A stretch of DNA of 64,000 bases from Planctomyces sp. SH-PL62. Its GTDB lineage: Bacteria; Planctomycetota; Planctomycetia; Isosphaerales; Isosphaeraceae. How positions within the stretch are numbered: the first letter of the stretch is position 1; the number at the start of each line of letters is the position of its first letter. The stretch is from positions 1 through 64,000 of the forward strand of contig NZ_CP011275.1 of assembly GCF_001610895.1 (NCBI RefSeq), written 5' to 3'. The position numbers and the translations under genes are program-made. Shown here piece by piece: positions 1 through 64,000 of this stretch. Under the pieces are notes generated by a model. That model was not told where the DNA came from. It saw only the letters and a list, made by a program, of their open reading frames with translations, and searched no databases.

Positions 1-351
1 AAAGTGGACGTCGAGACCGTCGAGCTTCAAGGCGTCTTCCAGCCCTAGGATGCAGGATACGGCCTGCTCGCAGAGATTCCGACGCTCGGCGAACCACCTG
101 CTCTTGCTCGCTTTGGCCGAGAGGTCCGCCTCGATGTCGGCCTTGAGGCGGTCGGGATCTCTGTTCGCATCGGACAGGTAGCCGGCCGCGGCTCGCTGCG
201 CCGGGTCGTAGCGAGCCCCGATGAACTCGGCTGGGTATTTCGCCTGCTTCAGGATCGAGCGACGGCGGACGAAACTCGCCACCATGAACTCGCCCAGCAG
301 GTTGAGCGAAACCTGGGGAGAATGCCGCACCTTTTGACGCTGGGAGCGCAT
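1..351 (-). CDS. Hypothetical protein, C-terminus cut by window edge
   Basis: The minus strand reads openly from an ATG at 351 to base 1, giving the first 117 residues of a longer protein. The start is supported by an AAAGGAG ribosome binding site about five bases upstream. The visible part is basic and helical (an FVRRRSILKQAKYP stretch followed by charged helices) with no catalytic motif I recognise. It follows the Cys-cluster gene on the same strand after a gap of about 60 bases, so it is probably the last visible member of the 0-3.4 kb cassette. Function unknown. Confidence 0.65.
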   Translation of the reverse strand, partial: MRSQRQKVRHSPQVSLNLLGEFMVASFVRRRSILKQAKYPAEFIGARYDPAQRAAAGYLSDANRDPDRLKADIEADLSAKASKSRWFAERRNLCEQAVSCILGLEDALKLDGLDVHF

Positions 352-409
352 GCCGACTCCTTTCATCCGAGACAAGGACGGGACGTCATCGCGGAGTGGG
401 ACCGCGGCT

Positions 410-1570
410 TCAAACGGCCTGGGCCGCAGGAACGGCGATTCGGCTTGAAGACGGCGGAGCATCCTGGAACAACCTGGGCCGACTCCGCTCGAACGAGGCC
501 CGTTGCTCGATCCAGGGGGCGTACCGACGTACGTTGTGATCGAGGATGTTGTCGATCCCCTGGCCGATGAGGCTCCAAGTCTCGCGCCACGGGCTCCTGC
601 CCGCCGCAGGGTCGAACAACCGTCGCCGGGTCGTCTTCGCGAACGGCACGGAGTCGATCAGGGTGAAGGTCTCGAATCGCGAGGCGACATACTCGACGAA
701 CTGGGCGCCGCCGATGACGATCGGATGCAGCTTGCGCCCGAGATCCTGTTGCAGATCGGCGAGCGATTCGATCGAGAGGCGCCCCTGCGTCCGGTTCTTG
801 TTCCCGGTCTGGAATTCCTTCGCGACGTAGAGCACCGTCTCGTTGTCGGACAGGTAGCTCCTCCAGAAGTCCCAATCCCCCCGGGCCACTGCGCTCAGAT
901 GAGGCGCGACGTTCAGGCCGGATTCGACCATGCTCTCGATGCTGAGGAGCTGCCGCCGTCGGTTGTAGAGGTGCTCCGACCTGGGCACGTTCAGCACATG
1001 CGAGAAATTGGGAGCGACGATCAGCGAGACGCCGAGGGCGGCCAACTGACCGGCGGCGTCGTCCCTGTCGCCGTACTGCCAGTAGCGCTCAAGGAGGGGG
1101 TCACGAGCCGTGCCGCGCAGGATCACCCGGGCGTCCTCCGCGACCCCGAACGCCGCGCGGAGTTCCTTGGGATCGTCCGTCAGCGCCCGATAGCGCTTGC
1201 CCTTCACCCGAATGACGCGATAGGTGCTCAGCGCGATCGCCGGATAGTCGAGCGCGCCGTAACGATCCTTCTTGTGGTCGACGACCGGGACGTACTGCGG
1301 CAGCTCGGCCGATCGCTGGGCGAGCGGCTTTAGGTCGTCGAACCTCAGACCACCCACTTCTTCCAAGCGACGCATGAAATCGGGGTTGTTGTTGGGGCAG
1401 ATTCGCTTGCAGTCGGTCTTACCGCCGCAGCAATTGAGGTTGAAGCAATTCATCAGCGCCCGACTGGGCTGGATTCCGCCGCACGCCTCCAGGAGGAAGC
1501 AGATGCGGCATGCCGCCGAGACGACGCCGTGCGGACGCAGTTCATCCCTCAGCTTGGCTGGATCGCGCAT
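410..1570 (-). CDS. Cys-cluster protein with a DUF4417/TGT-like barrel
   Basis: A 386-residue protein. The N-terminus has eight cysteines in 38 residues (C21, C24, C30, C42, C47, C48, C54, C58), which suggests an Fe-S or zinc cluster. The middle and C-terminal parts look like an alternating beta/alpha barrel, with segments such as LIVAPNFSHV, GLNVAPHLSAVARGDWDF and LHPIVIGGAQFVEY. This pattern resembles DUF4417-type and tRNA-guanine-transglycosylase-like barrels, but the match is from general appearance only. Its ATG overlaps the stop of the upstream gene (TAATG), so translation is probably coupled. It is the fourth gene of a cassette with a GHKL ATPase and a STAS-like protein. Possible roles are nucleic acid base modification or redox sensing; neither is shown by the sequence. 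Confidence 0.7.
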   Translation of the reverse strand: MRDPAKLRDELRPHGVVSAACRICFLLEACGGIQPSRALMNCFNLNCCGGKTDCKRICPNNNPDFMRRLEEVGGLRFDDLKPLAQRSAELPQYVPVVDHKKDRYGALDYPAIALSTYRVIRVKGKRYRALTDDPKELRAAFGVAEDARVILRGTARDPLLERYWQYGDRDDAAGQLAALGVSLIVAPNFSHVLNVPRSEHLYNRRRQLLSIESMVESGLNVAPHLSAVARGDWDFWRSYLSDNETVLYVAKEFQTGNKNRTQGRLSIESLADLQQDLGRKLHPIVIGGAQFVEYVASRFETFTLIDSVPFAKTTRRRLFDPAAGRSPWRETWSLIGQGIDNILDHNVRRYAPWIEQRASFERSRPRLFQDAPPSSSRIAVPAAQAV

Positions 1571-1935
1571 TAGCCCTCCACGATGACGCCCTTGCCGCAG
1601 CCCGAGAGCGGCGAATACTCCTTGATGCGAATGGAGACGACGCCAGGATCGCCCGGCTCGCGCAGGCCCTTCGAGAGGTGCTTTTCGCCTTCACCCTCGA
1701 TCCGGCCGACGACGCGAGGCCCCTGGGCAACATGGATCCGCTCGCCGTCGCGCGAGACGACGGCGAAATAGGAATCGCCGTCCTTCGGATCCACGCCGTC
1801 CTCGAAGCGGATCGTGTACTCGATGTCCGTGATCTCGGGACGCTCGAACAGCGAGCGGCGCTTGACCTCCTCGCGGGCGATGTTGCGGCGGCGCTCGAAG
1901 TTCTTCACCTGCTCTTCGAGGAAGTTCTCACCCAT
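1570..1935 (-). CDS. Small conserved-looking hypothetical protein
   Basis: A 121-residue protein with a charged N-terminal helix (LEEQVKNFERRRNIAREEVKRR) followed by a beta-rich part (ITDIEYTIRFEDG, DSYFAVVSRDGERIHV). I recognise no family. It overlaps the upstream STAS-like gene by eight bases (ATGGGTGA) and its stop overlaps the start of the Cys-cluster gene. This spacing makes it a genuine gene in a translationally coupled operon. It may be an adaptor between the regulatory pair (ATPase and STAS) and the barrel protein; that is inference from position only. Confidence 0.65.
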   Translation of the reverse strand: MGENFLEEQVKNFERRRNIAREEVKRRSLFERPEITDIEYTIRFEDGVDPKDGDSYFAVVSRDGERIHVAQGPRVVGRIEGEGEKHLSKGLREPGDPGVVSIRIKEYSPLSGCGKGVIVEG

Positions 1936-2491
1936 CGATCGAGATCTCCGGCACGATAGGACGATAAATCTGCTCGCGACCTTGCTTCCGCCGTTTCAGG
2001 ATGCGTTTCCTCTCGTAGAGATCTCTCAGACGGTTGTTCCAGGCCGTGGCCTTCGTCTCGGGATGTTCGCGTTCCAGGGCCGCCCCGGTCGCCTCTCCGA
2101 GCTTTATCACAGCGGCCAAGGTCTCCCGCTGCCCGGGGTCAAGATGCCCGACCAACGTCGCGCGGCTCGGCGACTTTGCGCCGGTTGCGACCAAGAACAC
2201 CGTGTGGGCGTGGCCCGAGACGTAACGCAGCTCTTCGAGATGTTCGGCGGTGAGCCCCACGAGCACGAAGAACAGCTCGATCTCAGGCGTCCCACCCCAC
2301 CGCACGAGTTGGAGCAGCATCGCGCTGATCCAGGACCCGGTGAGTACGTCCACGCCCGAGAAGTCGAGGAGCACCGTCTCGCCGAGGCTAACGCCGCTCA
2401 GGGCCTGGCAGACCCGGCCGAAATGCCGGGTCCCCCGTGGCTGCCCCTGAAACCGTGTCTCGTCCAACAACTTCACGAGTTCGATCCGCAT
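1928..2491 (-). CDS. STAS-like (DUF4325-type) protein
   Basis: 187 residues from ATG 2491, which has a GAGG site seven bases upstream; an ATG at 2515 would add eight residues. The N-terminal 80 residues read as a STAS-like fold with a strand-turn-helix (ETVLLDFSGVDVLTGSWISA) like anti-sigma-factor antagonists. Proteins of the DUF4325 STAS-like type are commonly encoded next to GHKL ATPases, as here. The C-terminal 60 residues are basic and helical (RLRDLYERKRILKRRKQGRE). Expected role: switching partner of the neighbouring ATPase, as in partner-switching regulation. No phospho-acceptor serine can be assigned with confidence. Confidence 0.7.
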   Translation of the reverse strand: MRIELVKLLDETRFQGQPRGTRHFGRVCQALSGVSLGETVLLDFSGVDVLTGSWISAMLLQLVRWGGTPEIELFFVLVGLTAEHLEELRYVSGHAHTVFLVATGAKSPSRATLVGHLDPGQRETLAAVIKLGEATGAALEREHPETKATAWNNRLRDLYERKRILKRRKQGREQIYRPIVPEISIDG

Positions 2492-2578
2492 TTCAATCCT
2501 CACGTTTCTTAGCATGTCATACTAAGAATATAGCCGGGATCTGCTCGCGGCAAGTGAAGGCCGATGGATTTTTCCGGT

Positions 2579-3421
2579 TTATCCCGTCCCCCGCTGCCGG
2601 ATACGGCAGCAGACGGTCACCTGAAATCCTGGCAGGGCTGGAGGAAACCAAGCCGTCCCTCGGTCGGCATCGAGATCGACGCCGTTCATCTGGATGCCCC
2701 CCGCCCCGCTGCGGAAGCGCAGGACCCCGTCACAGGCGAGGAGCGCCTTGAAGACCTCGCGGAATCCGAACCCGCGCTCGCCGGGGCTGATGCTGCTCTC
2801 CCCGTCGTGCAACGCGCGGCGGATGGCGTCGTGATGCTCGTTGATATCGCGATAGTTCGGATGCCGTTTGAGGCTCCGCAGGACGCCGATCCCGACATCG
2901 ACGACGCAGAAGAGCGACCGACCGGATTCCACCTGGAAGCCGACGAGAACGGGGATCGGGGAGGCGGCATGGGTCAGGGCGTTGGCCGCCATCTCATGGA
3001 GGGCGACCGAAAGTTGGCTCGCGACCTTCGCCGAAAACCCTCCTCGCCTCGATGAAGCATCGTAGGTCGTCTCGAATCGCTTCCAGTTCGCCTCCTCCAA
3101 TTGCTCCTCGTCTCTCAGGACGAAGAATCCATAGGGGCGAGGATCGAGCCGATCCCACGTGCGGTTGTCCGCGCCGCTCGTCCTGACGCCGAGCGCCGAG
3201 TTGACCTCCCCCAATGCTTGCCCGAGGTCGGACGAACAGACCGTAAGAGGTAGATCGGGGAGGGCCGCTTCAGGAAAGGCCCAACGGAGGCACCCGTACT
3301 CCAGCGCGGCCGGCAAGGTCGCCCGGCGCATCTCGCGAATAAACGCATCGACCGGCCGCCCATGATTCAGGGCGAGCTGGATGTGCTCTACATCGCCTAC
3401 AGTAAGCAAGCCGTCCGGCAT
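2579..3421 (-). CDS. GHKL (HATPase_c) ATP-binding protein
   Basis: 280 residues from ATG 3421; an upstream TTG at 3451 is open in frame but lacks a ribosome binding site. The C-terminal half has Bergerat-fold motifs: N box LHEMAANALTHA, G1-like VDVGIGV and a glycine-rich GERGFGF lid. The N-terminal half has no recognised sensor domain and no histidine-kinase dimerisation helix, so this is closer to anti-sigma or stand-alone GHKL ATPases than to a sensor kinase. It is the first gene of the cassette and lies 87 bases before the STAS-like gene. It probably acts with that protein. Confidence 0.75.
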   Translation of the reverse strand: MPDGLLTVGDVEHIQLALNHGRPVDAFIREMRRATLPAALEYGCLRWAFPEAALPDLPLTVCSSDLGQALGEVNSALGVRTSGADNRTWDRLDPRPYGFFVLRDEEQLEEANWKRFETTYDASSRRGGFSAKVASQLSVALHEMAANALTHAASPIPVLVGFQVESGRSLFCVVDVGIGVLRSLKRHPNYRDINEHHDAIRRALHDGESSISPGERGFGFREVFKALLACDGVLRFRSGAGGIQMNGVDLDADRGTAWFPPALPGFQVTVCCRIRQRGTG

Positions 3422-4191
3422 GTCGAAGCTCGGATTCTGCTTGGGACGCAAAAATTCATCGCGGCAACCACAACCATACAGGCCGCCGCGCTTTCTGTGT
3501 CACGCGAACAGTTCGTCCGAGTCCGCCTCCTCGATTTACAGCCCTCCTGGGTAATTCCCCGGGCCCACATCACTTCGGGGCCCCGACCCTGGGGAGCTGA
3601 TTCCGGAGTCCATCGTGGAGTTCGTCGACGCTGGGGCATCGACGAACTCCTGAACCGCGATCCGGGGTTTCGCGTCCTCCCGACCGCGGGCGATTCGATC
3701 GATGTCGGGGGGCGGTTCCGATTCAACTTGCAAGGCCCCTCGGAAGGATCCCATCGAGGACGCCTACGAGGTCCTGATACGATTCCCGATGAGCTTCCCG
3801 AATCGGGATTCCGGTCGCCTTCGAGCAGTGCGGTCGCATCACACGCAGCCCGACAATTCTCTTTGCTTGGGGGCCGAACCGAGCTTCGGCTCAAGCTCGG
3901 TGCCGGCTCGACGCTCGACCGCTTCGTAGAGGAGACCCTCTATAACCGAGCTCCCGCCGCGGCGGCTCCTGCAGGAGAAGCTCCACGAGTCGGCGCTCCG
4001 CGCGAAGGCCCGGCTCGAGGTGCGCGAGGTCGAGCGGGGCTCATGCGGGGGCACGACTGGCGGGCCCGGTCGGCTCGAAGGGGGGCTTTCGGCTAGGGGG
4101 TACATCGATCGGCAGGCCAACCGCCGGAGGCGCCTGCCAGGCCTTTGGGGAGATCTCGGATGCAGGTCGGCGTGGCCAGGCAACCGGGGGC
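3422..4191. other. Region without a confident gene
   Basis: No open frame here has convincing start, ribosome binding site and codon pattern. A stretch near 3945-4040 reads as a helical fragment on the plus strand (PRRLLQEKLHESALRAKARL) and may be gene debris. The bases just upstream of 3421 should hold the promoter of the ATPase/STAS cassette. Two inverted repeats occur here, at 3617-3650 and 3878-3901. Confidence 0.4.
3617..3650. repeat. 12-bp perfect inverted repeat
   Basis: GGAGTTCGTCGA at 3617-3628 and its exact complement at 3639-3650 enclose a 10-base loop. No T-tract follows on either strand, so it is not a classical terminator. It lies about 200 bases upstream of the ATPase/STAS cassette. 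A regulator-binding site or a recombination scar are both possible. Confidence 0.45.
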
Positions 4192-4540
4192 TTACACTGC
4201 CAGCGTCGCGGAGCGGGATTCCGAGATGGGCCGGCCCTCGTCCACACTCGTGCGGGTGATACGCTCGAGGCGTACGAGCCTTCCGTAGTATGCCTGGATC
4301 GAATCGAGCCCTTCACGGGTCACGACTACCATGAAACCTTCGCCCTCGAGGTCATTGTCGGGCGGGGCCGTCTCGATCGGCCCGTCGACCCACCATCGCG
4401 TCTCCGCCATCAGCGTGCCGCCCGCGTCGACCCACCGGAAAAGGCCGGAGCCGTCGTTCTTCCACCTCCACTACAAACTCGGGCAGGGCCCTGGAGATCT
4501 CGCGGAGGTCGTCCGCGTTCGGGGCAGACTCCGCCAGGGT
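4192..4540 (-). pseudogene. Truncated, frameshifted gene fragment
   Basis: From 4410 down to 4192 one frame reads a plausible C-terminal part (TRWWVDGPIETAPPDND ... GFMVVVTREGLDSIQAYY). The preceding part is in a different frame (ESAPNADDLREISRALPEFV), with the switch near 4455-4465. The 5' end stops close to the IS630-type transposase, so the element probably truncated the gene. Family unknown. Confidence 0.45.
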
Positions 4541-4559
4541 TCATTCTTTGTACATCGGT

Positions 4560-5337
4560 TTACCCCGGCATGGCATACAGCCCTGAATGCCTGAACCAGC
4601 CTGCGATATCCTTGGCCGTGACCTGATCGAGGGAGTCGGCCAGCGCCTGGTGCAACGCCGGGATGGTCCGCGCGGCGGCGCGACGCAGCCGCCCCTTGAT
4701 CTTCGACCACATCTCCTCGATCGGGTTGTAGTCGGGGCTGTACGGCGGCAGCCGGACCTCCTTCTCGACGGCCGCCTCGGCGGCCGGGGAGTCGTGGACG
4801 CGGAGGTCGTCCCTCACCACCACGTCGCCGGGACGGAGGTGGGGCACCAGCACGTCCCGGACGTACGTCCGGGACGCCGGTTCGTCCATCGCGCCGGGGA
4901 AGGCCGAAGAGCCGCGCAGCCCGTCGAGGCCCAGCGCCGAGACGACCGTCGTCGTCGACCAAGACTTCGGGGCCGAGCCCTCGACCCGACGCCCCCTCGG
5001 GGCCCAGCCGCGGGTCGGCGTCATCGACGCGTCGACGCCGGCCTCGTCCAGGAAAACCAGCCGTTTCGCGTCGAGCCGCCTCGCCTTGCGGCGGAACTTC
5101 CGGCGGGCCTCCTTCACTTCGGGACGGTCTCGTTCGGTCGCGTGCAGCGACTTCTTCTTGCGCGTCCAGCCGAACCGCCGCAGCGTCCGCCAGATGGTCG
5201 TGATCGTGCAGTCGAAGCCGCCCGACTCCTTGATCTGTTTCAGGGTGGCGTCGGGGCGCCCCCGCACCAGGTCGAACAGGCGGATGCGGCTGATGCTGCA
5301 TCGCCTCCACCCCTCGGGCGTCGACCCGGAGTTCCAC
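4560..5337 (-). pseudogene. IS630-family transposase, N-terminally short
   Basis: The catalytic half of an IS630 (DDE_3) transposase is complete: LVFLDEAGVDASM gives the first Asp, VVVRDDLRVHD the second, and YSPDYNPIEEMWSKIK the acidic final motif with the usual YSP.NPIE signature. The second helix-turn-helix part (TLKQIKESGG.DCTITTIWRTLRRFGW) is present. The first helix-turn-helix of full IS630 proteins (usually about 340 residues) is missing: the frame closes at a TAG just upstream of 5337, and a GTG at 5267 is the best remaining start. I could not find a convincing pair of terminal inverted repeats. It is probably a truncated, inactive copy that damaged the gene at 4192-4540. Confidence 0.75.
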
Positions 5338-5543
5338 TATTCACACCCAAAGGCGGCGTAATTCCACTTATGGGACAGACTCTGACGCGAGCGGCGCAAG
5401 TTATTTCCTTTAGATATCCTCGGGACAGGCCACAAAAGAGTAGTGAGGCTCATGAGGCGAGGCCGGTGCCGGCCCCTCGACCCTGGGCTTGCGGGATGGT
5501 CCTTTCGAGGGAAGCCGCCGAAGGCGGTCGGGAGGACTTCCCG

Positions 5544-5880
5544 ATGGATTTCCCGATCGCCGAACTGCTCGACGAGCAGGTCGGCGACCCGCCTCGCCGC
5601 CGGCCGTGTTCACGAGCGGGTCAGCCAACAGAGCCCGAAATCGACGTGGGCTCGCGACGACGACGGCGACGGCGTCCGCGAGGTCTAATGCAACTCGATG
5701 GAGGGCGTGTGGACCGGCCTGCGGAACTTCATCCGCCCGTTCCGCGGCGTGAGCGAGTGACGGCTCGACCTGTACGTGGCCGTCTTCCAGTGGGCCCAAG
5801 ACTCCAAACGAGCCACCGACGAATTCCTCAGGATCCTGCTCGGCAGGCCCCCAGCACCGGCCTCGCCTTATGAGCCGACG
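5544..5880 (+). pseudogene. ISXO2/IS1595-like transposase remnant
   Basis: The ATG at 5544 opens with MDFPIAELLDEQ, the usual beginning of ISXO2-like (IS1595) transposases. From 5699 the C-terminal end resumes (MEGVWTGLRNFIRPFRGVSE, then a TGA stop, then LDLYVAVFQWAQDSKRATDE). The zinc ribbon and most of the catalytic domain between them are gone. An internal deletion plus a stop codon make this a dead remnant. Assignment rests on memory of the family's terminal motifs. Confidence 0.6.
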
Positions 5881-5883
5881 ATG

Positions 5884-7566
5884 TCATCGGATGCCGAGGC
5901 TTTTCGCCGTTTCCGGGTCGATGGCGCGGATCGCCGCTGCGACTTCGGACTTGTCCAGCGGGAGGTCGCCCTTGAAGACTTCGATGAGGATGGGCAAGGT
6001 CGACCGGGCCGGCGGCCCGATATTCCTCAACACGGCTGCCGCGAGGCCGTCCGAGGGGTCGCGCCGCAGGACTTCGGCGATCGCAGGGGCGGCTGCGGCG
6101 GCCCCGGGGCCCATCGGACTCAGGGCGCCGAGGGCCGAACTCCTGGCGTATTCGGATCCGCCTTGCAACTCCTTGACGAGGGCCTCGATCCCCTTCTCGC
6201 CCCCCGTGATCCGCCAAATCGCCTCGTTCGCGTGGGCGCGGAGCATGTCCTCGCCGGAATGGGCGGAGATCCGCTGCAGCGGTTCGACCGCCTCCGCCGC
6301 CGCGGGGCCGATCCGGCCCAGCACCCGCACGACCTTGTAGAGAGCTGAATCGTTCTCCGCGGAGAGTTGCTGGCTTAACGTCGGGACGGCTTCCGCCGCC
6401 GACGGCCCAATCTCGGCGAGGGCGTCGAGGGCGGCGTAACGTAGGGCCAGGTCGCGGGGGTCGGTCATGCCGGCGGAACTGAGCAAGACCGGGATGATGC
6501 GGCGGTCCTGCGCGATCCGCCAGCAGGCGAGGGCGGCCACGACGCGGTCGGCCGCACGGGCCGAAGTGGACATCCGGGAGAGCTTCGGGACGGCGACCCC
6601 GGCCTTTGGGCCGATCCTGCCCAATGCCGCGGCGGCCGTCCAGCGGATGCCGTCAACGGGGTCGTCGAGGCCTTCGATCAAGGCGGGCACGGCGCCCGGG
6701 CCGATGGAGGCGAGGGAGACGGCCCAGGGCAGCATCGCCGGGGAGGCCGCAGTCGACCTCCGCAGCATCGCCGGTACGGCGGCTACGGACGGCGGGCCGA
6801 TCCTGCCGAGTGCGTTGAGCGCCGATTCGTGGTCGGCGGGGTTTTCACCCTCGAGCAACCTGATCAAGGCAGAGACGGCCGACTCCGCCGCAGGGCCCAT
6901 GAGGCCGAGATGAAACGCCGCCTGACCCCTTACGAACTCCGTGCGGTCGGCCAGCGCCTCGATCAGGATCGACGCGGCGTCGGGACGACCCGAGATCGAC
7001 CAGAGGACGGAGGCGGCCTGGATGCGGGTCGAGACGTCGTGGTCATGGGTCAATTCCTCGATCCGGCCGAGGGCCCCGCGCGCCTCGGGCCCCATGAGGC
7101 CGAGGGCGTGGATGCTCTCGCGGCGGACGCTTCCGGGCCGCTCGCGGGTCGCCTCGACGAGCAGCGGGACGACCGAGGGGCCCAACTGCGCGATGGCACC
7201 TGCGATCAGGCCCGGCTGGAAGCCGTCCGCGCGTCGCATTGCGTCGAACATCGCCTGGGCCGACCCGGCCGCCGCCGGCCCGACCTTGCCCAGCGACACG
7301 GCGGCTTCGCAACGGATCCAACTCTCTCGATCGGAGAGGGCCCGGGTCAACTCGGGGACCGACGGTGCCGCTCCGGGGCCGATCGCGCCCAGGGCCTTGA
7401 TCGCCGCTAGACGGCGGGCCGGGTCAGGGTCGTCGAGCTGCAAGGTCCAAGATTGAAGGTTACGCCCCGCGTAGGAAGGATGGCCTGTGGACTTCACCAT
7501 TCCGACACCGGGATCATCAACCTGCCGAGGCAGCTGGGCGAGGAGGGACCACAGCAGGATTAACAT
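5884..7566 (-). CDS. Secreted HEAT-repeat protein
   Basis: 560 residues from ATG 7566, chosen because GGAG lies eight bases upstream; an ATG at 7578 is also in frame. The first 12 residues (MLILLWSLLAQL) look like a short signal peptide. The rest is a run of about a dozen HEAT-type helical pairs of 35-40 residues, with recurring signatures such as LGAIGPGAAPSVPELTRAL, LGKVGPAAAGS and LGRIGPPSVAAVPAM. HEAT solenoids are protein-binding scaffolds and are abundant in planctomycetes. No enzymatic domain is visible. It lies upstream of nothing co-directional on its own side and is probably monocistronic. Confidence 0.8.
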   Translation of the reverse strand: MLILLWSLLAQLPRQVDDPGVGMVKSTGHPSYAGRNLQSWTLQLDDPDPARRLAAIKALGAIGPGAAPSVPELTRALSDRESWIRCEAAVSLGKVGPAAAGSAQAMFDAMRRADGFQPGLIAGAIAQLGPSVVPLLVEATRERPGSVRRESIHALGLMGPEARGALGRIEELTHDHDVSTRIQAASVLWSISGRPDAASILIEALADRTEFVRGQAAFHLGLMGPAAESAVSALIRLLEGENPADHESALNALGRIGPPSVAAVPAMLRRSTAASPAMLPWAVSLASIGPGAVPALIEGLDDPVDGIRWTAAAALGRIGPKAGVAVPKLSRMSTSARAADRVVAALACWRIAQDRRIIPVLLSSAGMTDPRDLALRYAALDALAEIGPSAAEAVPTLSQQLSAENDSALYKVVRVLGRIGPAAAEAVEPLQRISAHSGEDMLRAHANEAIWRITGGEKGIEALVKELQGGSEYARSSALGALSPMGPGAAAAAPAIAEVLRRDPSDGLAAAVLRNIGPPARSTLPILIEVFKGDLPLDKSEVAAAIRAIDPETAKSLGIR

Positions 7567-7979
7567 AATAATCTCCATTTATGATGCCCCATGATTTCAC
7601 GAGGGACTTGGGGATGGGGAAGCGGGGCACTGCTAGGCCGCCCAAGGCGGCTATTGCTCGACTATCGTCGTCATGGCAGGATCCAAATATCCACGGTTGC
7701 TCTTCTGAATCGTTCGCCGGACGACCGTGGTCAGCCTGCCGTAGGCGGAAAAGCGGTCCGAACCCCCACGTTCCCGTTACTTGGACGATCACCGGTCTGG
7801 CCGCAAGTCAAGGTGCGTTGCATAGCCGATGAGGGCGAGCAGCGGACCCGGATGCCGGAGCGGACGCTGTCTGCCGCTCCGGCATCGTGGCTCCACGACG
7901 AACGTTCCGCCTCCGTCAGATTAAGTTAGTACATTGTCCACTCGCAAGACATCACTCGGCTTGATCGGCGAACCCAGGG
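7567..7979. other. Intergenic region
   Basis: I see no supported gene between the HEAT-repeat gene and the 3' end of the giant fibronectin gene. The part next to 7566 should contain the HEAT gene promoter, and the part next to 7980 the end of the giant transcript. No strong terminator hairpin is evident. Confidence 0.4.
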
Positions 7980-10900
7980 TCAATCATATCCGCCAGAGTA
8001 GACCTTCTGCAAATCGAGCTTCGTGGGGTTAGCCTTCCTCCAGGTCTTCCACCTGTCTACGAGATGCAAGTTGAAAAAGGCGTAGCGATTGTAGCCGTCG
8101 CCGAAGCTCGAGTTGGGGAACAATCCCTGAAATGTTGTATTGTCGCCGGGCAAAGGCGAACGAATTGTAAAGTCCCAACCAGGCACGGGAGGCATGATGA
8201 ATCCGAATATCGGATCGCGGCCGCTCTGAGTTACGTTCTTCCAGAAGGCCAGACCATCGATATTGATTATGGGTTGAAGGACCTCGACCTGCTCAGCGAG
8301 CGCAAGACGGCCCTGGCCTCTCCAAAAAACGTCCGAATTCTTATTCGCCAATCCGTCCGAGATGTCCCGCCAGGCGTCTCGAGCTGTGACAGTGACCCCG
8401 ACGTACTGCTCACCTAGGCCACTATTGTACAAACGGTCTGTTCCGACGACGCCCTCGGCTAGAAATGCGAGGATCTGAGGATATATATCCATGAATATTG
8501 TTATGTTTCCTTGGCCCAGCGCGTTCAGCGCCCTTGTTGCGTCGGGATAGTTCATCAGCCCGGCGATCGGTTCGACCGGTTGCAGCGTTCGCGAAAGCGA
8601 AATGGCCTTGCTCGCACTCCGCGACGCGAACGTGGCCACCCCGGCCCATTCGAGTGCAGTTACGCTCTGCCCCAGCTTCGGGTCGACAAAGTTCAGATCA
8701 GGCCTGCCGAGGCTTCTGTTGAACGCATCGACGTAGTACTGAGTGATCAGGGCGCTGCGTTCGAGCGGATCCCCGGTGACGTATCCATCGGGTTTGAGGA
8801 CCTTCCATGCCTGCAGTTGCCACGGCTGGAATTGCTTGCCCGCCGGCAGGACTGCGATGGTGACCGACTGCCTCAGATAGGTCATCGCCCCCGGACCGGA
8901 TGAGGTCAGCAGGACTCGGACCAACAAGGTCGACGTCATATAGTTCACCACCCGAGCGGGCGAAACGCCGGCTACACCGGGTAGATCCTGTACCTGGAAG
9001 GCGAACTCGTACCTGTTCGCTCCCCCCGCAACCTTCGTCCCTCGGATGATGCGGCCGTCGGACAGCTCCACCGACGCGACTACGACGGCGGTCGGGCCGT
9101 AATCGGGAATATCTGCCGTCAAGGTGACGATGTCGCCCGTTTCATAGATGCTGTCAGCGTGATCCAGCGTGAACGCTACCTGACCCGGCACGGTCAGCTT
9201 CCGCGTGAACTTGTCCGTGGGAGCGGGGCCGTCTCCCAGCTCCAGGGTCGCCTCCGCCGCGGGTGCCTGGACCAGGTTTACGCTGAGCATCGCCAAGACG
9301 GCGGCACGCTGGCTCGCCGTCAGATCGTCTAGAGGGTCGCCCCCCGCCGCACTGTCGATTGTATAGATGGATTGGAACATCTTGGATACGAATCCGCTCG
9401 CGGCGACCAGCAGTTCGTCCACATAGGTCGCCGCGGGATTGTCGCTCGAGCGTACGCGTAGCTGCTTGCCCAAGGATTCGGGCAGACCGGTGATCAGGCT
9501 CTTGAAAAGGGAGTGGCTCGGGCTCCAGCTCGGGGAGCCGGAGTAGCCGCTCTGGATTGCGTCGAGAAGCTCCTGGGCCCAGATGGGCACCAGTTTGCCG
9601 ATGGGCCGACCGTCATAGCCGACGAAGTTCCAGTCGGCGATCGTCATCTGGATGTCGTCCGTGGCGACGACCTTGCCCGCCTCGTCCTGATAGATCACGG
9701 CGAAGCCGAACTTGGGGACGCTTCGAACGCCCTGGAGCCAGAGGTCGAGCGGGCCGTTCTGGATCCCCGAAAGGTAACCGGTCGGATTGGAGAGGTCGAG
9801 GGTGAGGACCCCGTCGCCGGTCCCGTCCTTGTCGTAGAAGAGAGAGCCGTCGGTCTTGAACAGGCGGACGGCGGTCGGATCGGATAGCACGATCTTCAAC
9901 TTGCCGCCGGTCATGCCCGCCGGCAACTTGTCGATGGTGATCTTGGCCAGATCCAGGTCGCCTTCCCCGGAACTCGCGCCGGGGATGTCGGCGGTATCCG
10001 CACCCAAGGCCGGCGTCCCGTCGGAGAGAGTGTACTGATTGTCGACAAGGATCACGTACTTGGAGGGGTCTCCGTCCTTCTCGACTTGGTCGGAGACCTC
10101 GACGCCCTGGTTGTCGCCCGTGCGATGGGCGGTGAGGTCGACGAATCCGGACACCGCATGGAATGTGACCGTCCCCCACGAAGGGAACGCGTCGTCCGCG
10201 GCGGAGTTGGTCCCCGTGTCCAAGACCACGTTGAGATAGTTCATCGCGCCGGGATCGCCGGCGAACGTGATGGTCCGAGTGCCGGACGACTTCGCCAACA
10301 CGCCGTCGCCCCAGTTGGAGCCGCCCCAGACGAACGGCAAGGGCAACGGGTCCGAGATGTTCATATTGGGGAATGGTTTGCTGGTGACGCTGAAGGAGAA
10401 GGAATCCCAATATCCCCTGGTCGCGTTGTAGGAATCCCACGTCGAGAAGTCGTAGTCGAATGTGAACGTATACGTGTCGGACGGCATCAAGAGGATCGAC
10501 ACGCCGTGGTACGAGCCCGGCTGGCTCTCGTGCTCGGTCCTGCCGACCTTGCCGAGCGTGATGGTATCGCCCGACAATACGGCCTCGCCGTACGTCGAGC
10601 CGTACTCGATCACCAGGGCGATCGTGCCGGCCGCGTCGCCCGCCGTCGCCCGCGCGACCGCGGTTCCGCTACCGGTGTTGGGGGCCGTATACAAGCCCGA
10701 CGCGCTCACGGACCCGATGCCGCTGGCGAGCGACCAAGAGATCGAAGGTTGGCTCTTCAGGTCGTTACCGAACTGGTCCTTGGCGACCGCCTTGAGCTGC
10801 GACCGCTCCCCGGGGCGGATGACGCCGCGTTCGGACGAGAGGACCAGTTTGGTCGCCTTCTGCTCGACGGACACGGTCGCCTTGCTCTGGGCGACGGCCC

Positions 10901-13900
10901 CTTGATTGCTGACCGTCACGAGGAAGGTGTATTCGCCTGCGGACGAGAACGTGGCGGTGACGCTGCTCGCCGTGTGAGAATGATTGTCGCTGAACTTCGG
11001 CATGAAAGCCCCGGCCGGCATCGATTCGATCGACCAGGAATAGGTCAGGGCTGAGCCGGCACCCGCGACCTGGGCTCCCACGCTGAGCTGGGTGGATTCG
11101 CCCGCGACTTGCGCCCCCGAAGCGGAGGCCGGCGAGACGATGACTGGGGTCGCCGCATAGTCGTCGGGGGTGGAGGTGGGCGTTACGGTGATCGTGACCG
11201 TCGTCCAAGGGCCCGACGCAACTCCATCGCTGGCTTTGTAGACGAACGAATCCTGCCCGTAGAATCCTGTGGCGGGCACGTAAGTGAACGTCCCGTCATG
11301 GTTTAGGGTCAACGTACCGGCTCGCGACGCCACGACCAGCATCGCCGTCAGTTGGTCACCGTCGGCGTCGGAATCGTTGGAGAGGATCCCGCTCGATGCC
11401 GCGGAGATGACGAGCGAGTTCCCCTGCGTCGTGGAATACGCATCGTTCAGAGAAGTCGGGGCGTGGGGATTGGTGACGAGGATCGTCACCGTCGCCAAGT
11501 CGCTGTCCAGGGCGCCGTTACTGGCCCGGTAGGTGAAAGCGTCAGTCCCGGTGAAGCCGGGATTCGGCGTATAGGAGAAGGACCCGTCGGGGTTCAAGAC
11601 CACCGATCCGTGGCTGGCATTGCCGACGATGGCCGCCGTCAGGGGGATCCCGTAGGGATCGGTGTCGTTGGACAGGACGCCGTAGGCCTTGGTTATCGAG
11701 AGGTCGCGGTCATGGAGCGAAGTGTAGGATTCATTGTTGGCCGTCGGATGGATGATCGTCAGCGAGACGACGTCGCTGAATGGTGAATCGCCCGCGGCGT
11801 TGGCGGCGATCAGCCGGTAATTGTAGGGGATGCCCGACTGCAGGCCTGTGTCCGTGAAGCTCGTTGCGCCCGCTCCGGTATTGCCGACGTTAGCCCAGAC
11901 GCCGGAGTTCATCAGCCGTTCGATGCGGTAGCCCGTTTCATTGCTGACATCGTCCCACGAAACCGTGATCGACGAGCTGGAGGCCGCTACGGCCTTCACT
12001 CCGGACGGGGCTTTCGGGAACGCCGGGGCGGCCGACCAACCCGTAGCATAATTCGAATGACCGCTGATGGCGGAAAAGGCCCGGACCCGGAAGTAGTATG
12101 TCTTCGACCCTTCGAACGGACCGGTGGCGGTGATCGTCGCGAATCTGCCGGGTACCGAGCCGACGGGAAGCCATGTAGTCCCATCGTTCGACTGCTCGAC
12201 CTGGTATTCCGAGGCACGAGACGAGTTGTTCGTCCATGCGATGTCGGCACGACCCCAGGAAATAATTGACGCCGTGAGGCCTGTCGGGGCCGACGGTTGG
12301 GTGATGGCGGTTACAGGCGAGCTCGGCGCCGATTCTCCAATTGCGTTGGTGGCCACGACCCTGTAGGTGTACGACGTCCCCTCGATCAGGCCGGCGTCGG
12401 TCGTGGTGGTCGTGCCCGCTCCGACTGTCGTGACTTCCAGCCAGGTTGCGCCGGACCGCCGCTCGATGCGATATTGGGTCGCGCCGACGACCCCCGCCCA
12501 TGACAATCTGATGCTCGCATCCGACTGCGTTGTCGCCGCAAGGCCGGTCGGCTTGCTCGGGAAGGCGGGAGTCGCCGCCGTCGTCGTCGCCGCATTCGAG
12601 TAGGCGGCGAGCGTGTTCAGGTAGGCCCGGATGCGGTAGTGATAGGTGGTCGAGCCGTCGAACGGGCCCGCGTCCACGGCGCTCGTCGCGTTCGCACCGA
12701 TGCTGCCGCCGACGCTGGTCCAACCCGTGATGCCGTCGGGCGACCGCTCGACGACGTAGGAGGTCTCCTTCGAGGACCGGTCGGTCCACGAGAGGTCGAC
12801 GCGGCCGCCGGAGACAGCGGTCGCCGAGAAGCCGGAAGGCGCCAGCAGCGGGGAGACGGCGTTGGCCGCGGCGCCGGGCGCGGAGTCGCCGGCCGCGTTG
12901 TACGCGGTCACGCGGTAGTAGTAGCGCGTCCCCTCCGCAAGGCCCGAGTCCGTGAGGCTCGTGGAAGAGGTCGGCGCGCCGACCTGCGCCCAGCCGGAGG
13001 TCCCGGTGGCGCTCCGCTCGACCCGATAGCCGGCCGCCCCGATCGCGGCGGACCACGTCAGGGCGATCGAGCCCTCGGCCCCGGGGGTCGCCGTCGGCGC
13101 CGCCGGCTTGCTCGGGAAGGCGGGAGTCGCCGCCGTCGTCGTCGCCGCATTCGAGTAGGCGGCGAGCGTGTTCAGGTAGGCCCGGATGCGGTAGTGATAG
13201 GTGGTCGAGCCGTCGAACGGGCCCGCGTCCACGGCGCTCGTCGCGTTCGCACCGATGCTGCCGCCGACGCTGGTCCAACCCGTGATGCCGTCGGGCGACC
13301 GCTCGACGACGTAGGAGGTCTCCTTCGAGGACCGGTCGGTCCACGAGAGGTCGACGCGGCCGCCGGAGACAGCGGTCGCCGAGAAGCCGGAAGGCGCCAG
13401 CAGCGGGGAGACGGCGTTGGCCGCGGCGCCGGGCGCGGAGTCGCCGGCCGCGTTGTACGCGGTCACGCGGTAGTAGTAGCGCGTCCCCTCCGCAAGGCCC
13501 GAGTCCGTGAGGCTCGTGGAAGAGGTCGGCGCGCCGACCTGCGCCCAGCCGGAGGTCCCGGTGGCGCTCCGCTCGACCCGATAGCCGGCCGCCCCGATCG
13601 CGGCGGACCACGTCAGGGCGATCGAGCCCTCGGCCCCGGGGGTCGCCGTCGGCGCCGCCGGCTTGCTCGGGAAGGCGGGAGTCGCCGCCGTCGTCGTCGC
13701 CGCATTCGAGTAGGCGGCGAGCGTGTTCAGGTAGGCCCGGATGCGGTAGTGATAGGTGGTCGAGCCGTCGAACGGGCCCGCGTCCACGGCGCTCGTCGCG
13801 TTCGCACCGATGCTGCCGCCGACGCTGGTCCAACCCGTGATGCCGTCGGGCGACCGCTCGACGACGTAGGAGGTCTCCTTCGAGGACCGGTCGGTCCACG

Positions 13901-16900
13901 AGAGGTCGACGCGGCCGCCGGAGACAGCGGTCGCCGAGAAGCCGGAAGGCGCCAGCAGCGGGGAGACGGCGTTGGCCGCGGCGCCGGGCGCGGAGTCGCC
14001 GGCCGCGTTGTACGCGGTCACGCGGTAGTAGTAGCGCGTCCCCTCCGCAAGGCCCGAGTCCGTGAGGCTCGTGGAAGAGGTCGGCGCGCCGACCTGCGCC
14101 CAGCCGGAGGTCCCGGTGGCGCTCCGCTCGACCCGATAGCCGGCCGCCCCGATCGCGGCGGACCACGTCAGGGCGATCGAGCCCTCGGCCCCGGGGGTCG
14201 CCGTCGGCGCCGCCGGCTTGCTCGGGAAGCTTGCGGTGGCGACGGAAGCGACGTTCGAGTACGTCGAGAAGTCCGCGAGGGTGTTGTAGGCCCGGATGCG
14301 GTACTGATAGGTGAGCGACCCGTCGAAATCGGCCAGGTCGGAGTACGCGACCGAGTTGGCGGGGCGCGACGGGAGCACGGTCCAGGAGACGCCGTTGGTC
14401 GAGCGTTCGAGGTAATAGGCCGTCTCGACGGTCGACGCGTCGGTCCACGCCAGGTCGACGCGCCCCCCCGAGAGGGCCGCGGCCGTCAGGCCGGTCGGGG
14501 CCGCGATGGAGGTCGCTGCGTTCGCCGAGGCGCTGGGCGCCGAGTCGCCCCCGGCGTTGTACGCCGTGACGCGATAGTAATACCGCTTCGCCTCGGCGAG
14601 TCCGGCGTCGTCGAAGCTCGTCGACCCCGCCGGGGCCGTCCCGACCTGGGCCCACCCCGTCGAACCGTCCGGGCTCCGTTCCACCCGGTATCCCGAGGTG
14701 CCCGCCGCGTCCGCCCACGCGACCCGGAGGCTCGAGCTGGTGGGCGAGCCGACGGAGACGCCCGTCGGCGCGGCCGGGAACGCGGTCGTCGTCGACGCCG
14801 TGGCGTAAGCCGAGTAGTAGGAGACCGGGAAACCGACGTTGAATGTGAGGACCGAGCGGACGCGGAAATAGTAGGTCGTCCCCGGGGCGAACGACCCGGC
14901 GATCGAGGCGGTCGTCGCGTTCGCCGGCCTGGAGATCAAGTTCCAACCCGTCACGCCGTTGGTCGACCACTCGACCTGGTAGGCTGTCTCGATCGCGGAG
15001 CGGTCCGTCCAGGCCAGGTCGATCCGGGCCGCGGAGACGTAGGTCGCCGCTAGGTCCGCGGGGCCGGACAGCTCGGTCGTCGCGCCGGCCGTCGCGGCGT
15101 AGGCCGAGTCGCCCGCGCCGTTGGTCGCGCGGATGCGATACGAGTAGGAGGTCCGCTCGGTCAGCCCGGAGTCGACGAACGCGGTCGCGTCGGGGCCGAC
15201 GACCCCGATCTGCGTCCACGTCGAGCCGACGAGGCGCTCGATCTTGTAGCCGGTCTCCCCGGCCACGTCGTTCCAGGTGAGACGGACCTCGGTCGCCGAC
15301 GTCCCCGCGGCGGCGAATCCCGTCGGGGCGACCGGCTGGCCGGCCGTCGTGGCGACGACGACGGCCGGCGTCGAGGAGCCGGCCGCATTGGTCGCCGCGA
15401 CCCGGAACCAGTAGGTCGTCCCGGGCGTGAGGTTGGTCGCCTGGAACGAGCCCACGCCGGTCCAACTCGCCGTCGCGGTGCCGGCCGTCGTGAAAGCGAC
15501 CCCGTCGGTCGAATACTCGACACGGTACTGATCTTCGTTGTCCGTGGCGTCCGTCCAGGAGAGATTGACCTGGACGTTCGAGGCGACCGTCGCCGTCAGG
15601 TTCACGGGCGGCACCGGGAGGACCTGGGCCGGGGCGGCCGAGGCGACGTTCGAGTACGCCGAGTCGTCGCCGTTGTAGGCCCGCACCCGGAAGTAGTAGA
15701 GGACGCCCGGCGTCAGCCCGCCGACGGCGGCCGTCGTGACGTTGGCCGCGGGCGTGGCGATCACGGCGAAGTCGACACCGTCGGTCGAGCGTTCGACCTT
15801 GTAGCCCGATTCGTTGGTCGCGACGTCGGTCCAGGCCAGGTTGATCAGGGTCGGCGAACCGGGGGCGGCCGTCAGGTTGATCGGCGCGGCCGGGGCCGTG
15901 CTCGTGCGGCCGGCGACCGCGGGGGAGTAGGCAGACTGCCCCGAGGCGCTGTAGGCCCGGACGCGGAACCAGTAGACGGTCCCAGGGGCGAGCCCGGCCG
16001 CCGAGTACGCCGCCTGATTGGCCCCGGTCGTCCCGATCTCTGCGAAGTTGACGCCGTCCGCGGAACGCTCGACCTTGTAGCCGGTCTCGTTCGAGGCGGC
16101 GTCGTACCAGGTCAGGTTGATCGCCGCGCCCGAGGCCGCGGACGCCTGGAGGTTGGTGGGCGCGTTGAGCAGCGGAGTGGTCGCCCAGGCGATCCCCGAG
16201 TAGGCCGAGTCGCCCGCCGCGTTGGTCGCCCGCACGCGGTACGCGTAGGTGACGCCGGCCGCCGCGGACGTGTCCGAGAAGTTCCAGCCGCCGAAGGAGT
16301 TTGCGGGCCCGATCTCGGCGAAGGTCACGCCGTCGGTCGAGCGCTCGACCTTGTAGCCCGTCTCGTTGTCCGTCAGGTCGGCCCACTTCAGGTCGACCCG
16401 CGAGCTGCCCATCACCGTCGCCGACAGCACGGCCGGGGCGCCGGGCGGCGTCACGGTCGCCGCGGCGGACGCGACGTTGGAATAGTCCGAGGCCTCGACG
16501 CCGGTGTTCCTCGACAGGACGCGGAAATGGTAGGTGACGCCCGCGGTCAGTCCGGTCGCGACGTAACTCGTCTGGTTGCCGCCGACCCATCCCGCGTTCG
16601 CGAAGTCGACGCCGTTGGTCGACCGCTCGATGTAATAGCCCGTCTCGTTCGTCGCCGCGTCGGTCCAGGCGAGGTTGATGTAGCCGTCGCCCCTCGCCAC
16701 GGCCGTCAGGTTGGCCGGGGCCGCGGGCACGAACTTCGTGGCGGCGGAGGCCGTCGTGGAGTACGCCGAGTGGCCTTGGCCGTTGTAGCCGCGCACCCGG
16801 AAGTAATAGGTGACGCCGGGCGTGAGGCCGGTCGCCTGGTAGGAGCCCTGGTTGACGGGGCTCGTCCCGATCTCGGCGAAGGTCACGCCGTCGGTCGACC

Positions 16901-19900
16901 TCTCGACCTTGAAGCCCGTCTCGTTGTTCGATTGATCGAACCAGCTCAGGTCGATCCGCGTGCTGGAGGCGGGCGAGGCGTAGAGCGTCCCGGGGGTTGC
17001 GACGGGGGCCACGGCGGGCGTCGTCACGGAGGCGGTCGGCGAGAACGCCGTGTCGCCCGAGGGGGTGACGGCGCGGACTCGGTAGGTGTAAGTCGTCGCG
17101 GCCGTCGCGGCGTCGGTGTAGTACAGGCCCATGTAGGTGGGCCAGTTCACGATCTGGGTGAAGTTCACCCCGTCGGTCGACCGCTCGATCTTGTAGGCGG
17201 TCTCGTTCGGCAGGTTGTCCGACCAGGTCAGCTGGACCTGGGTCGGCGAAGTCGCGACGGCCTTCAGGTTGGTGGGATAGTTGAAGGACGGCATCGTGAC
17301 CAGCACGGCCGGGGCGAATGCGGACGTCCCCTGGGCGTTGTAGGCGCGGATGCGGAAGTACGTGCCGCTCGCGATCGGCTGCGACGGATAGCCGTAGACG
17401 ACCGAGGTCTGATCCGCCGAGGGGCTGCCGTAGGCCGTGAAGTTCACCCCGTCGAAGGACCGCTCGACGTCGAACCGCGTTTCATTGTCGGAGTTGTCGG
17501 TCCAGTCGAGCCGGACCTCGGAGTTCGACAGGGGGACGGCCGTGAGGCCCGTCGGCGCGGCCGGCAGGAGGGCCGTCGTCGAGGCCGTCGCGACGGCCGA
17601 GGAGGCCGAGTCGCCGGCCGCGTTGTAGGCCTTCACGCGGAACCAGTAGGCGGTCGTCGGGGAGAGGCCCGTGACGCTGAACGACGTCGACGTCGTGGTG
17701 CCGACGGCGGTGAAGGCAACGCCGTCGGTCGACCTCTCGACCCTGTAGCCCTGGACGTCGTCCGAGTCGTTCCGCCAGGTCAGGTTGACCTGGACCCCGG
17801 AGACGGCGACGGCCGCGAGGCCGAGCGGTGCGGCCGGGACGACGGGTGCGCCGGCCGCGGAGACGACGTTCGACGGCGCGGAGTCGTCGCCGTTCGCGGC
17901 TCGGACCCGGAAGTAGTAGGTCGCGCCGAACGTCACGGTCGCCACGTAGGTCGTGGAATTCGCCGACAGCGACTGCAGGAGCGTGAAGTTCACGCCGTCG
18001 GTCGAGCGCTCGATCTTGTAGCCCGTCTCGTTCGTCGCCAGATCGGTCCAGGCCAGGTTGATCTTCGTCGGCGCGGCCGGGGCGGCCGCGAGGGCGATCG
18101 GCGCGGCCGGGGCGGTGCTCGTCCGGGTCGGGACGACGGCGGAGTAGGCGGAATCGCCGGAGGCGTTGGCGGAGCGGATCCGGAACCAGTAGTTGGTCCC
18201 GGAGGAGAGCCCCGTCGCCGAATAGCTCGTCTGATTCGCCCCGACGGTCGTCAGCGGCGCGAAGGCGACGCCGTCGGTCGACCGCTCGATCTTGTAGCCG
18301 GTCTCGTTCGTCGCGGCGTCGTACCAGCTCAGGTCGATCCGTCCGCCCGAGACGACGGTCGCGGCGAGGTTGGTCGGCGGGTTGAGGAGCAGCGTCGCGG
18401 CCGAGGCGACGTTCGAGTTCGCCGAATCTCCGGAGGCGTTGGTCGCTCGTACGCGGAACCAGTAGGTCGTATTCGGGGCGAGCCCGGTCGCCGAGTAGCT
18501 GGACTGGTATGCGGGCGCCGTCGTGAGCAGGGTGAAGTTCACGCCGTCGGTCGACCGCTCGACCTTGTAGCCCGTCTCGTTGTCGGTGAACTCGCGCCAG
18601 GTCAGGTCGACCTGCGAGTTGGAGGCGGCCGTCGCCGTGAGGACGACCGGGGCGGCCGGCGGCTGGACCGTGGTCGTCGCGGAGGCGACGTTCGACCAGG
18701 CGGAATTCTCGGCGTTGTAGGCCCGGACGCGGAAGTGGTAGGCCGCCCCGGGCGCGAGGTTGGACGCGTAAGAAGTCGTCTGGTTCGCGCCGACGGTCGT
18801 CAGGAGGGCGAAGTTGACCCCGTCGGTCGAGCGCTCGATCCTGTAGCCGGTCTCGTTCGTCGCCGCGTCCGTCCAGGCCAGGTTGATCCGGTCCGGGCCC
18901 GCCGGGACGGCGGCCAGGTTCAGGGGCGCGGCCGGGACGGAGCCGACCCTCGCGACGGCCACGTTGGAGTTCGCCGACTCGCCCGAGCCGTTGTAGGCCC
19001 GGACGCGGAACTGGTACGTCGCGCCCAGGGTCAGCCCGGTCGCCGTCAGAGACGTCTGGCCCGCGGGCGGCGAGCCGACGGAGGTCCACGTCTCGCCGTC
19101 GGTCGAGCGTTCGACCCGGAAGCCCGTCTCGTTGCTCGAGTTGTCGGCCCAAACGAGGGAGACCTGGGTCCCGGAACTCCAGGATGCCGCGAGGCCGCTC
19201 GGGGCCGCGATCGCCGGAGTCGTCGCCGAGGCCGTCGCCGAGTAGTTCGACAGTGAGCCCGTGCCGTTGCTGTAGGCCCGGACTCGGAAGTAGTAGGGGG
19301 TCGAGGCCGAGAAGAGGCCGGAGACCACGGCCTTGGCGGCACCCGCCGGGGCCGTCACGACGGCCGTCCAGGCGACGCCGTCCGTGGACTGCTCGACGAC
19401 GTAGCCGCTCTCCGCGCCGGACGCGTCCGTCCAGGTGACGTCGATCCGATTCGTGGCGAAGAACTGGGCCGCGACGCCCGTCGGAGCGGCGAGAGGCGTG
19501 GTCGCGGACACGACGGCGCTCGACGTGGACGCGCCGGCTCCGTTGACCGCCGTGACGCGGTAGTAGTATCGGGCGTCGTCCGAGAGGGCCGCGTCCGCGA
19601 AGCTCGTCGCCCCGGCCGCCGCCGTGCCGGCCGCCGCCCAGGCCGTCCCGTCCGAGCTGCGCTCGATCGAGTACGAGTCGGCCCCGGGGGACGCCGCCCA
19701 CGTCACGAGGGTCGAGTTGGCGGAGGTGGCGGAAGCGGACAGGCCCGTCGGCTGGTCGGGCGGTTCCAGTGTGTCGAAGAAGATCCCGGCGATCATCGCG
19801 TTCGCGCCCTCCAGCTTGGTCACCCGGAACCGGACGTGCCCCGCGATCTCCCAAGTAGCGTAGACGCCGCCGTTGAAGTCCGAGAGCGTCCGACTGTCGA

Positions 19901-21284
19901 GCAAGGCTCCCGTCCCGGCGTCGAGCACGTCGATCCGCTGCGACCGCGAGGACGAGTTCCAGTCGAGCGCGTACAGGCCAACCCGGTGAGTCCGACCGTC
20001 GAGGAGGTCGACGTCCATGGTGAACTGGGCAGAGTTGTAGAAGGTGGCCGCGATCCGCCCGGCGACTTCGGCCTTCTGGAGCGCCCGGACGGAGGTCGAG
20101 GTCGTGGACCAAGTGACGTTCCAACCCCCCGCGATCGCGACGGTCGCGTAGGGTGGAAGGGAGGTCGCGTCGCCCGCGAGGCGGTAGCCGTCCTCGCCAT
20201 ACGTCCCCTTCCAGTCCCCCTGCGTCGCCGCGTCCGTCGCGAACGAGACGGCCGAGCCGTCGATCCTCTCCATCGAGACGTCGTCCAGCAGCGCCGCGAC
20301 GTCCCCGCCGGCCGAGTTCAGCCCGACGATCGCCAGGCTGTGCACGCCCGCCGGGGCGTCGAAGGTCGCCGTCGCGTAGGCGGCGTACGTCGAGCCCGCC
20401 GGCGTGAACCGCCCGACTTCGACGCCGTCGATCGTGACCTTGAAGTCCTGGGCGGCCGCGCTCGGGCTGCGCTGGGCGGCCTTGAACGAGACCTTGTAGC
20501 GGCCCGCGTGCAGATTCGCGGTCGTCTGGGTGATCGACCCGGCGCCGCGGACGAAGGCGGCCTGCCCGCCGCTGGGGGCGGACGGATTGCCCAGGGTCAT
20601 GGCCGATCCGTCGGCCGCCAGCCCCGCCCCGTCGAGCCCCGAGGCCGCGGAGAACGTCCACTGCGACCCGACGGGAGCGGCGGCGTGGGTCCCGGCCGCG
20701 AGTTGCGGCGTTGCGAAATCGCCGCCGACCAGGGCGCGCGGGCTGACGAGCCTGGCGTCGGCCCAGTCGGCGAGGTCGGACGCGTCGCCGTCCCCGCCGT
20801 TCGACACGACGAGTCGGAGGTTGGTCCGGCCGGCCACGTCGACGTCGATCGGGATCGCGGCCGACGCCCCGGTGACGAGGCCCGAGTCGTAGAGCTTCGC
20901 GCCGTCGGCCCACACCTGGAAGACCACCGATCCCGACGAGCCCGCGGCGTCGTCGATCCCGACCGTGGCCTTGAGGCGGCTGTATCGCCCCGCCAGCGCA
21001 TACTGGACGTCGCTCGCTCCGTAGACGCCGAGGCCCTGGGCGTATGTCACGCCGTCCAGCGAGATCGCGCCGCCGTCGCCGGCCGCCGAGCCGCCGTTGC
21101 TCCTGTCGATCTCCACCGGCCCCAGGCCGTTCGTCGCCGAGGTCCACGCGAGTCGGCTCAGCCGCACGTCCGCGGCCATGAGCTGCCGGCCCTCGAGAGG
21201 CTGCATCCCCGGGACGAAGCCGCGGAAGGCGCGGGCGCGGCGGGCCAGACGGTCGCGATGCCTGTCGGAGGACGAACGGCGCAT
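7980..21284 (-). CDS. Giant fibronectin type III surface protein (~4,434 aa)
   Basis: Start at ATG 21284, upstream of which lies GAGAG. Residues 30-45 contain MQPLEGRQLMAA, a variant of the planctomycete LEPR-XLL motif found at the N-terminus of large exported proteins. Next comes an NPCBM-like carbohydrate-binding domain (residues about 45-185, with GGAISLDGVTYAQGLGVY), two further beta-sandwich domains, and then about 29 fibronectin type III domains, each with a conserved ERSTDG/WTDNSDNETG-type core. After them come two VCBS/cadherin-like repeats (VLSNDTDPYGIPL, ILSNDSDADGDQL), a PKD-like and a BIG2-like domain, and a globular C-terminal region of about 330 residues ending LDLQKVYSGGYD. Likely role: cell-surface adhesion or matrix. 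The C-terminal region (GNITIFMDIYPQILAFL) faintly recalls DUF2515 proteins. Three adjacent units are identical by eye. Confidence 0.85.
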   Translation of the reverse strand: MRRSSSDRHRDRLARRARAFRGFVPGMQPLEGRQLMAADVRLSRLAWTSATNGLGPVEIDRSNGGSAAGDGGAISLDGVTYAQGLGVYGASDVQYALAGRYSRLKATVGIDDAAGSSGSVVFQVWADGAKLYDSGLVTGASAAIPIDVDVAGRTNLRLVVSNGGDGDASDLADWADARLVSPRALVGGDFATPQLAAGTHAAAPVGSQWTFSAASGLDGAGLAADGSAMTLGNPSAPSGGQAAFVRGAGSITQTTANLHAGRYKVSFKAAQRSPSAAAQDFKVTIDGVEVGRFTPAGSTYAAYATATFDAPAGVHSLAIVGLNSAGGDVAALLDDVSMERIDGSAVSFATDAATQGDWKGTYGEDGYRLAGDATSLPPYATVAIAGGWNVTWSTTSTSVRALQKAEVAGRIAATFYNSAQFTMDVDLLDGRTHRVGLYALDWNSSSRSQRIDVLDAGTGALLDSRTLSDFNGGVYATWEIAGHVRFRVTKLEGANAMIAGIFFDTLEPPDQPTGLSASATSANSTLVTWAASPGADSYSIERSSDGTAWAAAGTAAAGATSFADAALSDDARYYYRVTAVNGAGASTSSAVVSATTPLAAPTGVAAQFFATNRIDVTWTDASGAESGYVVEQSTDGVAWTAVVTAPAGAAKAVVSGLFSASTPYYFRVRAYSNGTGSLSNYSATASATTPAIAAPSGLAASWSSGTQVSLVWADNSSNETGFRVERSTDGETWTSVGSPPAGQTSLTATGLTLGATYQFRVRAYNGSGESANSNVAVARVGSVPAAPLNLAAVPAGPDRINLAWTDAATNETGYRIERSTDGVNFALLTTVGANQTTSYASNLAPGAAYHFRVRAYNAENSAWSNVASATTTVQPPAAPVVLTATAASNSQVDLTWREFTDNETGYKVERSTDGVNFTLLTTAPAYQSSYSATGLAPNTTYWFRVRATNASGDSANSNVASAATLLLNPPTNLAATVVSGGRIDLSWYDAATNETGYKIERSTDGVAFAPLTTVGANQTSYSATGLSSGTNYWFRIRSANASGDSAYSAVVPTRTSTAPAAPIALAAAPAAPTKINLAWTDLATNETGYKIERSTDGVNFTLLQSLSANSTTYVATVTFGATYYFRVRAANGDDSAPSNVVSAAGAPVVPAAPLGLAAVAVSGVQVNLTWRNDSDDVQGYRVERSTDGVAFTAVGTTTSTSFSVTGLSPTTAYWFRVKAYNAAGDSASSAVATASTTALLPAAPTGLTAVPLSNSEVRLDWTDNSDNETRFDVERSFDGVNFTAYGSPSADQTSVVYGYPSQPIASGTYFRIRAYNAQGTSAFAPAVLVTMPSFNYPTNLKAVATSPTQVQLTWSDNLPNETAYKIERSTDGVNFTQIVNWPTYMGLYYTDAATAATTYTYRVRAVTPSGDTAFSPTASVTTPAVAPVATPGTLYASPASSTRIDLSWFDQSNNETGFKVERSTDGVTFAEIGTSPVNQGSYQATGLTPGVTYYFRVRGYNGQGHSAYSTTASAATKFVPAAPANLTAVARGDGYINLAWTDAATNETGYYIERSTNGVDFANAGWVGGNQTSYVATGLTAGVTYHFRVLSRNTGVEASDYSNVASAAATVTPPGAPAVLSATVMGSSRVDLKWADLTDNETGYKVERSTDGVTFAEIGPANSFGGWNFSDTSAAAGVTYAYRVRATNAAGDSAYSGIAWATTPLLNAPTNLQASAASGAAINLTWYDAASNETGYKVERSADGVNFAEIGTTGANQAAYSAAGLAPGTVYWFRVRAYSASGQSAYSPAVAGRTSTAPAAPINLTAAPGSPTLINLAWTDVATNESGYKVERSTDGVDFAVIATPAANVTTAAVGGLTPGVLYYFRVRAYNGDDSAYSNVASAAPAQVLPVPPVNLTATVASNVQVNLSWTDATDNEDQYRVEYSTDGVAFTTAGTATASWTGVGSFQATNLTPGTTYWFRVAATNAAGSSTPAVVVATTAGQPVAPTGFAAAGTSATEVRLTWNDVAGETGYKIERLVGSTWTQIGVVGPDATAFVDSGLTERTSYSYRIRATNGAGDSAYAATAGATTELSGPADLAATYVSAARIDLAWTDRSAIETAYQVEWSTNGVTGWNLISRPANATTASIAGSFAPGTTYYFRVRSVLTFNVGFPVSYYSAYATASTTTAFPAAPTGVSVGSPTSSSLRVAWADAAGTSGYRVERSPDGSTGWAQVGTAPAGSTSFDDAGLAEAKRYYYRVTAYNAGGDSAPSASANAATSIAAPTGLTAAALSGGRVDLAWTDASTVETAYYLERSTNGVSWTVLPSRPANSVAYSDLADFDGSLTYQYRIRAYNTLADFSTYSNVASVATASFPSKPAAPTATPGAEGSIALTWSAAIGAAGYRVERSATGTSGWAQVGAPTSSTSLTDSGLAEGTRYYYRVTAYNAAGDSAPGAAANAVSPLLAPSGFSATAVSGGRVDLSWTDRSSKETSYVVERSPDGITGWTSVGGSIGANATSAVDAGPFDGSTTYHYRIRAYLNTLAAYSNAATTTAATPAFPSKPAAPTATPGAEGSIALTWSAAIGAAGYRVERSATGTSGWAQVGAPTSSTSLTDSGLAEGTRYYYRVTAYNAAGDSAPGAAANAVSPLLAPSGFSATAVSGGRVDLSWTDRSSKETSYVVERSPDGITGWTSVGGSIGANATSAVDAGPFDGSTTYHYRIRAYLNTLAAYSNAATTTAATPAFPSKPAAPTATPGAEGSIALTWSAAIGAAGYRVERSATGTSGWAQVGAPTSSTSLTDSGLAEGTRYYYRVTAYNAAGDSAPGAAANAVSPLLAPSGFSATAVSGGRVDLSWTDRSSKETSYVVERSPDGITGWTSVGGSIGANATSAVDAGPFDGSTTYHYRIRAYLNTLAAYSNAATTTAATPAFPSKPTGLAATTQSDASIRLSWAGVVGATQYRIERRSGATWLEVTTVGAGTTTTTDAGLIEGTSYTYRVVATNAIGESAPSSPVTAITQPSAPTGLTASIISWGRADIAWTNNSSRASEYQVEQSNDGTTWLPVGSVPGRFATITATGPFEGSKTYYFRVRAFSAISGHSNYATGWSAAPAFPKAPSGVKAVAASSSSITVSWDDVSNETGYRIERLMNSGVWANVGNTGAGATSFTDTGLQSGIPYNYRLIAANAAGDSPFSDVVSLTIIHPTANNESYTSLHDRDLSITKAYGVLSNDTDPYGIPLTAAIVGNASHGSVVLNPDGSFSYTPNPGFTGTDAFTYRASNGALDSDLATVTILVTNPHAPTSLNDAYSTTQGNSLVISAASSGILSNDSDADGDQLTAMLVVASRAGTLTLNHDGTFTYVPATGFYGQDSFVYKASDGVASGPWTTVTITVTPTSTPDDYAATPVIVSPASASGAQVAGESTQLSVGAQVAGAGSALTYSWSIESMPAGAFMPKFSDNHSHTASSVTATFSSAGEYTFLVTVSNQGAVAQSKATVSVEQKATKLVLSSERGVIRPGERSQLKAVAKDQFGNDLKSQPSISWSLASGIGSVSASGLYTAPNTGSGTAVARATAGDAAGTIALVIEYGSTYGEAVLSGDTITLGKVGRTEHESQPGSYHGVSILLMPSDTYTFTFDYDFSTWDSYNATRGYWDSFSFSVTSKPFPNMNISDPLPLPFVWGGSNWGDGVLAKSSGTRTITFAGDPGAMNYLNVVLDTGTNSAADDAFPSWGTVTFHAVSGFVDLTAHRTGDNQGVEVSDQVEKDGDPSKYVILVDNQYTLSDGTPALGADTADIPGASSGEGDLDLAKITIDKLPAGMTGGKLKIVLSDPTAVRLFKTDGSLFYDKDGTGDGVLTLDLSNPTGYLSGIQNGPLDLWLQGVRSVPKFGFAVIYQDEAGKVVATDDIQMTIADWNFVGYDGRPIGKLVPIWAQELLDAIQSGYSGSPSWSPSHSLFKSLITGLPESLGKQLRVRSSDNPAATYVDELLVAASGFVSKMFQSIYTIDSAAGGDPLDDLTASQRAAVLAMLSVNLVQAPAAEATLELGDGPAPTDKFTRKLTVPGQVAFTLDHADSIYETGDIVTLTADIPDYGPTAVVVASVELSDGRIIRGTKVAGGANRYEFAFQVQDLPGVAGVSPARVVNYMTSTLLVRVLLTSSGPGAMTYLRQSVTIAVLPAGKQFQPWQLQAWKVLKPDGYVTGDPLERSALITQYYVDAFNRSLGRPDLNFVDPKLGQSVTALEWAGVATFASRSASKAISLSRTLQPVEPIAGLMNYPDATRALNALGQGNITIFMDIYPQILAFLAEGVVGTDRLYNSGLGEQYVGVTVTARDAWRDISDGLANKNSDVFWRGQGRLALAEQVEVLQPIINIDGLAFWKNVTQSGRDPIFGFIMPPVPGWDFTIRSPLPGDNTTFQGLFPNSSFGDGYNRYAFFNLHLVDRWKTWRKANPTKLDLQKVYSGGYD
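12551..14215. repeat. Three tandem 555-bp copies inside the giant gene
   Basis: The sequence starting GCTTGCTCGGGAAGG recurs at 12551, 13106, 13661 and (diverging after a few bases) 14216, so the period is exactly 555 bp or 185 codons. Each unit encodes one pair of fibronectin type III domains. I could see no difference between the three copies by eye. All other domains in the protein have diverged, so this array is a recent expansion. It could also be an assembly-sensitive region with uncertain copy number. Confidence 0.9.
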
Positions 21285-21901
21285 GGTGTAGCTCTCGTGG
21301 GGGCGACGCCCCCGTCGGCGCGCACGCCGGTCGGGGCGGTCTACCGAGTTTGCCGCCTGCCAAACAATGTCGAAGTCTGCGAGGTCGCCCCGGGGGGCGA
21401 ACAGGTGCGGGCCGGGCGAGGCCCTGCATCCAAAAACGGTTGAGGCCGCCCATCCAATCGCGGGCGACCTGATGGATTCATGTGATAAACCCAAGTAGAT
21501 CGTAAAACAAGCCGGCGCCGCGACGATGAAATCAATTTAATCGTCTCGAGCGGCCGGCTCGGCGGATCGATCGCCGCAGGATTCTCTCGCCCCCGGCCGG
21601 CGGCGCTTCATTCATCCGCGACCGAATCCAAAGCGCCACAACGATCCGCGCATCCCTCGCGACCCGCCCGCGTCGCACATAAATGGCGTTCCAGGACTTT
21701 CGTCCAGGAACGAGCGAAGCGCGACGGCACCGCAAAGAAGGACTTCGCAAGACGTATCGATCTGCCCCCTCTCTCGATGTTCGTCGCTTCCCGGGAACAC
21801 GACGATCGCCTACTCCGACCTCTGACGAGACCTTGAGCCGCGAAGGCGCTCTGGAGTATCGTCGGGCGACGATTGGACATGTGCGGCCGGATCGGCGTGG
21901 A
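21285..21901. other. Divergent intergenic region
   Basis: This 617-base stretch separates the minus-strand giant gene from the plus-strand AlbA/RecG-like gene and should hold both promoters. No open frame has a plausible ribosome binding site and composition. I could not assign promoter boxes with confidence. Confidence 0.4.
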
Positions 21902-21926
21902 ATGATCAGCAAAATCGACGACCTCC

Positions 21927-23432
21927 TTGCGGCAGCACACCGTCGAGGGCGAGCGCATCGAATACGAGGCGGGCTGGAACCCGGACGCCGTGGTCCGGAC
22001 CCTCTGCGCCTTCGCCAACGACTTCGAGAACCTGGGCGGCGGCTGCGTCGTCGTCGGCCAGGACTGCGACGAGGACGGCCGCCCCGTCTTCCCCCCGGCC
22101 GGCCTCGAGGAGGGCCGGCTGGACGCGATCCAGCGGGAGCTCCTCGCCGCCTGCAACCGGATCCAGCCGGCCTACTTCCCGATCCTGAGCGTCGAGAAGT
22201 ACGAGGGGAGGAACCTGATCGTGCTCTGGGCCCCGGGCGGCATGAACCGCCCGTACAAGGCCCCGAGCGCCGTGACCGCCAAGACGAAGGAGCACCGCTA
22301 CTTCATCCGACGCTACTCGAGCACGATCGAGGTGAAGTCGAACGGCGAGGACGAGCAGGAGCTCCTCCGCCTGACCGCAACCGTCCCGTTCGACGACCGT
22401 CGATGCGTCTCGGCCGACGTCGACGACCTGCGCCCCGGGCTGATCCGGGCGTATCTGAAAGAGGTCGGCAGCGGGCTCCACGAGGACGCGGCCGGGATGC
22501 CGCTCGTCGAACTGGGGCGGCGGATGAACATCGTCGACGGGGCCGACGAGTTCGCGAGGCCCCGCAACGTCGGCGTGCTGTTCTTCCACGACAAGCCGAG
22601 GAAGTTCCTCCCCGGGGCGCAGATCGACGTGGTGATCTTCCCCGACGGCCCCGGCGGCGACGTGATCGTCGAGAAGTCGTTCCACGGCCCGCTGCACGAG
22701 CAGGTTCGGGACGCCCTGCGCTACATTGAGAGCAACGCGCTCAGGCGGAAGATCGTCAAGAGCGGCGACCGCGCCGAGGCGGTCCGCATCCTGAACTACC
22801 CCTTCCCGGCCGTCGAGGAGTCCCTGGTCAACGCCGTCTACCACCGCGGCTACGACCAGCGGGAGCCGGTCGAGGTGCGGATCAACCCGGACGGGATCGA
22901 GATCGTCAGCTACCCCGGGCCGGACGCCTCGATCCGGCTCGAGGCCCTCACGGGCGAGAAGATCGTGGCCCGGCGCTACAGGAACCGCCGCATCGGGGAG
23001 TTCTTGAAGGAGCTCGACCTGACCGAAGGCCGCTCGACCGGCATCCCCAAGATCCGCAGGGCGATGGCGACGAACGGATCGCCGCCGCCCAGGTTCTCGA
23101 CCGACGAGGGGCGGAGCTACTTCCTGGTGGAGCTGCCCGTCCACCCGAAACTCGCGGGGGTGAAGGCGCATGACGAGGCGCATGACGAGGCGCATCAGGA
23201 GCTCACCGAGGCCGAGGCCAAGATCCTGTCGTTCGTCGCGGATCGGCCGAGGAGCCGACCGGAGATCGCTCGGCACCTCGGGCAGAAGGGCCGCAGCGGG
23301 CACCTCTACAAGTCCACCGACCGCCTGCGCGGCCTGGGGCTCGTCGAGCTGACGATCCCCGACAAGCCCCGGAGCAGGAACCAGAAGATTCGGCTCGCCG
23401 AGGAGGGCGCGGCGTGGCTGGCGGCGAAATAG
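21927..23432 (+). CDS. AlbA_2/RecG-like ATP-binding transcriptional regulator
   Basis: 501 residues read from a TTG at 21927. The N-terminal 130 residues are an AlbA_2 (Schlafen-AlbA) domain (VEGERIEYEAGWNPDAVVRTLCAFAND, ENLGGGCVVVGQD). The middle is the RecG-like C-terminal ATP-binding region (FPAVEESLVNAVYHRGY, EVRINPDGIEIVSYPGP, GRSTGIPKIRRAM). The last 80 residues form a winged helix (SRPEIARHLGQKGRSGHLYKSTDRLRGLGLVEL). A repeated HDEAHDEAH linker lies between. The family acts as DNA-binding regulators and is sometimes found in defence-rich regions. A more natural start, ATG 21902 (MISKIDDLL), is one frame away, and a one-base change near 21929 would join it, so the N-terminus may be frameshifted. 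Confidence 0.8.
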   Translation: MRQHTVEGERIEYEAGWNPDAVVRTLCAFANDFENLGGGCVVVGQDCDEDGRPVFPPAGLEEGRLDAIQRELLAACNRIQPAYFPILSVEKYEGRNLIVLWAPGGMNRPYKAPSAVTAKTKEHRYFIRRYSSTIEVKSNGEDEQELLRLTATVPFDDRRCVSADVDDLRPGLIRAYLKEVGSGLHEDAAGMPLVELGRRMNIVDGADEFARPRNVGVLFFHDKPRKFLPGAQIDVVIFPDGPGGDVIVEKSFHGPLHEQVRDALRYIESNALRRKIVKSGDRAEAVRILNYPFPAVEESLVNAVYHRGYDQREPVEVRINPDGIEIVSYPGPDASIRLEALTGEKIVARRYRNRRIGEFLKELDLTEGRSTGIPKIRRAMATNGSPPPRFSTDEGRSYFLVELPVHPKLAGVKAHDEAHDEAHQELTEAEAKILSFVADRPRSRPEIARHLGQKGRSGHLYKSTDRLRGLGLVELTIPDKPRSRNQKIRLAEEGAAWLAAK

Positions 23433-23587
23433 CCGGCTGGAAGCTAAACTGCGGAAGTCTCGCAAGAAGGCCGTCTAAAGTTCTGACTTCTACCGGACAT
23501 AAAGGGCGTTCCCGGACGCTAGCCGAACGGGCCCTCACGACCCTGGCGGCGGAATGGCTGCTCCAGGCGCGTCAAGCCTCCGGGAGG

Positions 23588-23875
23588 CTATTCGACGTCC
23601 CCCTCCCCGTCACAGTAGCAGGCGTCGGACCCGTACTTGTACCAGACGTCCATCATGGCCCTCAGCTCCTCCAGGCGGGCGAGGATGGCGACCCGGTCCT
23701 GGTAGACGCGGTCGTCGTCGACGAGGACGGGGGGACGCGTCCCTGCGGGCAAGCCCCCGCGGCCGGGGCCGGCGGCCGCGACGAGCACCACCTCATGGGC
23801 CAGGCACGACTCCTGCAGGGCCTGCTGGAGCTCCCGACCCGCCGGGTCCTCGGCCGTCCTGTAAAGGGTGATCAT
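23588..23875 (-). CDS. Thioredoxin/GST-N-fold small protein
   Basis: 95 residues from ATG 23875, which has GGGAG six bases upstream. The beginning ITLYRTAEDPAGRELQQAL and the later PPVLVDDDRVYQDRVAILARLEEL follow the strand-helix-strand and cis-proline region of glutaredoxin/GST N-terminal domains. The usual CxxC is replaced by EDPAG, so redox catalysis of the glutaredoxin type is unlikely. The tail is acidic and has two cysteines (DACYCDGEGDVE). Function unknown; a binding or glutathione-related role is possible. Confidence 0.6.
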   Translation of the reverse strand: MITLYRTAEDPAGRELQQALQESCLAHEVVLVAAAGPGRGGLPAGTRPPVLVDDDRVYQDRVAILARLEELRAMMDVWYKYGSDACYCDGEGDVE

Positions 23876-24584
23876 CGCCACTCCCGTCCCGCGGGCCTTC
23901 CCGCGGCCCGACTCTCCACGCCCCTGCTCCACGATGGTCCGACGCCCGATTATCGAGTCATTGCAACTCGCGGGCGCGCCGCGGCCGGCGAGGAGGTCGT
24001 CGGCGACGACGGATGCGGCCGGCTTCCGGCCGGGCCGAGACTGCGATGCGGGGCGGCTCGGAGCGGGAATCGCCGGAACCGCCTGCGTCGCGATCCCGCG
24101 AGTCCGCCGCCGGGCCGGCGACGGTCATCGAGGACTCGGGCCGCGCGGGCGCGCCGCCGACGCTATGGACTCGGCTTCCGCGTCCGGCGGCCCGGCTCCG
24201 GCCGTCCCTCGGGCCTCGACTCGCCCAGGTGCCTGGACCTGTCTGCAGGCCCGAGTCCTTGACGTAGATGGGCGCTCCGCCGCCGCGGCCCGCCCCTTCC
24301 CGCCTCACGGGCACGGCCTCCACCGCACGCGAGTCGCGCAGGGCCTGGATGACGGCGCGTCGATCGCGCGGCGGAGGATCGAAACCTCTTCGACCTCGTC
24401 CCCCCGGGGGGATCCGTCGAGGGGGGCGTCGGGTCCGCCGGCCGGACGACGGACCCGTCGCGGCCGACGACGCCCGGCGATGCGGGCTGGGCCTGAATTC
24501 CGGGCGATTCCGCGTCATAGAAGTCCGACGCCCCCTTAGCGGGCGGCCCCGGAACGACGCGACCCTTCCACGAAAGGCCCGACC
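23876..24584. other. Region without a confident gene
   Basis: About 700 bases of very GC-rich sequence with several long but low-complexity open frames on both strands, rich in Arg, Pro and Gly, as expected from base composition alone. I support no gene here. The last 60 bases carry the ribosome binding site (GAAAGG) of the next gene. Confidence 0.4.
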
Positions 24585-25757
24585 ATGTCCAGCAAGTCCA
24601 AGAACCGCAGGAACGCCTTCGACTTCTCCGACCCCCGCTGGGCCGACCACGCCGCCGGACGGGCGGCCGCGGCCTGGACGCGGTGGGACGCCCCCTACTT
24701 CGGCGGCCCCTTCGACCGCGCGGCCGACCTGAGGCTCTGGCTCGTCCGCGAGGCCGGCGGCCGGCCGATCCTGGCGTGCCTCCGGCCCCGCGTCGACCCC
24801 GCCGCCGGCGTCGTCGCGCTCGGGGCCGACGGGGTCGCGGGGGCCTGGGACCTCGCCCTGGAAGACGGATCGCCGGCCGACCTCCACGCCGACGGCTCGC
24901 CGACGGCCGACCTGGCCCGCCGGGTCGCCGACCTCTTCCTCCGCCAGTGGCCCTCGGCCCCGGCCGCGCCGCCGCCGGTCCCGGAGACGTACCTGGCCTA
25001 CCGGGGCCGCGTCCCGGTCCGCATGACGGCCGAGTTCGCCGAGCGGCTCGCCCGCGACTGCGGCGGCGACCCGACCCCGGACCGGGTCCGCGAGGCCTGG
25101 GCCGGGGTGCCGACGCTCGTCCGCTCGCCGGACCGGTCGACCCGCTGGCTCTACCCGGCCCGGTTCCTCGCCTCCGACTCGCCCCACGGCTACGCGGCCC
25201 ACCCCGAGACGCTCGAGCCGGCCCCGGCCCCCGACGCCGAGGCGGCCCCCGGCTGGGTGCGGACGGCCCGCGGGTGGGCCCCGCACGTCCCCCTGGGCGG
25301 GGCCGAGGTCTACGCCGCGACCGGCCGCCTGGGCGGCCTCGAGGCGGCGAACCCGGCCTTGGCGGTCTACCGGGGGCACGGCCTGCTGGGGCGGCGCGAC
25401 TCGCTCGACGACCGCGCCCGCGTCGACGCCGCGGCGGCCCGGCTGGCCGACGACGCCGAGTTCGCCCCGGGGGACCGCCTGGCGCTCTGCGAGGCGATGC
25501 GGGCGCGGCTCTCGCGGCGGGTCAAGTACACCCTGGGCGACCTGACGGCCGCCCTGCTGAACCCCCGCCGGCCGGTCGCCGCCTCGACCCACCCGCGGGT
25601 CGTCGCGTTCCCCGAGGCCGACCTGGCGTCCCTCGCCCGCCGCGGCTGGGACCTCCGCGGCCTCGCCGCCCTCGGCTTCGACCGGGAGGCGGGCGTCGTC
25701 CCGGACCGGGAGGTCGCGACGGAGGTCGAACCGGTTCGGCTCCTCGCCGCCTCGTGA
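24585..25757 (+). CDS. Hypothetical protein
   Basis: 390 residues, start ATG 24585 with GAAAGG about nine bases upstream. Composition and third-position GC are those of a real gene. There is no signal peptide or membrane segment. The protein has scattered Trp and Arg (DPRWADHAAGRAAAAW, GWVRTARGWAPHVPLGG) but no motif I recognise. It is the first of three plus-strand genes leading to a large serine recombinase, so it may be cargo of the same mobile unit. Confidence 0.6.
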   Translation: MSSKSKNRRNAFDFSDPRWADHAAGRAAAAWTRWDAPYFGGPFDRAADLRLWLVREAGGRPILACLRPRVDPAAGVVALGADGVAGAWDLALEDGSPADLHADGSPTADLARRVADLFLRQWPSAPAAPPPVPETYLAYRGRVPVRMTAEFAERLARDCGGDPTPDRVREAWAGVPTLVRSPDRSTRWLYPARFLASDSPHGYAAHPETLEPAPAPDAEAAPGWVRTARGWAPHVPLGGAEVYAATGRLGGLEAANPALAVYRGHGLLGRRDSLDDRARVDAAAARLADDAEFAPGDRLALCEAMRARLSRRVKYTLGDLTAALLNPRRPVAASTHPRVVAFPEADLASLARRGWDLRGLAALGFDREAGVVPDREVATEVEPVRLLAAS

Positions 25758-26006
25758 CGCCTCTCGAGCCGGCGCGGCGTGGACCTCGAACGGTCCCGAG
25801 ACGCGCGGGGGTCGCTCGATCCTCGTCCGTCAACGCAGGCGGCCCGTCGGGAGCATGGACGGACGCGGTCCCGCGAGGGCCCGCGTCCGTCCTGAACGCC
25901 CGACGGGCCGAAGACCCTTCGTCGCCGAGCGGCGATTCAAATTTGAAGCGGACCGACGACGCCGAACGACCTCCGGCGGTCGTATCATTCCTGAAAGGAG
26001 GACGCC

Positions 26007-26243
26007 TTGGAATTCCCAGCCGAGCCCGACGGCCCGCCCCCGGATCCCTCGCGCCGAGCATGGGCCCCGGACGACCTCGACGCCCGCCGCGAACGCCTGG
26101 CGCAGATCCTGGGCGGCATCCTCGCCCGACGCTGGCTGGCCGAGCGTCGCGGCGACGGCCTCGGCCCCCTCGCCCGCGAGGAGGCCCCGGCCCTCCACGA
26201 TCCCGACGACGCCAGGACCGCCGACCATGAAAGCCCCCCGTGA
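26007..26243 (+). CDS. Small hypothetical protein, TTG start
   Basis: 78 residues from a TTG at 26007 that follows an excellent AAAGGAGG site by six bases, which decides the start. The sequence is acidic and helical in the middle (LDARRERLAQILGGILARRWLAERR). Its end overlaps the next gene by 17 bases, so the two are probably co-translated. No family recognised. Such short proteins beside recombinases are sometimes excision or regulatory factors, but nothing here proves that. Confidence 0.6.
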   Translation: MEFPAEPDGPPPDPSRRAWAPDDLDARRERLAQILGGILARRWLAERRGDGLGPLAREEAPALHDPDDARTADHESPP

Positions 26244-27266
26244 CGACCGGTCGACCCTCCCGAGGCGGCCGCCCGCGAACGACGCCCCCGACGCCGCGTC
26301 CTCGCGGAAGCGGGCCCAGTTCCTCAAGGCCTGCGGCGCCTGGCTGGCGCGGTTCCCGCCCGCATCGCCCGTCTACGCGCTCCCGCCGCCGCTCGTCGCC
26401 GCCCTGGCGGGACCGATGGGGATCGACGCGGAGGACGTCCGCGCCGAGCGTCTCCTGGAGGATTTCTGCCGCGGCCGCTCCGCGGCGGGGGTCCGGGACG
26501 GCCGGCCCGTCGTCTATCGGTGGCTCGCCCCGGGCTCCCCGGAACCCGCGCGCGGCCGATCGATCGCCGCGAGGAACCGGGCGGCGACGCGGGGCCCCGG
26601 ATCCCCTCTCGACGACGCCGACCTCCGCATCAAGGGCTACCTGGGGCGGCTGCTCGCCCATCCCGGATTCCTCCTCGAGTTCGCGGGCCAGAGGGACGCC
26701 TGGTCCGCGCTGCCGGATTCGGACCGCCCCCCCTGCCCCTCCGTCGCGAGGACCTCGCCGCCCCGGGCGCGGCGGATCGCGGCTTCGCGGCCTCCTTCGC
26801 CGCGTTCTGCGACCGCTGGGCGCTGGCCGGGGCGGCCGCCTGGGACCTGCCCGATCCGCAGGTCCCCGCCGTCGCCGCCGTCCCATCTTCCGTGCGGGCG
26901 ACCGGAATCCAACTCGTCCTCCCCTTCCATCACGACCTCGAGGCGGACCGGGAGCTCCTCGATCGAATCCGCCGGGCCCAGCGGGAGCGGGCCCGCGCCG
27001 TCGGCCTCGACGCCGCGGCGGGGGGCCTCGCCAATTACGAAGCGTTCGCGCGCATGCTCGAGGTCCTGCACTGGGAACGCGTCGCGACCGGGCGCTACCT
27101 GGCCCCCGGTCGGCGGTCGGCCGGCTTCGTCGCCCCCCTCGTCCGGGGGATCGCCCGGTCGCTCGGGATGAAGGAGAGCCAGGTCGGGAAGGTGCGCAAG
27201 ACGATCTCCGCCCTGCGCAAGGGGAGGGACCCCGCCTCGATCGCCGCCCTCCGCACCCGCTCCTGA
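26227..27266 (+). pseudogene. Hypothetical protein split by a C-run frameshift
   Basis: The ATG at 26227 opens a frame (KRAQFLKACGAWLARFPP ... IKGYLGRLLAHPGFLLEF) that loses coding character after about 26730. The continuation is in the next frame (FAASFAAFCDRWALAGAAAW ... MKESQVGKVRKTISALRKGR) and ends at 27266. The switch falls on a run of seven C at about 26732; one extra C would give a continuous ~346-residue protein. This may be a sequencing error, a decayed gene or a slippage site. The C-terminal KVRKTISALRKG region looks helix-turn-helix-like. Family unknown. Confidence 0.6.
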
Positions 27267-27562
27267 CGACGTCCCGCGGCGCCGGGCGTCGTCCGTCCCC
27301 CGCAGGGTCCCGAAATTCCGGTTTCGGGACCCCCGGCCGTCCACGGGCCCGTCGTATGGACCCGCGCCGTCCGCGATCCCCTCGAGGGGCCGCGCGACCG
27401 AGTCCGCGCCCGATCGAGATGGTCCCAAGATTCCATTTTCGGGTCCCCGTGCGCATCCGGCCGCCCGGCCAGGATCGAGCGACGGCCCGACTTAGGCGCC
27501 GTCCTCGGCCGTGTCCGGACCGCCCGGACCGCGCCCGATTCGACACCTTTTCCAGGACGACC

Positions 27563-29821
27563 ATGGACGAACCCACCCCGGACGGCGACGCCGTCCGACC
27601 CCGCCCGGCGGCCGCGACCGACACCGACCGGCTGATCGACGAGCTCGTCGTCGCCGCCCACCGGCGGACCCCGCAGGAACAGTGCGGCCAGGTCGGCGCG
27701 ATCTACGCGCGTTACTCCACCAAGGCCCAGGGGAGCGTCGGCGACCAGGTGCGGTCGGTCCTCGAGGCGGCCGCGAGGCTGAAGATCCACGTCCCGCGCG
27801 AGTTCGTCTTCTACGACGAGGCCGTCAGCGGGAGTCGGAATCGACGCCCCGGCCTCGACCGGCTCCGCGCGACCTTGGCCCGGCGCGGTGCCGTGCAGGC
27901 CGTCCTCGTCTTCGCCACCAACCGGCTCGGGCGCACCGCCTACCATGCGATGCAGATCGTCCACGAGGAGATGGTCGGCCGCGACATCCGCTGCGTCTTC
28001 ACGTCGAACAACATCGACACGGCGGACGGCCACACGTGGCAGCTGCTCCTGCAGGCCTATTCCATGGTCGACCAGATGGTCGTCGCCTCCGCCGCCGCGC
28101 ACATCCACGCCGCGCACGAGGCGATGTTCGACCAGGGCCTGGTCCACGGGGCGGTGACCTACGGCTACCGCGGCCGCGAGGTCGGGGAGGGCCGGGGCGT
28201 CCGGAAGGGCCGGCCCCTCCGGGAGTACGAGATCGACCCCGAGGCCGCCCCCTGGATCCTGCGGGCGTTCGAGTGGTACGCCCGCGAGGGCCTCTCGATC
28301 GGCGAGGTCGTCCGCCGCCTCAACGCCGAGCCGCGGGCCCCGCGCAACCCGAGGCTCCTCGCCGGCTGGGACCATGCGGCGGTCCGGCGGATGTTGGGCA
28401 ACCCCCGATACCGGGGCCATTGGATGTACGGGGAGACCAAGGCCGTCTGCCACCCCGGGAAGGCCTCCACGGCCCACGTGCGCCGGGACGCGCCCCTCAA
28501 GTCGGCCCGGCTGGAGCACCTCCGGATCGTCCCCGAGGACCTCTGGCTCCGGGCCCGGGCCCGGCTCGCGGAGGGGGACCGCCGCGCCGCCGGCCGCAAG
28601 CCGCGGGACGGCGACCACCGTTCCCGGCCCAGGGCCCTGGCGGGCCTGTTCCATTGCGGCGCCCACGGCCGGCGGATGCAGGCCGGCGGCGGCCACGGCA
28701 AGATGCTGATCTGCAAGGACTGCATGGGGACGCCGCGCGAGCGGAGGTCCCTCTGTTCGATCCTCAACCGGCGCCTGGCGCTGAAGCTGACGTGCGAGGC
28801 CCTGGCCCTGCGGATCCGGCGGGACGACGGCCTGGCGACGGCCATCGTCGCGGCCTCGCGCTCCGCCGCGGCCTCGCTCCAATCCCCGGACCCGGCCCAC
28901 CTGGTCGGCCTCAGGACGCGGATCGAGGCCCTCACGAGGCGGATCGGGTTCGTGATGGACAACCCCGGGGCGGAGCCGCGCGACGTCCTCGAGGCGAAGG
29001 CGAAGCTGCAGCAGCTGCGCCGCGAGAGGTCGGCCCTGGAGTCGGACCTCGGCCGGATCGAGGCCGACGCCGCCCGAGCCGTCGAGGTCCCGGACGAGGG
29101 GGCCGTCCGCGAAATGCTGTCGAGGCTCGGCGCGACCCTCGACGAGGCCGCGGGGGAGGGGGACGCCCCGGAGGACCGCGCGGTCCGCGAAGTCGTCGAC
29201 GCCCTCACCGGGGGCCGCGTCGACCTGTTCCAGGAGGGCGGTCGCGAGCCCAAGCGGGGCTGGCTCCGGGGGAGCTTCCGGTTCGACCTGGAGAGGCTGG
29301 CCCGCCTGGCGGGATTCCCGGCGATCCCCGCCCCCCCCGACGGCCCCGATCCGCGCGAATTGGTCCGCATCGACTACCGGGAGCCGGCGCCGTGCGAGGC
29401 CCATGCGACGGCCGTCAAGGCGCTGTACGACGAGGGCGTCCTGGTCAAGGAGATCGCCGCCCGATTGGGGATCTCCCGCAACCTGGCCGCCAAGGCCCTG
29501 GCCTGGTGGCACCGCAGCCGGGACCTCGAGCCCCCCGACGGCCGTTCCCGCCGCTCCTCGCTCCCCGTCGACGCGAGGAGCCTCACCCCCCCGCTCTACG
29601 TCCGGCTGGCGGACGAGGCGCTGCGGCTCAGCGAGCAGGGCCTGCTCTACGAGGAGGTCGCCGCCCGCCTGGGGTGCGACCGGAACACGGCCGCCAAGGC
29701 GATCAAGCGGGCTTCCGAGCTCCGGGGGACGCCCGCCCAGGACGGCCGATCGCGCCGCAAGACCCTGGATCGATACCGGCGGGGCCGCGACGCCGACGCG
29801 GCCCCGCCCGGGACGGCCTGA
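27563..29821 (+). CDS. Large serine recombinase
   Basis: 752 residues from ATG 27563, with AGGA eight bases upstream. The resolvase domain begins at about residue 45 (IYARYSTKAQGSVGDQVR); Ser52 is the expected nucleophile, and FYDEAVSGSRNRRPGLDRL and VFATNRLGRTAYH follow. The recombinase domain spans about 210-340 (VRRLNAEPRAPRN, VRRMLGNPRYRG), then a zinc ribbon (FHCGAHGRRM ... CKDCMG) and a coiled coil (about 430-500). Unusually, the C-terminus adds two helix-turn-helix units (VKEIAARLGISRNLAAKAL and YEEVAARLGCDRNTAAKAI). It is probably the integrase of a mobile unit that includes the three upstream orphan genes. The attachment site was not identified. Confidence 0.85.
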   Translation: MDEPTPDGDAVRPRPAAATDTDRLIDELVVAAHRRTPQEQCGQVGAIYARYSTKAQGSVGDQVRSVLEAAARLKIHVPREFVFYDEAVSGSRNRRPGLDRLRATLARRGAVQAVLVFATNRLGRTAYHAMQIVHEEMVGRDIRCVFTSNNIDTADGHTWQLLLQAYSMVDQMVVASAAAHIHAAHEAMFDQGLVHGAVTYGYRGREVGEGRGVRKGRPLREYEIDPEAAPWILRAFEWYAREGLSIGEVVRRLNAEPRAPRNPRLLAGWDHAAVRRMLGNPRYRGHWMYGETKAVCHPGKASTAHVRRDAPLKSARLEHLRIVPEDLWLRARARLAEGDRRAAGRKPRDGDHRSRPRALAGLFHCGAHGRRMQAGGGHGKMLICKDCMGTPRERRSLCSILNRRLALKLTCEALALRIRRDDGLATAIVAASRSAAASLQSPDPAHLVGLRTRIEALTRRIGFVMDNPGAEPRDVLEAKAKLQQLRRERSALESDLGRIEADAARAVEVPDEGAVREMLSRLGATLDEAAGEGDAPEDRAVREVVDALTGGRVDLFQEGGREPKRGWLRGSFRFDLERLARLAGFPAIPAPPDGPDPRELVRIDYREPAPCEAHATAVKALYDEGVLVKEIAARLGISRNLAAKALAWWHRSRDLEPPDGRSRRSSLPVDARSLTPPLYVRLADEALRLSEQGLLYEEVAARLGCDRNTAAKAIKRASELRGTPAQDGRSRRKTLDRYRRGRDADAAPPGTA

Positions 29822-29853
29822 TCCCGCCTCGGGGGCCTCTCCAGCTCGAGCGG

Positions 29854-29904
29854 CCGCACGGCGTCGGGGTTCCGCAACCCTCGACGCCGTGCGGTTTTCT
29901 TTTT
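29854..29904 (+). terminator. Rho-independent terminator after the recombinase
   Basis: A 13-bp perfect stem (CCGCACGGCGTCG at 29854-29866 with its complement at 29882-29894) has a second small stem in its loop and is followed by TTTTCTTTTT. It lies 33 bases after the recombinase stop. It is the clearest terminator in the window. Confidence 0.85.
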
Positions 29905-29954
29905 AGCCGTCGTCCAGTTCGAGGATCGTTCGTTCTCGGAGTAGTCGTGGACGC

Positions 29955-30963
29955 GACCACGGCGGATACGAACGATCGAATCGCGAACCGAGCCGCGTAG
30001 TTCGAATTCGAAGCGGCTCCCAGCATCCGGGCCTTCGCGTCGCGCCCGGCCCCGGGACGGCACGGGCCGGATCGTCGGCGTCCCGCCGGTCGAGGTCCCC
30101 GTCGGCCGTGCGCGACGAGTCCCGAGGATCGTACGTCCTCCGCGCGATCCTCGGCCCTCCACCTGATTTCTACCTCGGTTCGTCGACGACGACCAGGTCG
30201 GCTTGAGAGGAGGACGCGTCCGGCCGCGTTCGCCGATCCGCTGGAGCCGGCGGCCGTCAGGCGGCGTCGCTCTCGACGCCGCGGCCCCTGAGCTGGGAGC
30301 GCGCCTCCTCGAGGACCTGGACGACGTCCCGGGCCCCCACCGACCTCCTCGGCCAGGTGATGGCGAGCCGGGCGTCGGCGACGGCGAAGGTCCTGGTGGT
30401 CGTGGACCCGGCCTCGACGACCCCGGCCCCTCCCCCCTTCTTCGCCTTGGGCCTCGCGGTCTCGCCGACGGCGGCCCCGGCGTCGTCGCGCTTGAGCCCC
30501 TCGCCCACGATCCGCGCGGCCAGCTCCCGCTGGGCCCGCTCGTCCTCGAGGCGGCTGACCTCGCAGCCGGACGAAGGCGGGTTGACCTCCCGCTCCACCT
30601 GCTCCCGGACGTCCTCGGGGGGCTTGAGCAGCGAGAGCGCCTCGCTCACCGCCCCCTTCGAGACGTTCAGGGCCTCGGCCACCTGCTGCATGGTCCAGCC
30701 GTTCAGGTCCATGAGCTGCCGGCAGCCGTCGGCCGCCTCGATCGGCCGCAAGTCCTCGCGGAGGAGGTTCTCGACGAGCGGCTCCTGGCGGACCTCGCTC
30801 TCGGTGAGCGGCCTGTCCGTGAAGGCGTAGGAGACCGTCCTGAGGCCCGCGAGCAGGGCCGCGCGGTAGCGGCGCTCGCCGCTGATGATGATCCACTTGC
30901 CGTGCTCTTCGCTCCAACGCACCCGGATGGGCTGGAGCTGGCCGGTCCGCTGGAGGCTGGCCG
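29955..30963. repeat. Upstream copy of duplicated parB block
   Basis: This stretch matches 51985-52986 in the same orientation: a non-coding flank (shared GGATACGAACGATCG/GAATACGAACGATCG-type sequence, then GCGTCGCTCTCGACGCCGCG) followed by the 3' two-thirds of parB. The similarity is high but not perfect. Homology stops abruptly at about 30963, where IS701 sequence begins. Confidence 0.75.
30257..30963 (-). pseudogene. parB: parB remnant fused to IS701 transposase
   Basis: About 235 residues of ParB remain, from ASLQRTGQLQPIRVRW through the conserved IISGERRYRAALLAGL and ENLLREDLRP boxes and the helix-turn-helix (MQQVAEALNVSKGAVSEAL) to the C-terminus VESDAA. The N-terminal arm (about 85 residues in the intact copy at 52274-53233) is missing. 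At 30963 it joins the end of an IS701 transposase without changing frame, so a transposase-ParB fusion could be read. Partition function is unlikely without the N-terminal ParA-contact region. Several substitutions against the intact copy (for example SRLEDERAQ for SRLKDERAQ) show it has diverged. Confidence 0.8.
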
Positions 30964-32380
30964 ACCGCCGCAGCACCCGCGTGACCTCCGCCGCGATCCG
31001 CTCCGGGCTCGGCGCCGGGACGCGCAGCAGTCGCGTGAAGACCTCGCGCGCCTGCGACACCGTCACCGCCGGCCTTTCCCCCCCCGACCCGCCGCCGCTC
31101 GCAGCAGAGGAACCACGGCGCCAGGAGCGACAGCGTGACGTGGTGGTGCCAGCCCACCCAGCCCCGAACCTCGTACTGCGCCAGCCCGACCTCCCCCTTG
31201 GCCGCCTCGAACACCTCCTCGATCCGGTGCCGCGCGAACCGGGCCCGCACCAGTTCCTCCAGCGGGACGTCGGCCGCGGCGTCGCTCAGCGCGTAGTGCG
31301 TCTCGGGCTCGGCCTCGACGGTGCGCATCACCACCAGCCGCTCCTCCGGCCCGACCCGGTGCTCCAGCCGGGTCCGCACCCGCACCGCCATCGCGTCGAC
31401 CCGCAGCGGGCCCTTCTCGCCGGCCCGGATCGTCAGCCGAGTCCAGCGGCCCGCCGGCAGGGCGGCCGCCCAGGCGTCGACGCGGCGGAACGGGACCGTC
31501 CGCGGGCGGCCGCGGCCGGGGCGTCGGCCCGGGGGAGGCGCACACTCCAGGTCGCGGACGATCGTGTCGCCGGGCACGTCGAGGACGTAGCGCTCGCCGC
31601 GGCCGCGGAGCCAGGCGCGGAATTGGGCCGGGCGGCCGAACTCGTCGTCGCCGACCACCCAGGCGTGCGGCAGCCCCGGCCCGCTCCGCTCGATCAGTTC
31701 GGCGGCGATCCGCCAGCCCTCCCGGAACTCGACGTCCTCGGGGACGTGGCACTTCGCCCGTCGGGCCGGGTCGCCGGCCCAGTCCTTCGGCAGGTACAGC
31801 CTTCGGTCCAGCGGGGCGTAGCCGCCGGGGGCGGCGTAGGCCAGGAAGATCCCGCGCTGGCAGTTCTCCTGCTTGCCCAGCCGGCCGCACCACTGCCGAC
31901 CGACGCCGCAGGAGTCGGCCCCGGACTTCGGGAAGGTCGTGGCGTCGATCGCGAGGACGGCCCGGTCGTCGCCCAGCTCCTCGGCGACGTGGCGGCGGAG
32001 CTCGGCCATGACGGCTTCGTCGTCCCACTTGCCGGCCCCGACGAGGAACTGGATCGGCTTGCGGTGGACGCCGGCCTCGACGGCGATCGGCTCGCAGGTC
32101 TTGCGCCGCAGCCCGCCGAGCAGGCCCCGGACGACGAGGGCGGCGTTGCGGCGCTGCTCGGCCCGGCGGAACCGCGGCAGATAGCGCCCGAGGAACGCGG
32201 CGAGCCGGCCCTCGCAGCCGCGGACGGCCTCGGGGGTCAGGACGGCGTCGGCCAGGAGCGACTGGGCGTCGGGGTGGTCGAGGAGCGACATGGGGGTCCC
32301 TCCGGTCGGTGGTCTCCGGCCCTCATCCTAACCCTCGGCACGGGTAAACAATAGTGGAATCGGTGACAGTCCAACTAGTA
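30964..32380 (-). mobile_element. IS701-type element, copy 1, 3' end lost
   Basis: The 5' half is intact: the terminal repeat ends at 32380 (TACTAGTTGGACTGTCACCG read on the minus strand) and the transposase starts at ATG 32291. The first ~400 residues equal copies 2 and 3. After the motif encoding QAREVF the sequence departs from the other copies (FTRLLRVPAPSPERI for FARLLRVPAPGPERI, about 15% base difference), then stops at the parB junction. This copy is therefore a mosaic with a related IS and has lost its right end, so it cannot move by itself. The same run of eight C (G8 on the coding strand) seen in the other copies is present. Confidence 0.85.
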
Positions 32381-32384
32381 CTAG

Positions 32385-33964
32385 TTCGCGGTGCGAAATG
32401 GAAGTCATTGAGGCGGTGAAATTTGCGTCTCGCCAGCCGGGGGACGGCCGGGTCGGACGGCGATCGCCGCCGGGCCCCGATCACCGCCCCGCCGCCCCCG
32501 CGACCTTCGCCAGGTTGTGGGCCAGGACGCCCCATCCGACCCACCGCCCGAAGCCGCGCTCGCCGTGGTACCGACATCGCCTCAGCCCGTAGTCCCGCTT
32601 CAGCGCATGGATCCGCCCCTCGATCCCGGCCCGGAACCGGTACGCCTCTCGGAATCGACGGCCCTCCTCCTCGGCCCGCCTCTCCGGCGGGGCCTTGCCG
32701 ACGTGCGGCAACGCCACGTGCGCGACGCCGGCCTCCTTCGCCAGCCGCTCGTTCTCGGCCGACGCCATCCCCCGGTCGGCGGCCAGCAGCCGCGGGGCCG
32801 TCCGAACTTCCGTCGGTGATCCGCCAGGGCGTCCCCCAGGTGCTCCTGGTCCTGGCCCCCGCCCTTCTCCAGGACGCGATAGCCGACGATGATCCCGCCC
32901 TCCACCTCGTCGAGCCGGAGCTTGCGGCCGAACTCGGCCGGCTTGCCCGCCTTGAACCGGGGGATCACCTGCGTGTGCGGCTCGAACAGCGAGACCAGCT
33001 TCTCGGACGAGGGGACCGGGTCGTCCTTCAGGACCCGCCGCTCGGCCTGGACGACGGCCCGCTTGAGCCGCGGCAGGACCTCCTCGAGCCGCCCGGCCAG
33101 CCGCTGCGCCGCGTCGTCGCCTTCGCGGCGCAGCGCCTCGAGCACCCGCCGGCCCTGCGCCCCGGCCCGCTTCGCGACCGCCACCAGCCGGGTGTAGCCG
33201 GCCTTCAACGCCTCGCGGCCCTGGTCGCCCTTGCGGCGGGCGATCCGGTGCAGTTGCTGCGACAGCCGGCGCACCGCCCGCACTCGGCTGCGGAACGCCT
33301 CGCCCATCCCGAAGGCGGCCTCGCCGAGCACGGCCTTGGCCCGCCGCAGCAGCCGCGACGCCACCCGCACCCCGTCGCCGACCAGGCCGCTGTCGGTGGG
33401 GAAGTGGATGTTCGTCTCGACCGCGGTCGTATCGACGCGGAGCTTGCGGCCGCGGGTCGCCTTCAGCGACCGGGCGAGCTGGACGACCCGGTCGTTCAGC
33501 GCCTCGAGAGTCTCCGGGCCGATGGTGCCGGCCCACCGGATCAGCGTGGTGTCGTCCGGGACGCGCTCGAGGTAGACCCGGCAGAACTGGCGGAGCACCA
33601 GGCTGTCGTTGACGAAGTACTCGGCCTGGGCGTAGCTCCAGCCGTAGAGCCGCATCACCACGAGCATCCGGAGGATCACCTCGACCGGGGTGGAGGGCCG
33701 GCCGCGGGACCGTGAGCGCGGCGAGCGGCGGGCCATGCCGGTGCGGACGGCCTCGACGATCTCGTCGTCGTCGAGCAGGCGGTCGAGCTGCTCCAGCTGG
33801 GGCTCGAAACGCAGGCCGAGCTGGGGGATCAGGGCGAAGAGGTCGGTCCGGTCGTATCGATTCTTGAGCATGGCTCCAGCGTGCCATCGGTCCGATCGGA
33901 GAAGTACCTGAGCATGCCCCCAGCGTACAAAAAGCCTTGGACCAGGGCCATTTCGCACCGCGAA
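32385..33964 (-). mobile_element. ISNCY-type insertion sequence
   Basis: 1580 bp with perfect 17-bp terminal inverted repeats (TTCGCGGTGCGAAATGG at 32385 and its complement ending 33964). CTAG lies on both sides (32381-32384 and 33965-33968), consistent with a 4-bp target duplication. It sits between two IS701 copies that point away from it. It contains one transposase gene on the minus strand. Confidence 0.85.
32481..33871 (-). pseudogene. ISNCY-family transposase with frameshift
   Basis: The start is ATG 33871 (MLKNRYDRTDLFALIPQLG). The segment KLRVDTTAVETNIHFPTDSG followed by LVGDGVRVASRLLRR is the family's hallmark and carries the first catalytic Asp. The reading frame is correct to about 32810 (HRRKFGRP), after which the natural continuation (RLLAADRGMASAENERLAKE ... 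IEGRIHALKRDYGLRR) is in another frame ending at 32481. One missing C in a CCCC run explains it. The C-terminal part holds the remaining catalytic residues, so this copy is probably inactive unless the frameshift is an error or is bypassed. Confidence 0.8.
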
Positions 33965-34057
33965 CTAGTACTAGTTGGACTGTCACCGATTCCACTATTG
34001 TTTACCCGTGCCGAGGGTTAGGATGAGGGCCGGAGACCACCGACCGGAGGGACCCCC

Positions 34058-35473
34058 ATGTCGCTCCTCGACCACCCCGACGCCCAGTCGCTCCTGGCCG
34101 ACGCCGTCCTGACCCCCGAGGCCGTCCGCGGCTGCGAGGGCCGGCTCGCCGCGTTCCTCGGGCGCTATCTGCCGCGGTTCCGCCGGGCCGAGCAGCGCCG
34201 CAACGCCGCCCTCGTCGTCCGGGGCCTGCTCGGCGGGCTGCGGCGCAAGACCTGCGAGCCGATCGCCGTCGAGGCCGGCGTCCACCGCAAGCCGATCCAG
34301 TTCCTCGTCGGGGCCGGCAAGTGGGACGACGAAGCCGTCATGGCCGAGCTCCGCCGCCACGTCGCCGAGGAGCTGGGCGACGACCGGGCCGTCCTCGCGA
34401 TCGACGCCACGACCTTCCCGAAGTCCGGGGCCGACTCCTGCGGCGTCGGTCGGCAGTGGTGCGGCCGGCTGGGCAAGCAGGAGAACTGCCAGCGCGGGAT
34501 CTTCCTGGCCTACGCCGCCCCCGGCGGCTACGCCCCGCTGGACCGAAGGCTGTACCTGCCGAAGGACTGGGCCGGCGACCCGGCCCGACGGGCGAAGTGC
34601 CACGTCCCCGAGGACGTCGAGTTCCGGGAGGGCTGGCGGATCGCCGCCGAACTGATCGAGCGGAGCGGGCCGGGGCTGCCGCACGCCTGGGTGGTCGGCG
34701 ACGACGAGTTCGGCCGCCCGGCCCAATTCCGCGCCTGGCTCCGCGGCCGCGGCGAGCGCTACGTCCTCGACGTGCCCGGCGACACGATCGTCCGCGACCT
34801 GGAGTGTGCGCCTCCCCCGGGCCGACGCCCCGGCCGCGGCCGCCCGCGGACGGTCCCGTTCCGCCGCGTCGACGCCTGGGCGGCCGCCCTGCCGGCGGGC
34901 CGCTGGACTCGGCTGACGATCCGGGCCGGCGAGAAGGGCCCGCTGCGGGTCGACGCGATGGCGGTGCGGGTGCGGACCCGGCTGGAGCACCGGGTCGGGC
35001 CGGAGGAGCGGCTGGTGGTGATGCGCACCGTCGAGGCCGAGCCCGAGACGCACTACGCGCTGAGCGACGCCGCGGCCGACGTCCCGCTGGAGGAACTGGT
35101 GCGGGCCCGGTTCGCGCGGCACCGGATCGAGGAGGTGTTCGAGGCGGCCAAGGGGGAGGTCGGGCTGGCGCAGTACGAGGTTCGGGGCTGGGTGGGCTGG
35201 CACCACCACGTCACGCTGTCGCTCCTGGCGCCGTGGTTCCTCTGCTGCGAGCGGCGGCGGGTCGGGGGGGGAAAGGCCGGCGGTGACGGTGTCGCAGGCG
35301 CGCGAGGTCTTCGCCCGTCTGCTGCGCGTCCCGGCGCCGGGCCCCGAGCGGATCGCCGCGGAAGTGTCGCGCGTCCTGTGGCGGAAGGAGGCGGCGCGGA
35401 TCTATCACTGGCACAAGGCCACCGGCGGTTTCCCGCCGCGCCGGCCGCCACCGGATACCAGTTGATCAGGTGA
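34058..35473 (+). CDS. IS701-family (DDE_5) transposase
   Basis: 471 residues in the primary frame. The N-terminal part is helical (SLLADAVLTPEAVRGCEGRL). The DDE_5 core shows LAIDATTFPKSGADSCGVGR (first Asp) followed by QWCGRLGKQENCQRG, then AWVVGDDEFG (second Asp) and ARHRIEEVFEAAKGEVGLAQ (Glu region). After a run of eight G at about 35264 the primary frame becomes non-natural (AGGDGVAGARGL). The shifted frame continues with the expected family C-terminus (VTVSQAREVFARLLRVP ... RIYHWHKATGGFPPR) and ends at 35465. Loss of one G in mRNA or a +1 shift would give a full-length protein of about 470 residues. The product is identical to that of copy 3. Confidence 0.85.
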   Translation: MSLLDHPDAQSLLADAVLTPEAVRGCEGRLAAFLGRYLPRFRRAEQRRNAALVVRGLLGGLRRKTCEPIAVEAGVHRKPIQFLVGAGKWDDEAVMAELRRHVAEELGDDRAVLAIDATTFPKSGADSCGVGRQWCGRLGKQENCQRGIFLAYAAPGGYAPLDRRLYLPKDWAGDPARRAKCHVPEDVEFREGWRIAAELIERSGPGLPHAWVVGDDEFGRPAQFRAWLRGRGERYVLDVPGDTIVRDLECAPPPGRRPGRGRPRTVPFRRVDAWAAALPAGRWTRLTIRAGEKGPLRVDAMAVRVRTRLEHRVGPEERLVVMRTVEAEPETHYALSDAAADVPLEELVRARFARHRIEEVFEAAKGEVGLAQYEVRGWVGWHHHVTLSLLAPWFLCCERRRVGGGKAGGDGVAGARGLRPSAARPGAGPRADRRGSVARPVAEGGGADLSLAQGHRRFPAAPAATGYQLIR

Positions 35474-35500
35474 GACTTCCTTGAATCGGTGACAGTCCAA

Positions 35501-36347
35501 CTAGGTTCTGTCTGACGGCTCGATGAGCCGAAAGCAACGGCGGATCATGGCCAGCTTGACCATGGCCAGGAAGTTGACCGCCAGCTTCTCGAACCGCGTC
35601 GCCAGCCGCCGGTTCTCCTTCATCCAGAGGATGCACCTCTCGACGATGTTGCGGCGGCGGTAGGCCTCGGCGTCGAACGTCGGGCTTCGCCGCTGGTCCT
35701 TGCGGGTCGGGATCACCGCCTTGATCCCTCGCCGTCGCAGGTAGCGGCGGATGCGTCTGTAGCTATACCCCTTGTCGCCGGCCAGGCGGCGGGGCCGGCG
35801 TCGCGGCCGGCCCCGGCCGGGCCGCTTGATCCGCACCGCCTCGAGCGCCGGCTCCAGGGACCTCGACTCGTGGGCCTGGCCCGCGGTGACGACGGCCGAC
35901 AGCGGGACGCCGCCGGAGTCGACGACCAGGTGCAGCTTCGTCCCGAAGCCGCCGCGCGAGCGGCCGAGGGCGTGGTCGGCCGGCTCGGCCGTCCCCCTTT
36001 TCCCCCCCGGCCCCGGCGGCCGCGCGGCCGGCCCGGATGGACGTCCCGTCGATGCACCAGAGGTCGAAGTCGATCCGCCCCGAGGCGTCCAGCTCGAGAT
36101 GCAGCCGCTCCAGGATGCGGTCGATCGTGCCGTCGCGGGCCCAGCGGTTGAATCGGTCGTAGACGCTCTTCCACTTTCCGTATCGCTCCGGCAGCTCCCG
36201 CCACTGGGCGCCCGTATGGAGGATCCAGAGGACGCCGTCGAGCGTCGTGCGGTGGTCGTTCCACCGCCCGCCCGGCCTCCCGACCGGAGGGAGCAGGTCG
36301 GCGATCAGGGCGAACTCCTCGTCCTTCAGCTCGTAGCGTCGCGTCAT
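35501..36347 (-). CDS. IS5-family transposase in two frames
   Basis: The start is ATG 36347 (MTRRYELKDEEFALIADLLPP, then WRELPERYGKWKSVYDRFNRW). The first frame includes the catalytic Asp (FDLWCIDGTSIRA) and goes out of register at a GGGGGGGAAAAGGGGG run near 35995. The natural continuation is in the +1 frame (ADHALGRSRGGFGTKLHLV, LAGDKGYSYRRIRRYL, NIVERCILWMKENRRL), giving the second Asp and the final Glu. IS5-type elements often use frameshifting to make transposase, so this may be programmed slippage. The stop codon TAG lies in the duplicated target CTAG, outside the element itself. Confidence 0.8.
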
Positions 36348-36403
36348 CGCGGCCTCCTCGGGGAAGCCGCTATCGTAACGCCTTGCGAGCCGTCAGACAG
36401 AAC
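35505..36403 (-). mobile_element. IS5-family element inside IS701 copy 2
   Basis: 899 bp with perfect 18-bp terminal repeats (GTTCTGTCTGACGGCTCG at 35505 and its complement ending 36403). CTAG is duplicated on either side (35501-35504 and 36404-36407). It is inserted in the CTAG that belongs to the right end of an IS701 copy. Confidence 0.9.
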
Positions 36404-36437
36404 CTAGTACTAAGGACGGGTGGTCGTCAGTTCCGCT

Positions 36438-37889
36438 GTAACTGATTATCGACCCACTTGCCCTCGGTTTTCCGGCGGCTTAGGTTGGTGGTCATGAGCG
36501 AATCGGACCTCGCCAAGCTGGATCGCGACGCCCTGATCGCCCTGATCCTGAAGCTCCAGGCCGAGATCGAGGCCCTGAAGCGGTCGGGCAAGCGGCAGGC
36601 GGCGCCGTTCTCGAAGGGGACGCGCAAGGCCGATCCCAAGCGGCCCGGCCGGAAGCCCGGCGAGGGGTCGTTCAAGACCCGCGAGGCCCCCGCCCCCGAG
36701 ACGCTCTCCGAGCCGCCGATCGACGTCCCCGTCGTCGAGGCCGAGTGCCCGAAGTGCGGCGGCGAACTCGACGAGGGCCGGGTCGAGGAGGCCTCGATCA
36801 CCGACCTGCCCGAAGTCGTCAGGCCTCGCGTGCGGCTCTTCCGGGTCGGCGTCCGACGCTGCAAGCGGTGCAAGGCGACGGCCCGCGGCCGCCACCCCGA
36901 CCTCGCCGCCGACCAACGCGGCGCGACCGCGCATCGGCTCGGCCCGCGGATCCTGGCCGCCGCCCATTTCCTCCATTACGGCCTGGGCGTGCCGGTCCGC
37001 AAGCTGCCGGCCCTGCTCGAGGCCCTCGTCGGCGTCCGCCTCACCCAGGGGGCGATCACGCTCGACGCCCTGAAGAAGGCCGCCGGGGCGATCGGGGCGA
37101 CGTATCGAAACCTGTGCGATTCCGTCCGCGAGGCGCCCTTCGTCCACACCGACGACACCGGCTGGCGCGAAGGGGGCTCGCCGAGGTGGCTGATGGTCTT
37201 CGAGACCGACGCGGCGACCGTCTATCAGGTCCGCCCGCGGCACCGCAACGAGGAGGTCCGCGAGCGGATCCCCGCCGACTACCGGGGCGTGATGATCACC
37301 GACCGGGCCGGGGTCTACGACGCCGAGGCCTTCGCGGGCGTCGAGAAGCAGAAGTGCCTGGCCCACGCGTTGCGGTCGATCTCGGAGGTCCTGGAGTCGA
37401 AGACGCGAGGAGCCCGTCGGTTCGCGAAGCGGCTGAAGGACCTGCTGAAACGGGCCCTGGAACTCGGGCGGGAACGCCGCGCCGGTCCGCCGCCGGCCGA
37501 CTTCGCCGGACGCGTGCGACGCCTGAAATTCGCGCTGACCGACCACCTCCGCGACCGGACGCTCCGGGACCGCGACGACCAGCGGCTGCTGAACGAGCTG
37601 GGCCGCTGCAACGACGCGGGGTCCCTGGTGCGGTTCCTGGACGACCCCCGGGTCGAGCCGACGAACAACCGCGCCGAGCGGGCGCTGCGGCCGGCGGTGA
37701 TCGCGCGGAAGACGTCGCAATGCACCAAGAACGCGCGAGGTACGCGAGCCTTCGAGGCCTGGACCAGCGTCCTGCGGACCCTGTCGAGGACCCTCCCGGC
37801 CCCCGACCTGCTCGATGACATTGTCCGCATCACCCACCCCGCCGCCCCCCCGATCTCCTGAGACGGACGCCGGAGCGCTAATCAGTTAC
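36438..37889 (+). mobile_element. IS66-type element, copy 1
   Basis: 1452 bp bounded by GTAACTGATTA at 36438 and TAATCAGTTAC ending 37889, with an 8-bp direct repeat GTTCCGCT on each side (36430-36437 and 37890-37897), as usual for IS66. It carries only the transposase; the accessory tnpA/tnpB of larger IS66 members are absent. It landed exactly at the last codons of a DUF932 gene. Confidence 0.9.
36494..37861 (+). CDS. IS66-family transposase (TnpC type)
   Basis: 455 residues from ATG 36494. A coiled-coil N-terminus (DALIALILKLQAEIEALKRS) is followed by a linker, a zinc finger (CPKCGGEL ... RRCKRCK) and the DDE_Tnp_IS66 core. Visible catalytic motifs are VHTDDTGWREG, MITDRAGVYDAEAF and the Glu-containing VEPTNNRAERALRP. 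The protein equals that of the second copy at 60232. No frameshift is seen, so this copy should be functional. Confidence 0.9.
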   Translation: MSESDLAKLDRDALIALILKLQAEIEALKRSGKRQAAPFSKGTRKADPKRPGRKPGEGSFKTREAPAPETLSEPPIDVPVVEAECPKCGGELDEGRVEEASITDLPEVVRPRVRLFRVGVRRCKRCKATARGRHPDLAADQRGATAHRLGPRILAAAHFLHYGLGVPVRKLPALLEALVGVRLTQGAITLDALKKAAGAIGATYRNLCDSVREAPFVHTDDTGWREGGSPRWLMVFETDAATVYQVRPRHRNEEVRERIPADYRGVMITDRAGVYDAEAFAGVEKQKCLAHALRSISEVLESKTRGARRFAKRLKDLLKRALELGRERRAGPPPADFAGRVRRLKFALTDHLRDRTLRDRDDQRLLNELGRCNDAGSLVRFLDDPRVEPTNNRAERALRPAVIARKTSQCTKNARGTRAFEAWTSVLRTLSRTLPAPDLLDDIVRITHPAAPPIS

Positions 37890-38624
37890 GTTCCGCTCCA
37901 GGTCGAACATGGCGTGGAGCCGCATGGTCTGCACGGCGTAGCTCCGGGGCTGCTTCTCCCCCGCTCCTTCATCGCGCCGGTGAAGGGCGTTGAGGAGGGC
38001 TCAGGCCGTCCGGGGCCGGAACTCCTCGAAGAAGGGCGGGTTCCGCCATTGCTACAGGACCTTCGCCAGATCGCGGTGCTGGACCATCCCCCACTCGAAT
38101 CCGCGGAAGATGAGGGCATCGGCCCGGTCGTCGTCGAGTTCCGCGTTCCTCATGCACTCGAAGCTGAGGGCATCCTGCTCCTGGAAGGCGGGCAGCGAGC
38201 CGACGGCCTCGGCGATGCGGAGGACGAAGTCCCGCTCGCCGTGGATCGTGTGCTTGCGGCGGACGAGCAACTCGGAGTTGAACGCCAATTTGTCGCACAC
38301 GAAGACGCAGCCGCCGGCGCAGAAGCCGAGCGGGAACGACTTGTCCACGCTGTTGCGGACGCCCACGGCGAGGGCGACGCCCTCGGCGATCGGGCTCTTC
38401 AGGTCGAGGGTCCCGAAGAATCGGGAACCGTCCCTGAGCACGCCGAGTTTCTGTCGTTCGACGACGTAGCCCGCCTCCCCGAGCGTGTCGGAGACGACGT
38501 TCAGCACGCGGCTGTGGGCCAGCGGGAACCAGCGTCCCTCGGGCCGAGGTGCGATGTACCGTTGGAGCTCCTCCGGTGTGACCGGCTTCGCTCCGCGGTG
38601 CAGGACGAGGTTGGAATCTGCCAT
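37890..38624 (-). pseudogene. DUF932 protein with two in-frame stops
   Basis: ATG 38624 opens MADSNLVLHRGAKPVTPEEL and reads a DUF932 (phage/plasmid-related) protein for 190 residues to a TAG at 38052-38054. The same frame continues after it with convincing sequence (QWRNPPFFEEFRPRTA), a TGA, then ALLNALHRRDEGAGEKQPRS and HAMFDLERN. The last codon abuts the IS66 copy; the original stop TGA lies on the other side of the element. Two nonsense changes plus the insertion make it a pseudogene. Such genes are typical of plasmids and phages. Confidence 0.7.
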
Positions 38625-38836
38625 TGGGGGGTGCTCCAGTCCGGTCGGGAGGCCGGGGCACCGAACCTTATCGAACGCGTCGCAAGCCTCCCTGGTCCGC
38701 AGGGGGGCCGTGAATCCGCGCCTACTCGGGATACAGATGGGCCGAGCATGGTAGCAGGCCTCGCGCGGGATGCAATCCGCGGCCCATGTCTTTTCGACGG
38801 CCCATTCGTGGCAGATGAGGCCTCCGGTCAGACGGA

Positions 38837-40108
38837 TCAGGGCCGGCCCTTCAGGCTTTCGTCCTTCGACTTCGGAGCAGGCTCGGCGTCCCTTTGTTTT
38901 TGTTCTCCAGTATGCGAATGTTCAATTATGCCGACCAACGACTCCACGAGGGTCTCCACCTCCTCCTCCCTAGGATTGCGGCGGCGGATGATTCCTTCGT
39001 GGTCGATCACATAGGACGTTGGGAACACTTGCGGACTCCATCGCGTGGTGATCGGTCCGCCAACTCCGCCGTCCCACCAGCATCGCCAGGTGATCTCGCC
39101 GGAATCGATGGACTTCTTCAGGGTCGTCCGCTCTTCGTCGGTGTTGACGCTGAGCAGGACGAACGGGCGGTTTCGGAACTTCTCCACGACGGCCCGTTCG
39201 CGGGGATACGCTGCACGGCAAGGGCCGCACCAGTTGCCCGAGAAGGTGAGCAGGACGACCTTGCCTTTGTAGTCGCTGAGTTTGAAGCGCTCGCCGTCGA
39301 CATCCTCGCCTTCGATTTCAGGTGCCGGCTTGCCGACGCTTAAATAGCGGAGTTCGAATAATTCGCCGCCGGCGATCTCGGAGAGAGTGCGCCCGTCCTC
39401 CTTGACGTCGCCGTAGTCGGACGCGGCTTGTTCAAGGAGGCCGGCGGCCTCTGCCTCCATCGCCGACACGTCGCTCTCGTTCAAGAATTCGGCGAACCCC
39501 TCTTTCCCGCGATGCGCGGCGAACTCATCGATTCTGTCCGGATTTTCCCGCAGCCAACGTATCATCTTGGCCCGATAGGCCAGTAAGCGCCCCAGTGCGA
39601 GACAGGCGGAGCCGCGCTCGACTCGCCCGGGGTTTTCTTTGAGCACGGCGCGGATGAATCGCTCGGCGCCAACCCTGTCGAACAGAAAGAAGACCGATTG
39701 GCAGGCTTCGCCGACCCCTTGGTCCTTGGCGTGATCCCGCGACAGCAAGGCGACGGCCCTTTCGGAGTGGTCCGAAGGCCCGGCTTTGGCCGTGCGGATG
39801 ACGAAGACGAGGGCGCCGATCGCGGCGGAGTCGGCGGGCGAGGTTTCGGCCAACTCAAGGGCGAGATCGGAATTCGCGGCGACAGCGGCGAGATAGGCGT
39901 CCACCGCCCCTCTACGCCGATCCGGGTCGGACGCCTGCAACCCCGCCTGATATGCCTGCAACGCACGCGCTTGAGAGTCCTTGATGGCCTGCAGGCGTTC
40001 CGCTGGAGAAGCTACTGGTGGCGACACGTCCCCCTGGGCTGGGCAGGGTTGCCAAGACGCGCCGATCGACACCAACAACGTCAACGCCTCGATCATGCGA
40101 TAACGCAT
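38837..40108 (-). CDS. Secreted TlpA-type thioredoxin with helical N-domain
   Basis: 423 residues from ATG 40108, chosen because a signal peptide follows (MIEALTLLVSIGASWQPCPAQG). Residues about 30-250 are helical and TPR-like. The C-terminal 150 residues are a TlpA/redoxin domain (GKPAPEIEGEDVDGERFKL, VVLLTFSGNWCGPCRAAYPRE) with an intact CGPC active site and the cis-proline region VFPTSYVIDHEG. It probably works outside the cytoplasmic membrane as a disulfide reductase or isomerase. It is the last gene of the minus-strand export operon, 44 bases after the MauE-like gene, which suggests that the two form a redox pair. Confidence 0.8.
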   Translation of the reverse strand: MRYRMIEALTLLVSIGASWQPCPAQGDVSPPVASPAERLQAIKDSQARALQAYQAGLQASDPDRRRGAVDAYLAAVAANSDLALELAETSPADSAAIGALVFVIRTAKAGPSDHSERAVALLSRDHAKDQGVGEACQSVFFLFDRVGAERFIRAVLKENPGRVERGSACLALGRLLAYRAKMIRWLRENPDRIDEFAAHRGKEGFAEFLNESDVSAMEAEAAGLLEQAASDYGDVKEDGRTLSEIAGGELFELRYLSVGKPAPEIEGEDVDGERFKLSDYKGKVVLLTFSGNWCGPCRAAYPRERAVVEKFRNRPFVLLSVNTDEERTTLKKSIDSGEITWRCWWDGGVGGPITTRWSPQVFPTSYVIDHEGIIRRRNPREEEVETLVESLVGIIEHSHTGEQKQRDAEPAPKSKDESLKGRP

Positions 40109-40152
40109 CACGAACCTCGGTTCTCTGTTCGGCCTCGGCGACCGCTCCGAGC

Positions 40153-41091
40153 CTATCTGATCCGGCCGGCCAACTTCTCTTCGGCTTGGCGACGGTCGCC
40201 CGACGACGAGGGGAGCGAGAACGCGACGACGACCCCGTTCCGCAATATTATCTCCGCAGGAGTGGCGACGATCCATCTCTTCGCGTCGCTGAGTCGCCCT
40301 ACCGCGCAGGCCGTGGACTCGGGCGCGAGGCGATCGGCCGGATTGGCGTACGGCGGCATTTCGATCAGTGCGATGGCGGATCCATCGGATTTCTCGGAAT
40401 GCTCCCGAGTCTCGCGTTCGTACTGCGGAATCGCCTTCCGACAGGCCTCACAGCCGTGATGATAGAGTACGACCTTCCACTCCCCTCTCGCGAGCCGATC
40501 GGCTACGTCGATGTATTCAAGCAGGGGGAAGCGATCGCCTATCCAGGCCTCCGGTCTAAGTGGAAATGCGGTCACGGCGTCAACCCTACCGTCCCAAGGC
40601 GCCACTCGCATCCCCAGAGGCATCCCGATCCAGACGATAGAGGCGACGACGACCGCAGCCCGCGCGGGATGGGTGCCCACCCGTGGGGTTCGCGAGACAT
40701 CGGGCTGGATACGGGCGAAGGCGACGACGGCCGAAAGATCGAACGCGACCATGAGCCATGGGTTCAAGACGACGGTTCCGAAGCATCCGCAGGACGAGTT
40801 GCCCCCAACCGCCTTCCACAAGGCGACTGCGGCGAAAGCCGCGAAGAGACACTGGACCCATCGGCGAGTCGCTGCAGGATGCAAGCCCGTCAGCAACCAG
40901 ACGCCGACGCTGAACTCGAACGTCACGAGGGCCGCGACAAGCCAGCGATGGGCGGCTCCTTGTGCAAGGTCGGCGGCGTCACCCGACTTGAGCCAGGCGG
41001 CTGCGAGGAGGACCGCGCCGCACGAAATTCGGACCACGTCGTAGCCAGAAAGCGCGAGTCGACGCGTTGGTGTACTAGGATCAGTAGGCAT
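40153..41091 (-). CDS. MauE/DoxX-like redox membrane protein
   Basis: 312 residues from ATG 41091, which overlaps the stop of the pseudopilin gene by 11 bases. The N-terminal 160 residues have about four membrane segments ([64 protein letters not shown]). The motif [15 protein letters not shown] between segments is characteristic of MauE-type redox proteins. The C-terminal 110 residues are thioredoxin-like with a CEAC pair ([19 protein letters not shown]). MauE works with a thioredoxin (MauD) in forming the disulfides of the methylamine dehydrogenase small subunit; a similar job for the Cys-rich peptide of this operon is my inference. Confidence 0.8.
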
Positions 41092-42163
41092 CGTGCGCGA
41101 TCGCCTCACCCGCGGATCGCGTCGCGAGCGCCTGCCAAATACGCGGGGGCGGACAATGTTCCCACCAGCCTCCCGGGTTACGCGACGCGCCGACTGGATG
41201 ACCGGTCAGCGAATCCGCCGGCCAGGATTGGATCGAGTCCTTGACGAAGCGGACCGACCCGTCGCCCAGCAGGCAGTTGATACCGCCGGGATGTAGACTG
41301 CCTGCGGATGACGCGTGCGCGGCTCCCCCCGCAGCCAGGGCCACTTTCGCGTGCATGTTCGGGGGATAGAACGCGGTGAACATGGTGTCCCCCCAGTTGC
41401 CAGTCATGTACCAGCCGTACTTGGACGACGAGGAGTGACTCAGAAGGTCGAACCGTCGGAAGAGGCCGGTCGCCTTCTCTGCTGCGAAGATCGTGTTGCT
41501 CAGGCCGTCGCTGACGGCGGCGAGTGTGATCGGCGAGATGTCGTTGAAGCTGCCGTCCGATTGAGCCGCCAGGGGCGGAGCGATGACGCAGTGCGAGGCG
41601 GGAGATGGGACCGCATCGACGTGATGTGCGCCGAAGCAGCCGGAGTAACTGGTGAGGGCGACGTTCAACCGTTCTCCCTCGACCGCCAGGCCGTGCCTCA
41701 GCATCCGGTCTACGTTGGCCTGGACCGCTCGACCCGCGCCCGGATCGGTTGGGCAGGCGTACGCATCGACGGCCATTGTGTGTATGGTCCTATTCTCACG
41801 CCCGAGTATCGTCACGTTTTGGTTGATCGCGTTGTATAGAGAGGCTTGCTCCATCCCGGGAAGGATCATGATCAGGAAGCTCTTGTCGACGATGGACGAC
41901 GTGCAGGGCGGTCTCGTCCCGGAGTACCGGGGGTCGTACGTCATCATCCGACCGGGCGGAAGCGATGAGAAGGCGTCTACGTAAACGTGAAGGGCCACCC
42001 CGATCTGCTTGAGATTGTTGGCGCATTTCGCGCGCCGGGCCGCCTCTCGCGCCGATTGAACCGCTGGGACCAACATACCTACCAAGATGGCCATGATCGC
42101 CACGACAACCAGTAGCTCGATCAGCGTGAACGCGGAACAGGTCCTGAGCCGCGGCCTTCTCAT
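41081..42163 (-). CDS. DUF1559 type II pseudopilin-like protein
   Basis: 360 residues from ATG 42163, selected because GGAG lies six bases upstream. The N-terminus has the prepilin cleavage and helix signature ([20 protein letters not shown]) followed by [20 protein letters not shown], the DUF1559 hallmark. The C-terminus has the H-X9-DG motif ([18 protein letters not shown]). DUF1559 proteins are a large planctomycete family processed like type II secretion pseudopilins and displayed outside the cytoplasmic membrane. Sited in the middle of the operon between a secreted protein and MauE, it probably takes part in assembly or secretion of the operon's product. Confidence 0.88.
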
Positions 42164-42214
42164 GGCGATCTCCACGGGTGATGGGGGGCCGGGCGATTTA
42201 GGGGCGCGATGCCG

Positions 42215-43222
42215 TCAGGCAGCCGCCCGCCTCGTGTTTGAGCGTGCGGCGAAATGTCGAAGGGCCGCGAGGCATGCGAGGCCGCCGCCGAAGATCCAAT
42301 AATCGATCCGCGGACTTGAATGGGGGGTGAGGATTGCATCCGAGACGCCGAAGACGCTCAGTTTGAACTGCGATTCCGGCACGTCTCCGAACTTCACGTT
42401 GTGCAGTTGGAACACGTCGGCCCCTTCGCCTCTCCCACCCGGGTAGATGAATTCGAACCTCCCATTCTCGGGGAACACCTGGCCCGAATCCCACCTCCGG
42501 CTTTCCACCGAGCCCTTGTACCGAGAGCCTGGGGGCATTTGGGTGCCCGGACGGCCCGTCGCGACCTCGACGTCATAATCGACGAGCGACCAATCGAGAT
42601 CCGGTTCGAACGCCATCCGTCCACCTCCGACCCAATGCGAGGGGTCCGCGATCGTGAAACGGACTTCAACGCGCGAGGCACCTGTAGACGCCGCCCTCTC
42701 CTCCACGCTCGACATCTTGAAGGAGGGGTGGCGTATCATGCTCATCACCGTGGCGTCGCCGATCGTGTAGGCGGCTTTCATGTACCTGTCGACGCCCAAA
42801 CTGATGACGGTCGCGGCACTGTCGCCCACATTCGTGCCTCGAGACACGGAGTTGACGATGAAGGGGAGATCCGCCGAAGGCCGCCCCAACTGGAAGAAGA
42901 ACTCAGGAGTTCGGCACTGCACGGCCTCTCGCGAGGTCTTCTGGCCGCGGATGTCGGAATAGCGACTGACGACCATCCTTCTGTCGCCGTCTACGAAGTA
43001 CTCGTTGTCCCTGACGATGTCGCCGTTCGAGACGAGACGGCCGTAGCAGGCTACTTTCGAGGCCGCGGATGCGAGCTTGGCCTGGGCCGTCGGATAGTCT
43101 TTGAGAAATCGTGCGGCTTGGGGTTGCGGCGAATCCGCAGCCCCGCTCGATCCCCAAGTGGTAAGGACGGCGACCAGCGCGCAGGCGATCGTCGGCGTGA
43201 TCTTCACCAGCGGGTCCTCCAT
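42215..43222 (-). CDS. Secreted protein with C-terminal membrane anchor
   Basis: 335 residues from ATG 43222. A signal peptide (MEDPLVKITPTIACALVAVL, cleavage near AADS) leads into a mainly beta protein (NEYFVDGDRRMVVSRYSDIR, EVRFTIADPSHWVGGGRMAF) and a near-C-terminal membrane segment (IDYWIFGGGLACLAALRHFA) followed by Arg. The body might have a LolA/LppX-like half-barrel, but this is only an impression. It lies 52 bases upstream of the pseudopilin gene and 122 bases after the Cys-rich peptide gene. Function unknown; probably a surface or periplasmic component of the same pathway. Confidence 0.7.
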   Translation of the reverse strand: MEDPLVKITPTIACALVAVLTTWGSSGAADSPQPQAARFLKDYPTAQAKLASAASKVACYGRLVSNGDIVRDNEYFVDGDRRMVVSRYSDIRGQKTSREAVQCRTPEFFFQLGRPSADLPFIVNSVSRGTNVGDSAATVISLGVDRYMKAAYTIGDATVMSMIRHPSFKMSSVEERAASTGASRVEVRFTIADPSHWVGGGRMAFEPDLDWSLVDYDVEVATGRPGTQMPPGSRYKGSVESRRWDSGQVFPENGRFEFIYPGGRGEGADVFQLHNVKFGDVPESQFKLSVFGVSDAILTPHSSPRIDYWIFGGGLACLAALRHFAARSNTRRAAA

Positions 43223-43344
43223 TTCGGATGAACGTCGATTTGAGGATCCATCAGCGACGGATCCTACCCGGCCTGTCCGTCTCCGATGCCGGTCGGACGC
43301 GTCGAGGGGGCCGCCGAACGGCGGTCCCCCCCGAGCAGAATCCG

Positions 43345-43590
43345 TCAAGGGTTGTTGAAACACATGCCGGACCGGCAGCCGCAGGGAGGACGGCAGTCCT
43401 GATCCCCCGTGGCGCCCCCGCAACCCGTGGGCGTCGTCGGACAGGTGCAAGAGGCGTTGTTGCACGTCGTCAGGGCGCCGACGTCCACATCGGCCTGCAC
43501 GGAGGGAGTCAAGACCGAAGCCCCAGCGAGGAGGGTGGTCGCCCCCAGAACGAAGGAACACGCATCAACGAAGCTCTTGATCCGCGTCAT
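43345..43590 (-). CDS. Small secreted Cys-rich peptide
   Basis: 81 residues from ATG 43590, preceded by a strong AGGAGG site about nine bases upstream. The first 33 residues form a signal peptide (SFVLGATTLLAGASVLTPSVQA). The mature ~48 residues have eight cysteines in CxC, CGG and PPCGC arrangements (ASCTCPTTPTGCGG, CRPPCGCRSGMC), enough for four disulfides. It has no enzyme motif. Neighbours on the same strand encode a pseudopilin, a MauE-like membrane redox protein and a TlpA-type thioredoxin. The best reading is that this peptide is the exported, disulfide-rich substrate of the operon; it could be a structural, signalling or toxic peptide. Confidence 0.75.
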   Translation of the reverse strand: MTRIKSFVDACSFVLGATTLLAGASVLTPSVQADVDVGALTTCNNASCTCPTTPTGCGGATGDQDCRPPCGCRSGMCFNNP

Positions 43591-43646
43591 TCAATCGATC
43601 CTCCTAGAGAACGAGATCCGAACACAGCCCTATGAACCACGCTAAG

Positions 43647-44557
43647 AGGCTCGGACAAAACCTATCCGGCGATGGGCAATTCGTCGTGCGATAGCCTGTA
43701 GCAGATGACGCTCGCGGCGAGGGTGGCCCAGGCTTCCCGGACGACCAGCAGGCGGTCGTAGCGGACCCGCATCCGTCGCAGCCCCTTCAGCCAGCTGATC
43801 GTCCGCTCGACGACCCATCGGACCTTGCCCAGGCCGCTGCCGTGCGGCGTCCCCCGCCTGGCGATGTGGGGCTCGATCCCCAGCCATCGCAGCAGGTCCC
43901 GGGTCGCTTCCGAGTCGTAGCCCCGGTCGGCGAACAGGTCGTCGGGCAGCTCCTTCGGGCGGCCCGGCCTGCCGCCGACGCTCGGATAGTCGAGGACCAA
44001 CGGGATGATCTGGCGGTGGTCGGAGGCGTTCGCCCCCGCCGTCCGGATCGCCAGGGGCACCCCCCGACGGTCGACCATCAGCGTGTGTTTCGACCCCTTC
44101 CGGCTGCGGTCGACGGGGCTCGGGCCGGTCGCCTCGCCGCCGCCGAAGGCCCGGATCGTCACCCCGTCGACGACGACCGTGTCGGCGTCGAGCCTCCCGG
44201 CCCGCTTCAACGCCCCGAGCAGGTCGGCGTGCAAGCGGGCCCAAACGCCCAGGAGTTCCCAGGCCCTCAGGCGCCGGGCCGCCGTGCGGCCCGAGCATCC
44301 CATCTCGGCCGGGACGTCCTCCCAGCGGCAGCCGGTCGCCAGGACGAACCAGATGACCCGCAAGGCCTTGCGATGCGGGATCGGCGGGCGTCCCCCCTTG
44401 CGGCCGACGGGCTGCTCCGGCGGAAGGTGGTGGGCGACCTGGTCGTAGAAGTCCTCGGGCATGCGGGCGGCGGCCATGGCGTGGGCCCTCCGGTGAAGGA
44501 TCGACGCCATGGCAAGCCTTCAGATCACATGCCGATCAGGAGGTTTTGTCCGAGCTT
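43647..44557 (-). mobile_element. IS5-family element in the export operon
   Basis: 911 bp with near-perfect terminal repeats (AGGCTCGGACAAAACCT at 43647 and AGGTTTTGTCCGAGCTT ending 44557) and CTAAG on both sides (43642-43646, 44558-44562). It lies between the DUF1573 gene and the Cys-rich peptide gene. It may separate the second half of the operon from its promoter, or provide a new one. Confidence 0.9.
43662..44510 (-). CDS. IS5-family transposase, single frame
   Basis: 282 residues from ATG 44510. The DDE_Tnp_1 core is complete: TVVVDGVTIRAFGGGE (first Asp), DDLFADRGYDSEATRDLL (second Asp) and VRWVVERTISWLKGLRRM (Glu). The N-terminal half has the usual IS5 helical region (PEDFYDQVAHHLPPEQPVG, ALRVIWFVLATGCRWEDVP). 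It is a different subgroup from the IS5 at 35505-36403 and needs no frameshift. It appears intact. Confidence 0.9.
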   Translation of the reverse strand: MASILHRRAHAMAAARMPEDFYDQVAHHLPPEQPVGRKGGRPPIPHRKALRVIWFVLATGCRWEDVPAEMGCSGRTAARRLRAWELLGVWARLHADLLGALKRAGRLDADTVVVDGVTIRAFGGGEATGPSPVDRSRKGSKHTLMVDRRGVPLAIRTAGANASDHRQIIPLVLDYPSVGGRPGRPKELPDDLFADRGYDSEATRDLLRWLGIEPHIARRGTPHGSGLGKVRWVVERTISWLKGLRRMRVRYDRLLVVREAWATLAASVICYRLSHDELPIAG

Positions 44558-44576
44558 CTAAGTCACGGGAGCTGTC

Positions 44577-45089
44577 TCATCGAGCGATGCACGCATATTC
44601 GACGTTGGCGTAGGCGCTGACGAAAGACGGGCAGTCGGTATAGATCCCGATAGTACGCTTCTCGCGACCTTCACCGCCCGGCTTGATCCGGAAGCGGACT
44701 TCCCCTTTGCTCCATCGAGGGATGCGGACCGGAAGATCCTCGATGCGGACGCATGAACAGTCGGAGTTGGTCCCGACCACGTTATAGTCGGTTGAGGACA
44801 TGTTGTAGACGACGAACGTCGCTTTGGCCTCGTCGTCGTCGCGGACGACGCCGAGGTCGCTTGGCGGTTTTTCGACGTAGAACGACCGCCCCTGCAGGTA
44901 GACCACGGCCGGCCAAGGCGACCCGAACCGTAGGTATGAGAGAGCGACGACGCAGACTGCGGCGACCGTCGTCACGGTCAGGAAGCGTACGACCCAAGCC
45001 TTCCACGTCACGCTCGGATTCGCCGTCGGCGTTCGACTCGACTCCGACTCGCATTCGCGGGCGTCGGATGTCTCGACATCTCGGTCCAT
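44577..45089 (-). CDS. Membrane-anchored DUF1573-type protein
   Basis: 170 residues from ATG 45089. One membrane segment (VVRFLTVTTVAAVCVVALSYL) follows a ~30-residue cytoplasmic head. The outer part matches the DUF1573 pattern: DEAKATFVVYNMSSTDYNVV, a conserved SDCSCV pair and RWSKGEVRFRIKPGGEGREK, an immunoglobulin-like strand order. DUF1573 domains are common on the outer side of the membrane in Bacteroidetes and planctomycetes and are poorly understood. It is co-directional with the glycosyltransferase upstream (gap about 100 bases) and with the Cys-rich peptide genes beyond the IS5 element. Confidence 0.75.
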   Translation of the reverse strand: MDRDVETSDARECESESSRTPTANPSVTWKAWVVRFLTVTTVAAVCVVALSYLRFGSPWPAVVYLQGRSFYVEKPPSDLGVVRDDDEAKATFVVYNMSSTDYNVVGTNSDCSCVRIEDLPVRIPRWSKGEVRFRIKPGGEGREKRTIGIYTDCPSFVSAYANVEYACIAR

Positions 45090-45193
45090 CGGATCGGCCT
45101 TCCCTTCTTCAAAGAGGCTGCGTCGCAGCCCATAAGTCAGGAATCTCCCATGATAGGCGACGGCCTCGCGTGCGGTTCAGCCCCGGGATGGGA

Positions 45194-46351
45194 TCATAAG
45201 CCGATCCGGGGAGGGGACGGTTTGAACTTGAGCATCCCGACGAGCCGCGTCTTCCACGTCCCGAAAGCTCGGCTGGCTACACGCAACCTCGCCTCGACGG
45301 CTTGGCGATCGCGGGGACATTCGCGGAGGACTTCCGCCCAGAGGCGGAACGCCTCGCGCAGCCGCCCTCGTTCCTCGGCCAGAAGCGCGAGGTTGCGAAG
45401 AGGAAGATGCCCGTACACGCCGTCGACCGAGCACAGGAAGAGGCGAGGGCGCTCAAGCCGCAGAAGTCGGCGCCAACCGGCCTCCGCGCCGTCCAAATCG
45501 CCGGCGAGCTTTTTGATGCACGAGTCGCGGAATATGAGTTCGCCGTCGTCCGGGAACGACGACAGTCCCTCCCGACACGCCGCCGAGGCATCGTCCAGAG
45601 AGCCTGCCAGTTGATGGGCCAGCGCCTTGGCGATGTACAGATTCCTACGGATCGGCATATCCGGCTTGGACGACGCGAGTCCAGCGTCCAGGTAGCCTAA
45701 GGCGTCGTCGAGAAGCCTGCCGTCGATTGACGCGCGGCCGAGGTTCAGGAGGGTGAAAGGATCGTCCGGAGTTTCCTGCAACTCTTCGAGAAGCAGCGAG
45801 ACCTTCCGCTCGGATTTGCGCTTGTCGACCTCTGGATCGGAGTATCCGGTGTGGGTGATGATCACGTCCGTCCACCGTACGCCGACGCCCACGCGTTCCA
45901 AGGCGGGCAGGATCTGCTCGTGGATCTTGCCGGACCACCGAACGGCGTCGTTGCGGGGGAATAAGCGGACCTGGTCGACGACGAAGCCCGTCGGAGCACC
46001 AGGGATGTTGGATCGGACTGACGCCACATAGGCCTCGTCCGTATCGACGAGGCCGTCGAAGAGAGACCGCAGACGACGGCGGCAGCACTCGTCGAGACGA
46101 TCGTCCGCGTCGAGCCAGAAGATATAATCGCCAGCGGCGAAGTCGATGGCTGCGTTACGGGCGACCGAGAAATCGTCGGTCCAAGGAACTTCGTAGATTC
46201 GGGCTCCGAATTCTCTTGCGATCTCGCGCGTCCGATCCACCGATCCTGTATCGACGACCACGATCTCATCGAAGAGGTCGACGACGCAGCTCAAGCAGCC
46301 GGCAAGGTTCGTCTCCTCGTCCCGGACGATCATGGTTAGGCTTACCTGCAT
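45194..46351 (-). CDS. Family 2 glycosyltransferase with TPR-like tail
   Basis: 385 residues from ATG 46351 (MQVSLTMIVRDEETNLAGC), the typical start for this family; the frame stays open further upstream without coding character. The GT-A domain has IVRDEE, DEIVVVDTGSVDRT, ARNAAIDFAAGDYIFWLDADDRLDE (the DAD metal-binding motif) and VRWSGKIHEQI. Residues about 230-385 are TPR-like helical repeats (LLNLGRASIDGRLLDDALGYL, AKALAHQLAGSLDDASAACREG). It is the first gene of the export operon. A sugar could be added to one of the exported proteins, but the substrate is unknown. Confidence 0.85.
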   Translation of the reverse strand: MQVSLTMIVRDEETNLAGCLSCVVDLFDEIVVVDTGSVDRTREIAREFGARIYEVPWTDDFSVARNAAIDFAAGDYIFWLDADDRLDECCRRRLRSLFDGLVDTDEAYVASVRSNIPGAPTGFVVDQVRLFPRNDAVRWSGKIHEQILPALERVGVGVRWTDVIITHTGYSDPEVDKRKSERKVSLLLEELQETPDDPFTLLNLGRASIDGRLLDDALGYLDAGLASSKPDMPIRRNLYIAKALAHQLAGSLDDASAACREGLSSFPDDGELIFRDSCIKKLAGDLDGAEAGWRRLLRLERPRLFLCSVDGVYGHLPLRNLALLAEERGRLREAFRLWAEVLRECPRDRQAVEARLRVASRAFGTWKTRLVGMLKFKPSPPRIGL

Positions 46352-46979
46352 CCGACGCGGCGAAGCCCCCGGCACCCAGGTCCGGTGGACGCGACGTCCG
46401 GGAGGGTGGGGTCGGCCCATTCGCAGCCAGTGCAACATATCTCGAGATGCCGAGTACGGAGCCCGCGGCATGGAGACATCCTCTCAGTAGCCTCGAAGCG
46501 AGGCTCTCGCGAGCGTCGCGACGACGGCGGACGGGCGTCATTCGACGTTTCCAACCCGATAGTCAGATCCACACGGGTTGTGAGATAGACAAATATCTCC
46601 TGAATCCTGTCTAATCAAGGAAAAAACTGGAAACTTTACTGACCGTCACAGATTTTGGAGGGGGCGTGCCCGCCTGCTGACATGATCTGACGAAACGGCC
46701 ATGATCCACGGTGCACGGAAGGAGGTGGATCATGGCCGACGGGACCGTGGCGCGGTCCTCGCGGTCGCCCCGGGGCCCCGCAACGCGGACAAGGCGCCTT
46801 CATGGGGGCTCGGCGGGGAGGTACGATCGGACCGGGCGTCTCGGCGCTCATGGCTCGCGTCTCCGGGGGATGAGGCTCGTTTCCAACCCCATTCCCCGGG
46901 ACGCGGGCCCTAACTTTCAAGCCCCCAACCACTTCGCATCGATCTACGCCTCCCTTCGGTCGAGTTGAGCGAGGAGTGT
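46352..46979. other. Region upstream of the export operon
   Basis: The first part should hold the promoter of the glycosyltransferase operon. A short open frame at 46732-46968 has a GGAGGTGGATC ribosome binding site but a low-complexity Arg/Gly/Ser product, and I do not accept it as a gene. The region ends at a CTAG (46980-46983) that borders an IS701 copy, and some gene 3' end may have been lost here. Confidence 0.35.
46697..46737. repeat. 13-bp inverted repeat over a start site
   Basis: GGCCATGATCCAC at 46697-46709 and its exact complement at 46725-46737 enclose a 15-base loop containing AAGGAG. The right arm contains ATG 46732. If the short frame at 46732 were expressed, this hairpin would control access to its ribosome binding site. 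A binding site for a dimeric protein is the alternative. Confidence 0.5.
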
Positions 46980-46983
46980 CTAG

Positions 46984-48521
46984 TACTAGTTGGACTGTCA
47001 CCGATTCCACTATTGTTTACCCGTGCCGAGGGTTAGGATGAGGGCCGGAGACCACCGACCGGAGGGACCCCCATGTCGCTCCTCGACCACCCCGACGCCC
47101 AGTCGCTCCTGGCCGACGCCGTCCTGACCCCCGAGGCCGTCCGCGGCTGCGAGGGCCGGCTCGCCGCGTTCCTCGGGCGCTATCTGCCGCGGTTCCGCCG
47201 GGCCGAGCAGCGCCGCAACGCCGCCCTCGTCGTCCGGGGCCTGCTCGGCGGGCTGCGGCGCAAGACCTGCGAGCCGATCGCCGTCGAGGCCGGCGTCCAC
47301 CGCAAGCCGATCCAGTTCCTCGTCGGGGCCGGCAAGTGGGACGACGAAGCCGTCATGGCCGAGCTCCGCCGCCACGTCGCCGAGGAGCTGGGCGACGACC
47401 GGGCCGTCCTCGCGATCGACGCCACGACCTTCCCGAAGTCCGGGGCCGACTCCTGCGGCGTCGGTCGGCAGTGGTGCGGCCGGCTGGGCAAGCAGGAGAA
47501 CTGCCAGCGCGGGATCTTCCTGGCCTACGCCGCCCCCGGCGGCTACGCCCCGCTGGACCGAAGGCTGTACCTGCCGAAGGACTGGGCCGGCGACCCGGCC
47601 CGACGGGCGAAGTGCCACGTCCCCGAGGACGTCGAGTTCCGGGAGGGCTGGCGGATCGCCGCCGAACTGATCGAGCGGAGCGGGCCGGGGCTGCCGCACG
47701 CCTGGGTGGTCGGCGACGACGAGTTCGGCCGCCCGGCCCAATTCCGCGCCTGGCTCCGCGGCCGCGGCGAGCGCTACGTCCTCGACGTGCCCGGCGACAC
47801 GATCGTCCGCGACCTGGAGTGTGCGCCTCCCCCGGGCCGACGCCCCGGCCGCGGCCGCCCGCGGACGGTCCCGTTCCGCCGCGTCGACGCCTGGGCGGCC
47901 GCCCTGCCGGCGGGCCGCTGGACTCGGCTGACGATCCGGGCCGGCGAGAAGGGCCCGCTGCGGGTCGACGCGATGGCGGTGCGGGTGCGGACCCGGCTGG
48001 AGCACCGGGTCGGGCCGGAGGAGCGGCTGGTGGTGATGCGCACCGTCGAGGCCGAGCCCGAGACGCACTACGCGCTGAGCGACGCCGCGGCCGACGTCCC
48101 GCTGGAGGAACTGGTGCGGGCCCGGTTCGCGCGGCACCGGATCGAGGAGGTGTTCGAGGCGGCCAAGGGGGAGGTCGGGCTGGCGCAGTACGAGGTTCGG
48201 GGCTGGGTGGGCTGGCACCACCACGTCACGCTGTCGCTCCTGGCGCCGTGGTTCCTCTGCTGCGAGCGGCGGCGGGTCGGGGGGGGAAAGGCCGGCGGTG
48301 ACGGTGTCGCAGGCGCGCGAGGTCTTCGCCCGTCTGCTGCGCGTCCCGGCGCCGGGCCCCGAGCGGATCGCCGCGGAAGTGTCGCGCGTCCTGTGGCGGA
48401 AGGAGGCGGCGCGGATCTATCACTGGCACAAGGCCACCGGCGGTTTCCCGCCGCGCCGGCCGCCACCGGATACCAGTTGATCAGGTGAGACTTCCTTGAA
48501 TCGGTGACAGTCCAACTAGTA
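46984..48521 (+). mobile_element. IS701-type element, copy 3, complete
   Basis: 1538 bp from TACTAGTTGGACTGTCACCG at 46984 to its complement ending 48521, with CTAG on both sides (46980-46983, 48522-48525). This complete copy defines the element: the inverted repeat itself contains CTAG. It separates the export-operon region from a Cas4-like pseudogene. Confidence 0.9.
47073..48488 (+). CDS. IS701-family transposase (copy 3)
   Basis: This product is identical to that of copy 2 over its whole length, including the DDE_5 motifs (LAIDATTFPKSG, AWVVGDDEFG, HRIEEVFEAAKGEVG). The run of eight G at about 48279 and the out-of-frame natural C-terminus (ending 48480) are conserved. The start ATG 47073 follows a GGAGGGACCCCC site. 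Conservation of the same apparent frameshift in three copies argues that it is normal for this element and not damage. Confidence 0.85.
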   Translation: MSLLDHPDAQSLLADAVLTPEAVRGCEGRLAAFLGRYLPRFRRAEQRRNAALVVRGLLGGLRRKTCEPIAVEAGVHRKPIQFLVGAGKWDDEAVMAELRRHVAEELGDDRAVLAIDATTFPKSGADSCGVGRQWCGRLGKQENCQRGIFLAYAAPGGYAPLDRRLYLPKDWAGDPARRAKCHVPEDVEFREGWRIAAELIERSGPGLPHAWVVGDDEFGRPAQFRAWLRGRGERYVLDVPGDTIVRDLECAPPPGRRPGRGRPRTVPFRRVDAWAAALPAGRWTRLTIRAGEKGPLRVDAMAVRVRTRLEHRVGPEERLVVMRTVEAEPETHYALSDAAADVPLEELVRARFARHRIEEVFEAAKGEVGLAQYEVRGWVGWHHHVTLSLLAPWFLCCERRRVGGGKAGGDGVAGARGLRPSAARPGAGPRADRRGSVARPVAEGGGADLSLAQGHRRFPAAPAATGYQLIR

Positions 48522-48535
48522 CTAGGGATGCTCGG

Positions 48536-49035
48536 GTGATTGAGAAGGTTTTTCTCGTCGCCGTCACCTTCGTCCTCCTGGGGCTCTTCCTGGTCGTGCT
48601 CTCGTGGCTCGTTTGGATGGGACGCGGCCTCGGCTCAGGTCGGACCGTCGCCCTCGATAACGTGACGCTCTACTCAGAGAGCTACTGCCCAAAGGGCGTC
48701 CCGACCCAATCGAGCGAGCGGGTGGGCGACTCATCCCGGAAGAATGGAAGCCCTCGAAGAAGGTGAGCCATGGGCACAAGCTCCAGTTCGTGACGTACTT
48801 CATACTCATCGAGGACACGTACGGCGAGGTGCCACCCTATGGCGTCGTCGTCTTGGACGACGGGTCGCGTCACGAGGTCGAGAACACCCCAGAGCTACGG
48901 TCCGAGGTGCTCGCGATTGCGGCCGAGATTCGTGAGCGACGGCGAGTCATTGAGGAAGAAACCAAGGTGTGGCAACCGGCGTGGAAGTGCCGCATGTGCG
49001 GCCAGCGGGCCAACTGCCGACAGGCTCGCGATTGA
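48536..49035 (+). pseudogene. Membrane-anchored Cas4-like nuclease, frameshifted
   Basis: From a GTG at 48536 the frame gives a membrane helix (VFLVAVTFVLLGLFLVVLSW), then VALDNVTLYSESY. Near 48697 one base appears deleted. The next frame continues RPDPIERAGGRLIPEEWKPS, HGHKLQFVTYFILIE and KCRMCGQRANC. Together these are the PD-(D/E)XK core (Asp in RPD, EEWK), the QxxxY motif and the C-terminal Fe-S cysteines of Cas4-type exonucleases. The reconstructed length is about 166 residues. A solo Cas4-like nuclease with an N-terminal membrane helix is not linked to any CRISPR array here. The start is only 10 bases from the IS701 flank, so its promoter may be lost as well. Confidence 0.75.
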
Positions 49036-49063
49036 GCGACGGGTCGTGGTAGTTTGGGCCTCG

Positions 49064-49489
49064 ATGATTCCCTACCGATACACCCCGGCCCACTTCTTCT
49101 TCCCGCTGCGGTTCGCTTACAGCGAGCTACGCGACATCGTGAAGAGGTGGCTCGACGAGCGTCGTGATTCCCTGTCGAGGTACGACCTCGATGCGGACCT
49201 CTGCGGTCGGTTTGCCATCTGCCTGGAGAAGAACGGCTTCGAGCAGCAGGCCGATTGCGTTTGGAAGATTGGTTCGAGCGACCGGTGGGAAGACCACGCC
49301 CACGCGTTCGCGGAGTCCGTGGTTGCTTCAGGAGACAAGGAAGCGGCGAGAGTCGCCGCCGATGTCGTGAGCGACTGCCTGAAACGTTTCGAATCGAGGA
49401 TGAAATCCAAAGCGGTGGCGAAGGTGAAGCTCGAGATCTCCAACCTTCGCACCGCTGCGAGTGGCAAGCCATCGTGCGAAACGAGGTAA
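49064..49489 (+). CDS. Hypothetical protein
   Basis: 141 residues from ATG 49064 (MIPYRYTPAHFFFPLRFAYS). The sequence is helical and charged (ELRDIVKRWLDERRDSLSRY, CLKRFESRMKSKAVAKVKLE) with no recognised domain, signal peptide or membrane segment. It follows the Cas4-like pseudogene by 28 bases and is convergent with the subtilase gene, whose end lies eight bases away. Base composition is lower in GC than the average of the window, as for the subtilase, which suggests that the two came from the same donor. Confidence 0.55.
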   Translation: MIPYRYTPAHFFFPLRFAYSELRDIVKRWLDERRDSLSRYDLDADLCGRFAICLEKNGFEQQADCVWKIGSSDRWEDHAHAFAESVVASGDKEAARVAADVVSDCLKRFESRMKSKAVAKVKLEISNLRTAASGKPSCETR

Positions 49490-49497
49490 GAAATGCA

Positions 49498-52053
49498 TTA
49501 CTCGGCCAGGATTTCCACCTCGTTCTCTGCCTGGACTTCGGCCTCGACTTCAGCCTGTAGCTCGGCGACTCGCTGTTGAATTCGCGTGTAGATGGGGATG
49601 TCGTGACCTAATACCTCGATGCTCACGGCCAACACGTATCGAGCGGTCGAGTCGGGGTCCTTGCTCCACCCTTGGTGGCCTACGACGGCGATACAGAAAT
49701 CATCAGGTAATGAATTTGATTTGATGACAGCCCAGTCCTTTTGAACTGTCCCTGAGCTTCGAGAAACCCCACGAACGTTGCCGTGAATCGGGTTAGTCTG
49801 AATGGCCCACTTGAACGTGCTCCCTGCCGATTCGTCAGCCTCTTCAGCCTCTTCGTCGTCTTTGGGCTTCAAAGCCCTGGTGCGGAATTCCGATATGTCC
49901 TCGTTCTGGTAGCTGCTTTTCCAATCAACCCACGTAGATAGATAACGGCGACGGTTGCGGCGTGTTCGGCGGGGCTCAGCGGCGTAGGACAAGGTAACTT
50001 CGACGAGGACGTCGAACTCCTGTCCGGGGCGACGGACTTCATCGGGAATTGGAACCTGATAAACGTGGCAACCGCCCGCCTTGATGTCTTTATCACCGCT
50101 CGTGATGAGGGTCGTCCTAAATTCGGAATTCGTCGTCGCACGTTCCATGTCCGGCACGCCGTAGCCGATGCGACGCACGATGTCTCCGCGTTGTTCCGGA
50201 GTGGTCCCATTAGTCCAGTCGGGCCACCTAGCGGATTGAATGATGAGAGCTCGGTAGAGAAGGCATGATTCCTCGGGCAAGATTTCCTGGAGACGAGCAG
50301 CAATTCGCGTGACTTTGGGGGCGGCGAATGAGGTTCCCACCTCGTCACGTGAATATGCAGGGCCTCCCTGATGCGTCGAACGAATCATCTCGGGGTAGCA
50401 TTCGCTCCCGCACGGCGGTGTGCTGACGGTGGGAGGCGTCGTGCGAGAAACAAAGTTGTCGCCCCCGAATTCAACAACCTCGGGTTTGATGGACTTCCAA
50501 ATCCCGAGGCCACTGCGGGAGAACGCCGAGGGATGCTCGGCTCCCGGAGCACATGCCGCCCAATCCGGGTCTTCGTACTCTCGGTAGCTAATCGAACCGA
50601 CGGTAAGGGCCTGCAAGCTTTGAGAGGGGTTCGATACGCGGCTTGAATCCTCGTTGAGGTAGCCGGGATAAGTGCGACCGGCGAGGAGGTGTTCGAGGAC
50701 TCCCGGATTGGTCGCTGTGTTCGATGGGAGTATGTTCCCGGAGCTGACGACGAAAAGGACGTCGTACTCATGAGACAAGCGGTCAATCTCGGCAGCCCAT
50801 GCCGACATGTGACGCGTCCGACATGGTGCAGACGCGGTTATCGAGTGGTTGAAAAGCCTGGTTAGTCGCTCTCCCTCGTGGAAGTGCTTGATGATGGAGT
50901 TCAGTAAATCCGGCGGAAAGAGGTTCTCGGGCATCCGGTTGCCCGCATCGAGTACCCGAGCGTTCTGAACCCACCAAGACGCTTCGTGCGAGCCAGTGCG
51001 AGGAATCACTTCACCGAAAAGCACGGCTCCCGCAACACGAGTCCCATGCCCGCTGGGAGGGCAGTAGTCGGCGACGTCGGTGGGTGATTCCTCGGGTAGG
51101 AAGTTCCAAGACGAGGCCGAGTCGATGGCTGGATTGAGAAGGTAGTGCCCTTCTTGGATACCGCTATCGATGACACAGACGGCCGGGGCGTCTTCGTCAG
51201 GTGGGACGATGGTGACTGCTTCCATCTCCCGCTCAAGCGTCTCGCGAATGGTCTGCGGAAGGACGATGTCATCCGGCTCAACGACTTCGAAGACAAAAGC
51301 GAAGTTGAGGACGAGGTCTCTGAGCCCTCTTCCCTTGACGCAGATTCTGACAGTGAATTCTTCGGATAGCGACGTATCGGAGTGCGGGGTGCTGAACTGA
51401 TTTAGTACCTTCCCCTTATAGTCAGCTACAAATGAATTTATGATGTCTTCCCGCTCCATCGCGAGGGCATCCCACCTCATGTAAGCGTCGTTTCGAGCGT
51501 CGGTCCACTCCTTCAAGTTGGTCGCGTAGTCGGCTTCCCGCTTCGCCCAAGTCTTGTCGGTCATCCTGCGACCACGCTTAGGGGCGTTCGGTCGCCTGGG
51601 AATTTGAAAGTCGCCGGAGCAGGAAACGCCGACGTCCACCGTGTAATCACCGTCCTCCCTGAGTTTGGGCCATTCCTCTTGTAGATGTTCCGAGAGAATT
51701 CGAGTTAGTCGCTTCGATTGGTCCGGGTCTTCGTGCAGGTTGTAGACGCGTGCAACCGTCCCCGAGCCCCGAACACCCCCGACGAATTCTTGCAGCTTCT
51801 TGTTGAACTCGTTGAGGTCTAAGTCTTCGCTCGCCACGATGACGAAACCATCGACTTCTTCGGAGACGACCTCGAAGCCGAACCACTTTCGGAGTTCGTC
51901 GAGGTCGAGCATGACGTCCACTTCAAGAAGAAGGGGAACGTTCTTGGGAAGGCTCGGAAGATTTTGTTTCTCGCGGTCCGCGACGCGAATACGGCGAATA
52001 CGAACGATCGGGCCGCGAACCGGGCCGCGTAGTTTCGAAGCGGCTTCCATCAT
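49498..52053 (-). CDS. S8 (subtilisin-like) serine protease, recombined N-terminus
   Basis: 851 residues as read. The catalytic triad is visible at Asp296 (AVCVIDSGIQ), His336 (PPSGHGTRVAG) and Ser575 (EVGTSFAAPK), with Asn440 of the oxyanion hole (VVSSGN). A ~260-residue N-terminal part and a ~250-residue C-terminal part flank the peptidase domain, as in cytoplasmic subtilases that are encoded next to AAA+ ATPases in mobile and defence-rich regions. No signal peptide. No ATPase lies upstream: the first ~27 residues come from the non-coding flank of the duplicated parB block, with the junction near 51975, so the true N-terminus and any partner were probably lost. Codon use is less GC-biased than in its neighbours. 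Confidence 0.8.
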   Translation of the reverse strand: MMEAASKLRGPVRGPIVRIRRIRVADREKQNLPSLPKNVPLLLEVDVMLDLDELRKWFGFEVVSEEVDGFVIVASEDLDLNEFNKKLQEFVGGVRGSGTVARVYNLHEDPDQSKRLTRILSEHLQEEWPKLREDGDYTVDVGVSCSGDFQIPRRPNAPKRGRRMTDKTWAKREADYATNLKEWTDARNDAYMRWDALAMEREDIINSFVADYKGKVLNQFSTPHSDTSLSEEFTVRICVKGRGLRDLVLNFAFVFEVVEPDDIVLPQTIRETLEREMEAVTIVPPDEDAPAVCVIDSGIQEGHYLLNPAIDSASSWNFLPEESPTDVADYCPPSGHGTRVAGAVLFGEVIPRTGSHEASWWVQNARVLDAGNRMPENLFPPDLLNSIIKHFHEGERLTRLFNHSITASAPCRTRHMSAWAAEIDRLSHEYDVLFVVSSGNILPSNTATNPGVLEHLLAGRTYPGYLNEDSSRVSNPSQSLQALTVGSISYREYEDPDWAACAPGAEHPSAFSRSGLGIWKSIKPEVVEFGGDNFVSRTTPPTVSTPPCGSECYPEMIRSTHQGGPAYSRDEVGTSFAAPKVTRIAARLQEILPEESCLLYRALIIQSARWPDWTNGTTPEQRGDIVRRIGYGVPDMERATTNSEFRTTLITSGDKDIKAGGCHVYQVPIPDEVRRPGQEFDVLVEVTLSYAAEPRRTRRNRRRYLSTWVDWKSSYQNEDISEFRTRALKPKDDEEAEEADESAGSTFKWAIQTNPIHGNVRGVSRSSGTVQKDWAVIKSNSLPDDFCIAVVGHQGWSKDPDSTARYVLAVSIEVLGHDIPIYTRIQQRVAELQAEVEAEVQAENEVEILAE

Positions 52054-52986
52054 GCGGGCCGTCGCGTCACGTCCGGCCCCCCGGACGGCATGGGCCGCCG
52101 TCGTCGGCGTCCCGCCGGCCGCGCAGACGAGTCCCGAGGATCGGACGCCCTCCGCGCGATCCCCGGCTCCTCGACGGCCAGCTCGGCTTGAAAGGGAGAC
52201 GCGCCCCGACGGCCTCGAAGCCCCGTCGGGTCGCGTCCGACCGCGTTCGCGGATCCGCCGAACCCGGCGGCCGTCAGGCGGCGTCGCTCTCGACGCCGCG
52301 GCCCCTGAGCTGGGCGAGCGCCTCCTCGAGGACCAGGACGACGTCCCGGGCCTCCACCGACCTCCTCGACCAGGTGATGGTGAGCCTGGCGTCGGCGACG
52401 GCGAAGGTCCTGGTGGTCGTGGGCCCGGCCTCGACGACCCCGGCCGCCCTCTCCTTCTTCGCCTTCGGCCTCGCGGCCTTGCCGACGGCGGCCCCGGCGT
52501 CGTCGCGCTTGAGCCCCTCGCCCACGATCCGCGCGGCCAGCTCCCGCTGGGCCCGCTCGTCCTTGAGGCGGCTGACCTCGTAGCCGGACGACGGCGAGAT
52601 GACCCCCTGCTCCACCTGCTCCTGGACGTCCTCGGGGAGCCTGAGCAGCGAGAGCGCCTTGCTCACCGCCCCCTTCGAGACGTTCAGGGCCTCGGCCACC
52701 TGCTGCATGGTCCAGCCGTTCAGGTCCATGATCTGCCGGTAGCCGTTGGCCGCCTCGATCGGCCGCAAGTCCTCGCGGAGGAGGTTCTCGATGAGCGACT
52801 CCTGGCGGATCTCGCTCTCGGTGAGCGGCCTGTCCGTGAAGGCGCAGGAGACCGTCCTGAGTCCCGCGAGCAGGGCCGCGCGATAGCGGCGCTCACCGCT
52901 GATGATGATCCACTTGCCGTGCTCTTCGCTCCAGCGCACCCGGATGGGCTGGAGCTGGCCGGTCCGCTGGAGGCTGGCCGAAAGCT
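51985..52986. repeat. Downstream copy of duplicated parB block
   Basis: It matches 29955-30963 in the same direction, including the ~280-base non-coding flank after parB and the C-terminal two-thirds of the gene. The gene here is complete. The flank meets the subtilase coding sequence at about 51975. Confidence 0.75.
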
Positions 52987-53233
52987 GGGCGATGGACTCT
53001 TCGGAGAAGTACTTCCGCGGCTGGTCCGGGTCGGGGGCGATCCGGTCGATCTCCATGTGCCCCGCGAGGCGGTCCCGCGTCCGACCCTCCTCGGGGCTGG
53101 CCGACGGGATGCCGCCCGGAGCGGCGACGGCGGCCTGCGGCTCGGAAGCGATGAGCCTCACACCTAGGCTCTCCTTCATGTTGCCGGCCAGCCGGCTGGC
53201 GAGTTTCTCGGCTCGGCTCATGTTCATGCTCAT
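52274..53233 (-). CDS. parB: ParB-family partition protein
   Basis: 319 residues from ATG 53233, overlapping the parA stop by four bases (ATGA). The N-terminal arm is followed by the ParB/Sulfiredoxin domain (IDRIAPDPDQPRKYFSEESI, LQPIRVRW, IISGERRYRAALLAG, ENLLREDLRPIE) with the GERRYRA CTP-binding box. A helix-turn-helix (MQQVAEALNVSKGAVSKALS) and a basic linker with a C-terminal dimerisation region complete it. It should bind the parS-like sites near parA and repA and act with ParA in segregating the replicon. Confidence 0.92.
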   Translation of the reverse strand: MSMNMSRAEKLASRLAGNMKESLGVRLIASEPQAAVAAPGGIPSASPEEGRTRDRLAGHMEIDRIAPDPDQPRKYFSEESIAQLSASLQRTGQLQPIRVRWSEEHGKWIIISGERRYRAALLAGLRTVSCAFTDRPLTESEIRQESLIENLLREDLRPIEAANGYRQIMDLNGWTMQQVAEALNVSKGAVSKALSLLRLPEDVQEQVEQGVISPSSGYEVSRLKDERAQRELAARIVGEGLKRDDAGAAVGKAARPKAKKERAAGVVEAGPTTTRTFAVADARLTITWSRRSVEARDVVLVLEEALAQLRGRGVESDAA

Positions 53234-54099
53234 GACGCCACCTTCCTGTTCTCCTGGACGACGACGCGGTTCTCGAAATGGAGGAACTCGGGCGGCCTGG
53301 AACGCGCCGCAGGGATCCGCCTTAAGATCTCCTCGGCGATGGCGCCGATCTCCTTGGCCGCGGCGCACTTGGGCCGGAGGAAATGGATCGGCACCCGCTC
53401 GGAGATCGCCTCCTTGAAGTCCTTCTTCTGGGTCAGATTCATCTCGAAGACCTGCTCGCCGTAAAGGCTGCGTAGCTGCTGTTCGTAGGCGTCGTGCAGG
53501 GCGAGCTTCTGCCGGAGCGTGACCAGGTAGCCCAGCATCCGCAGGTTCGGGTTGTATTTCTGCAGGGCGAGGTCGATCGCCCTCTGCACGTAGACGATGC
53601 CTTGGGCTCCGAAGTCCTCGGGCTGGATGGGGACCATCACGAAGTCGGCGGCGAGCAGCGCGTTCCAGCTGCAGAGGTGCAAGTTGGGGGGGCAGTCGAT
53701 GAGGACCACGTCGAAGCGGCCCTCGACCTCCCTGAGGAAGCTCTTCACCGCCGTCTGGAGCGGCCCCGCCTCGGTCGGCCTGGGTGTATTGAAGTCGTCG
53801 AGGGCGTTGGCCCCTGGGAGAATCGTAATGCCCTCGCACGGCGTCGGGACGAGGATCTCGTCTGGGTCGGGGTCGTAGGCGTCGTCGAATAACGCGACGA
53901 TCGACCGGCCCCGCGGAACCGCCTCGGTCGCCTCGGGCCCGAAGAACCCCTGGGTCAGGCTCGCCTGGGGGTCCATGTCGACAAGCAGGACCCTCAAACC
54001 CATCTTCGCGAAAGCCCCGGAGAGCTGGTGGGTCGTGCCGGTCTTCCCGCAGCCTCCCTTCCGGTTCACGAGGCAGATCTTGAACGGTGTCGCTTCCAT
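53230..54099 (-). CDS. parA: ParA-family partition ATPase
   Basis: 289 residues from ATG 54099, which has AGAGGA about eight bases upstream; an ATG at 54114 is less well placed. A deviant Walker A (NRKGGCGKTGTT) begins at about residue 13, followed by LLVDMDPQASLTQGF (Walker A' region) and VVLIDCPPNLHL (Walker B). The protein has no N-terminal helix-turn-helix, so it is a type Ib-sized ParA and autoregulation would have to come from ParB. It overlaps parB and lies downstream of three parS-like palindromes. Confidence 0.93.
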   Translation of the reverse strand: MEATPFKICLVNRKGGCGKTGTTHQLSGAFAKMGLRVLLVDMDPQASLTQGFFGPEATEAVPRGRSIVALFDDAYDPDPDEILVPTPCEGITILPGANALDDFNTPRPTEAGPLQTAVKSFLREVEGRFDVVLIDCPPNLHLCSWNALLAADFVMVPIQPEDFGAQGIVYVQRAIDLALQKYNPNLRMLGYLVTLRQKLALHDAYEQQLRSLYGEQVFEMNLTQKKDFKEAISERVPIHFLRPKCAAAKEIGAIAEEILRRIPAARSRPPEFLHFENRVVVQENRKVAS

Positions 54100-54124
54100 G
54101 CCGCATCCTCTCATTTTCGAGCGT

Positions 54125-54239
54125 GTTTCCCGGGGAAACCCAGGCGACGATCCCTCGGTTTCCCCGGGAAACCGGCGCTGACGCCATAGAGATCGGGATT
54201 CCGGCCCCCTCCCCTTTCGAGGAAGTTTACCGGGGAAAC
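54125..54239. promoter_or_regulatory. parS: Three parS-like palindromes upstream of parA
   Basis: GTTTCCCGGGGAAAC at 54125-54139, GTTTCCCCGGGAAAC at 54158-54172 and GTTTACCGGGGAAAC at 54225-54239. They share the outer arms of chromosomal parS (GTTTCACGTGAAAC) with a GC-rich centre. Position just upstream of parA suggests centromere function and possible ParB control of the operon. Confidence 0.8.
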
Positions 54240-54446
54240 ACTCCGCACACGGCGGGGATGCTACGATCGAAACCAGCGCCAGGGCAACCCCCGATTCGCG
54301 GCCCTCGGCAGGGCCGGGTCGGCCTCCCGACGGCCGCTGCGAGAAGCCCCCTCGGCCGGCCCTGGCAATGAAGTCGGCCCGGGCTGGGGGCAAGGCCCTT
54401 CCATCGGAAAAGGACGGTGCCGCGCCGAATCCTGGGGCGATCCGGC

Positions 54447-55922
54447 CTACTCCGCGTTCTCCTCGGCCGGCAGCCCGAGTTTGCTACGGACGTGCCGGTC
54501 CCGGATGAATCCCCACATGGCCTCCGCGAACGGCCCCCGCTTGCTCTCCACCTCGCGATAGACCTTAAGCTGGTCAGGGTCGGCGTTCGCAAGGGCCTCC
54601 GCCCGGAAGGCTTCCCTCTCGTCTGCGGAGAGTTCGGTCCAGTATAGCTGGACCATCGCCCTCTCCTTTTCGCGTCGCCTGGCCAGTTCCTGCTTTCGCC
54701 TGGCCTCGGCCTGCTCCCGCCTCCTGCGCTCGAGCTCGGATTTCTGCCGCTCGGCCTTCTCGGCCTTCGAGACGAACCCATCGGGCCGGGCGTAGTCGTC
54801 GCGGACGGCCTGGGCGAGATACGCGCCGAGGTCGACGATCTTTCGTCTCCCCTTCTTCTTCACCCAGTCGACCTGTTCGATCTGAAGCTGGATCCGCGAT
54901 TCGGGGTATCCGGCGACCAGCTCCCTCGCGACCTTCGGCGAGATCCCGCGCGCGACGAGTTCGGCCTCGAGCGGATTCGGCTCCAGCTCTGGTGCCTCGG
55001 GGACGTCCTCCGGCGATCCTTCCACGATGCCCCGCGCCGCCGACTTGGCCCTGACCAGCGTGATCGTCCACTGCCCGGACCCGACCCGCTTGAAGCGGGC
55101 ATCGGCGTCCATGGGCTTGAGGAATCCCACCGCCGTGAGCTCGTCGATGGCCGGCTGGATCTTCTGCTTGAGCCGCCAGCACTCGTAGTTGCGACTCATC
55201 CCCACGTGTTCGCACGCGAGCGTCCTGAGATCGAAGGTCCACTCCGTCCGCTTGTAGAACCGCTTGTCGAGAAAGCGGTAGAGCTGCTTCGAGATGGCGC
55301 TCTTCAGCGAGAAGTACAGGCCGAGGTCGAGCTTCTTGAGGTTGTTCGCCTGGAAGCTCTTGAAGAACTCGGCGCTCCAGCGCACCGAGGATAAGGGCAG
55401 GGGGATCTGCCGGGCTTGGCACCCGCGCCTCTGCTCCTGCTCGATAACAGTTGCCGATTCCAGGATGTGGAAGCTGTAGTTGCCCTTGGTCCTCGTCTCG
55501 TTGTCCCACCACGCCTTCTTGTAGATCAGCGTCACCCCGACCCATCGGTTCAAGGACTCGGTGAGTCGGGTGTAGTAGTAGCCCCGATCCGGCCAGCCGA
55601 GCAGACGGATAAGCTCGTAGCGGGTGAAATGGACCTGGGTGCTCTGAAAGTTCGACTTGACCTTAGTCAGGTGGAGCAGGCCAATGATGACATCAACGTC
55701 GAGGGCGGTGGGAAGCCCCAACAGGTCACTGCCGGTGATCGTGAGCGTCTCGTCCTTGTCGTGGTAGACGACCGTCTTCAACTTGTTTGGGGCGCGGTCC
55801 GAGAGCAGCGCGATGGGATACTCCGCGAGGTTCATCTCGTCGCGGCCTTCGCGGTTCCGCGAGAGATCCGGGGGGGCGGCGAACGCCGCCGACGTCGCTG
55901 TGGAGGCCTCGTATGTTCCCAT
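54447..55922 (-). CDS. repA: Plasmid replication initiator (RPA/RepA type)
   Basis: 491 residues from ATG 55922 (MGTYEASTATSAAF). The N-terminal ~280 residues follow the replication initiator protein A pattern: MNLAEYPIALLSDRAPN, LTITGSDLLGLPTALDVDV, TRYELIRLLGWPDRGYYY and LNRWVGVTLIYKKAWWDNE, a double winged-helix initiator. The rest is a helical, very charged region (ERQKSELERRRREQAEARRK), probably a coiled coil. A block of iterons lies 140 bases upstream. The protein should bind these and open the origin. Upstream open frame beyond 55922 runs through the iterons and is not coding. Confidence 0.85.
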   Translation of the reverse strand: MGTYEASTATSAAFAAPPDLSRNREGRDEMNLAEYPIALLSDRAPNKLKTVVYHDKDETLTITGSDLLGLPTALDVDVIIGLLHLTKVKSNFQSTQVHFTRYELIRLLGWPDRGYYYTRLTESLNRWVGVTLIYKKAWWDNETRTKGNYSFHILESATVIEQEQRRGCQARQIPLPLSSVRWSAEFFKSFQANNLKKLDLGLYFSLKSAISKQLYRFLDKRFYKRTEWTFDLRTLACEHVGMSRNYECWRLKQKIQPAIDELTAVGFLKPMDADARFKRVGSGQWTITLVRAKSAARGIVEGSPEDVPEAPELEPNPLEAELVARGISPKVARELVAGYPESRIQLQIEQVDWVKKKGRRKIVDLGAYLAQAVRDDYARPDGFVSKAEKAERQKSELERRRREQAEARRKQELARRREKERAMVQLYWTELSADEREAFRAEALANADPDQLKVYREVESKRGPFAEAMWGFIRDRHVRSKLGLPAEENAE

Positions 55923-55981
55923 CGGTGTGCGTCCCTGGTGCGAAAAGAGCAACAACCAATTTCTCGAGGTTGTTGTCTTCT

Positions 55982-56008
55982 GGTTATAGGTTGAGAGGTT
56001 ATAGGTTG
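55982..56008. repeat. Direct repeat upstream of repA
   Basis: GGTTATAGGTTG occurs at 55982-55993 and 55997-56008 in one of the more AT-rich stretches near repA. It lies between the repA start and the iterons. It may belong to the unwinding element or be a repA operator. Confidence 0.5.
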
Positions 56009-56058
56009 GGGTTCCGAAAGTCAAAGATGTGGAATGAGTTAGAGGTTGAAAACCGCCC

Positions 56059-56330
56059 TCATCTTGCGGTAGACCCACACCTCGTCTTGCGGTGGGACCG
56101 CACCTCGTCTTGCGGTAAACCCACTCCCCGATTTGCGGTGCCGACCACCCCTCGTTTTGCGGCCTACCACTCCCCGGTTTGCGGTATTTCCACCCTCTAT
56201 TTTGCGGTACGTCTCGGGAGTCGGCCGGGAATGTCTGTCGCCGATGGACCTCCGCTGGGTTCGGGCTGTGGCGGCGTCGCGGCCTCGCTGTCGCGTCCTC
56301 ACGGCCCACACCTGGTCTTGCGGTAGCCCC
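56059..56330. repeat. Iterons of the replication origin
   Basis: The core TTGCGG with preceding CTCGTC-like bases occurs at 56064, 56087, 56110, 56133, 56157, 56179 and 56202, with spacings of 22-24 bases (about two helical turns), and once more at 56318. A typical unit is CTCGTCTTGCGGT. Seven tandem plus one separate unit upstream of repA is the usual layout of an iteron-controlled origin. Early units are closer to each other in sequence than later ones. Confidence 0.85.
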
Positions 56331-56347
56331 CCGCCGAGTTCCCCGTG

Positions 56348-56396
56348 ATTTCCCCGGGAAACGCAAGTCGGCTCGACGCGCGTTTCCCAGGGAAAC
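56348..56396. promoter_or_regulatory. parS: Two further parS-like palindromes
   Basis: ATTTCCCCGGGAAAC at 56348-56362 and GTTTCCCAGGGAAAC at 56382-56396, beside the last iteron and the degraded parB. Together with the three sites at 54125-54239 they place repA between two groups of probable ParB sites. Confidence 0.75.
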
Positions 56397-56458
56397 CCGT
56401 CCAGAGAGGACGACGAGTGGGTTGGGCCGCCGCGACATGGAGGTCCCGTCTCGATGCT

Positions 56459-57173
56459 ATGGAGATCGAGGTAGGCCGCGTCATCCAGGACCCCAACCAG
56501 CCCCGAAAAGAGATCGAAGACGAAGCCCTCGCCAGGATCGCGGAGTCGCTGAGGACCCAAGGCAATTTCAACCCATCCAGGTCCGCTGGACCGCCGAGGC
56601 CGAGCGGTGCGTCGCCCGCCTTATCGACGCCAATCTGGCCGACCGGCTCGCCGACGAGTTGGTCGAAAACTGCCTGCGAGAAGACGAGAAGAGCTGACCG
56701 CGATGGAGAAGGCCAGGGCTTACCGGGCCTTGATGGACGCCAAGGACTGGTCGGTCCGCAAGCCGGCCGAGGAACTGGCCATCTCCCGCGGCCGCGTCTC
56801 GTAGGCGACGACCCTGCTCTCTCTCCCCGAAACGGTCCAGGAGCAGGTGGACCAAGGCGGATTGTCCTCGACGACCGCCTACGCAATCTCGCGAGTGGCC
56901 GACCCGGACGAACAGGTCCGGATCGCGGACGCGACGATCCGGCACGGGCTGAGCCGGGCCGACATCATCAAGGAGACCCGGTCCACGCCTCGCAAGAAGG
57001 GCTCGAAGCCGGCCGCGCGCAAGGCGCGGGCGGTCCGGGTCTTTCGAGAGGTCGGATTCAAGGTGACCGTGGAACGAAAGGCGGGCGTCGATCCGATGGA
57101 GGCGGCCGAAGCCTTGGAGCGGATCGCCGCCGCGATGAGAGCCGAGGCCGACGATGGGTCGTTGGCCGCCTGA
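56459..57173 (+). pseudogene. Second, degraded parB gene
   Basis: ATG 56459 begins MEIEVGRVIQDPNQPRKEIE and ALARIAESLRTQGNF, a ParB N-terminal domain. The frame is then lost: QPIQVRW is in another frame, the GERRWRA box is missing, and VENCLREDEKS ends at a TGA. The helix-turn-helix region follows in a third frame (YRALMDAKDWSVRKPAEELA) with a TAG near 56802, and the C-terminal part ends DGSLAA at 57173. At least one deletion, two frame changes and a stop codon are present. It is unlike parB at 52274, so it derives from a different plasmid system. Confidence 0.75.
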
Positions 57174-57561
57174 GTGCATGAGCAGGCCCCGCCCCCGAGG
57201 TTTAGGGGCGGGGCAGGTCGTTCAAACCACGTCGCTCGACGAACCGAACGCCGTCGGCATGGGCCAGGGGGCGACGACCTGGCCCATGCCGACGGCCGAA
57301 GCGAAGACCCCGCGTCGGGTCCGCAGCCGAAAGGCCGGCGCGACGACCGAGGTCGAGTTGGAAGGGCGGCGGATCCACCTCTCCGAAGACGTCCTTTCCG
57401 GCTCCGCATGCCGGCCTCCCAGCGAGGGCGGAAGATCGGCGGGATCGCCGAAGAGGTCCTGGACGAAGCACTGCCACAAATCGAACGTCAACCGGGTCGG
57501 CTGACGGACGGACCAGCGTGAATTATCATGACGGGCCGCGACGATCCGCCGGCGGGGGCGG
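57174..57561. other. Region without a confident gene
   Basis: No convincing coding frame between the degraded parB and the glycosyltransferase gene. It contains the long perfect inverted repeat at 57250-57296. Confidence 0.4.
57250..57296. repeat. 19-bp perfect inverted repeat
   Basis: GCCGTCGGCATGGGCCAGG at 57250-57268 and its exact complement at 57278-57296 enclose nine bases. No T-tract follows on either strand. On a plasmid, next to partition genes, it could be a recombination (resolution) site, a protein-binding site or a remnant of an insertion. Confidence 0.7.
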
Positions 57562-58269
57562 TCATTCGACGAACGTCTCCGAACGGTGGGACTCGGATCC
57601 GTATCGCGAAATCCCGCCCACGTGCTGGACGTACGACTCGAGCGAACCGTAGAGCTTGTAGCCGCGTCGCGCCAGCGAGCGCGCCCACCGCAGGTCGTAG
57701 GTCAGCGTGGGCCATTCCGAAGACTTCCCTCGATCTTCGAGCACCACCTCCACCGCCCGTTTCGGCATCATCAGGCACTGAGTGCCGAAGAAGCGTCGGG
57801 TCGGTACGACGGCGGACCCGTAGCCGCCGAACGGTTGGTAGAGGGTGTACAGGCCGGCGTCGGGAGCCAGTCGGACGCCGGCCAGGAAGGGGATGAATCG
57901 GCCGGAGAAGACGACGTCGTCCTCCAGGAACAAGAGGCATTCGCGACGGCCCAACCCGTTCAGTCCATGGTCGAGCGCGGCGTAGGCCGCGTCGTTGATC
58001 GATTCGAAGTCGGTGGCGTCGCCGAGGCGGGGATGGATCGCCACGGCGGCGGGGCCGAGGCGGTGGAGCAGGGAGACGTAATCGCCGGGTAGCGTAACCG
58101 CGGCGGTGAGGTCGACCGACGCCAGGGGCGGGGGGAGGGCGTCGGCGATCCGTCGGGCGTAAGACTCGACGAACATGCGCATCAGCGACGTATCGCGCGC
58201 ACAGGTCATGACGACCGGCTGGATCGCGTCCAACGAGGGCGACGGTCCGTCGAGGCGTTCATGGTACAT
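57562..58269 (-). CDS. GT-A/GT25-like glycosyltransferase
   Basis: 235 residues from ATG 58269. The motif RECLLFLEDDVVFSGRF has the LEDD metal-binding pair of family 25-like glycosyltransferases, and YGSAVVPTRRFFGTQCLMMP and LTYDLRWARSLARRGYKLYG follow. The C-terminal YVQHVGGISRYGSESHRS resembles the end of small GT25-like enzymes. No membrane segment. It is divergent from the LodA-like fragment. Substrate unknown. Confidence 0.65.
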   Translation of the reverse strand: MYHERLDGPSPSLDAIQPVVMTCARDTSLMRMFVESYARRIADALPPPLASVDLTAAVTLPGDYVSLLHRLGPAAVAIHPRLGDATDFESINDAAYAALDHGLNGLGRRECLLFLEDDVVFSGRFIPFLAGVRLAPDAGLYTLYQPFGGYGSAVVPTRRFFGTQCLMMPKRAVEVVLEDRGKSSEWPTLTYDLRWARSLARRGYKLYGSLESYVQHVGGISRYGSESHRSETFVE

Positions 58270-58377
58270 GGGTTCAGACTCGCCCGTCGCGTCGCCGCAT
58301 CGCCCCTGCGGGCTGATCCGGACGGCGGGCCGCGACGCCGTAGATGGCGGACGAATCCGCGATTATGCTCTTGGTGA

Positions 58378-58878
58378 TTGCGACTTCCGGGCCGCCGCGA
58401 CGATGCGAGTCGGCCTCGCGCGGACGACGAGCCGCTCACCGACGCCCTAGACCGCGTCGCGCTGGAGGCGTGCGTCGGGGGCCCGCTCTATCCGGGGATC
58501 GAGGCGGGCGACTCCATCCTGGGCGACGCGTCGCGGTACGAGGAGGGCGAGGCGTTTCGCCTCTCGCACGGAGCGGTGCTGCCCGGCGAGGTTACGCAGG
58601 CCAACGCCGTGCCGTGGCAGGCCGACTTCATGGCCTGCCGCTGGGAGGAGACCTCCGGGCCTAGGTTGAGGCGGCTGGCTTGGTGGCCCGCCCAGCGTCC
58701 CGACGACGTCTTCCCGGCCGTGGGGGCGACCGAGATGGTGCCCTGGGCCCGCGGGCTCGGCGAGGACTTCCAGGACATGGTGGACAAGTGGGACCGCCTC
58801 GGCGTCGTGGTCGACAAGGGGAACGACGCGCCGTTCTTCGTCGAGGTCGATCGCGACGAAGAGTCGCTGGGACCGTGA
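58378..58878 (+). pseudogene. 3' fragment of a LodA/GoxA-type CTQ oxidase
   Basis: About 165 residues match the C-terminal part of LodA-like amino-acid oxidases: ALEACVGGPLYPGIEAG, LPGEVTQANAVPWQADFMAC, LAWWPAQRPDDVFP and EDFQDMVDKWDRLGVVVDKG. In this family a Cys and a Trp in this region form the cysteine tryptophylquinone cofactor; the Cys in EACVGG and the Trp in VPWQADF or WWPAQ are candidates. The N-terminal ~500 residues of the usual ~650 are missing and no ribosome binding site precedes the first frame-open codon. It overlaps the start of the LodB-like gene (GTGA). Confidence 0.75.
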
Positions 58879-60014
58879 GCCGGCCGCGACCGCCGTCGGC
58901 CTCATATGCGGCCGACGTGGCCGTGCTGGGGGGCGGGCCGACCGGCGCGGCCGCGGCGATCGCTCTGGCCGAAGCCGGGCGGTCGGTCGTGGTCGTCGAG
59001 AGGTCGCGGTACGATTCCGCCCGGGTCGGCGAGGCGCTGCCGCCCGAGGTGCGGACGCCCCTGGCCGAGTTGGGAGTCTGGGACCGCTTCCTCGCGTGCG
59101 GCCCTTCGCCGTCCCCGGGCGTCGCGTACGCTTGGGGTGAACATGCATTAAAATATCATGATTTTATATTGAATCCCGTCGGTCCGGGGTGGGCGGTCGA
59201 CCGGGCGCGTTTCGACGCCATGCTGGCGGCCGCGGCTGCGGCCCGCGGGGCGCGGGTCCTCACGGCGACTCGGCCGCTCTCCTTGGGGCGCGGCCCGGCC
59301 GGCGGGTGGACCTTGGTGGCGGCCTCGCCGGACGGGCCGATCGGGTTGAGGGCCCGGGCGCTGGTCGACGCCACGGGGCGCGCCTCGTCGCCGGTCCGGC
59401 GGCTGGGGGGCGGACGCCTCGTCGTCGACCGGCTGGTCGGCCTCGTCGCTTTCCTGGAGGCAAGCGGCATGGAGGACCGCGGGACGCTCGTGGAGGCCGC
59501 GGAGGACGGCTGGTGGTATACGGCGCCGATCCCGGGCGGGAAGGTCGCGGCGGCCTTCATGACCGACGCCGACATGGTCCCGAAAGGCCGGGCCGCGCGG
59601 GGGGCGCTCTGGCGCGTGCGCCTGCACGGCGCATGCGAGACGCGTGGCCGCCTCGAGGGCCGGAGGGTCCTGATCGAGCCCGGGATGGTCCTGGCGAACA
59701 CCACGCTCATCAAGCGGCCGGCCTGGGACGGCCGGGCGGCCGCGGGCGACGCCGCGGCCACGCTGGATCCGCTCTCGGGCCAGGGGATTCATCGCGCCCT
59801 CTGCTCGGGCCTGGACGCGGCCCGGGCCGTCGACGCCCACCTGCGGGGGGATCCGTGGGCCCTGAGTCGCTACTCTCTCCAGGTGGCGTCCGATTTCGCC
59901 GCCGACCTCGCGGAGCGAGCCCGATTCTACGCGCGCGAGCGACGTTGGCGAGGGCGGCCGTTCTGGGAACGGCGGACGGGACGCCCTTCGCCCGGCGGAT
60001 TGACCGTTTCCTAA
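58875..60014 (+). CDS. LodB-like FAD-dependent modifying enzyme
   Basis: 379 residues from GTG 58875, overlapping the stop of the LodA-like fragment by four bases. The FAD-binding Rossmann motif VAVLGGGPTGAAAAIALAEA, then VVVVERSRYDSARVGEALPP, is followed by FNP-like LNPVGPGWAVDRARFD and the second FAD motif AAAGDAAATLDPLSGQGIHR. LodB-type flavoproteins generate the quinone cofactor in their LodA partner, which is broken here, so this enzyme has probably lost its substrate. The gene ends about 160 bases before IS66 copy 2. A short AT-rich patch (59137-59175) inside the gene is in frame. Confidence 0.8.
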   Translation: MSRPRPPSASYAADVAVLGGGPTGAAAAIALAEAGRSVVVVERSRYDSARVGEALPPEVRTPLAELGVWDRFLACGPSPSPGVAYAWGEHALKYHDFILNPVGPGWAVDRARFDAMLAAAAAARGARVLTATRPLSLGRGPAGGWTLVAASPDGPIGLRARALVDATGRASSPVRRLGGGRLVVDRLVGLVAFLEASGMEDRGTLVEAAEDGWWYTAPIPGGKVAAAFMTDADMVPKGRAARGALWRVRLHGACETRGRLEGRRVLIEPGMVLANTTLIKRPAWDGRAAAGDAAATLDPLSGQGIHRALCSGLDAARAVDAHLRGDPWALSRYSLQVASDFAADLAERARFYARERRWRGRPFWERRTGRPSPGGLTVS

Positions 60015-60175
60015 AAAACCAGGGTCGTCGCGGTCGTCCGTTCCGACAGGCTCGCAAGCCGACCCAGGTCATTATGTCCGAAAACTCGGATTTTCGATTG
60101 ACTTGCACGGCGGTGGCAACAAAATTAAGCACAAGTCCCGATATAACGAACTCATTTTCAGGTTCTGGGAGAGCG

Positions 60176-61627
60176 GTAACTGATTATCGACCCACTTGCC
60201 CTCGGTTTTCCGGCGGCTTAGGTTGGTGGTCATGAGCGAATCGGACCTCGCCAAGCTGGATCGCGACGCCCTGATCGCCCTGATCCTGAAGCTCCAGGCC
60301 GAGATCGAGGCCCTGAAGCGGTCGGGCAAGCGGCAGGCGGCGCCGTTCTCGAAGGGGACGCGCAAGGCCGATCCCAAGCGGCCCGGCCGGAAGCCCGGCG
60401 AGGGGTCGTTCAAGACCCGCGAGGCCCCCGCCCCCGAGACGCTCTCCGAGCCGCCGATCGACGTCCCCGTCGTCGAGGCCGAGTGCCCGAAGTGCGGCGG
60501 CGAACTCGACGAGGGCCGGGTCGAGGAGGCCTCGATCACCGACCTGCCCGAAGTCGTCAGGCCTCGCGTGCGGCTCTTCCGGGTCGGCGTCCGACGCTGC
60601 AAGCGGTGCAAGGCGACGGCCCGCGGCCGCCACCCCGACCTCGCCGCCGACCAACGCGGCGCGACCGCGCATCGGCTCGGCCCGCGGATCCTGGCCGCCG
60701 CCCATTTCCTCCATTACGGCCTGGGCGTGCCGGTCCGCAAGCTGCCGGCCCTGCTCGAGGCCCTCGTCGGCGTCCGCCTCACCCAGGGGGCGATCACGCT
60801 CGACGCCCTGAAGAAGGCCGCCGGGGCGATCGGGGCGACGTATCGAAACCTGTGCGATTCCGTCCGCGAGGCGCCCTTCGTCCACACCGACGACACCGGC
60901 TGGCGCGAAGGGGGCTCGCCGAGGTGGCTGATGGTCTTCGAGACCGACGCGGCGACCGTCTATCAGGTCCGCCCGCGGCACCGCAACGAGGAGGTCCGCG
61001 AGCGGATCCCCGCCGACTACCGGGGCGTGATGATCACCGACCGGGCCGGGGTCTACGACGCCGAGGCCTTCGCGGGCGTCGAGAAGCAGAAGTGCCTGGC
61101 CCACGCGTTGCGGTCGATCTCGGAGGTCCTGGAGTCGAAGACGCGAGGAGCCCGTCGGTTCGCGAAGCGGCTGAAGGACCTGCTGAAACGGGCCCTGGAA
61201 CTCGGGCGGGAACGCCGCGCCGGTCCGCCGCCGGCCGACTTCGCCGGACGCGTGCGACGCCTGAAATTCGCGCTGACCGACCACCTCCGCGACCGGACGC
61301 TCCGGGACCGCGACGACCAGCGGCTGCTGAACGAGCTGGGCCGCTGCAACGACGCGGGGTCCCTGGTGCGGTTCCTGGACGACCCCCGGGTCGAGCCGAC
61401 GAACAACCGCGCCGAGCGGGCGCTGCGGCCGGCGGTGATCGCGCGGAAGACGTCGCAATGCACCAAGAACGCGCGAGGTACGCGAGCCTTCGAGGCCTGG
61501 ACCAGCGTCCTGCGGACCCTGTCGAGGACCCTCCCGGCCCCCGACCTGCTCGATGACATTGTCCGCATCACCCACCCCGCCGCCCCCCCGATCTCCTGAG
61601 ACGGACGCCGGAGCGCTAATCAGTTAC
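60176..61627 (+). mobile_element. IS66-type element, copy 2
   Basis: 1452 bp bounded by GTAACTGATTA and TAATCAGTTAC, equal to copy 1 in length and ends, with a different 8-bp target repeat GGAGAGCG (60168-60175, 61628-61635). The right repeat now serves as the ribosome binding site of the next gene. The 160 bases before it (60015-60175) are AT-rich and probably hold the promoter that formerly drove that gene. Confidence 0.92.
60232..61599 (+). CDS. IS66-family transposase (copy 2)
   Basis: This copy encodes the same 455 residues as the gene at 36494-37861, with the zinc finger (CPKCGGEL), HTDDTGWREG and EPTNNRAERALRP all present. Identical products and distinct target repeats show recent movement of this element within the replicon or between related replicons. 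Confidence 0.9.
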   Translation: MSESDLAKLDRDALIALILKLQAEIEALKRSGKRQAAPFSKGTRKADPKRPGRKPGEGSFKTREAPAPETLSEPPIDVPVVEAECPKCGGELDEGRVEEASITDLPEVVRPRVRLFRVGVRRCKRCKATARGRHPDLAADQRGATAHRLGPRILAAAHFLHYGLGVPVRKLPALLEALVGVRLTQGAITLDALKKAAGAIGATYRNLCDSVREAPFVHTDDTGWREGGSPRWLMVFETDAATVYQVRPRHRNEEVRERIPADYRGVMITDRAGVYDAEAFAGVEKQKCLAHALRSISEVLESKTRGARRFAKRLKDLLKRALELGRERRAGPPPADFAGRVRRLKFALTDHLRDRTLRDRDDQRLLNELGRCNDAGSLVRFLDDPRVEPTNNRAERALRPAVIARKTSQCTKNARGTRAFEAWTSVLRTLSRTLPAPDLLDDIVRITHPAAPPIS

Positions 61628-61639
61628 GGAGAGCGTACG

Positions 61640-61972
61640 ATGCCGTACAAGATGGGCGGGCCTAACTGCACTCAAGGCGTATCCGGGACCACCTCCTCGC
61701 CGGATACGGGGGCTCAGAATCGAGGCGACGCGACGATGGCCTCGCCCGCCGACCCCTGCCCATGCTCATCGTTCCCCAAGGGGTGCTGCGGCTCCGGCGG
61801 ACCCGGCGGGGGCCCGGGGCCCCGGGGCGGATTCGGGGGCCCCGGGGCGGATTCGGGGGGCCCCGGGGCGGAACCGCGATCGGATGGTGAGCCGAGACGG
61901 GCGCATTCGCACGGGGGCGACGACGGGCGGGGCCACGGCGGACGTCGACGAGGATGCTCGTCGAAGCCATAA
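61640..61972 (+). CDS. Small Gly/Cys-rich protein upstream of Rhs
   Basis: 110 residues from ATG 61640, with GGAGAGCG nine bases upstream. The beginning MPYKMGGPNCTQGVSG is followed by a Cys cluster (CPCSSFPKGCCGSGG) and a Gly/Pro repeat coded by nearly exact ~21-base DNA repeats (61819-61870). The tail is His/Arg-rich. No signal peptide. It ends eight bases before the Rhs start, so the two are likely co-transcribed and it may assist or neutralise the Rhs protein. Function unknown. Confidence 0.6.
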   Translation: MPYKMGGPNCTQGVSGTTSSPDTGAQNRGDATMASPADPCPCSSFPKGCCGSGGPGGGPGPRGGFGGPGADSGGPGAEPRSDGEPRRAHSHGGDDGRGHGGRRRGCSSKP

Positions 61973-61980
61973 TTAAGAGG

Positions 61981-64000
61981 ATGATGATGCAATCAAATAA
62001 TCAGGGCACCGGGGACATGGTCCTGTCTCGCATCCAGGCGGCGTTGGGCCGCCTGAGCGGACTTGCCCCGCTGCCTTACGGGGCCGCGTCGGGCATGCTG
62101 ACCATCCCGGGTGGGGCTGGGAGGGTGGACCTCGGCCACCTCTTCCTGATGGTCGATTGGGGGTTCCCCGCCGGCTCGCCCGCCGACCTCCCGCTCGTGC
62201 TGCGGTACAAGAACGCCAGCGTCGAGCTCACTGAGTTCGGCAAGAGCTGGTCGATGCCCTACCACAGGGCCATCGAGTGGTACGACGACGAGGCCACCAT
62301 ACTGACGCCCATCCGCGTGGACCACTACGAGCGGATCGGTGCCGGGCCGTCCTACGCACCGCTCGACGGAGTGAGCAGCACGCTGACGGGAGCCCCCGGT
62401 GGCGAGTGGGCCGAGACCCAGCAGGACGGGACCTCGTACCACTACGACGCGACGGGGGCGTTGCGCACGATCCGCAACCGCGCGGGCGTCCGCTGGACCT
62501 TGACGTGGGACCAGGTCTACACCCGCATGCGCTCGATCGAAGGGCCGTTCGGGCGCAGGACGACGCTGACGCACGCTCCGTCGGGGATGATCCGTCGGGT
62601 GCAGGACCCGGGGGGCAGGATCTTCACCTTCACGGTCGACGCCAACGATAACCTGGCGCGGATCACAACGCCGGCGCTCTGCGTCACCAGTTTCGCCTAC
62701 GTCCCCACGTCAGGTAGCGGGACGGCGAAGAATCGGATGGTCGCCAGAATCGACCCCCTGGGCAACCGCACAACGTTCACCTACACCCTGCCGATGGAGG
62801 TGGCAGAGCCGGCGGTGTTCCAGTCATTCCGCCTGCCGACGGGTCAGATCACGACGCTGACGTCGGGGTACAGCCCGCCGCGAACCACGATCATCGACCC
62901 GCGGGGCGGCCGGTGGACCGTGACGTTCGACAGCCGGACCCGGCCGGTCGCGACGATCGATCCCCTGGGCATCCGGACGAGCTATCAGTGGGACTCGTTC
63001 TCGTCCTACGGCCTGACCCGCGTCACGGACGGCCGAGGGGTGCGGACGACGTTCGGATACGTCGAGACGAGTACGGGAGTTTACCAATCATCGTCGGTGC
63101 AGACGGCGGCCGGGACCTATCAGCTAGCCTACGGAGCGGAGGGGCGGCTGCGTCGCGTGATCGACGAGCGGGGAAATGTCTCGACTTTGATGTGGGATAG
63201 CCAGGGCAACCGTACTGCAGTGATCGACCCGTACGGTGTGCGTACCAGCTACGCGTACGACGCACACGGGCGACCTGCAGCCGTTATTGATGGACTGGGG
63301 CGGAGGTCGACTCGGATTTACGATGCCTTAGGACGCTCTGCCGCAGACATCGATCCGCTTGGCAATCGGACGTCATACGCATATGACGTCAATAGCCAGC
63401 CCAGACGTACCGTAGATCAGCTGGGTAACATATGGACGACGATGTATGATGATGTAAACAGGCTGGCGGCGGAAATCAACCCTCTGGGAGGCCGCTCAAG
63501 CTACTCGTACGACCTAACCGGTCGTCTAATCAGCGTCATAAGCCCGGTCGGCCGACGCGCCACAATGATCTACGGTCCTACTGGAGACCAGTTGGTAAGG
63601 ATCGATGCTGCGGGCAAGCGGACGACCTATACTTATGATTCTGTTGGTAACTTGATCAGTGCTAAGAATCCAGCGGGCGATGTGGCGACTACGAGTTACG
63701 ATGCTTTGAATCGGCCCGTAGTGGCGTTGGACTCGTCTCAGGGGCGGATAAGTTTGTCTTACGATCCAGCGGGTAATATTAGGCGGACTACTAATGCTGC
63801 TGGGGCTATGTATACAAATATTTATGATTTGGCGAACCGTTTGGTCGTCAGCGTAGATCCCGTTAGGGCTCGGACCACCTACGTTTACGATCAGGCAGGT
63901 AACCTGAAAAGAGTTGTGGACGCTCTGGGGGCTATTACGACTGCCGTACTGGATAAATTGAACAGACGCCTTGCCAATGTAAGTTCGATCGGAGGTCGCA
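61981..64000 (+). CDS. Rhs/YD-repeat protein, C-terminus beyond window
   Basis: 673 codons are open from the ATG triplet at 61981-61989 to the window end; ATG 61987 fits the AGAGG site best. No signal peptide. After an N-terminal region with LTIPGGAGRVDLGHLFLMVD, classic RHS/YD units begin (ARIDPLGNRTTFTYT, TDGRGVRTTFGYV, IDPYGVRTSYAYDAHGRPAA, IDPLGNRTSYAYDVN, TYTYDSVGNLISAKNPAG). Such proteins form a shell around a C-terminal toxin, which would lie outside the window. GC content falls clearly after about 63300. Confidence 0.88.
   Translation, partial: MMMQSNNQGTGDMVLSRIQAALGRLSGLAPLPYGAASGMLTIPGGAGRVDLGHLFLMVDWGFPAGSPADLPLVLRYKNASVELTEFGKSWSMPYHRAIEWYDDEATILTPIRVDHYERIGAGPSYAPLDGVSSTLTGAPGGEWAETQQDGTSYHYDATGALRTIRNRAGVRWTLTWDQVYTRMRSIEGPFGRRTTLTHAPSGMIRRVQDPGGRIFTFTVDANDNLARITTPALCVTSFAYVPTSGSGTAKNRMVARIDPLGNRTTFTYTLPMEVAEPAVFQSFRLPTGQITTLTSGYSPPRTTIIDPRGGRWTVTFDSRTRPVATIDPLGIRTSYQWDSFSSYGLTRVTDGRGVRTTFGYVETSTGVYQSSSVQTAAGTYQLAYGAEGRLRRVIDERGNVSTLMWDSQGNRTAVIDPYGVRTSYAYDAHGRPAAVIDGLGRRSTRIYDALGRSAADIDPLGNRTSYAYDVNSQPRRTVDQLGNIWTTMYDDVNRLAAEINPLGGRSSYSYDLTGRLISVISPVGRRATMIYGPTGDQLVRIDAAGKRTTYTYDSVGNLISAKNPAGDVATTSYDALNRPVVALDSSQGRISLSYDPAGNIRRTTNAAGAMYTNIYDLANRLVVSVDPVRARTTYVYDQAGNLKRVVDALGAITTAVLDKLNRRLANVSSIGGR

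Follow-up and report, generated by a model that had tools for sequence, protein, structure and literature searches.

CapK, a protein of HTH-STAS-GHKL architecture, is always encoded immediately upstream of capS. It is activated by ssDNA and phosphorylates CapS at Ser54. CapS acts as a repressor at its own promoter and at an immune promoter next to it (Chambers et al., EMBO J 2026, PMC13373217). In a different setting, DpdA works together with the ParB-like DpdB in 7-deazaguanine DNA modification (PMC12839542). The locus described here lies at the start of a 64,000-nucleotide stretch of Planctomyces sp. SH-PL62 DNA (NZ_CP011275.1:1–64000), called the window here. The first-pass annotation had found in it a cassette that matched no nameable system. 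For its kinase/STAS pair this no longer holds, since the pair matches CapK/CapS (PMC13373217). With moderate confidence, we read the cassette as a self-controlled stress/defence operon on a CapK/CapS-type partner switch.

The features of the locus are collected in Table 1. The close packing of the minus-strand genes was confirmed for all open reading frames and for both overlaps, 8 bp between the STAS and small-protein genes and TAATG between the small-protein and Cys-protein genes. The kinase gene had been taken to extend to 3421. An ATG is present there, but the reading frame runs on to a TTG at 3451.

Table 1. Features of the cassette in window coordinates.
Feature	Position	Strand	Remarks
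GHKL ATPase / CapK-like kinase gene	2579..3451	-	TTG start gives 290 aa, ATG at 3421 gives 280 aa
STAS (DUF4325-like) + winged-helix gene	1928..2515	-	start likelier at ATG 2491 (187 aa), judged from homology and the position of the SD
Small-protein gene, HIRAN-like fold	1570..1935	-	121 aa
Cys-protein gene, 8-Cys domain + TIM barrel, DUF4417 type	410..1570	-	386 aa
Eight-cysteine cluster in Cys protein	1397..1510	-	residues 21–58
TGT-like TIM barrel in Cys protein	464..1321	-	residues 84–369
Ser61 codon of STAS protein (numbering from 2515)	2333..2335	-	predicted phospho-acceptor, aligned with CapS Ser54
Near-perfect palindrome TTCTTAGCATGTCATACTAAGAA before STAS gene	2506..2528	.	candidate operator
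Gene 5 start	1..366	-	240 aa in total; continues at C3:86054-85701

Base 1 of the window is also base 1 of contig C3 (86,054 bp). Gene 5, open at the window edge, reads through the end of C3 into its start and closes at 240 aa; thus, C3 is circular. The earlier suggestion of a mobile replicon is supported. Gene 5 is probably co-transcribed with the cassette. The other planctomycete with the module has a TIR gene at this position, so gene 5 stands outside the conserved set. It falls in no known family and has only scattered relatives, one of which (29%, G000:C1:3411489-3412151, L097, also of no known family) is on the organism's own chromosome. Just upstream of the module, overlapping frames resembling an IS630-type transposase occupy window 4471–5337 (-), with gene debris nearby at 3450–4450. 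The window also holds a 564-aa ORF built of HEAT-like repeats (5884–7578, -) and a single 4504-aa ORF (7980–21494, -) with long fibronectin-III-like repeat arrays, in which one block is present three times in almost exact copies.

The first-pass annotation had seen a partner-switching pair of a Bergerat-fold ATPase and a STAS-like protein, and this assignment is borne out. The GHKL protein matches Pfam HATPase_c_2 (6.5e-5) and keeps the motifs ExxxNxxxH (E153/N157/H161), DxGxG and GxG; the residues of the N, G1 and G2 boxes are invariant in 54 relatives. Its profile aligns with the GHKL domain of CapK (1.4e-6), but the N-terminal part does not align, and it also matches RsbW weakly. The CapK and CapS genes used for comparison were taken from an Enterobacter plasmid. 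Calling the second protein STAS-like was correct but incomplete, as it also has a winged helix. Searches of the family libraries returned a weak DUF4325 match for the window protein, and DUF4325 was found in 33 of the 57 STAS members. The profile built from these 57 sequences matches the CapS structure (PDB 9z71) end to end across both domains. Ser61 (window numbering), invariant in 57/57, aligns with CapS Ser54 and is the predicted phospho-acceptor. The winged helix contains an invariant TAWNNRL helix, and the protein is likely a DNA-binding repressor. Judged by sequence, the pair is a relative of CapK/CapS.

We scanned 84,980 species genomes with the STAS protein alone as anchor. From the 137 relatives found, 80 loci were retained. 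HMM searches located all four genes next to each other in 72 of these 80 loci from other species. Four of the eight incomplete loci are at contig borders (L016, L060, L072, L094), and the other four look broken (L056, L074, L076, L084). This adjacency is far beyond chance, and the genes for the kinase, the STAS protein, the small protein and the Cys protein are a conserved module. The proposed neighbourhood check, whether the four genes stay together in defence islands, thus came out in favour, with known anti-phage genes usually adjacent. The module is found sporadically in Pseudomonadota, Acidobacteriota, Myxococcota, Nitrospinota, Armatimonadota and Actinomycetota, and in two planctomycetes, the second being another genome of the window's phylum. 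Plasmids of Aminobacter, Sinorhizobium and Rhizobium that carry a homologue of the Cys gene have the same four-gene set at that place. The window copy forms a very long branch on the tree. A scan of viral contigs with the single window protein gave no match, and a scan with alignment A1 gave one locus (L014); the barrel protein had no match among phage records. We found no description of the four-gene set in the literature searched, a search that left out bioRxiv and most subscription papers.

The position of the kinase gene varies. It follows the barrel gene in 72/72 complete loci. In 44 of these the two genes share a strand; in the other 28 the kinase gene is antisense, overlapping by 117–153 bp in 26 cases. 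The antisense form accounts for only two changes on the tree and is therefore mostly one old event. Only in the window and in L006 does the kinase gene stand ahead of the STAS gene. Annotation missed the kinase gene of Sinorhizobium and R. etli, where it is encoded on the other strand and extends into the end of the barrel gene. In L008 (9084–9983, -) and L009 (9075–9914, -), the GHKL gene is antisense to the barrel gene and overlaps its 3' end, and the public annotation has a wrong-strand ORF in its place. An overlap of approximately 144–153 bp is retained in most of this clade.

The Cys protein has eight cysteines (residues 21, 24, 30, 42, 47, 48, 54 and 58) within a 38-residue span, all invariant in 62 relatives. 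That a barrel follows them, as first proposed, agrees with the AlphaFold2 model (62 sequences; pLDDT 82, pTM 0.83), which shows a TIM barrel; the 8-Cys segment is poorly modelled. Structure comparison of the barrel returned tRNA-guanine transglycosylases (TGTs) for all of the best 50 matches, with Z about 16 (for one, Z 16.5, 263 aligned residues, rmsd 4.0). The predicted barrel is a TGT fold, and this assignment is made at the level of the fold. No sequence homology to TGTs (PF01702) was detected in a profile comparison with 30 TGTs (hhalign probability 0.5%). The cysteines of the C-terminal TGT zinc site are absent, as the only invariant cysteines in the 62 relatives are at residues 21–58. 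The conserved polar residues D157, E161, N188, H224 and E252 suggest an enzyme; it may be a metal or Fe-S enzyme. A radical-SAM identity was considered and dropped, because the cysteines are in a separate N-terminal domain and not after strand 1.

The Cys protein has no Pfam match. Its plasmid homologues are annotated as DUF4417 by NCBI, and the Pfam model PF14386 stayed below cut-off, matching 1/62 members with E 0.038. Searching the 386-aa and 121-aa proteins against profiles, as had been advised, therefore yielded the DUF4417 label through homologue annotation but no TGT, HIRAN or above-cut-off DUF4417 match. The refuting case, a Cys gene mostly found without the ATPase/STAS pair, did not arise in the close family, where the full-length plasmid matches examined have the pair; two distant Streptomyces relatives lack it. 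On these Streptomyces plasmids (L012 4619–7053 and L013 4487–6921), a ParB-domain gene directly precedes the DUF4417 gene, an arrangement that recalls DpdB/DpdA. Phages also have distant DUF4417 proteins in fusion with ParB folds (PMC12704722).

The small protein was modelled from 51 sequences (AlphaFold2, pLDDT 74), with a HIRAN-like fold at residues 37–121. The closest structures are lp_0118 (Z 9.9), the HIRAN domain of HLTF (Z 8.1) and Rad5 (Z 7.5). HIRAN structures span Z 7.3–9.9, followed by HamB at 6.7 and unrelated folds at 4.5. The HIRAN sequence profile of Pfam matched 0/51 members at E ≤ 1. At the level of the predicted fold, the small protein is a HIRAN protein. HIRAN domains bind DNA 3' ends, as established for HLTF.

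Upstream of the STAS gene, nearly every locus carries a palindrome, TTCACtATCtTCACgT-N-AcGTGAgGATaGTGAA, centred approximately 20 nt before the start. The window copy, TTCTTAGCATGTCATACTAAGAA, departs from the TCAC/GTGA consensus of the relatives. A symmetry score of ≥8 was reached upstream of STAS in 47% of the loci, compared with 5.6% of 445 flanking ORFs, 0/69 regions upstream of the kinase gene and 2% of shuffles; these frequencies come from related loci, so the P value overstates the significance. No second operator of the same shape was seen at the promoters of the GHKL gene, the neighbours or the downstream genes, a search confined to this spacing. In most relatives, the palindrome overlaps the STAS ribosome-binding site, and its right arm contains the SD in most loci. 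It could therefore work instead at the RNA level, folding into a hairpin that covers the SD; the region has a mean MFE of −13.5 versus −7.1 when shuffled.

In the partner-switch operon that we favour, the STAS–winged-helix protein would dimerize on the palindrome just before its own start and repress the STAS–HIRAN–barrel operon. The GHKL protein would phosphorylate the invariant STAS serine upon infection or DNA damage, possibly with the help of ssDNA or DNA ends to which the HIRAN protein is bound. The phosphorylated repressor would then leave the DNA. The HIRAN protein and the 8-Cys TGT-fold enzyme would be made, and the downstream genes of the same transcript would be released too. The HIRAN protein would serve as a DNA-end binder, and the TGT-fold protein is likely an effector on DNA or RNA. 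An effector inside the module is favoured because the core is constant, the neighbours change and no second operator was found at the neighbours. It may be a new effector class in a CapKS-like switch.

The genes flanking the module include clusters of GajA/GajB, AbiEi/AbiEii, HamA/HamB, KwaA/KwaB, SPARSA SIR2, reverse transcriptase and R-M genes, and representatives of the immune clusters were confirmed by PADLOC. Among the module proteins of the window, the PADLOC 2023 models gave only a weak match of the GHKL protein to DrmA (E 0.003). The four-gene core is constant, and the neighbours vary in identity, side and strand. On the tree, the label changes 12 times for Gabija, 5 times for AbiE, 4 times for Hachiman and 3 times each for Kiwa and SPARSA; the Gabija association has thus been gained repeatedly. 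The genome-wide background of GajA, taken with one narrow submodel too specific for a clean rate, was 11/49 genomes, with 3/11 at the module. A gene for an Mrr-type nuclease also recurs beside the module (L067 8324–9175, with relatives in L029, L079, L081, L085 and L089), and in several loci it lies between the module and Hachiman.

These neighbours bear on the main rival, in which the module is a pure controller of adjacent immune operons, like CapKS, and the HIRAN and 8-Cys barrel proteins serve it as sensors or to activate the kinase. Gabija, AbiE, Hachiman, Kiwa and SPARSA genes often lie within approximately 100 bp and are co-directional, and GajA is next downstream in 9/68 loci. This constant company of defence genes and the repeated gain of Gabija fit such a role, for which CapKS is the precedent (PMC13373217). 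However, the operator shape was not found again at the GHKL or downstream-gene promoters, the neighbour is variously upstream, downstream or divergent, and no intact locus has lost the HIRAN or the barrel gene. We regard a pure controller as a serious possibility, though an improbable one. Somewhat more doubtful is a stand-alone anti-phage system, in which the phosphorylated STAS–winged-helix repressor would free a HIRAN DNA-end marker together with the 8-Cys TGT-fold enzyme, whose task would be base exchange or base removal in DNA that is foreign or damaged.

A toxin–antitoxin-like arrangement would have the STAS protein bind and inhibit the barrel protein until phosphorylation frees it. VapKSC shows that a STAS protein is able to hold an effector, and the tight coupling of the genes agrees with this, but the invariant winged-helix motif and the conserved upstream palindrome point to DNA binding and make the arrangement unlikely. 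A stress or DNA-repair operon without an immune role, present in islands because islands are mobile, would suit the sporadic distribution and the repair-like parts (HIRAN, a relative of an ssDNA-activated kinase), but is very improbable with so many immune genes as immediate neighbours.

The self-controlled operon that we favour suggests that the kinase/STAS switch in bacterial immunity has a second branch, and a widespread one. In this branch, the constant companions of the switch would be a protein whose fold binds DNA ends and another whose enzyme fold has no assigned function. The candidate operator, the predicted phospho-site and the defined neighbours of the module make the question of controller or weapon directly testable. 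DUF4417-type proteins gain a fold and a genomic context.

Among known systems, CapK/CapS shares with the module a GHKL kinase, a STAS–winged-helix repressor with an aligned phospho-serine position, a palindrome in the repressor's own promoter and adjacent immune operons. The half-sites differ (TCAC/GTGA in the module, TTAA for CapS), and unlike in CapK/CapS, the GHKL gene usually follows the barrel gene or runs antisense to it, no second operator of the same shape was seen at the neighbours, and there are two extra conserved genes (HIRAN and 8-Cys TGT-fold) unmentioned in PMC13373217. We do not assign the module to CapKS, given its different gene order and the unmatched N-terminus of its kinase. 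VapKSC likewise combines a kinase/STAS pair with a conserved effector gene in one operon (PMC13373217). There, a PIN nuclease is the effector, and in VapS a short C-terminal region stands in place of the winged helix. The conserved set of the module contains no VapC-like PIN nuclease gene and has, besides the winged helix, the HIRAN and TGT-fold proteins. The latter two proteins were not reported for CapKS or VapKSC in the literature searched. SpoIIAB/SpoIIAA and RsbW/RsbV share the logic of a GHKL serine kinase and a STAS antagonist, but the module is without a sigma factor and carries the DNA-binding domain on the STAS protein itself. With DpdA/DpdB, the module has in common a TGT-fold protein in an immune setting, and the distant DUF4417 relatives are beside or fused with ParB domains; the module differs from it in having no ParB partner, TGT sequence homology or C-terminal zinc cysteines.

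Follow-up and report, generated by a model that had tools for sequence, protein, structure and literature searches.

An operon on the minus strand of a 64,000-nucleotide stretch of DNA from Planctomyces sp. SH-PL62 (the window) is, in our somewhat favored reading of its sequence, a plasmid-borne copy of a Planctomycetia cassette that would make an exported, disulfide-bonded, hypervariable mini-protein. This product would act as a fast-changing surface or secreted peptide, locked by disulfides and served by a cognate membrane-anchored partner; disulfides, export and partner binding of the window peptide are all predicted features. The genes that an earlier note had named are all present at the places it gave; all lie on the minus strand, closely spaced apart from an IS5 insertion between the DUF1573 and peptide genes, which it had missed:

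~38837–40108, minus strand: secreted TlpA/ResA-type thioredoxin (NWCGPC), in the same operon
40153–41109, minus strand: MauE-type membrane domain (SCGCFG) with a C-terminal thioredoxin-like domain (CEAC); PF07291
41081–42175, minus strand: DUF1559 pseudopilin with N-methylation motif and H-X9-DG; PF07596 (2.6e-42), PF07963, TIGR04294
~42215–43222, minus strand: C-anchored secreted protein (P2 family), predicted LolA/LolB-like fold
43345–43590, minus strand: 81-residue peptide precursor with signal sequence, eight mature cysteines and a Shine–Dalgarno site
43646–44557, minus strand: IS5-type insertion between the DUF1573 and peptide genes; transposase at 43662–44510
44577–45089, minus strand: DUF1573 protein with a CxC (DCSC) motif; PF07610, 26.9 over 26.1
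45194–46471, minus strand: GT2 glycosyltransferase with TPR-like tail, likely start 46351; peripheral

The description of the 81-residue product as a secreted peptide with eight mature cysteines was borne out by its start context (AGGAGG-N9-ATG) and its signal sequence, which is likely cut after SVQA as judged by eye, leaving a mature part of about 47 residues. The cysteines follow the order C-x4-C-x-C-x6-C-x8-C-x3-C-x-C-x4-C, and tryptophan is absent. Among the 232 window ORFs of 60–199 residues the peptide has the highest cysteine fraction, and it is the sole window ORF that passes our filter for exported, Cys-rich products. No Pfam or NCBIfam family scored above cut-off, no solved structure matched up to E 10, and a search of 99 genomes returned, besides the peptide itself, noise-level matches only (best E 0.0036). 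The Pfam/NCBIfam and structure searches gave no sign that it is a fragment of a larger known protein.

The C-anchored protein directly follows the peptide, which ends at 43345, with a start at about 43222. A profile HMM trained on 26 proteins of this kind from elsewhere, itself excluded, recognizes it at E=2.4e-22, and no Pfam or NCBIfam profile, LolA/LolB included, matched up to E=1. Its model (mean pLDDT 65.9) superposes on LolA3 (9tp6; Z 10.0, 5.6 Å over 201 residues) and on a DUF1329 protein (Z 10.1, 6.0 Å over 205). The MauE assignment holds, as the protein reaches the PF07291 gathering score (28.2 bits vs 27.0), and the thioredoxin-like domain at its C-terminus had been overlooked; in the AF2 model (mean pLDDT 79.7) this part resembles, for example, DsbE 3gl3 (Z 9.6, 3.3 Å over 122 residues). 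None of the fold matches listed was limited to the membrane domain of MauE, a result that rules nothing out. The IS5 element spans about 912 bp between TTAG copies, and its transposase scores 193.1 bits against NF033580 (cut-off 110). It separates the peptide from the DUF1573 and glycosyltransferase genes and leaves about 55 bp between its end and the start of the peptide downstream, so transcription of the window peptide may have been cut or altered.

The 86,054-bp contig that carries the operon encodes ParB and an RPA-type replication initiator (TrfA scored below its cut-off), and is therefore probably a plasmid. Circular ends were looked for in the contig and not found, and a tblastn search with MauE against 72,556 plasmid records gave no match.

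Comparison across Planctomycetia revealed a strong linkage between MauE and small exported Cys-rich ORFs. At 92 loci (the window, 11 further loci and 80 places from the genome-search list, mostly best first), such ORFs within 1 kb of MauE numbered 41 on its strand vs 1 on the opposite strand, and 8 vs 0 and 9 vs 4 at 1–2 kb and 2–3 kb, respectively; these figures count ORFs, and two loci (L056 and L117) overlap and have one 1–2 kb ORF in common. For 99 MauE ORFs the sequence extends 300 bp or more downstream; 55 of them are followed by such an ORF with its start no more than 250 bp away, and 44 have none directly downstream; the motif C[GA]C[FL]G occurs in 79 of the 99 surveyed MauE ORFs. A larger set of 102 MauE loci (without the window and 13 loci that duplicate or overlap others; five loci titled non-Planctomycetia, L128, L132, L135, L146 and L147, included) yielded 98 candidates in 1,251 kb, vs 5 in 302 kb, none convincing by eye, at 20 DoxX control loci that were hand-picked from a list, not random. 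The filter, which required six cysteines at MauE loci and a looser four at MauE-less loci, found no candidate anywhere at 30 of the 102. The window peptide itself is located upstream of MauE, at a distance of 2,236 bp, and not within 250 bp after it, and gene order also deviates at L013 and L014. The window peptide was not in the best 15 window ORFs listed under a leader HMM of 59 linked ORFs (L020 and L111 left out), a test of little power since the top window ORF reached 4.9 bits only. Outside Planctomycetia, 20 of 47 listed places gave one plausible candidate beside MauE (74 residues, L148), and no member of the C-anchored family was found at these 20 MauE loci; the presence of MauE alone therefore does not imply a peptide. 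Locus L148 is the same record region as L132.

Four partners recur with the peptides: MauE, DUF1573 (in many cases as a MauE fusion), the C-anchored protein and DUF1559. Members of the C-anchored family directly follow an exported Cys-rich peptide in 41 of 53 cases, and five of the other 12 (L055, L094, L095, L100 and L102) have one behind MauE that escaped the filter. For the window DUF1573 protein, 50 matching ORFs are spread over 45 of the 102 loci; 23 of the 25 matches listed are the MauE ORF itself, a MauE-DUF1573 fusion matched in its C-terminal domain. At the 102 loci, DUF1559 genes lie on the same strand in 70 cases vs 9 opposite, at a density of 6.3 per 100 kb at MauE loci vs 1.0 in DoxX controls. 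The earlier note had proposed a search for the peptide pattern beside MauE, TlpA and DUF1559 in other planctomycetes, where such peptides do recur with MauE and DUF1559. We rejected TlpA and the glycosyltransferase as core genes, because relatives of the two are nearly absent from the 102 loci (one opposite-strand match and two weak matches). Across 347 genomes, 59 carry both MauE and the C-anchored family, 26 MauE only and 44 the C-anchored family only (Fisher 5e-19), so that MauE occurs in 85 and the partner in 103, the window's own genome counted.

At 20 C-anchored-family loci from 14 MauE-less genomes, hand-picked from a list and not random, eight (five genomes, with four of the eight in one genome) carry such a peptide, and under the four-cysteine filter no peptide lies upstream of the anchored protein at the other 12. 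At one of these MauE-less loci, L193, from the window's family, the peptide has the eight-cysteine framework of the window peptide, a pattern written after the L193 sequence had been seen and of which a looser form also matches L147. This peptide is adjoined by relatives of DUF1573, the C-anchored protein and DUF1559, the last 53% identical to the window DUF1559. Since peptides occur with their partners in MauE-less genomes, the core looks like the peptide, the C-anchored protein, DUF1559 and DUF1573, with MauE as a common oxidizing module; the three core partners of the peptide are no less constant than MauE.

Mature cysteine number is even in 53 of 61 peptides from other loci (binomial p 1.5e-9, with no rows dropped and the probable non-genes L020 and L111, both odd, and L115 8253 and L129, both even, all kept), and in 48 of 56 with one row per locus (p 2.3e-8); the window peptide, with eight, also has an even number. 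This parity suggests that cysteines throughout the class are fully paired. Of the original proposal, the idea that the operon is dedicated to one exported and probably disulfide-rich peptide is supported. A terminal CxC-x(3-18)-CxC pattern, chosen post hoc, occurs in 21 of 59 peptides (L020, L111 and L129 dropped, the window peptide added) vs a shuffled mean of 1.4 and a maximum of 5 in 200, and the window peptide does not fit it. The five post hoc CxC patterns in this set gave 23, 21, 13, 19 and 31, against shuffled means of 8.8, 1.4, 6.1, 5.7 and 35.2, respectively. The cassette peptides fall outside the Pfam and NCBIfam families scanned and barely match each other; to judge from these comparisons, the peptide is apparently changed almost completely between species while the helper genes are kept. 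The suggested new class of Cys-rich peptide stands by layout, cysteine parity and partners, and not by sequence.

A route is proposed where the peptide would exit via Sec and its periplasmic disulfides would be formed and sorted by the MauE-thioredoxin protein, joined by DUF1573 and, in the window, by an additional TlpA, with electrons passing from the MauE-thioredoxin protein to the membrane. As cognate chaperone or guard, the anchored LolA-like protein could hold the peptide, the pseudopilin could help the peptide onto or through the outer membrane, and the peptide might then act as a fast-changing effector on neighbors or surfaces. More tentatively, Planctomycetia may possess an undescribed arsenal of hypervariable disulfide-locked peptides, each with its own fast-evolving, membrane-anchored LolA-fold partner and delivered together with a DUF1559 pseudopilin; no description of this cassette was found among the open-access titles and abstracts listed. 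Part of the very large and so far unexplained DUF1559 family would thereby gain one function. If the cassette reading holds, its parts are present in between a quarter and a third of the Planctomycetia genomes sampled, DUF1559 and DUF1573 proteins gain a testable role, MauE is tied to disulfide formation beyond methylamine metabolism, and a large natural library of cystine-rich mini-proteins exists.

The rapid change of both peptide cores and C-anchored partners could instead reflect a toxin/immunity system, in which the peptide is a secreted, bacteriocin-like antibacterial and the LolA-like protein its cognate immunity protein. We regard this as a serious though unlikely alternative. Peptides and partners form arrays (two and two at L105, four and four at L122, two peptides and three partners at L079), and at L122 the partner copies are 22–36% identical vs 66% for the two full-length MauE copies, with peptide leaders at 58–91% and cores at 40–50%. 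The probable plasmid location of the window copy also fits. Against this reading, no dedicated export ABC transporter or C39 peptidase came to notice, no bioactivity is known, and a chaperone or receptor would co-vary likewise. Slightly less likely again is that the peptide, stapled by disulfides, forms a tip or coat piece together with the DUF1559 pseudopilin, a reading to which 50 DUF1559 ORFs on the MauE strand within 4 kb downstream (102 loci) and DUF1559 at 13 of the 20 MauE-less loci, 11 of these on the partner's strand, would point. In one ORF at L193 a portion of the C-anchored domain is even fused in frame order to DUF1559 as read, although this ORF is without the N-terminal part of the anchored protein and may be a frame error. 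DUF1559 is, however, very common (107 matches in this genome), and structural proteins are usually less variable.

A metal-binding role, with the peptides as exported carriers of metallothionein-like clusters, is improbable: their CxC motifs would suit it, but the even-number bias and the oxidizing neighbors favor disulfides, and the signal sequence is unusual for metallothioneins. Kinship with the small subunit of methylamine dehydrogenase, with maturation by MauE/MauD, is hardly credible even though a MauE domain and a thioredoxin share the operon. The cofactor of that subunit is tryptophan tryptophylquinone, which a peptide without tryptophan cannot form. The peptide has no Pfam match, there is no dehydrogenase among the eight scanned operon proteins, as had been noted before, and TIGR02661 (MauD) scores 15.6 against a cut-off of 188.6. 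The hypervariability of the peptides further sets the cassette apart from the mau cluster (MauA/MauD/MauE).

For the favored reading of an exported, disulfide-bonded mini-protein, a close parallel is decRiPPter, which predicted, by computation only, three MauE-containing candidate RiPP families in Streptomyces (PMC7794033). As here, MauE lies beside a predicted precursor, theirs with at least eight cysteines; one family also has MauD, with no other mau genes, and the portion of that report considered does not mention a LolA-like partner, DUF1559, a DUF1573 fusion or signal-sequence precursors, unlike here. The same source speculates that MauE helps to form the β-subunit disulfides of methylamine dehydrogenase (PMC7794033). 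TMcins are likewise oxidized at the membrane by an enzyme of their own cluster, as proposed here, but, in the part of the account considered, with a DsbA-family enzyme, a single disulfide and a Gram-positive host (PMC13252029). YTV-domain proteins, described in the part considered as Cys-rich cell-wall proteins of Planctomycetales (PMC8567305), are from the same phylum; the window peptide has 81 residues and no Pfam match. The window operon also resembles those of glycocins in combining a Cys-rich peptide, thiol-redox proteins and a GT2 enzyme. In the sublancin type these are the peptide SunA, the thiol oxidases BdbA/BdbB and the GT2 enzyme SunS. The NVEALA peptides of Bacteroidota were also considered for comparison. 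Unlike in glycocins, the window glycosyltransferase scores 76.2 bits against TIGR04195 (SunS; cut-off 350), and because this profile has matches in 10 of 14 control genomes (above cut-off in one), the SunS-like score is generic and the glycocin idea was rejected. The window enzyme is the best of five TIGR04195 matches in its genome.

The contig spans 86,054 bp of a 6.78 Mb planctomycete genome, the window covers its bases 1-64000, and, as genes for ParB and for an RPA-type initiator lie on it, the contig is in all likelihood a plasmid. The peptide operon lies on the minus strand, in this gene order:

(-), GT2-TPR protein
(-), DUF1573 protein
IS5 insertion
43345-43590 (-), Cys-rich peptide
(-), C-anchored secreted protein
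(-), DUF1559 protein (pseudopilin)
(-), MauE with thioredoxin tail
(-), TlpA-type protein

The peptide gene has a clear ribosome site, and its product features a signal sequence, eight mature cysteines and no tryptophan. The IS5 element parts DUF1573 from the peptide in the window. A related MauE locus (L013/L137) occurs in Singulisphaera, a genome of the window's own family.

Window-type MauE was present in 10 of 59 genomes, and a profile search at E≤1e-5 found MauE in 85 of 347 Planctomycetia genomes, the window's own genome being counted in both cases. Linkage was analysed at 92 loci (80 places from profile-search matches, 11 earlier loci and the window; L117 overlaps L056), where a candidate peptide ORF has an N-terminal hydrophobic stretch followed by at least six cysteines. 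Within 1 kb of MauE, 41 candidates lie on the same strand versus one on the opposite strand; the corresponding counts are 8 versus 0 at 1-2 kb, 9 versus 4 at 2-3 kb and 10 versus 3 at 3-7 kb. Across 102 MauE loci, 98 candidates were found in 1,251 kb, with at least one in 72 loci, and 20 DoxX control loci yielded five in 302 kb, which were judged by eye to be chance ORFs. A candidate starts no more than 250 bp downstream of MauE for 55 of the 99 MauE ORFs that have at least 300 bp of downstream sequence.

Relatives of the window's separate DUF1573 protein number 50 ORFs in 45 of the 102 loci. Among the DUF1573 matches listed, 23 of 25 are MauE-DUF1573 fusions, which indicates that MauE exists in two forms, MauE-thioredoxin (as in the window) and MauE-DUF1573. 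The C-anchored family comprises 53 non-duplicate members; for 41 the offset from MauE is +1.2 to +1.9 kb. A peptide directly precedes the anchored protein in 41 of the 53, and a family model built without the window protein matches that protein at E=2.4e-22. The predicted structure of the window protein, with a mean pLDDT of 65.9, is similar to LolA/LolB proteins; for LolA3 the match has Z 10.0 over 201 residues at 5.6 Å. DUF1559 is represented by 79 ORFs in 61 of 102 MauE loci (70 on the strand of MauE, 9 opposite), a density of 6.3 per 100 kb versus 1.0 at DoxX loci. Close relatives of TlpA (one opposite-strand match) and of the glycosyltransferase (two weak matches) do not recur across the 102 loci.

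There is more to the cassette than MauE. The C-anchored family is present in 103 of 347 genomes, jointly with MauE in 59. At 20 hand-picked loci from 14 genomes with no MauE match, a Cys-rich exported peptide lies just upstream of the anchored protein at 8 loci (8 of 29 family members), which come from five genomes, four from a single one; DUF1559 is found at 13 loci (same strand at 11) and a DUF1573 relative at 9. One of these loci, L193, is from the window's family, and its peptide has the cysteine order of the window peptide, C-x4-C-x-C-x5/6-C-x4/8-C-x2/3-C-x-C-x4-C. In 2.37 Mb searched in six frames (overlaps included), with patterns written after both peptides were known, the strict eight-cysteine pattern fits only L193 and the window (also surveyed as L024), and a looser one also matches L147, an Acidimicrobiaceae locus. 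The L193 peptide is preceded by a DUF1573 relative (26% identical to that of the window, E 2.5e-7) and followed by an ORF that joins part of the anchored domain (34% identical to the window protein) to a DUF1559 domain (53%). On this evidence DUF1573, peptide, anchored protein and DUF1559 probably form the older core.

The peptides themselves share little sequence: mean column identity is 11%, and the others are 16-35% identical to the window peptide over short alignments. Scanning 48 peptides at E≤0.01 gave one weak unrelated-family match in Pfam, one in NCBIfam and nothing else. The mature cysteine count is even in 53 of 61 peptides (p 1.5e-9), or in 48 of 56 with one row per locus (p 2.3e-8), which points to cysteine pairing. 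A C-terminal CxC-x(3-18)-CxC, a pattern chosen post hoc, occurs in 21 of 59 peptides (shuffled mean 1.4); the window peptide ends in a related CxC-x4-C without the second CxC. The CPSPYVCCPDTGTCC stretch of the Singulisphaera peptide (L013 3400-3606 (-)) may resemble granulin or knottin spacing. In several precursors, which differ in this from Sec-type leaders, the hydrophobic segment is followed by a double-glycine-like stretch:

L021, L057, L145: GG
L084, L096, L110: single G

Where copies lie in tandem, the leaders (the first 45 columns) are more conserved than the cores, with identities of 80% versus 51% at L105, 58-91% versus 40-50% at L122 and 96% versus 85% at L101. Partner copies within the L122 array share 22-36% identity, versus 66% for the two full-length MauE copies, which indicates rapid change in both the partner and the peptide cores.

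A mechanism is proposed whose established part, read from sequence, comprises the signal sequence, cysteine parity, gene linkage and MauE-DUF1573 fusions. The peptide would be exported via Sec, disulfide oxidation and isomerisation would fall to the MauE-thioredoxin protein together with DUF1573, which bears a CxC, the anchored LolA-like partner would hold the peptide, and the pseudopilin could take part in presenting it. The fast change of partner and cores fits cognate recognition, under which the partner could be a chaperone, a receptor or an immunity protein, and the peptide may act as an antagonist or a surface piece.

Among published cases that we found, the closest are candidate RiPP families of Streptomyces with MauE/MauD, which are predictions only and have precursors of at least eight cysteines (PMC7794033). 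Compared with that description, the cassette differs in partner set, signal-sequence precursors and phylum; we therefore count it among Cys-rich peptides that come with a dedicated oxidase, with a reasonable chance of being a separate class. As far as sampled, the cassette as described is a Planctomycetia feature, since 20 hand-picked MauE loci from other planctomycete classes yielded no member of the C-anchored family and a single plausible Cys ORF next to MauE. At L147, about 8266 (+), MauE accompanies a Cys-rich ORF that by eye resembles the methylamine dehydrogenase small subunit; this is possibly a classical mau locus.

One genome has three MauE genes (L045, L046, L054), each on a separate contig and only 95-219 bases from where that contig starts, and 10 MauE ORFs are truncated at contig ends, so repeated cassettes may break assemblies. 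Three MauE frames contain one in-frame stop: G187:C2 325472-325825 (TGA), G044:C57 58-339 (TAA) and G225:C191 705-1046 (TAG); these stops may reflect decay, sequence error or recoding. In the window, the operon region is flanked by near-identical repeat copies that by eye look like transposases (33965-35504, 46980-48519, 36435-37890, 60173-61628 and 30965-32401; two pairs at 99.9-100% and a further inverted copy at 99.2%). A subtilase (S8) gene at 49498-52053 (-) adjoins ParB on this plasmid-like contig, and a 4,504-aa open frame at 7980-21494 (-) possibly encodes a giant repeat protein of the plasmid; it contains numerous internal repeats in the stretch 12549-19302, which share 64-90% identity over 670-1,700 bp.
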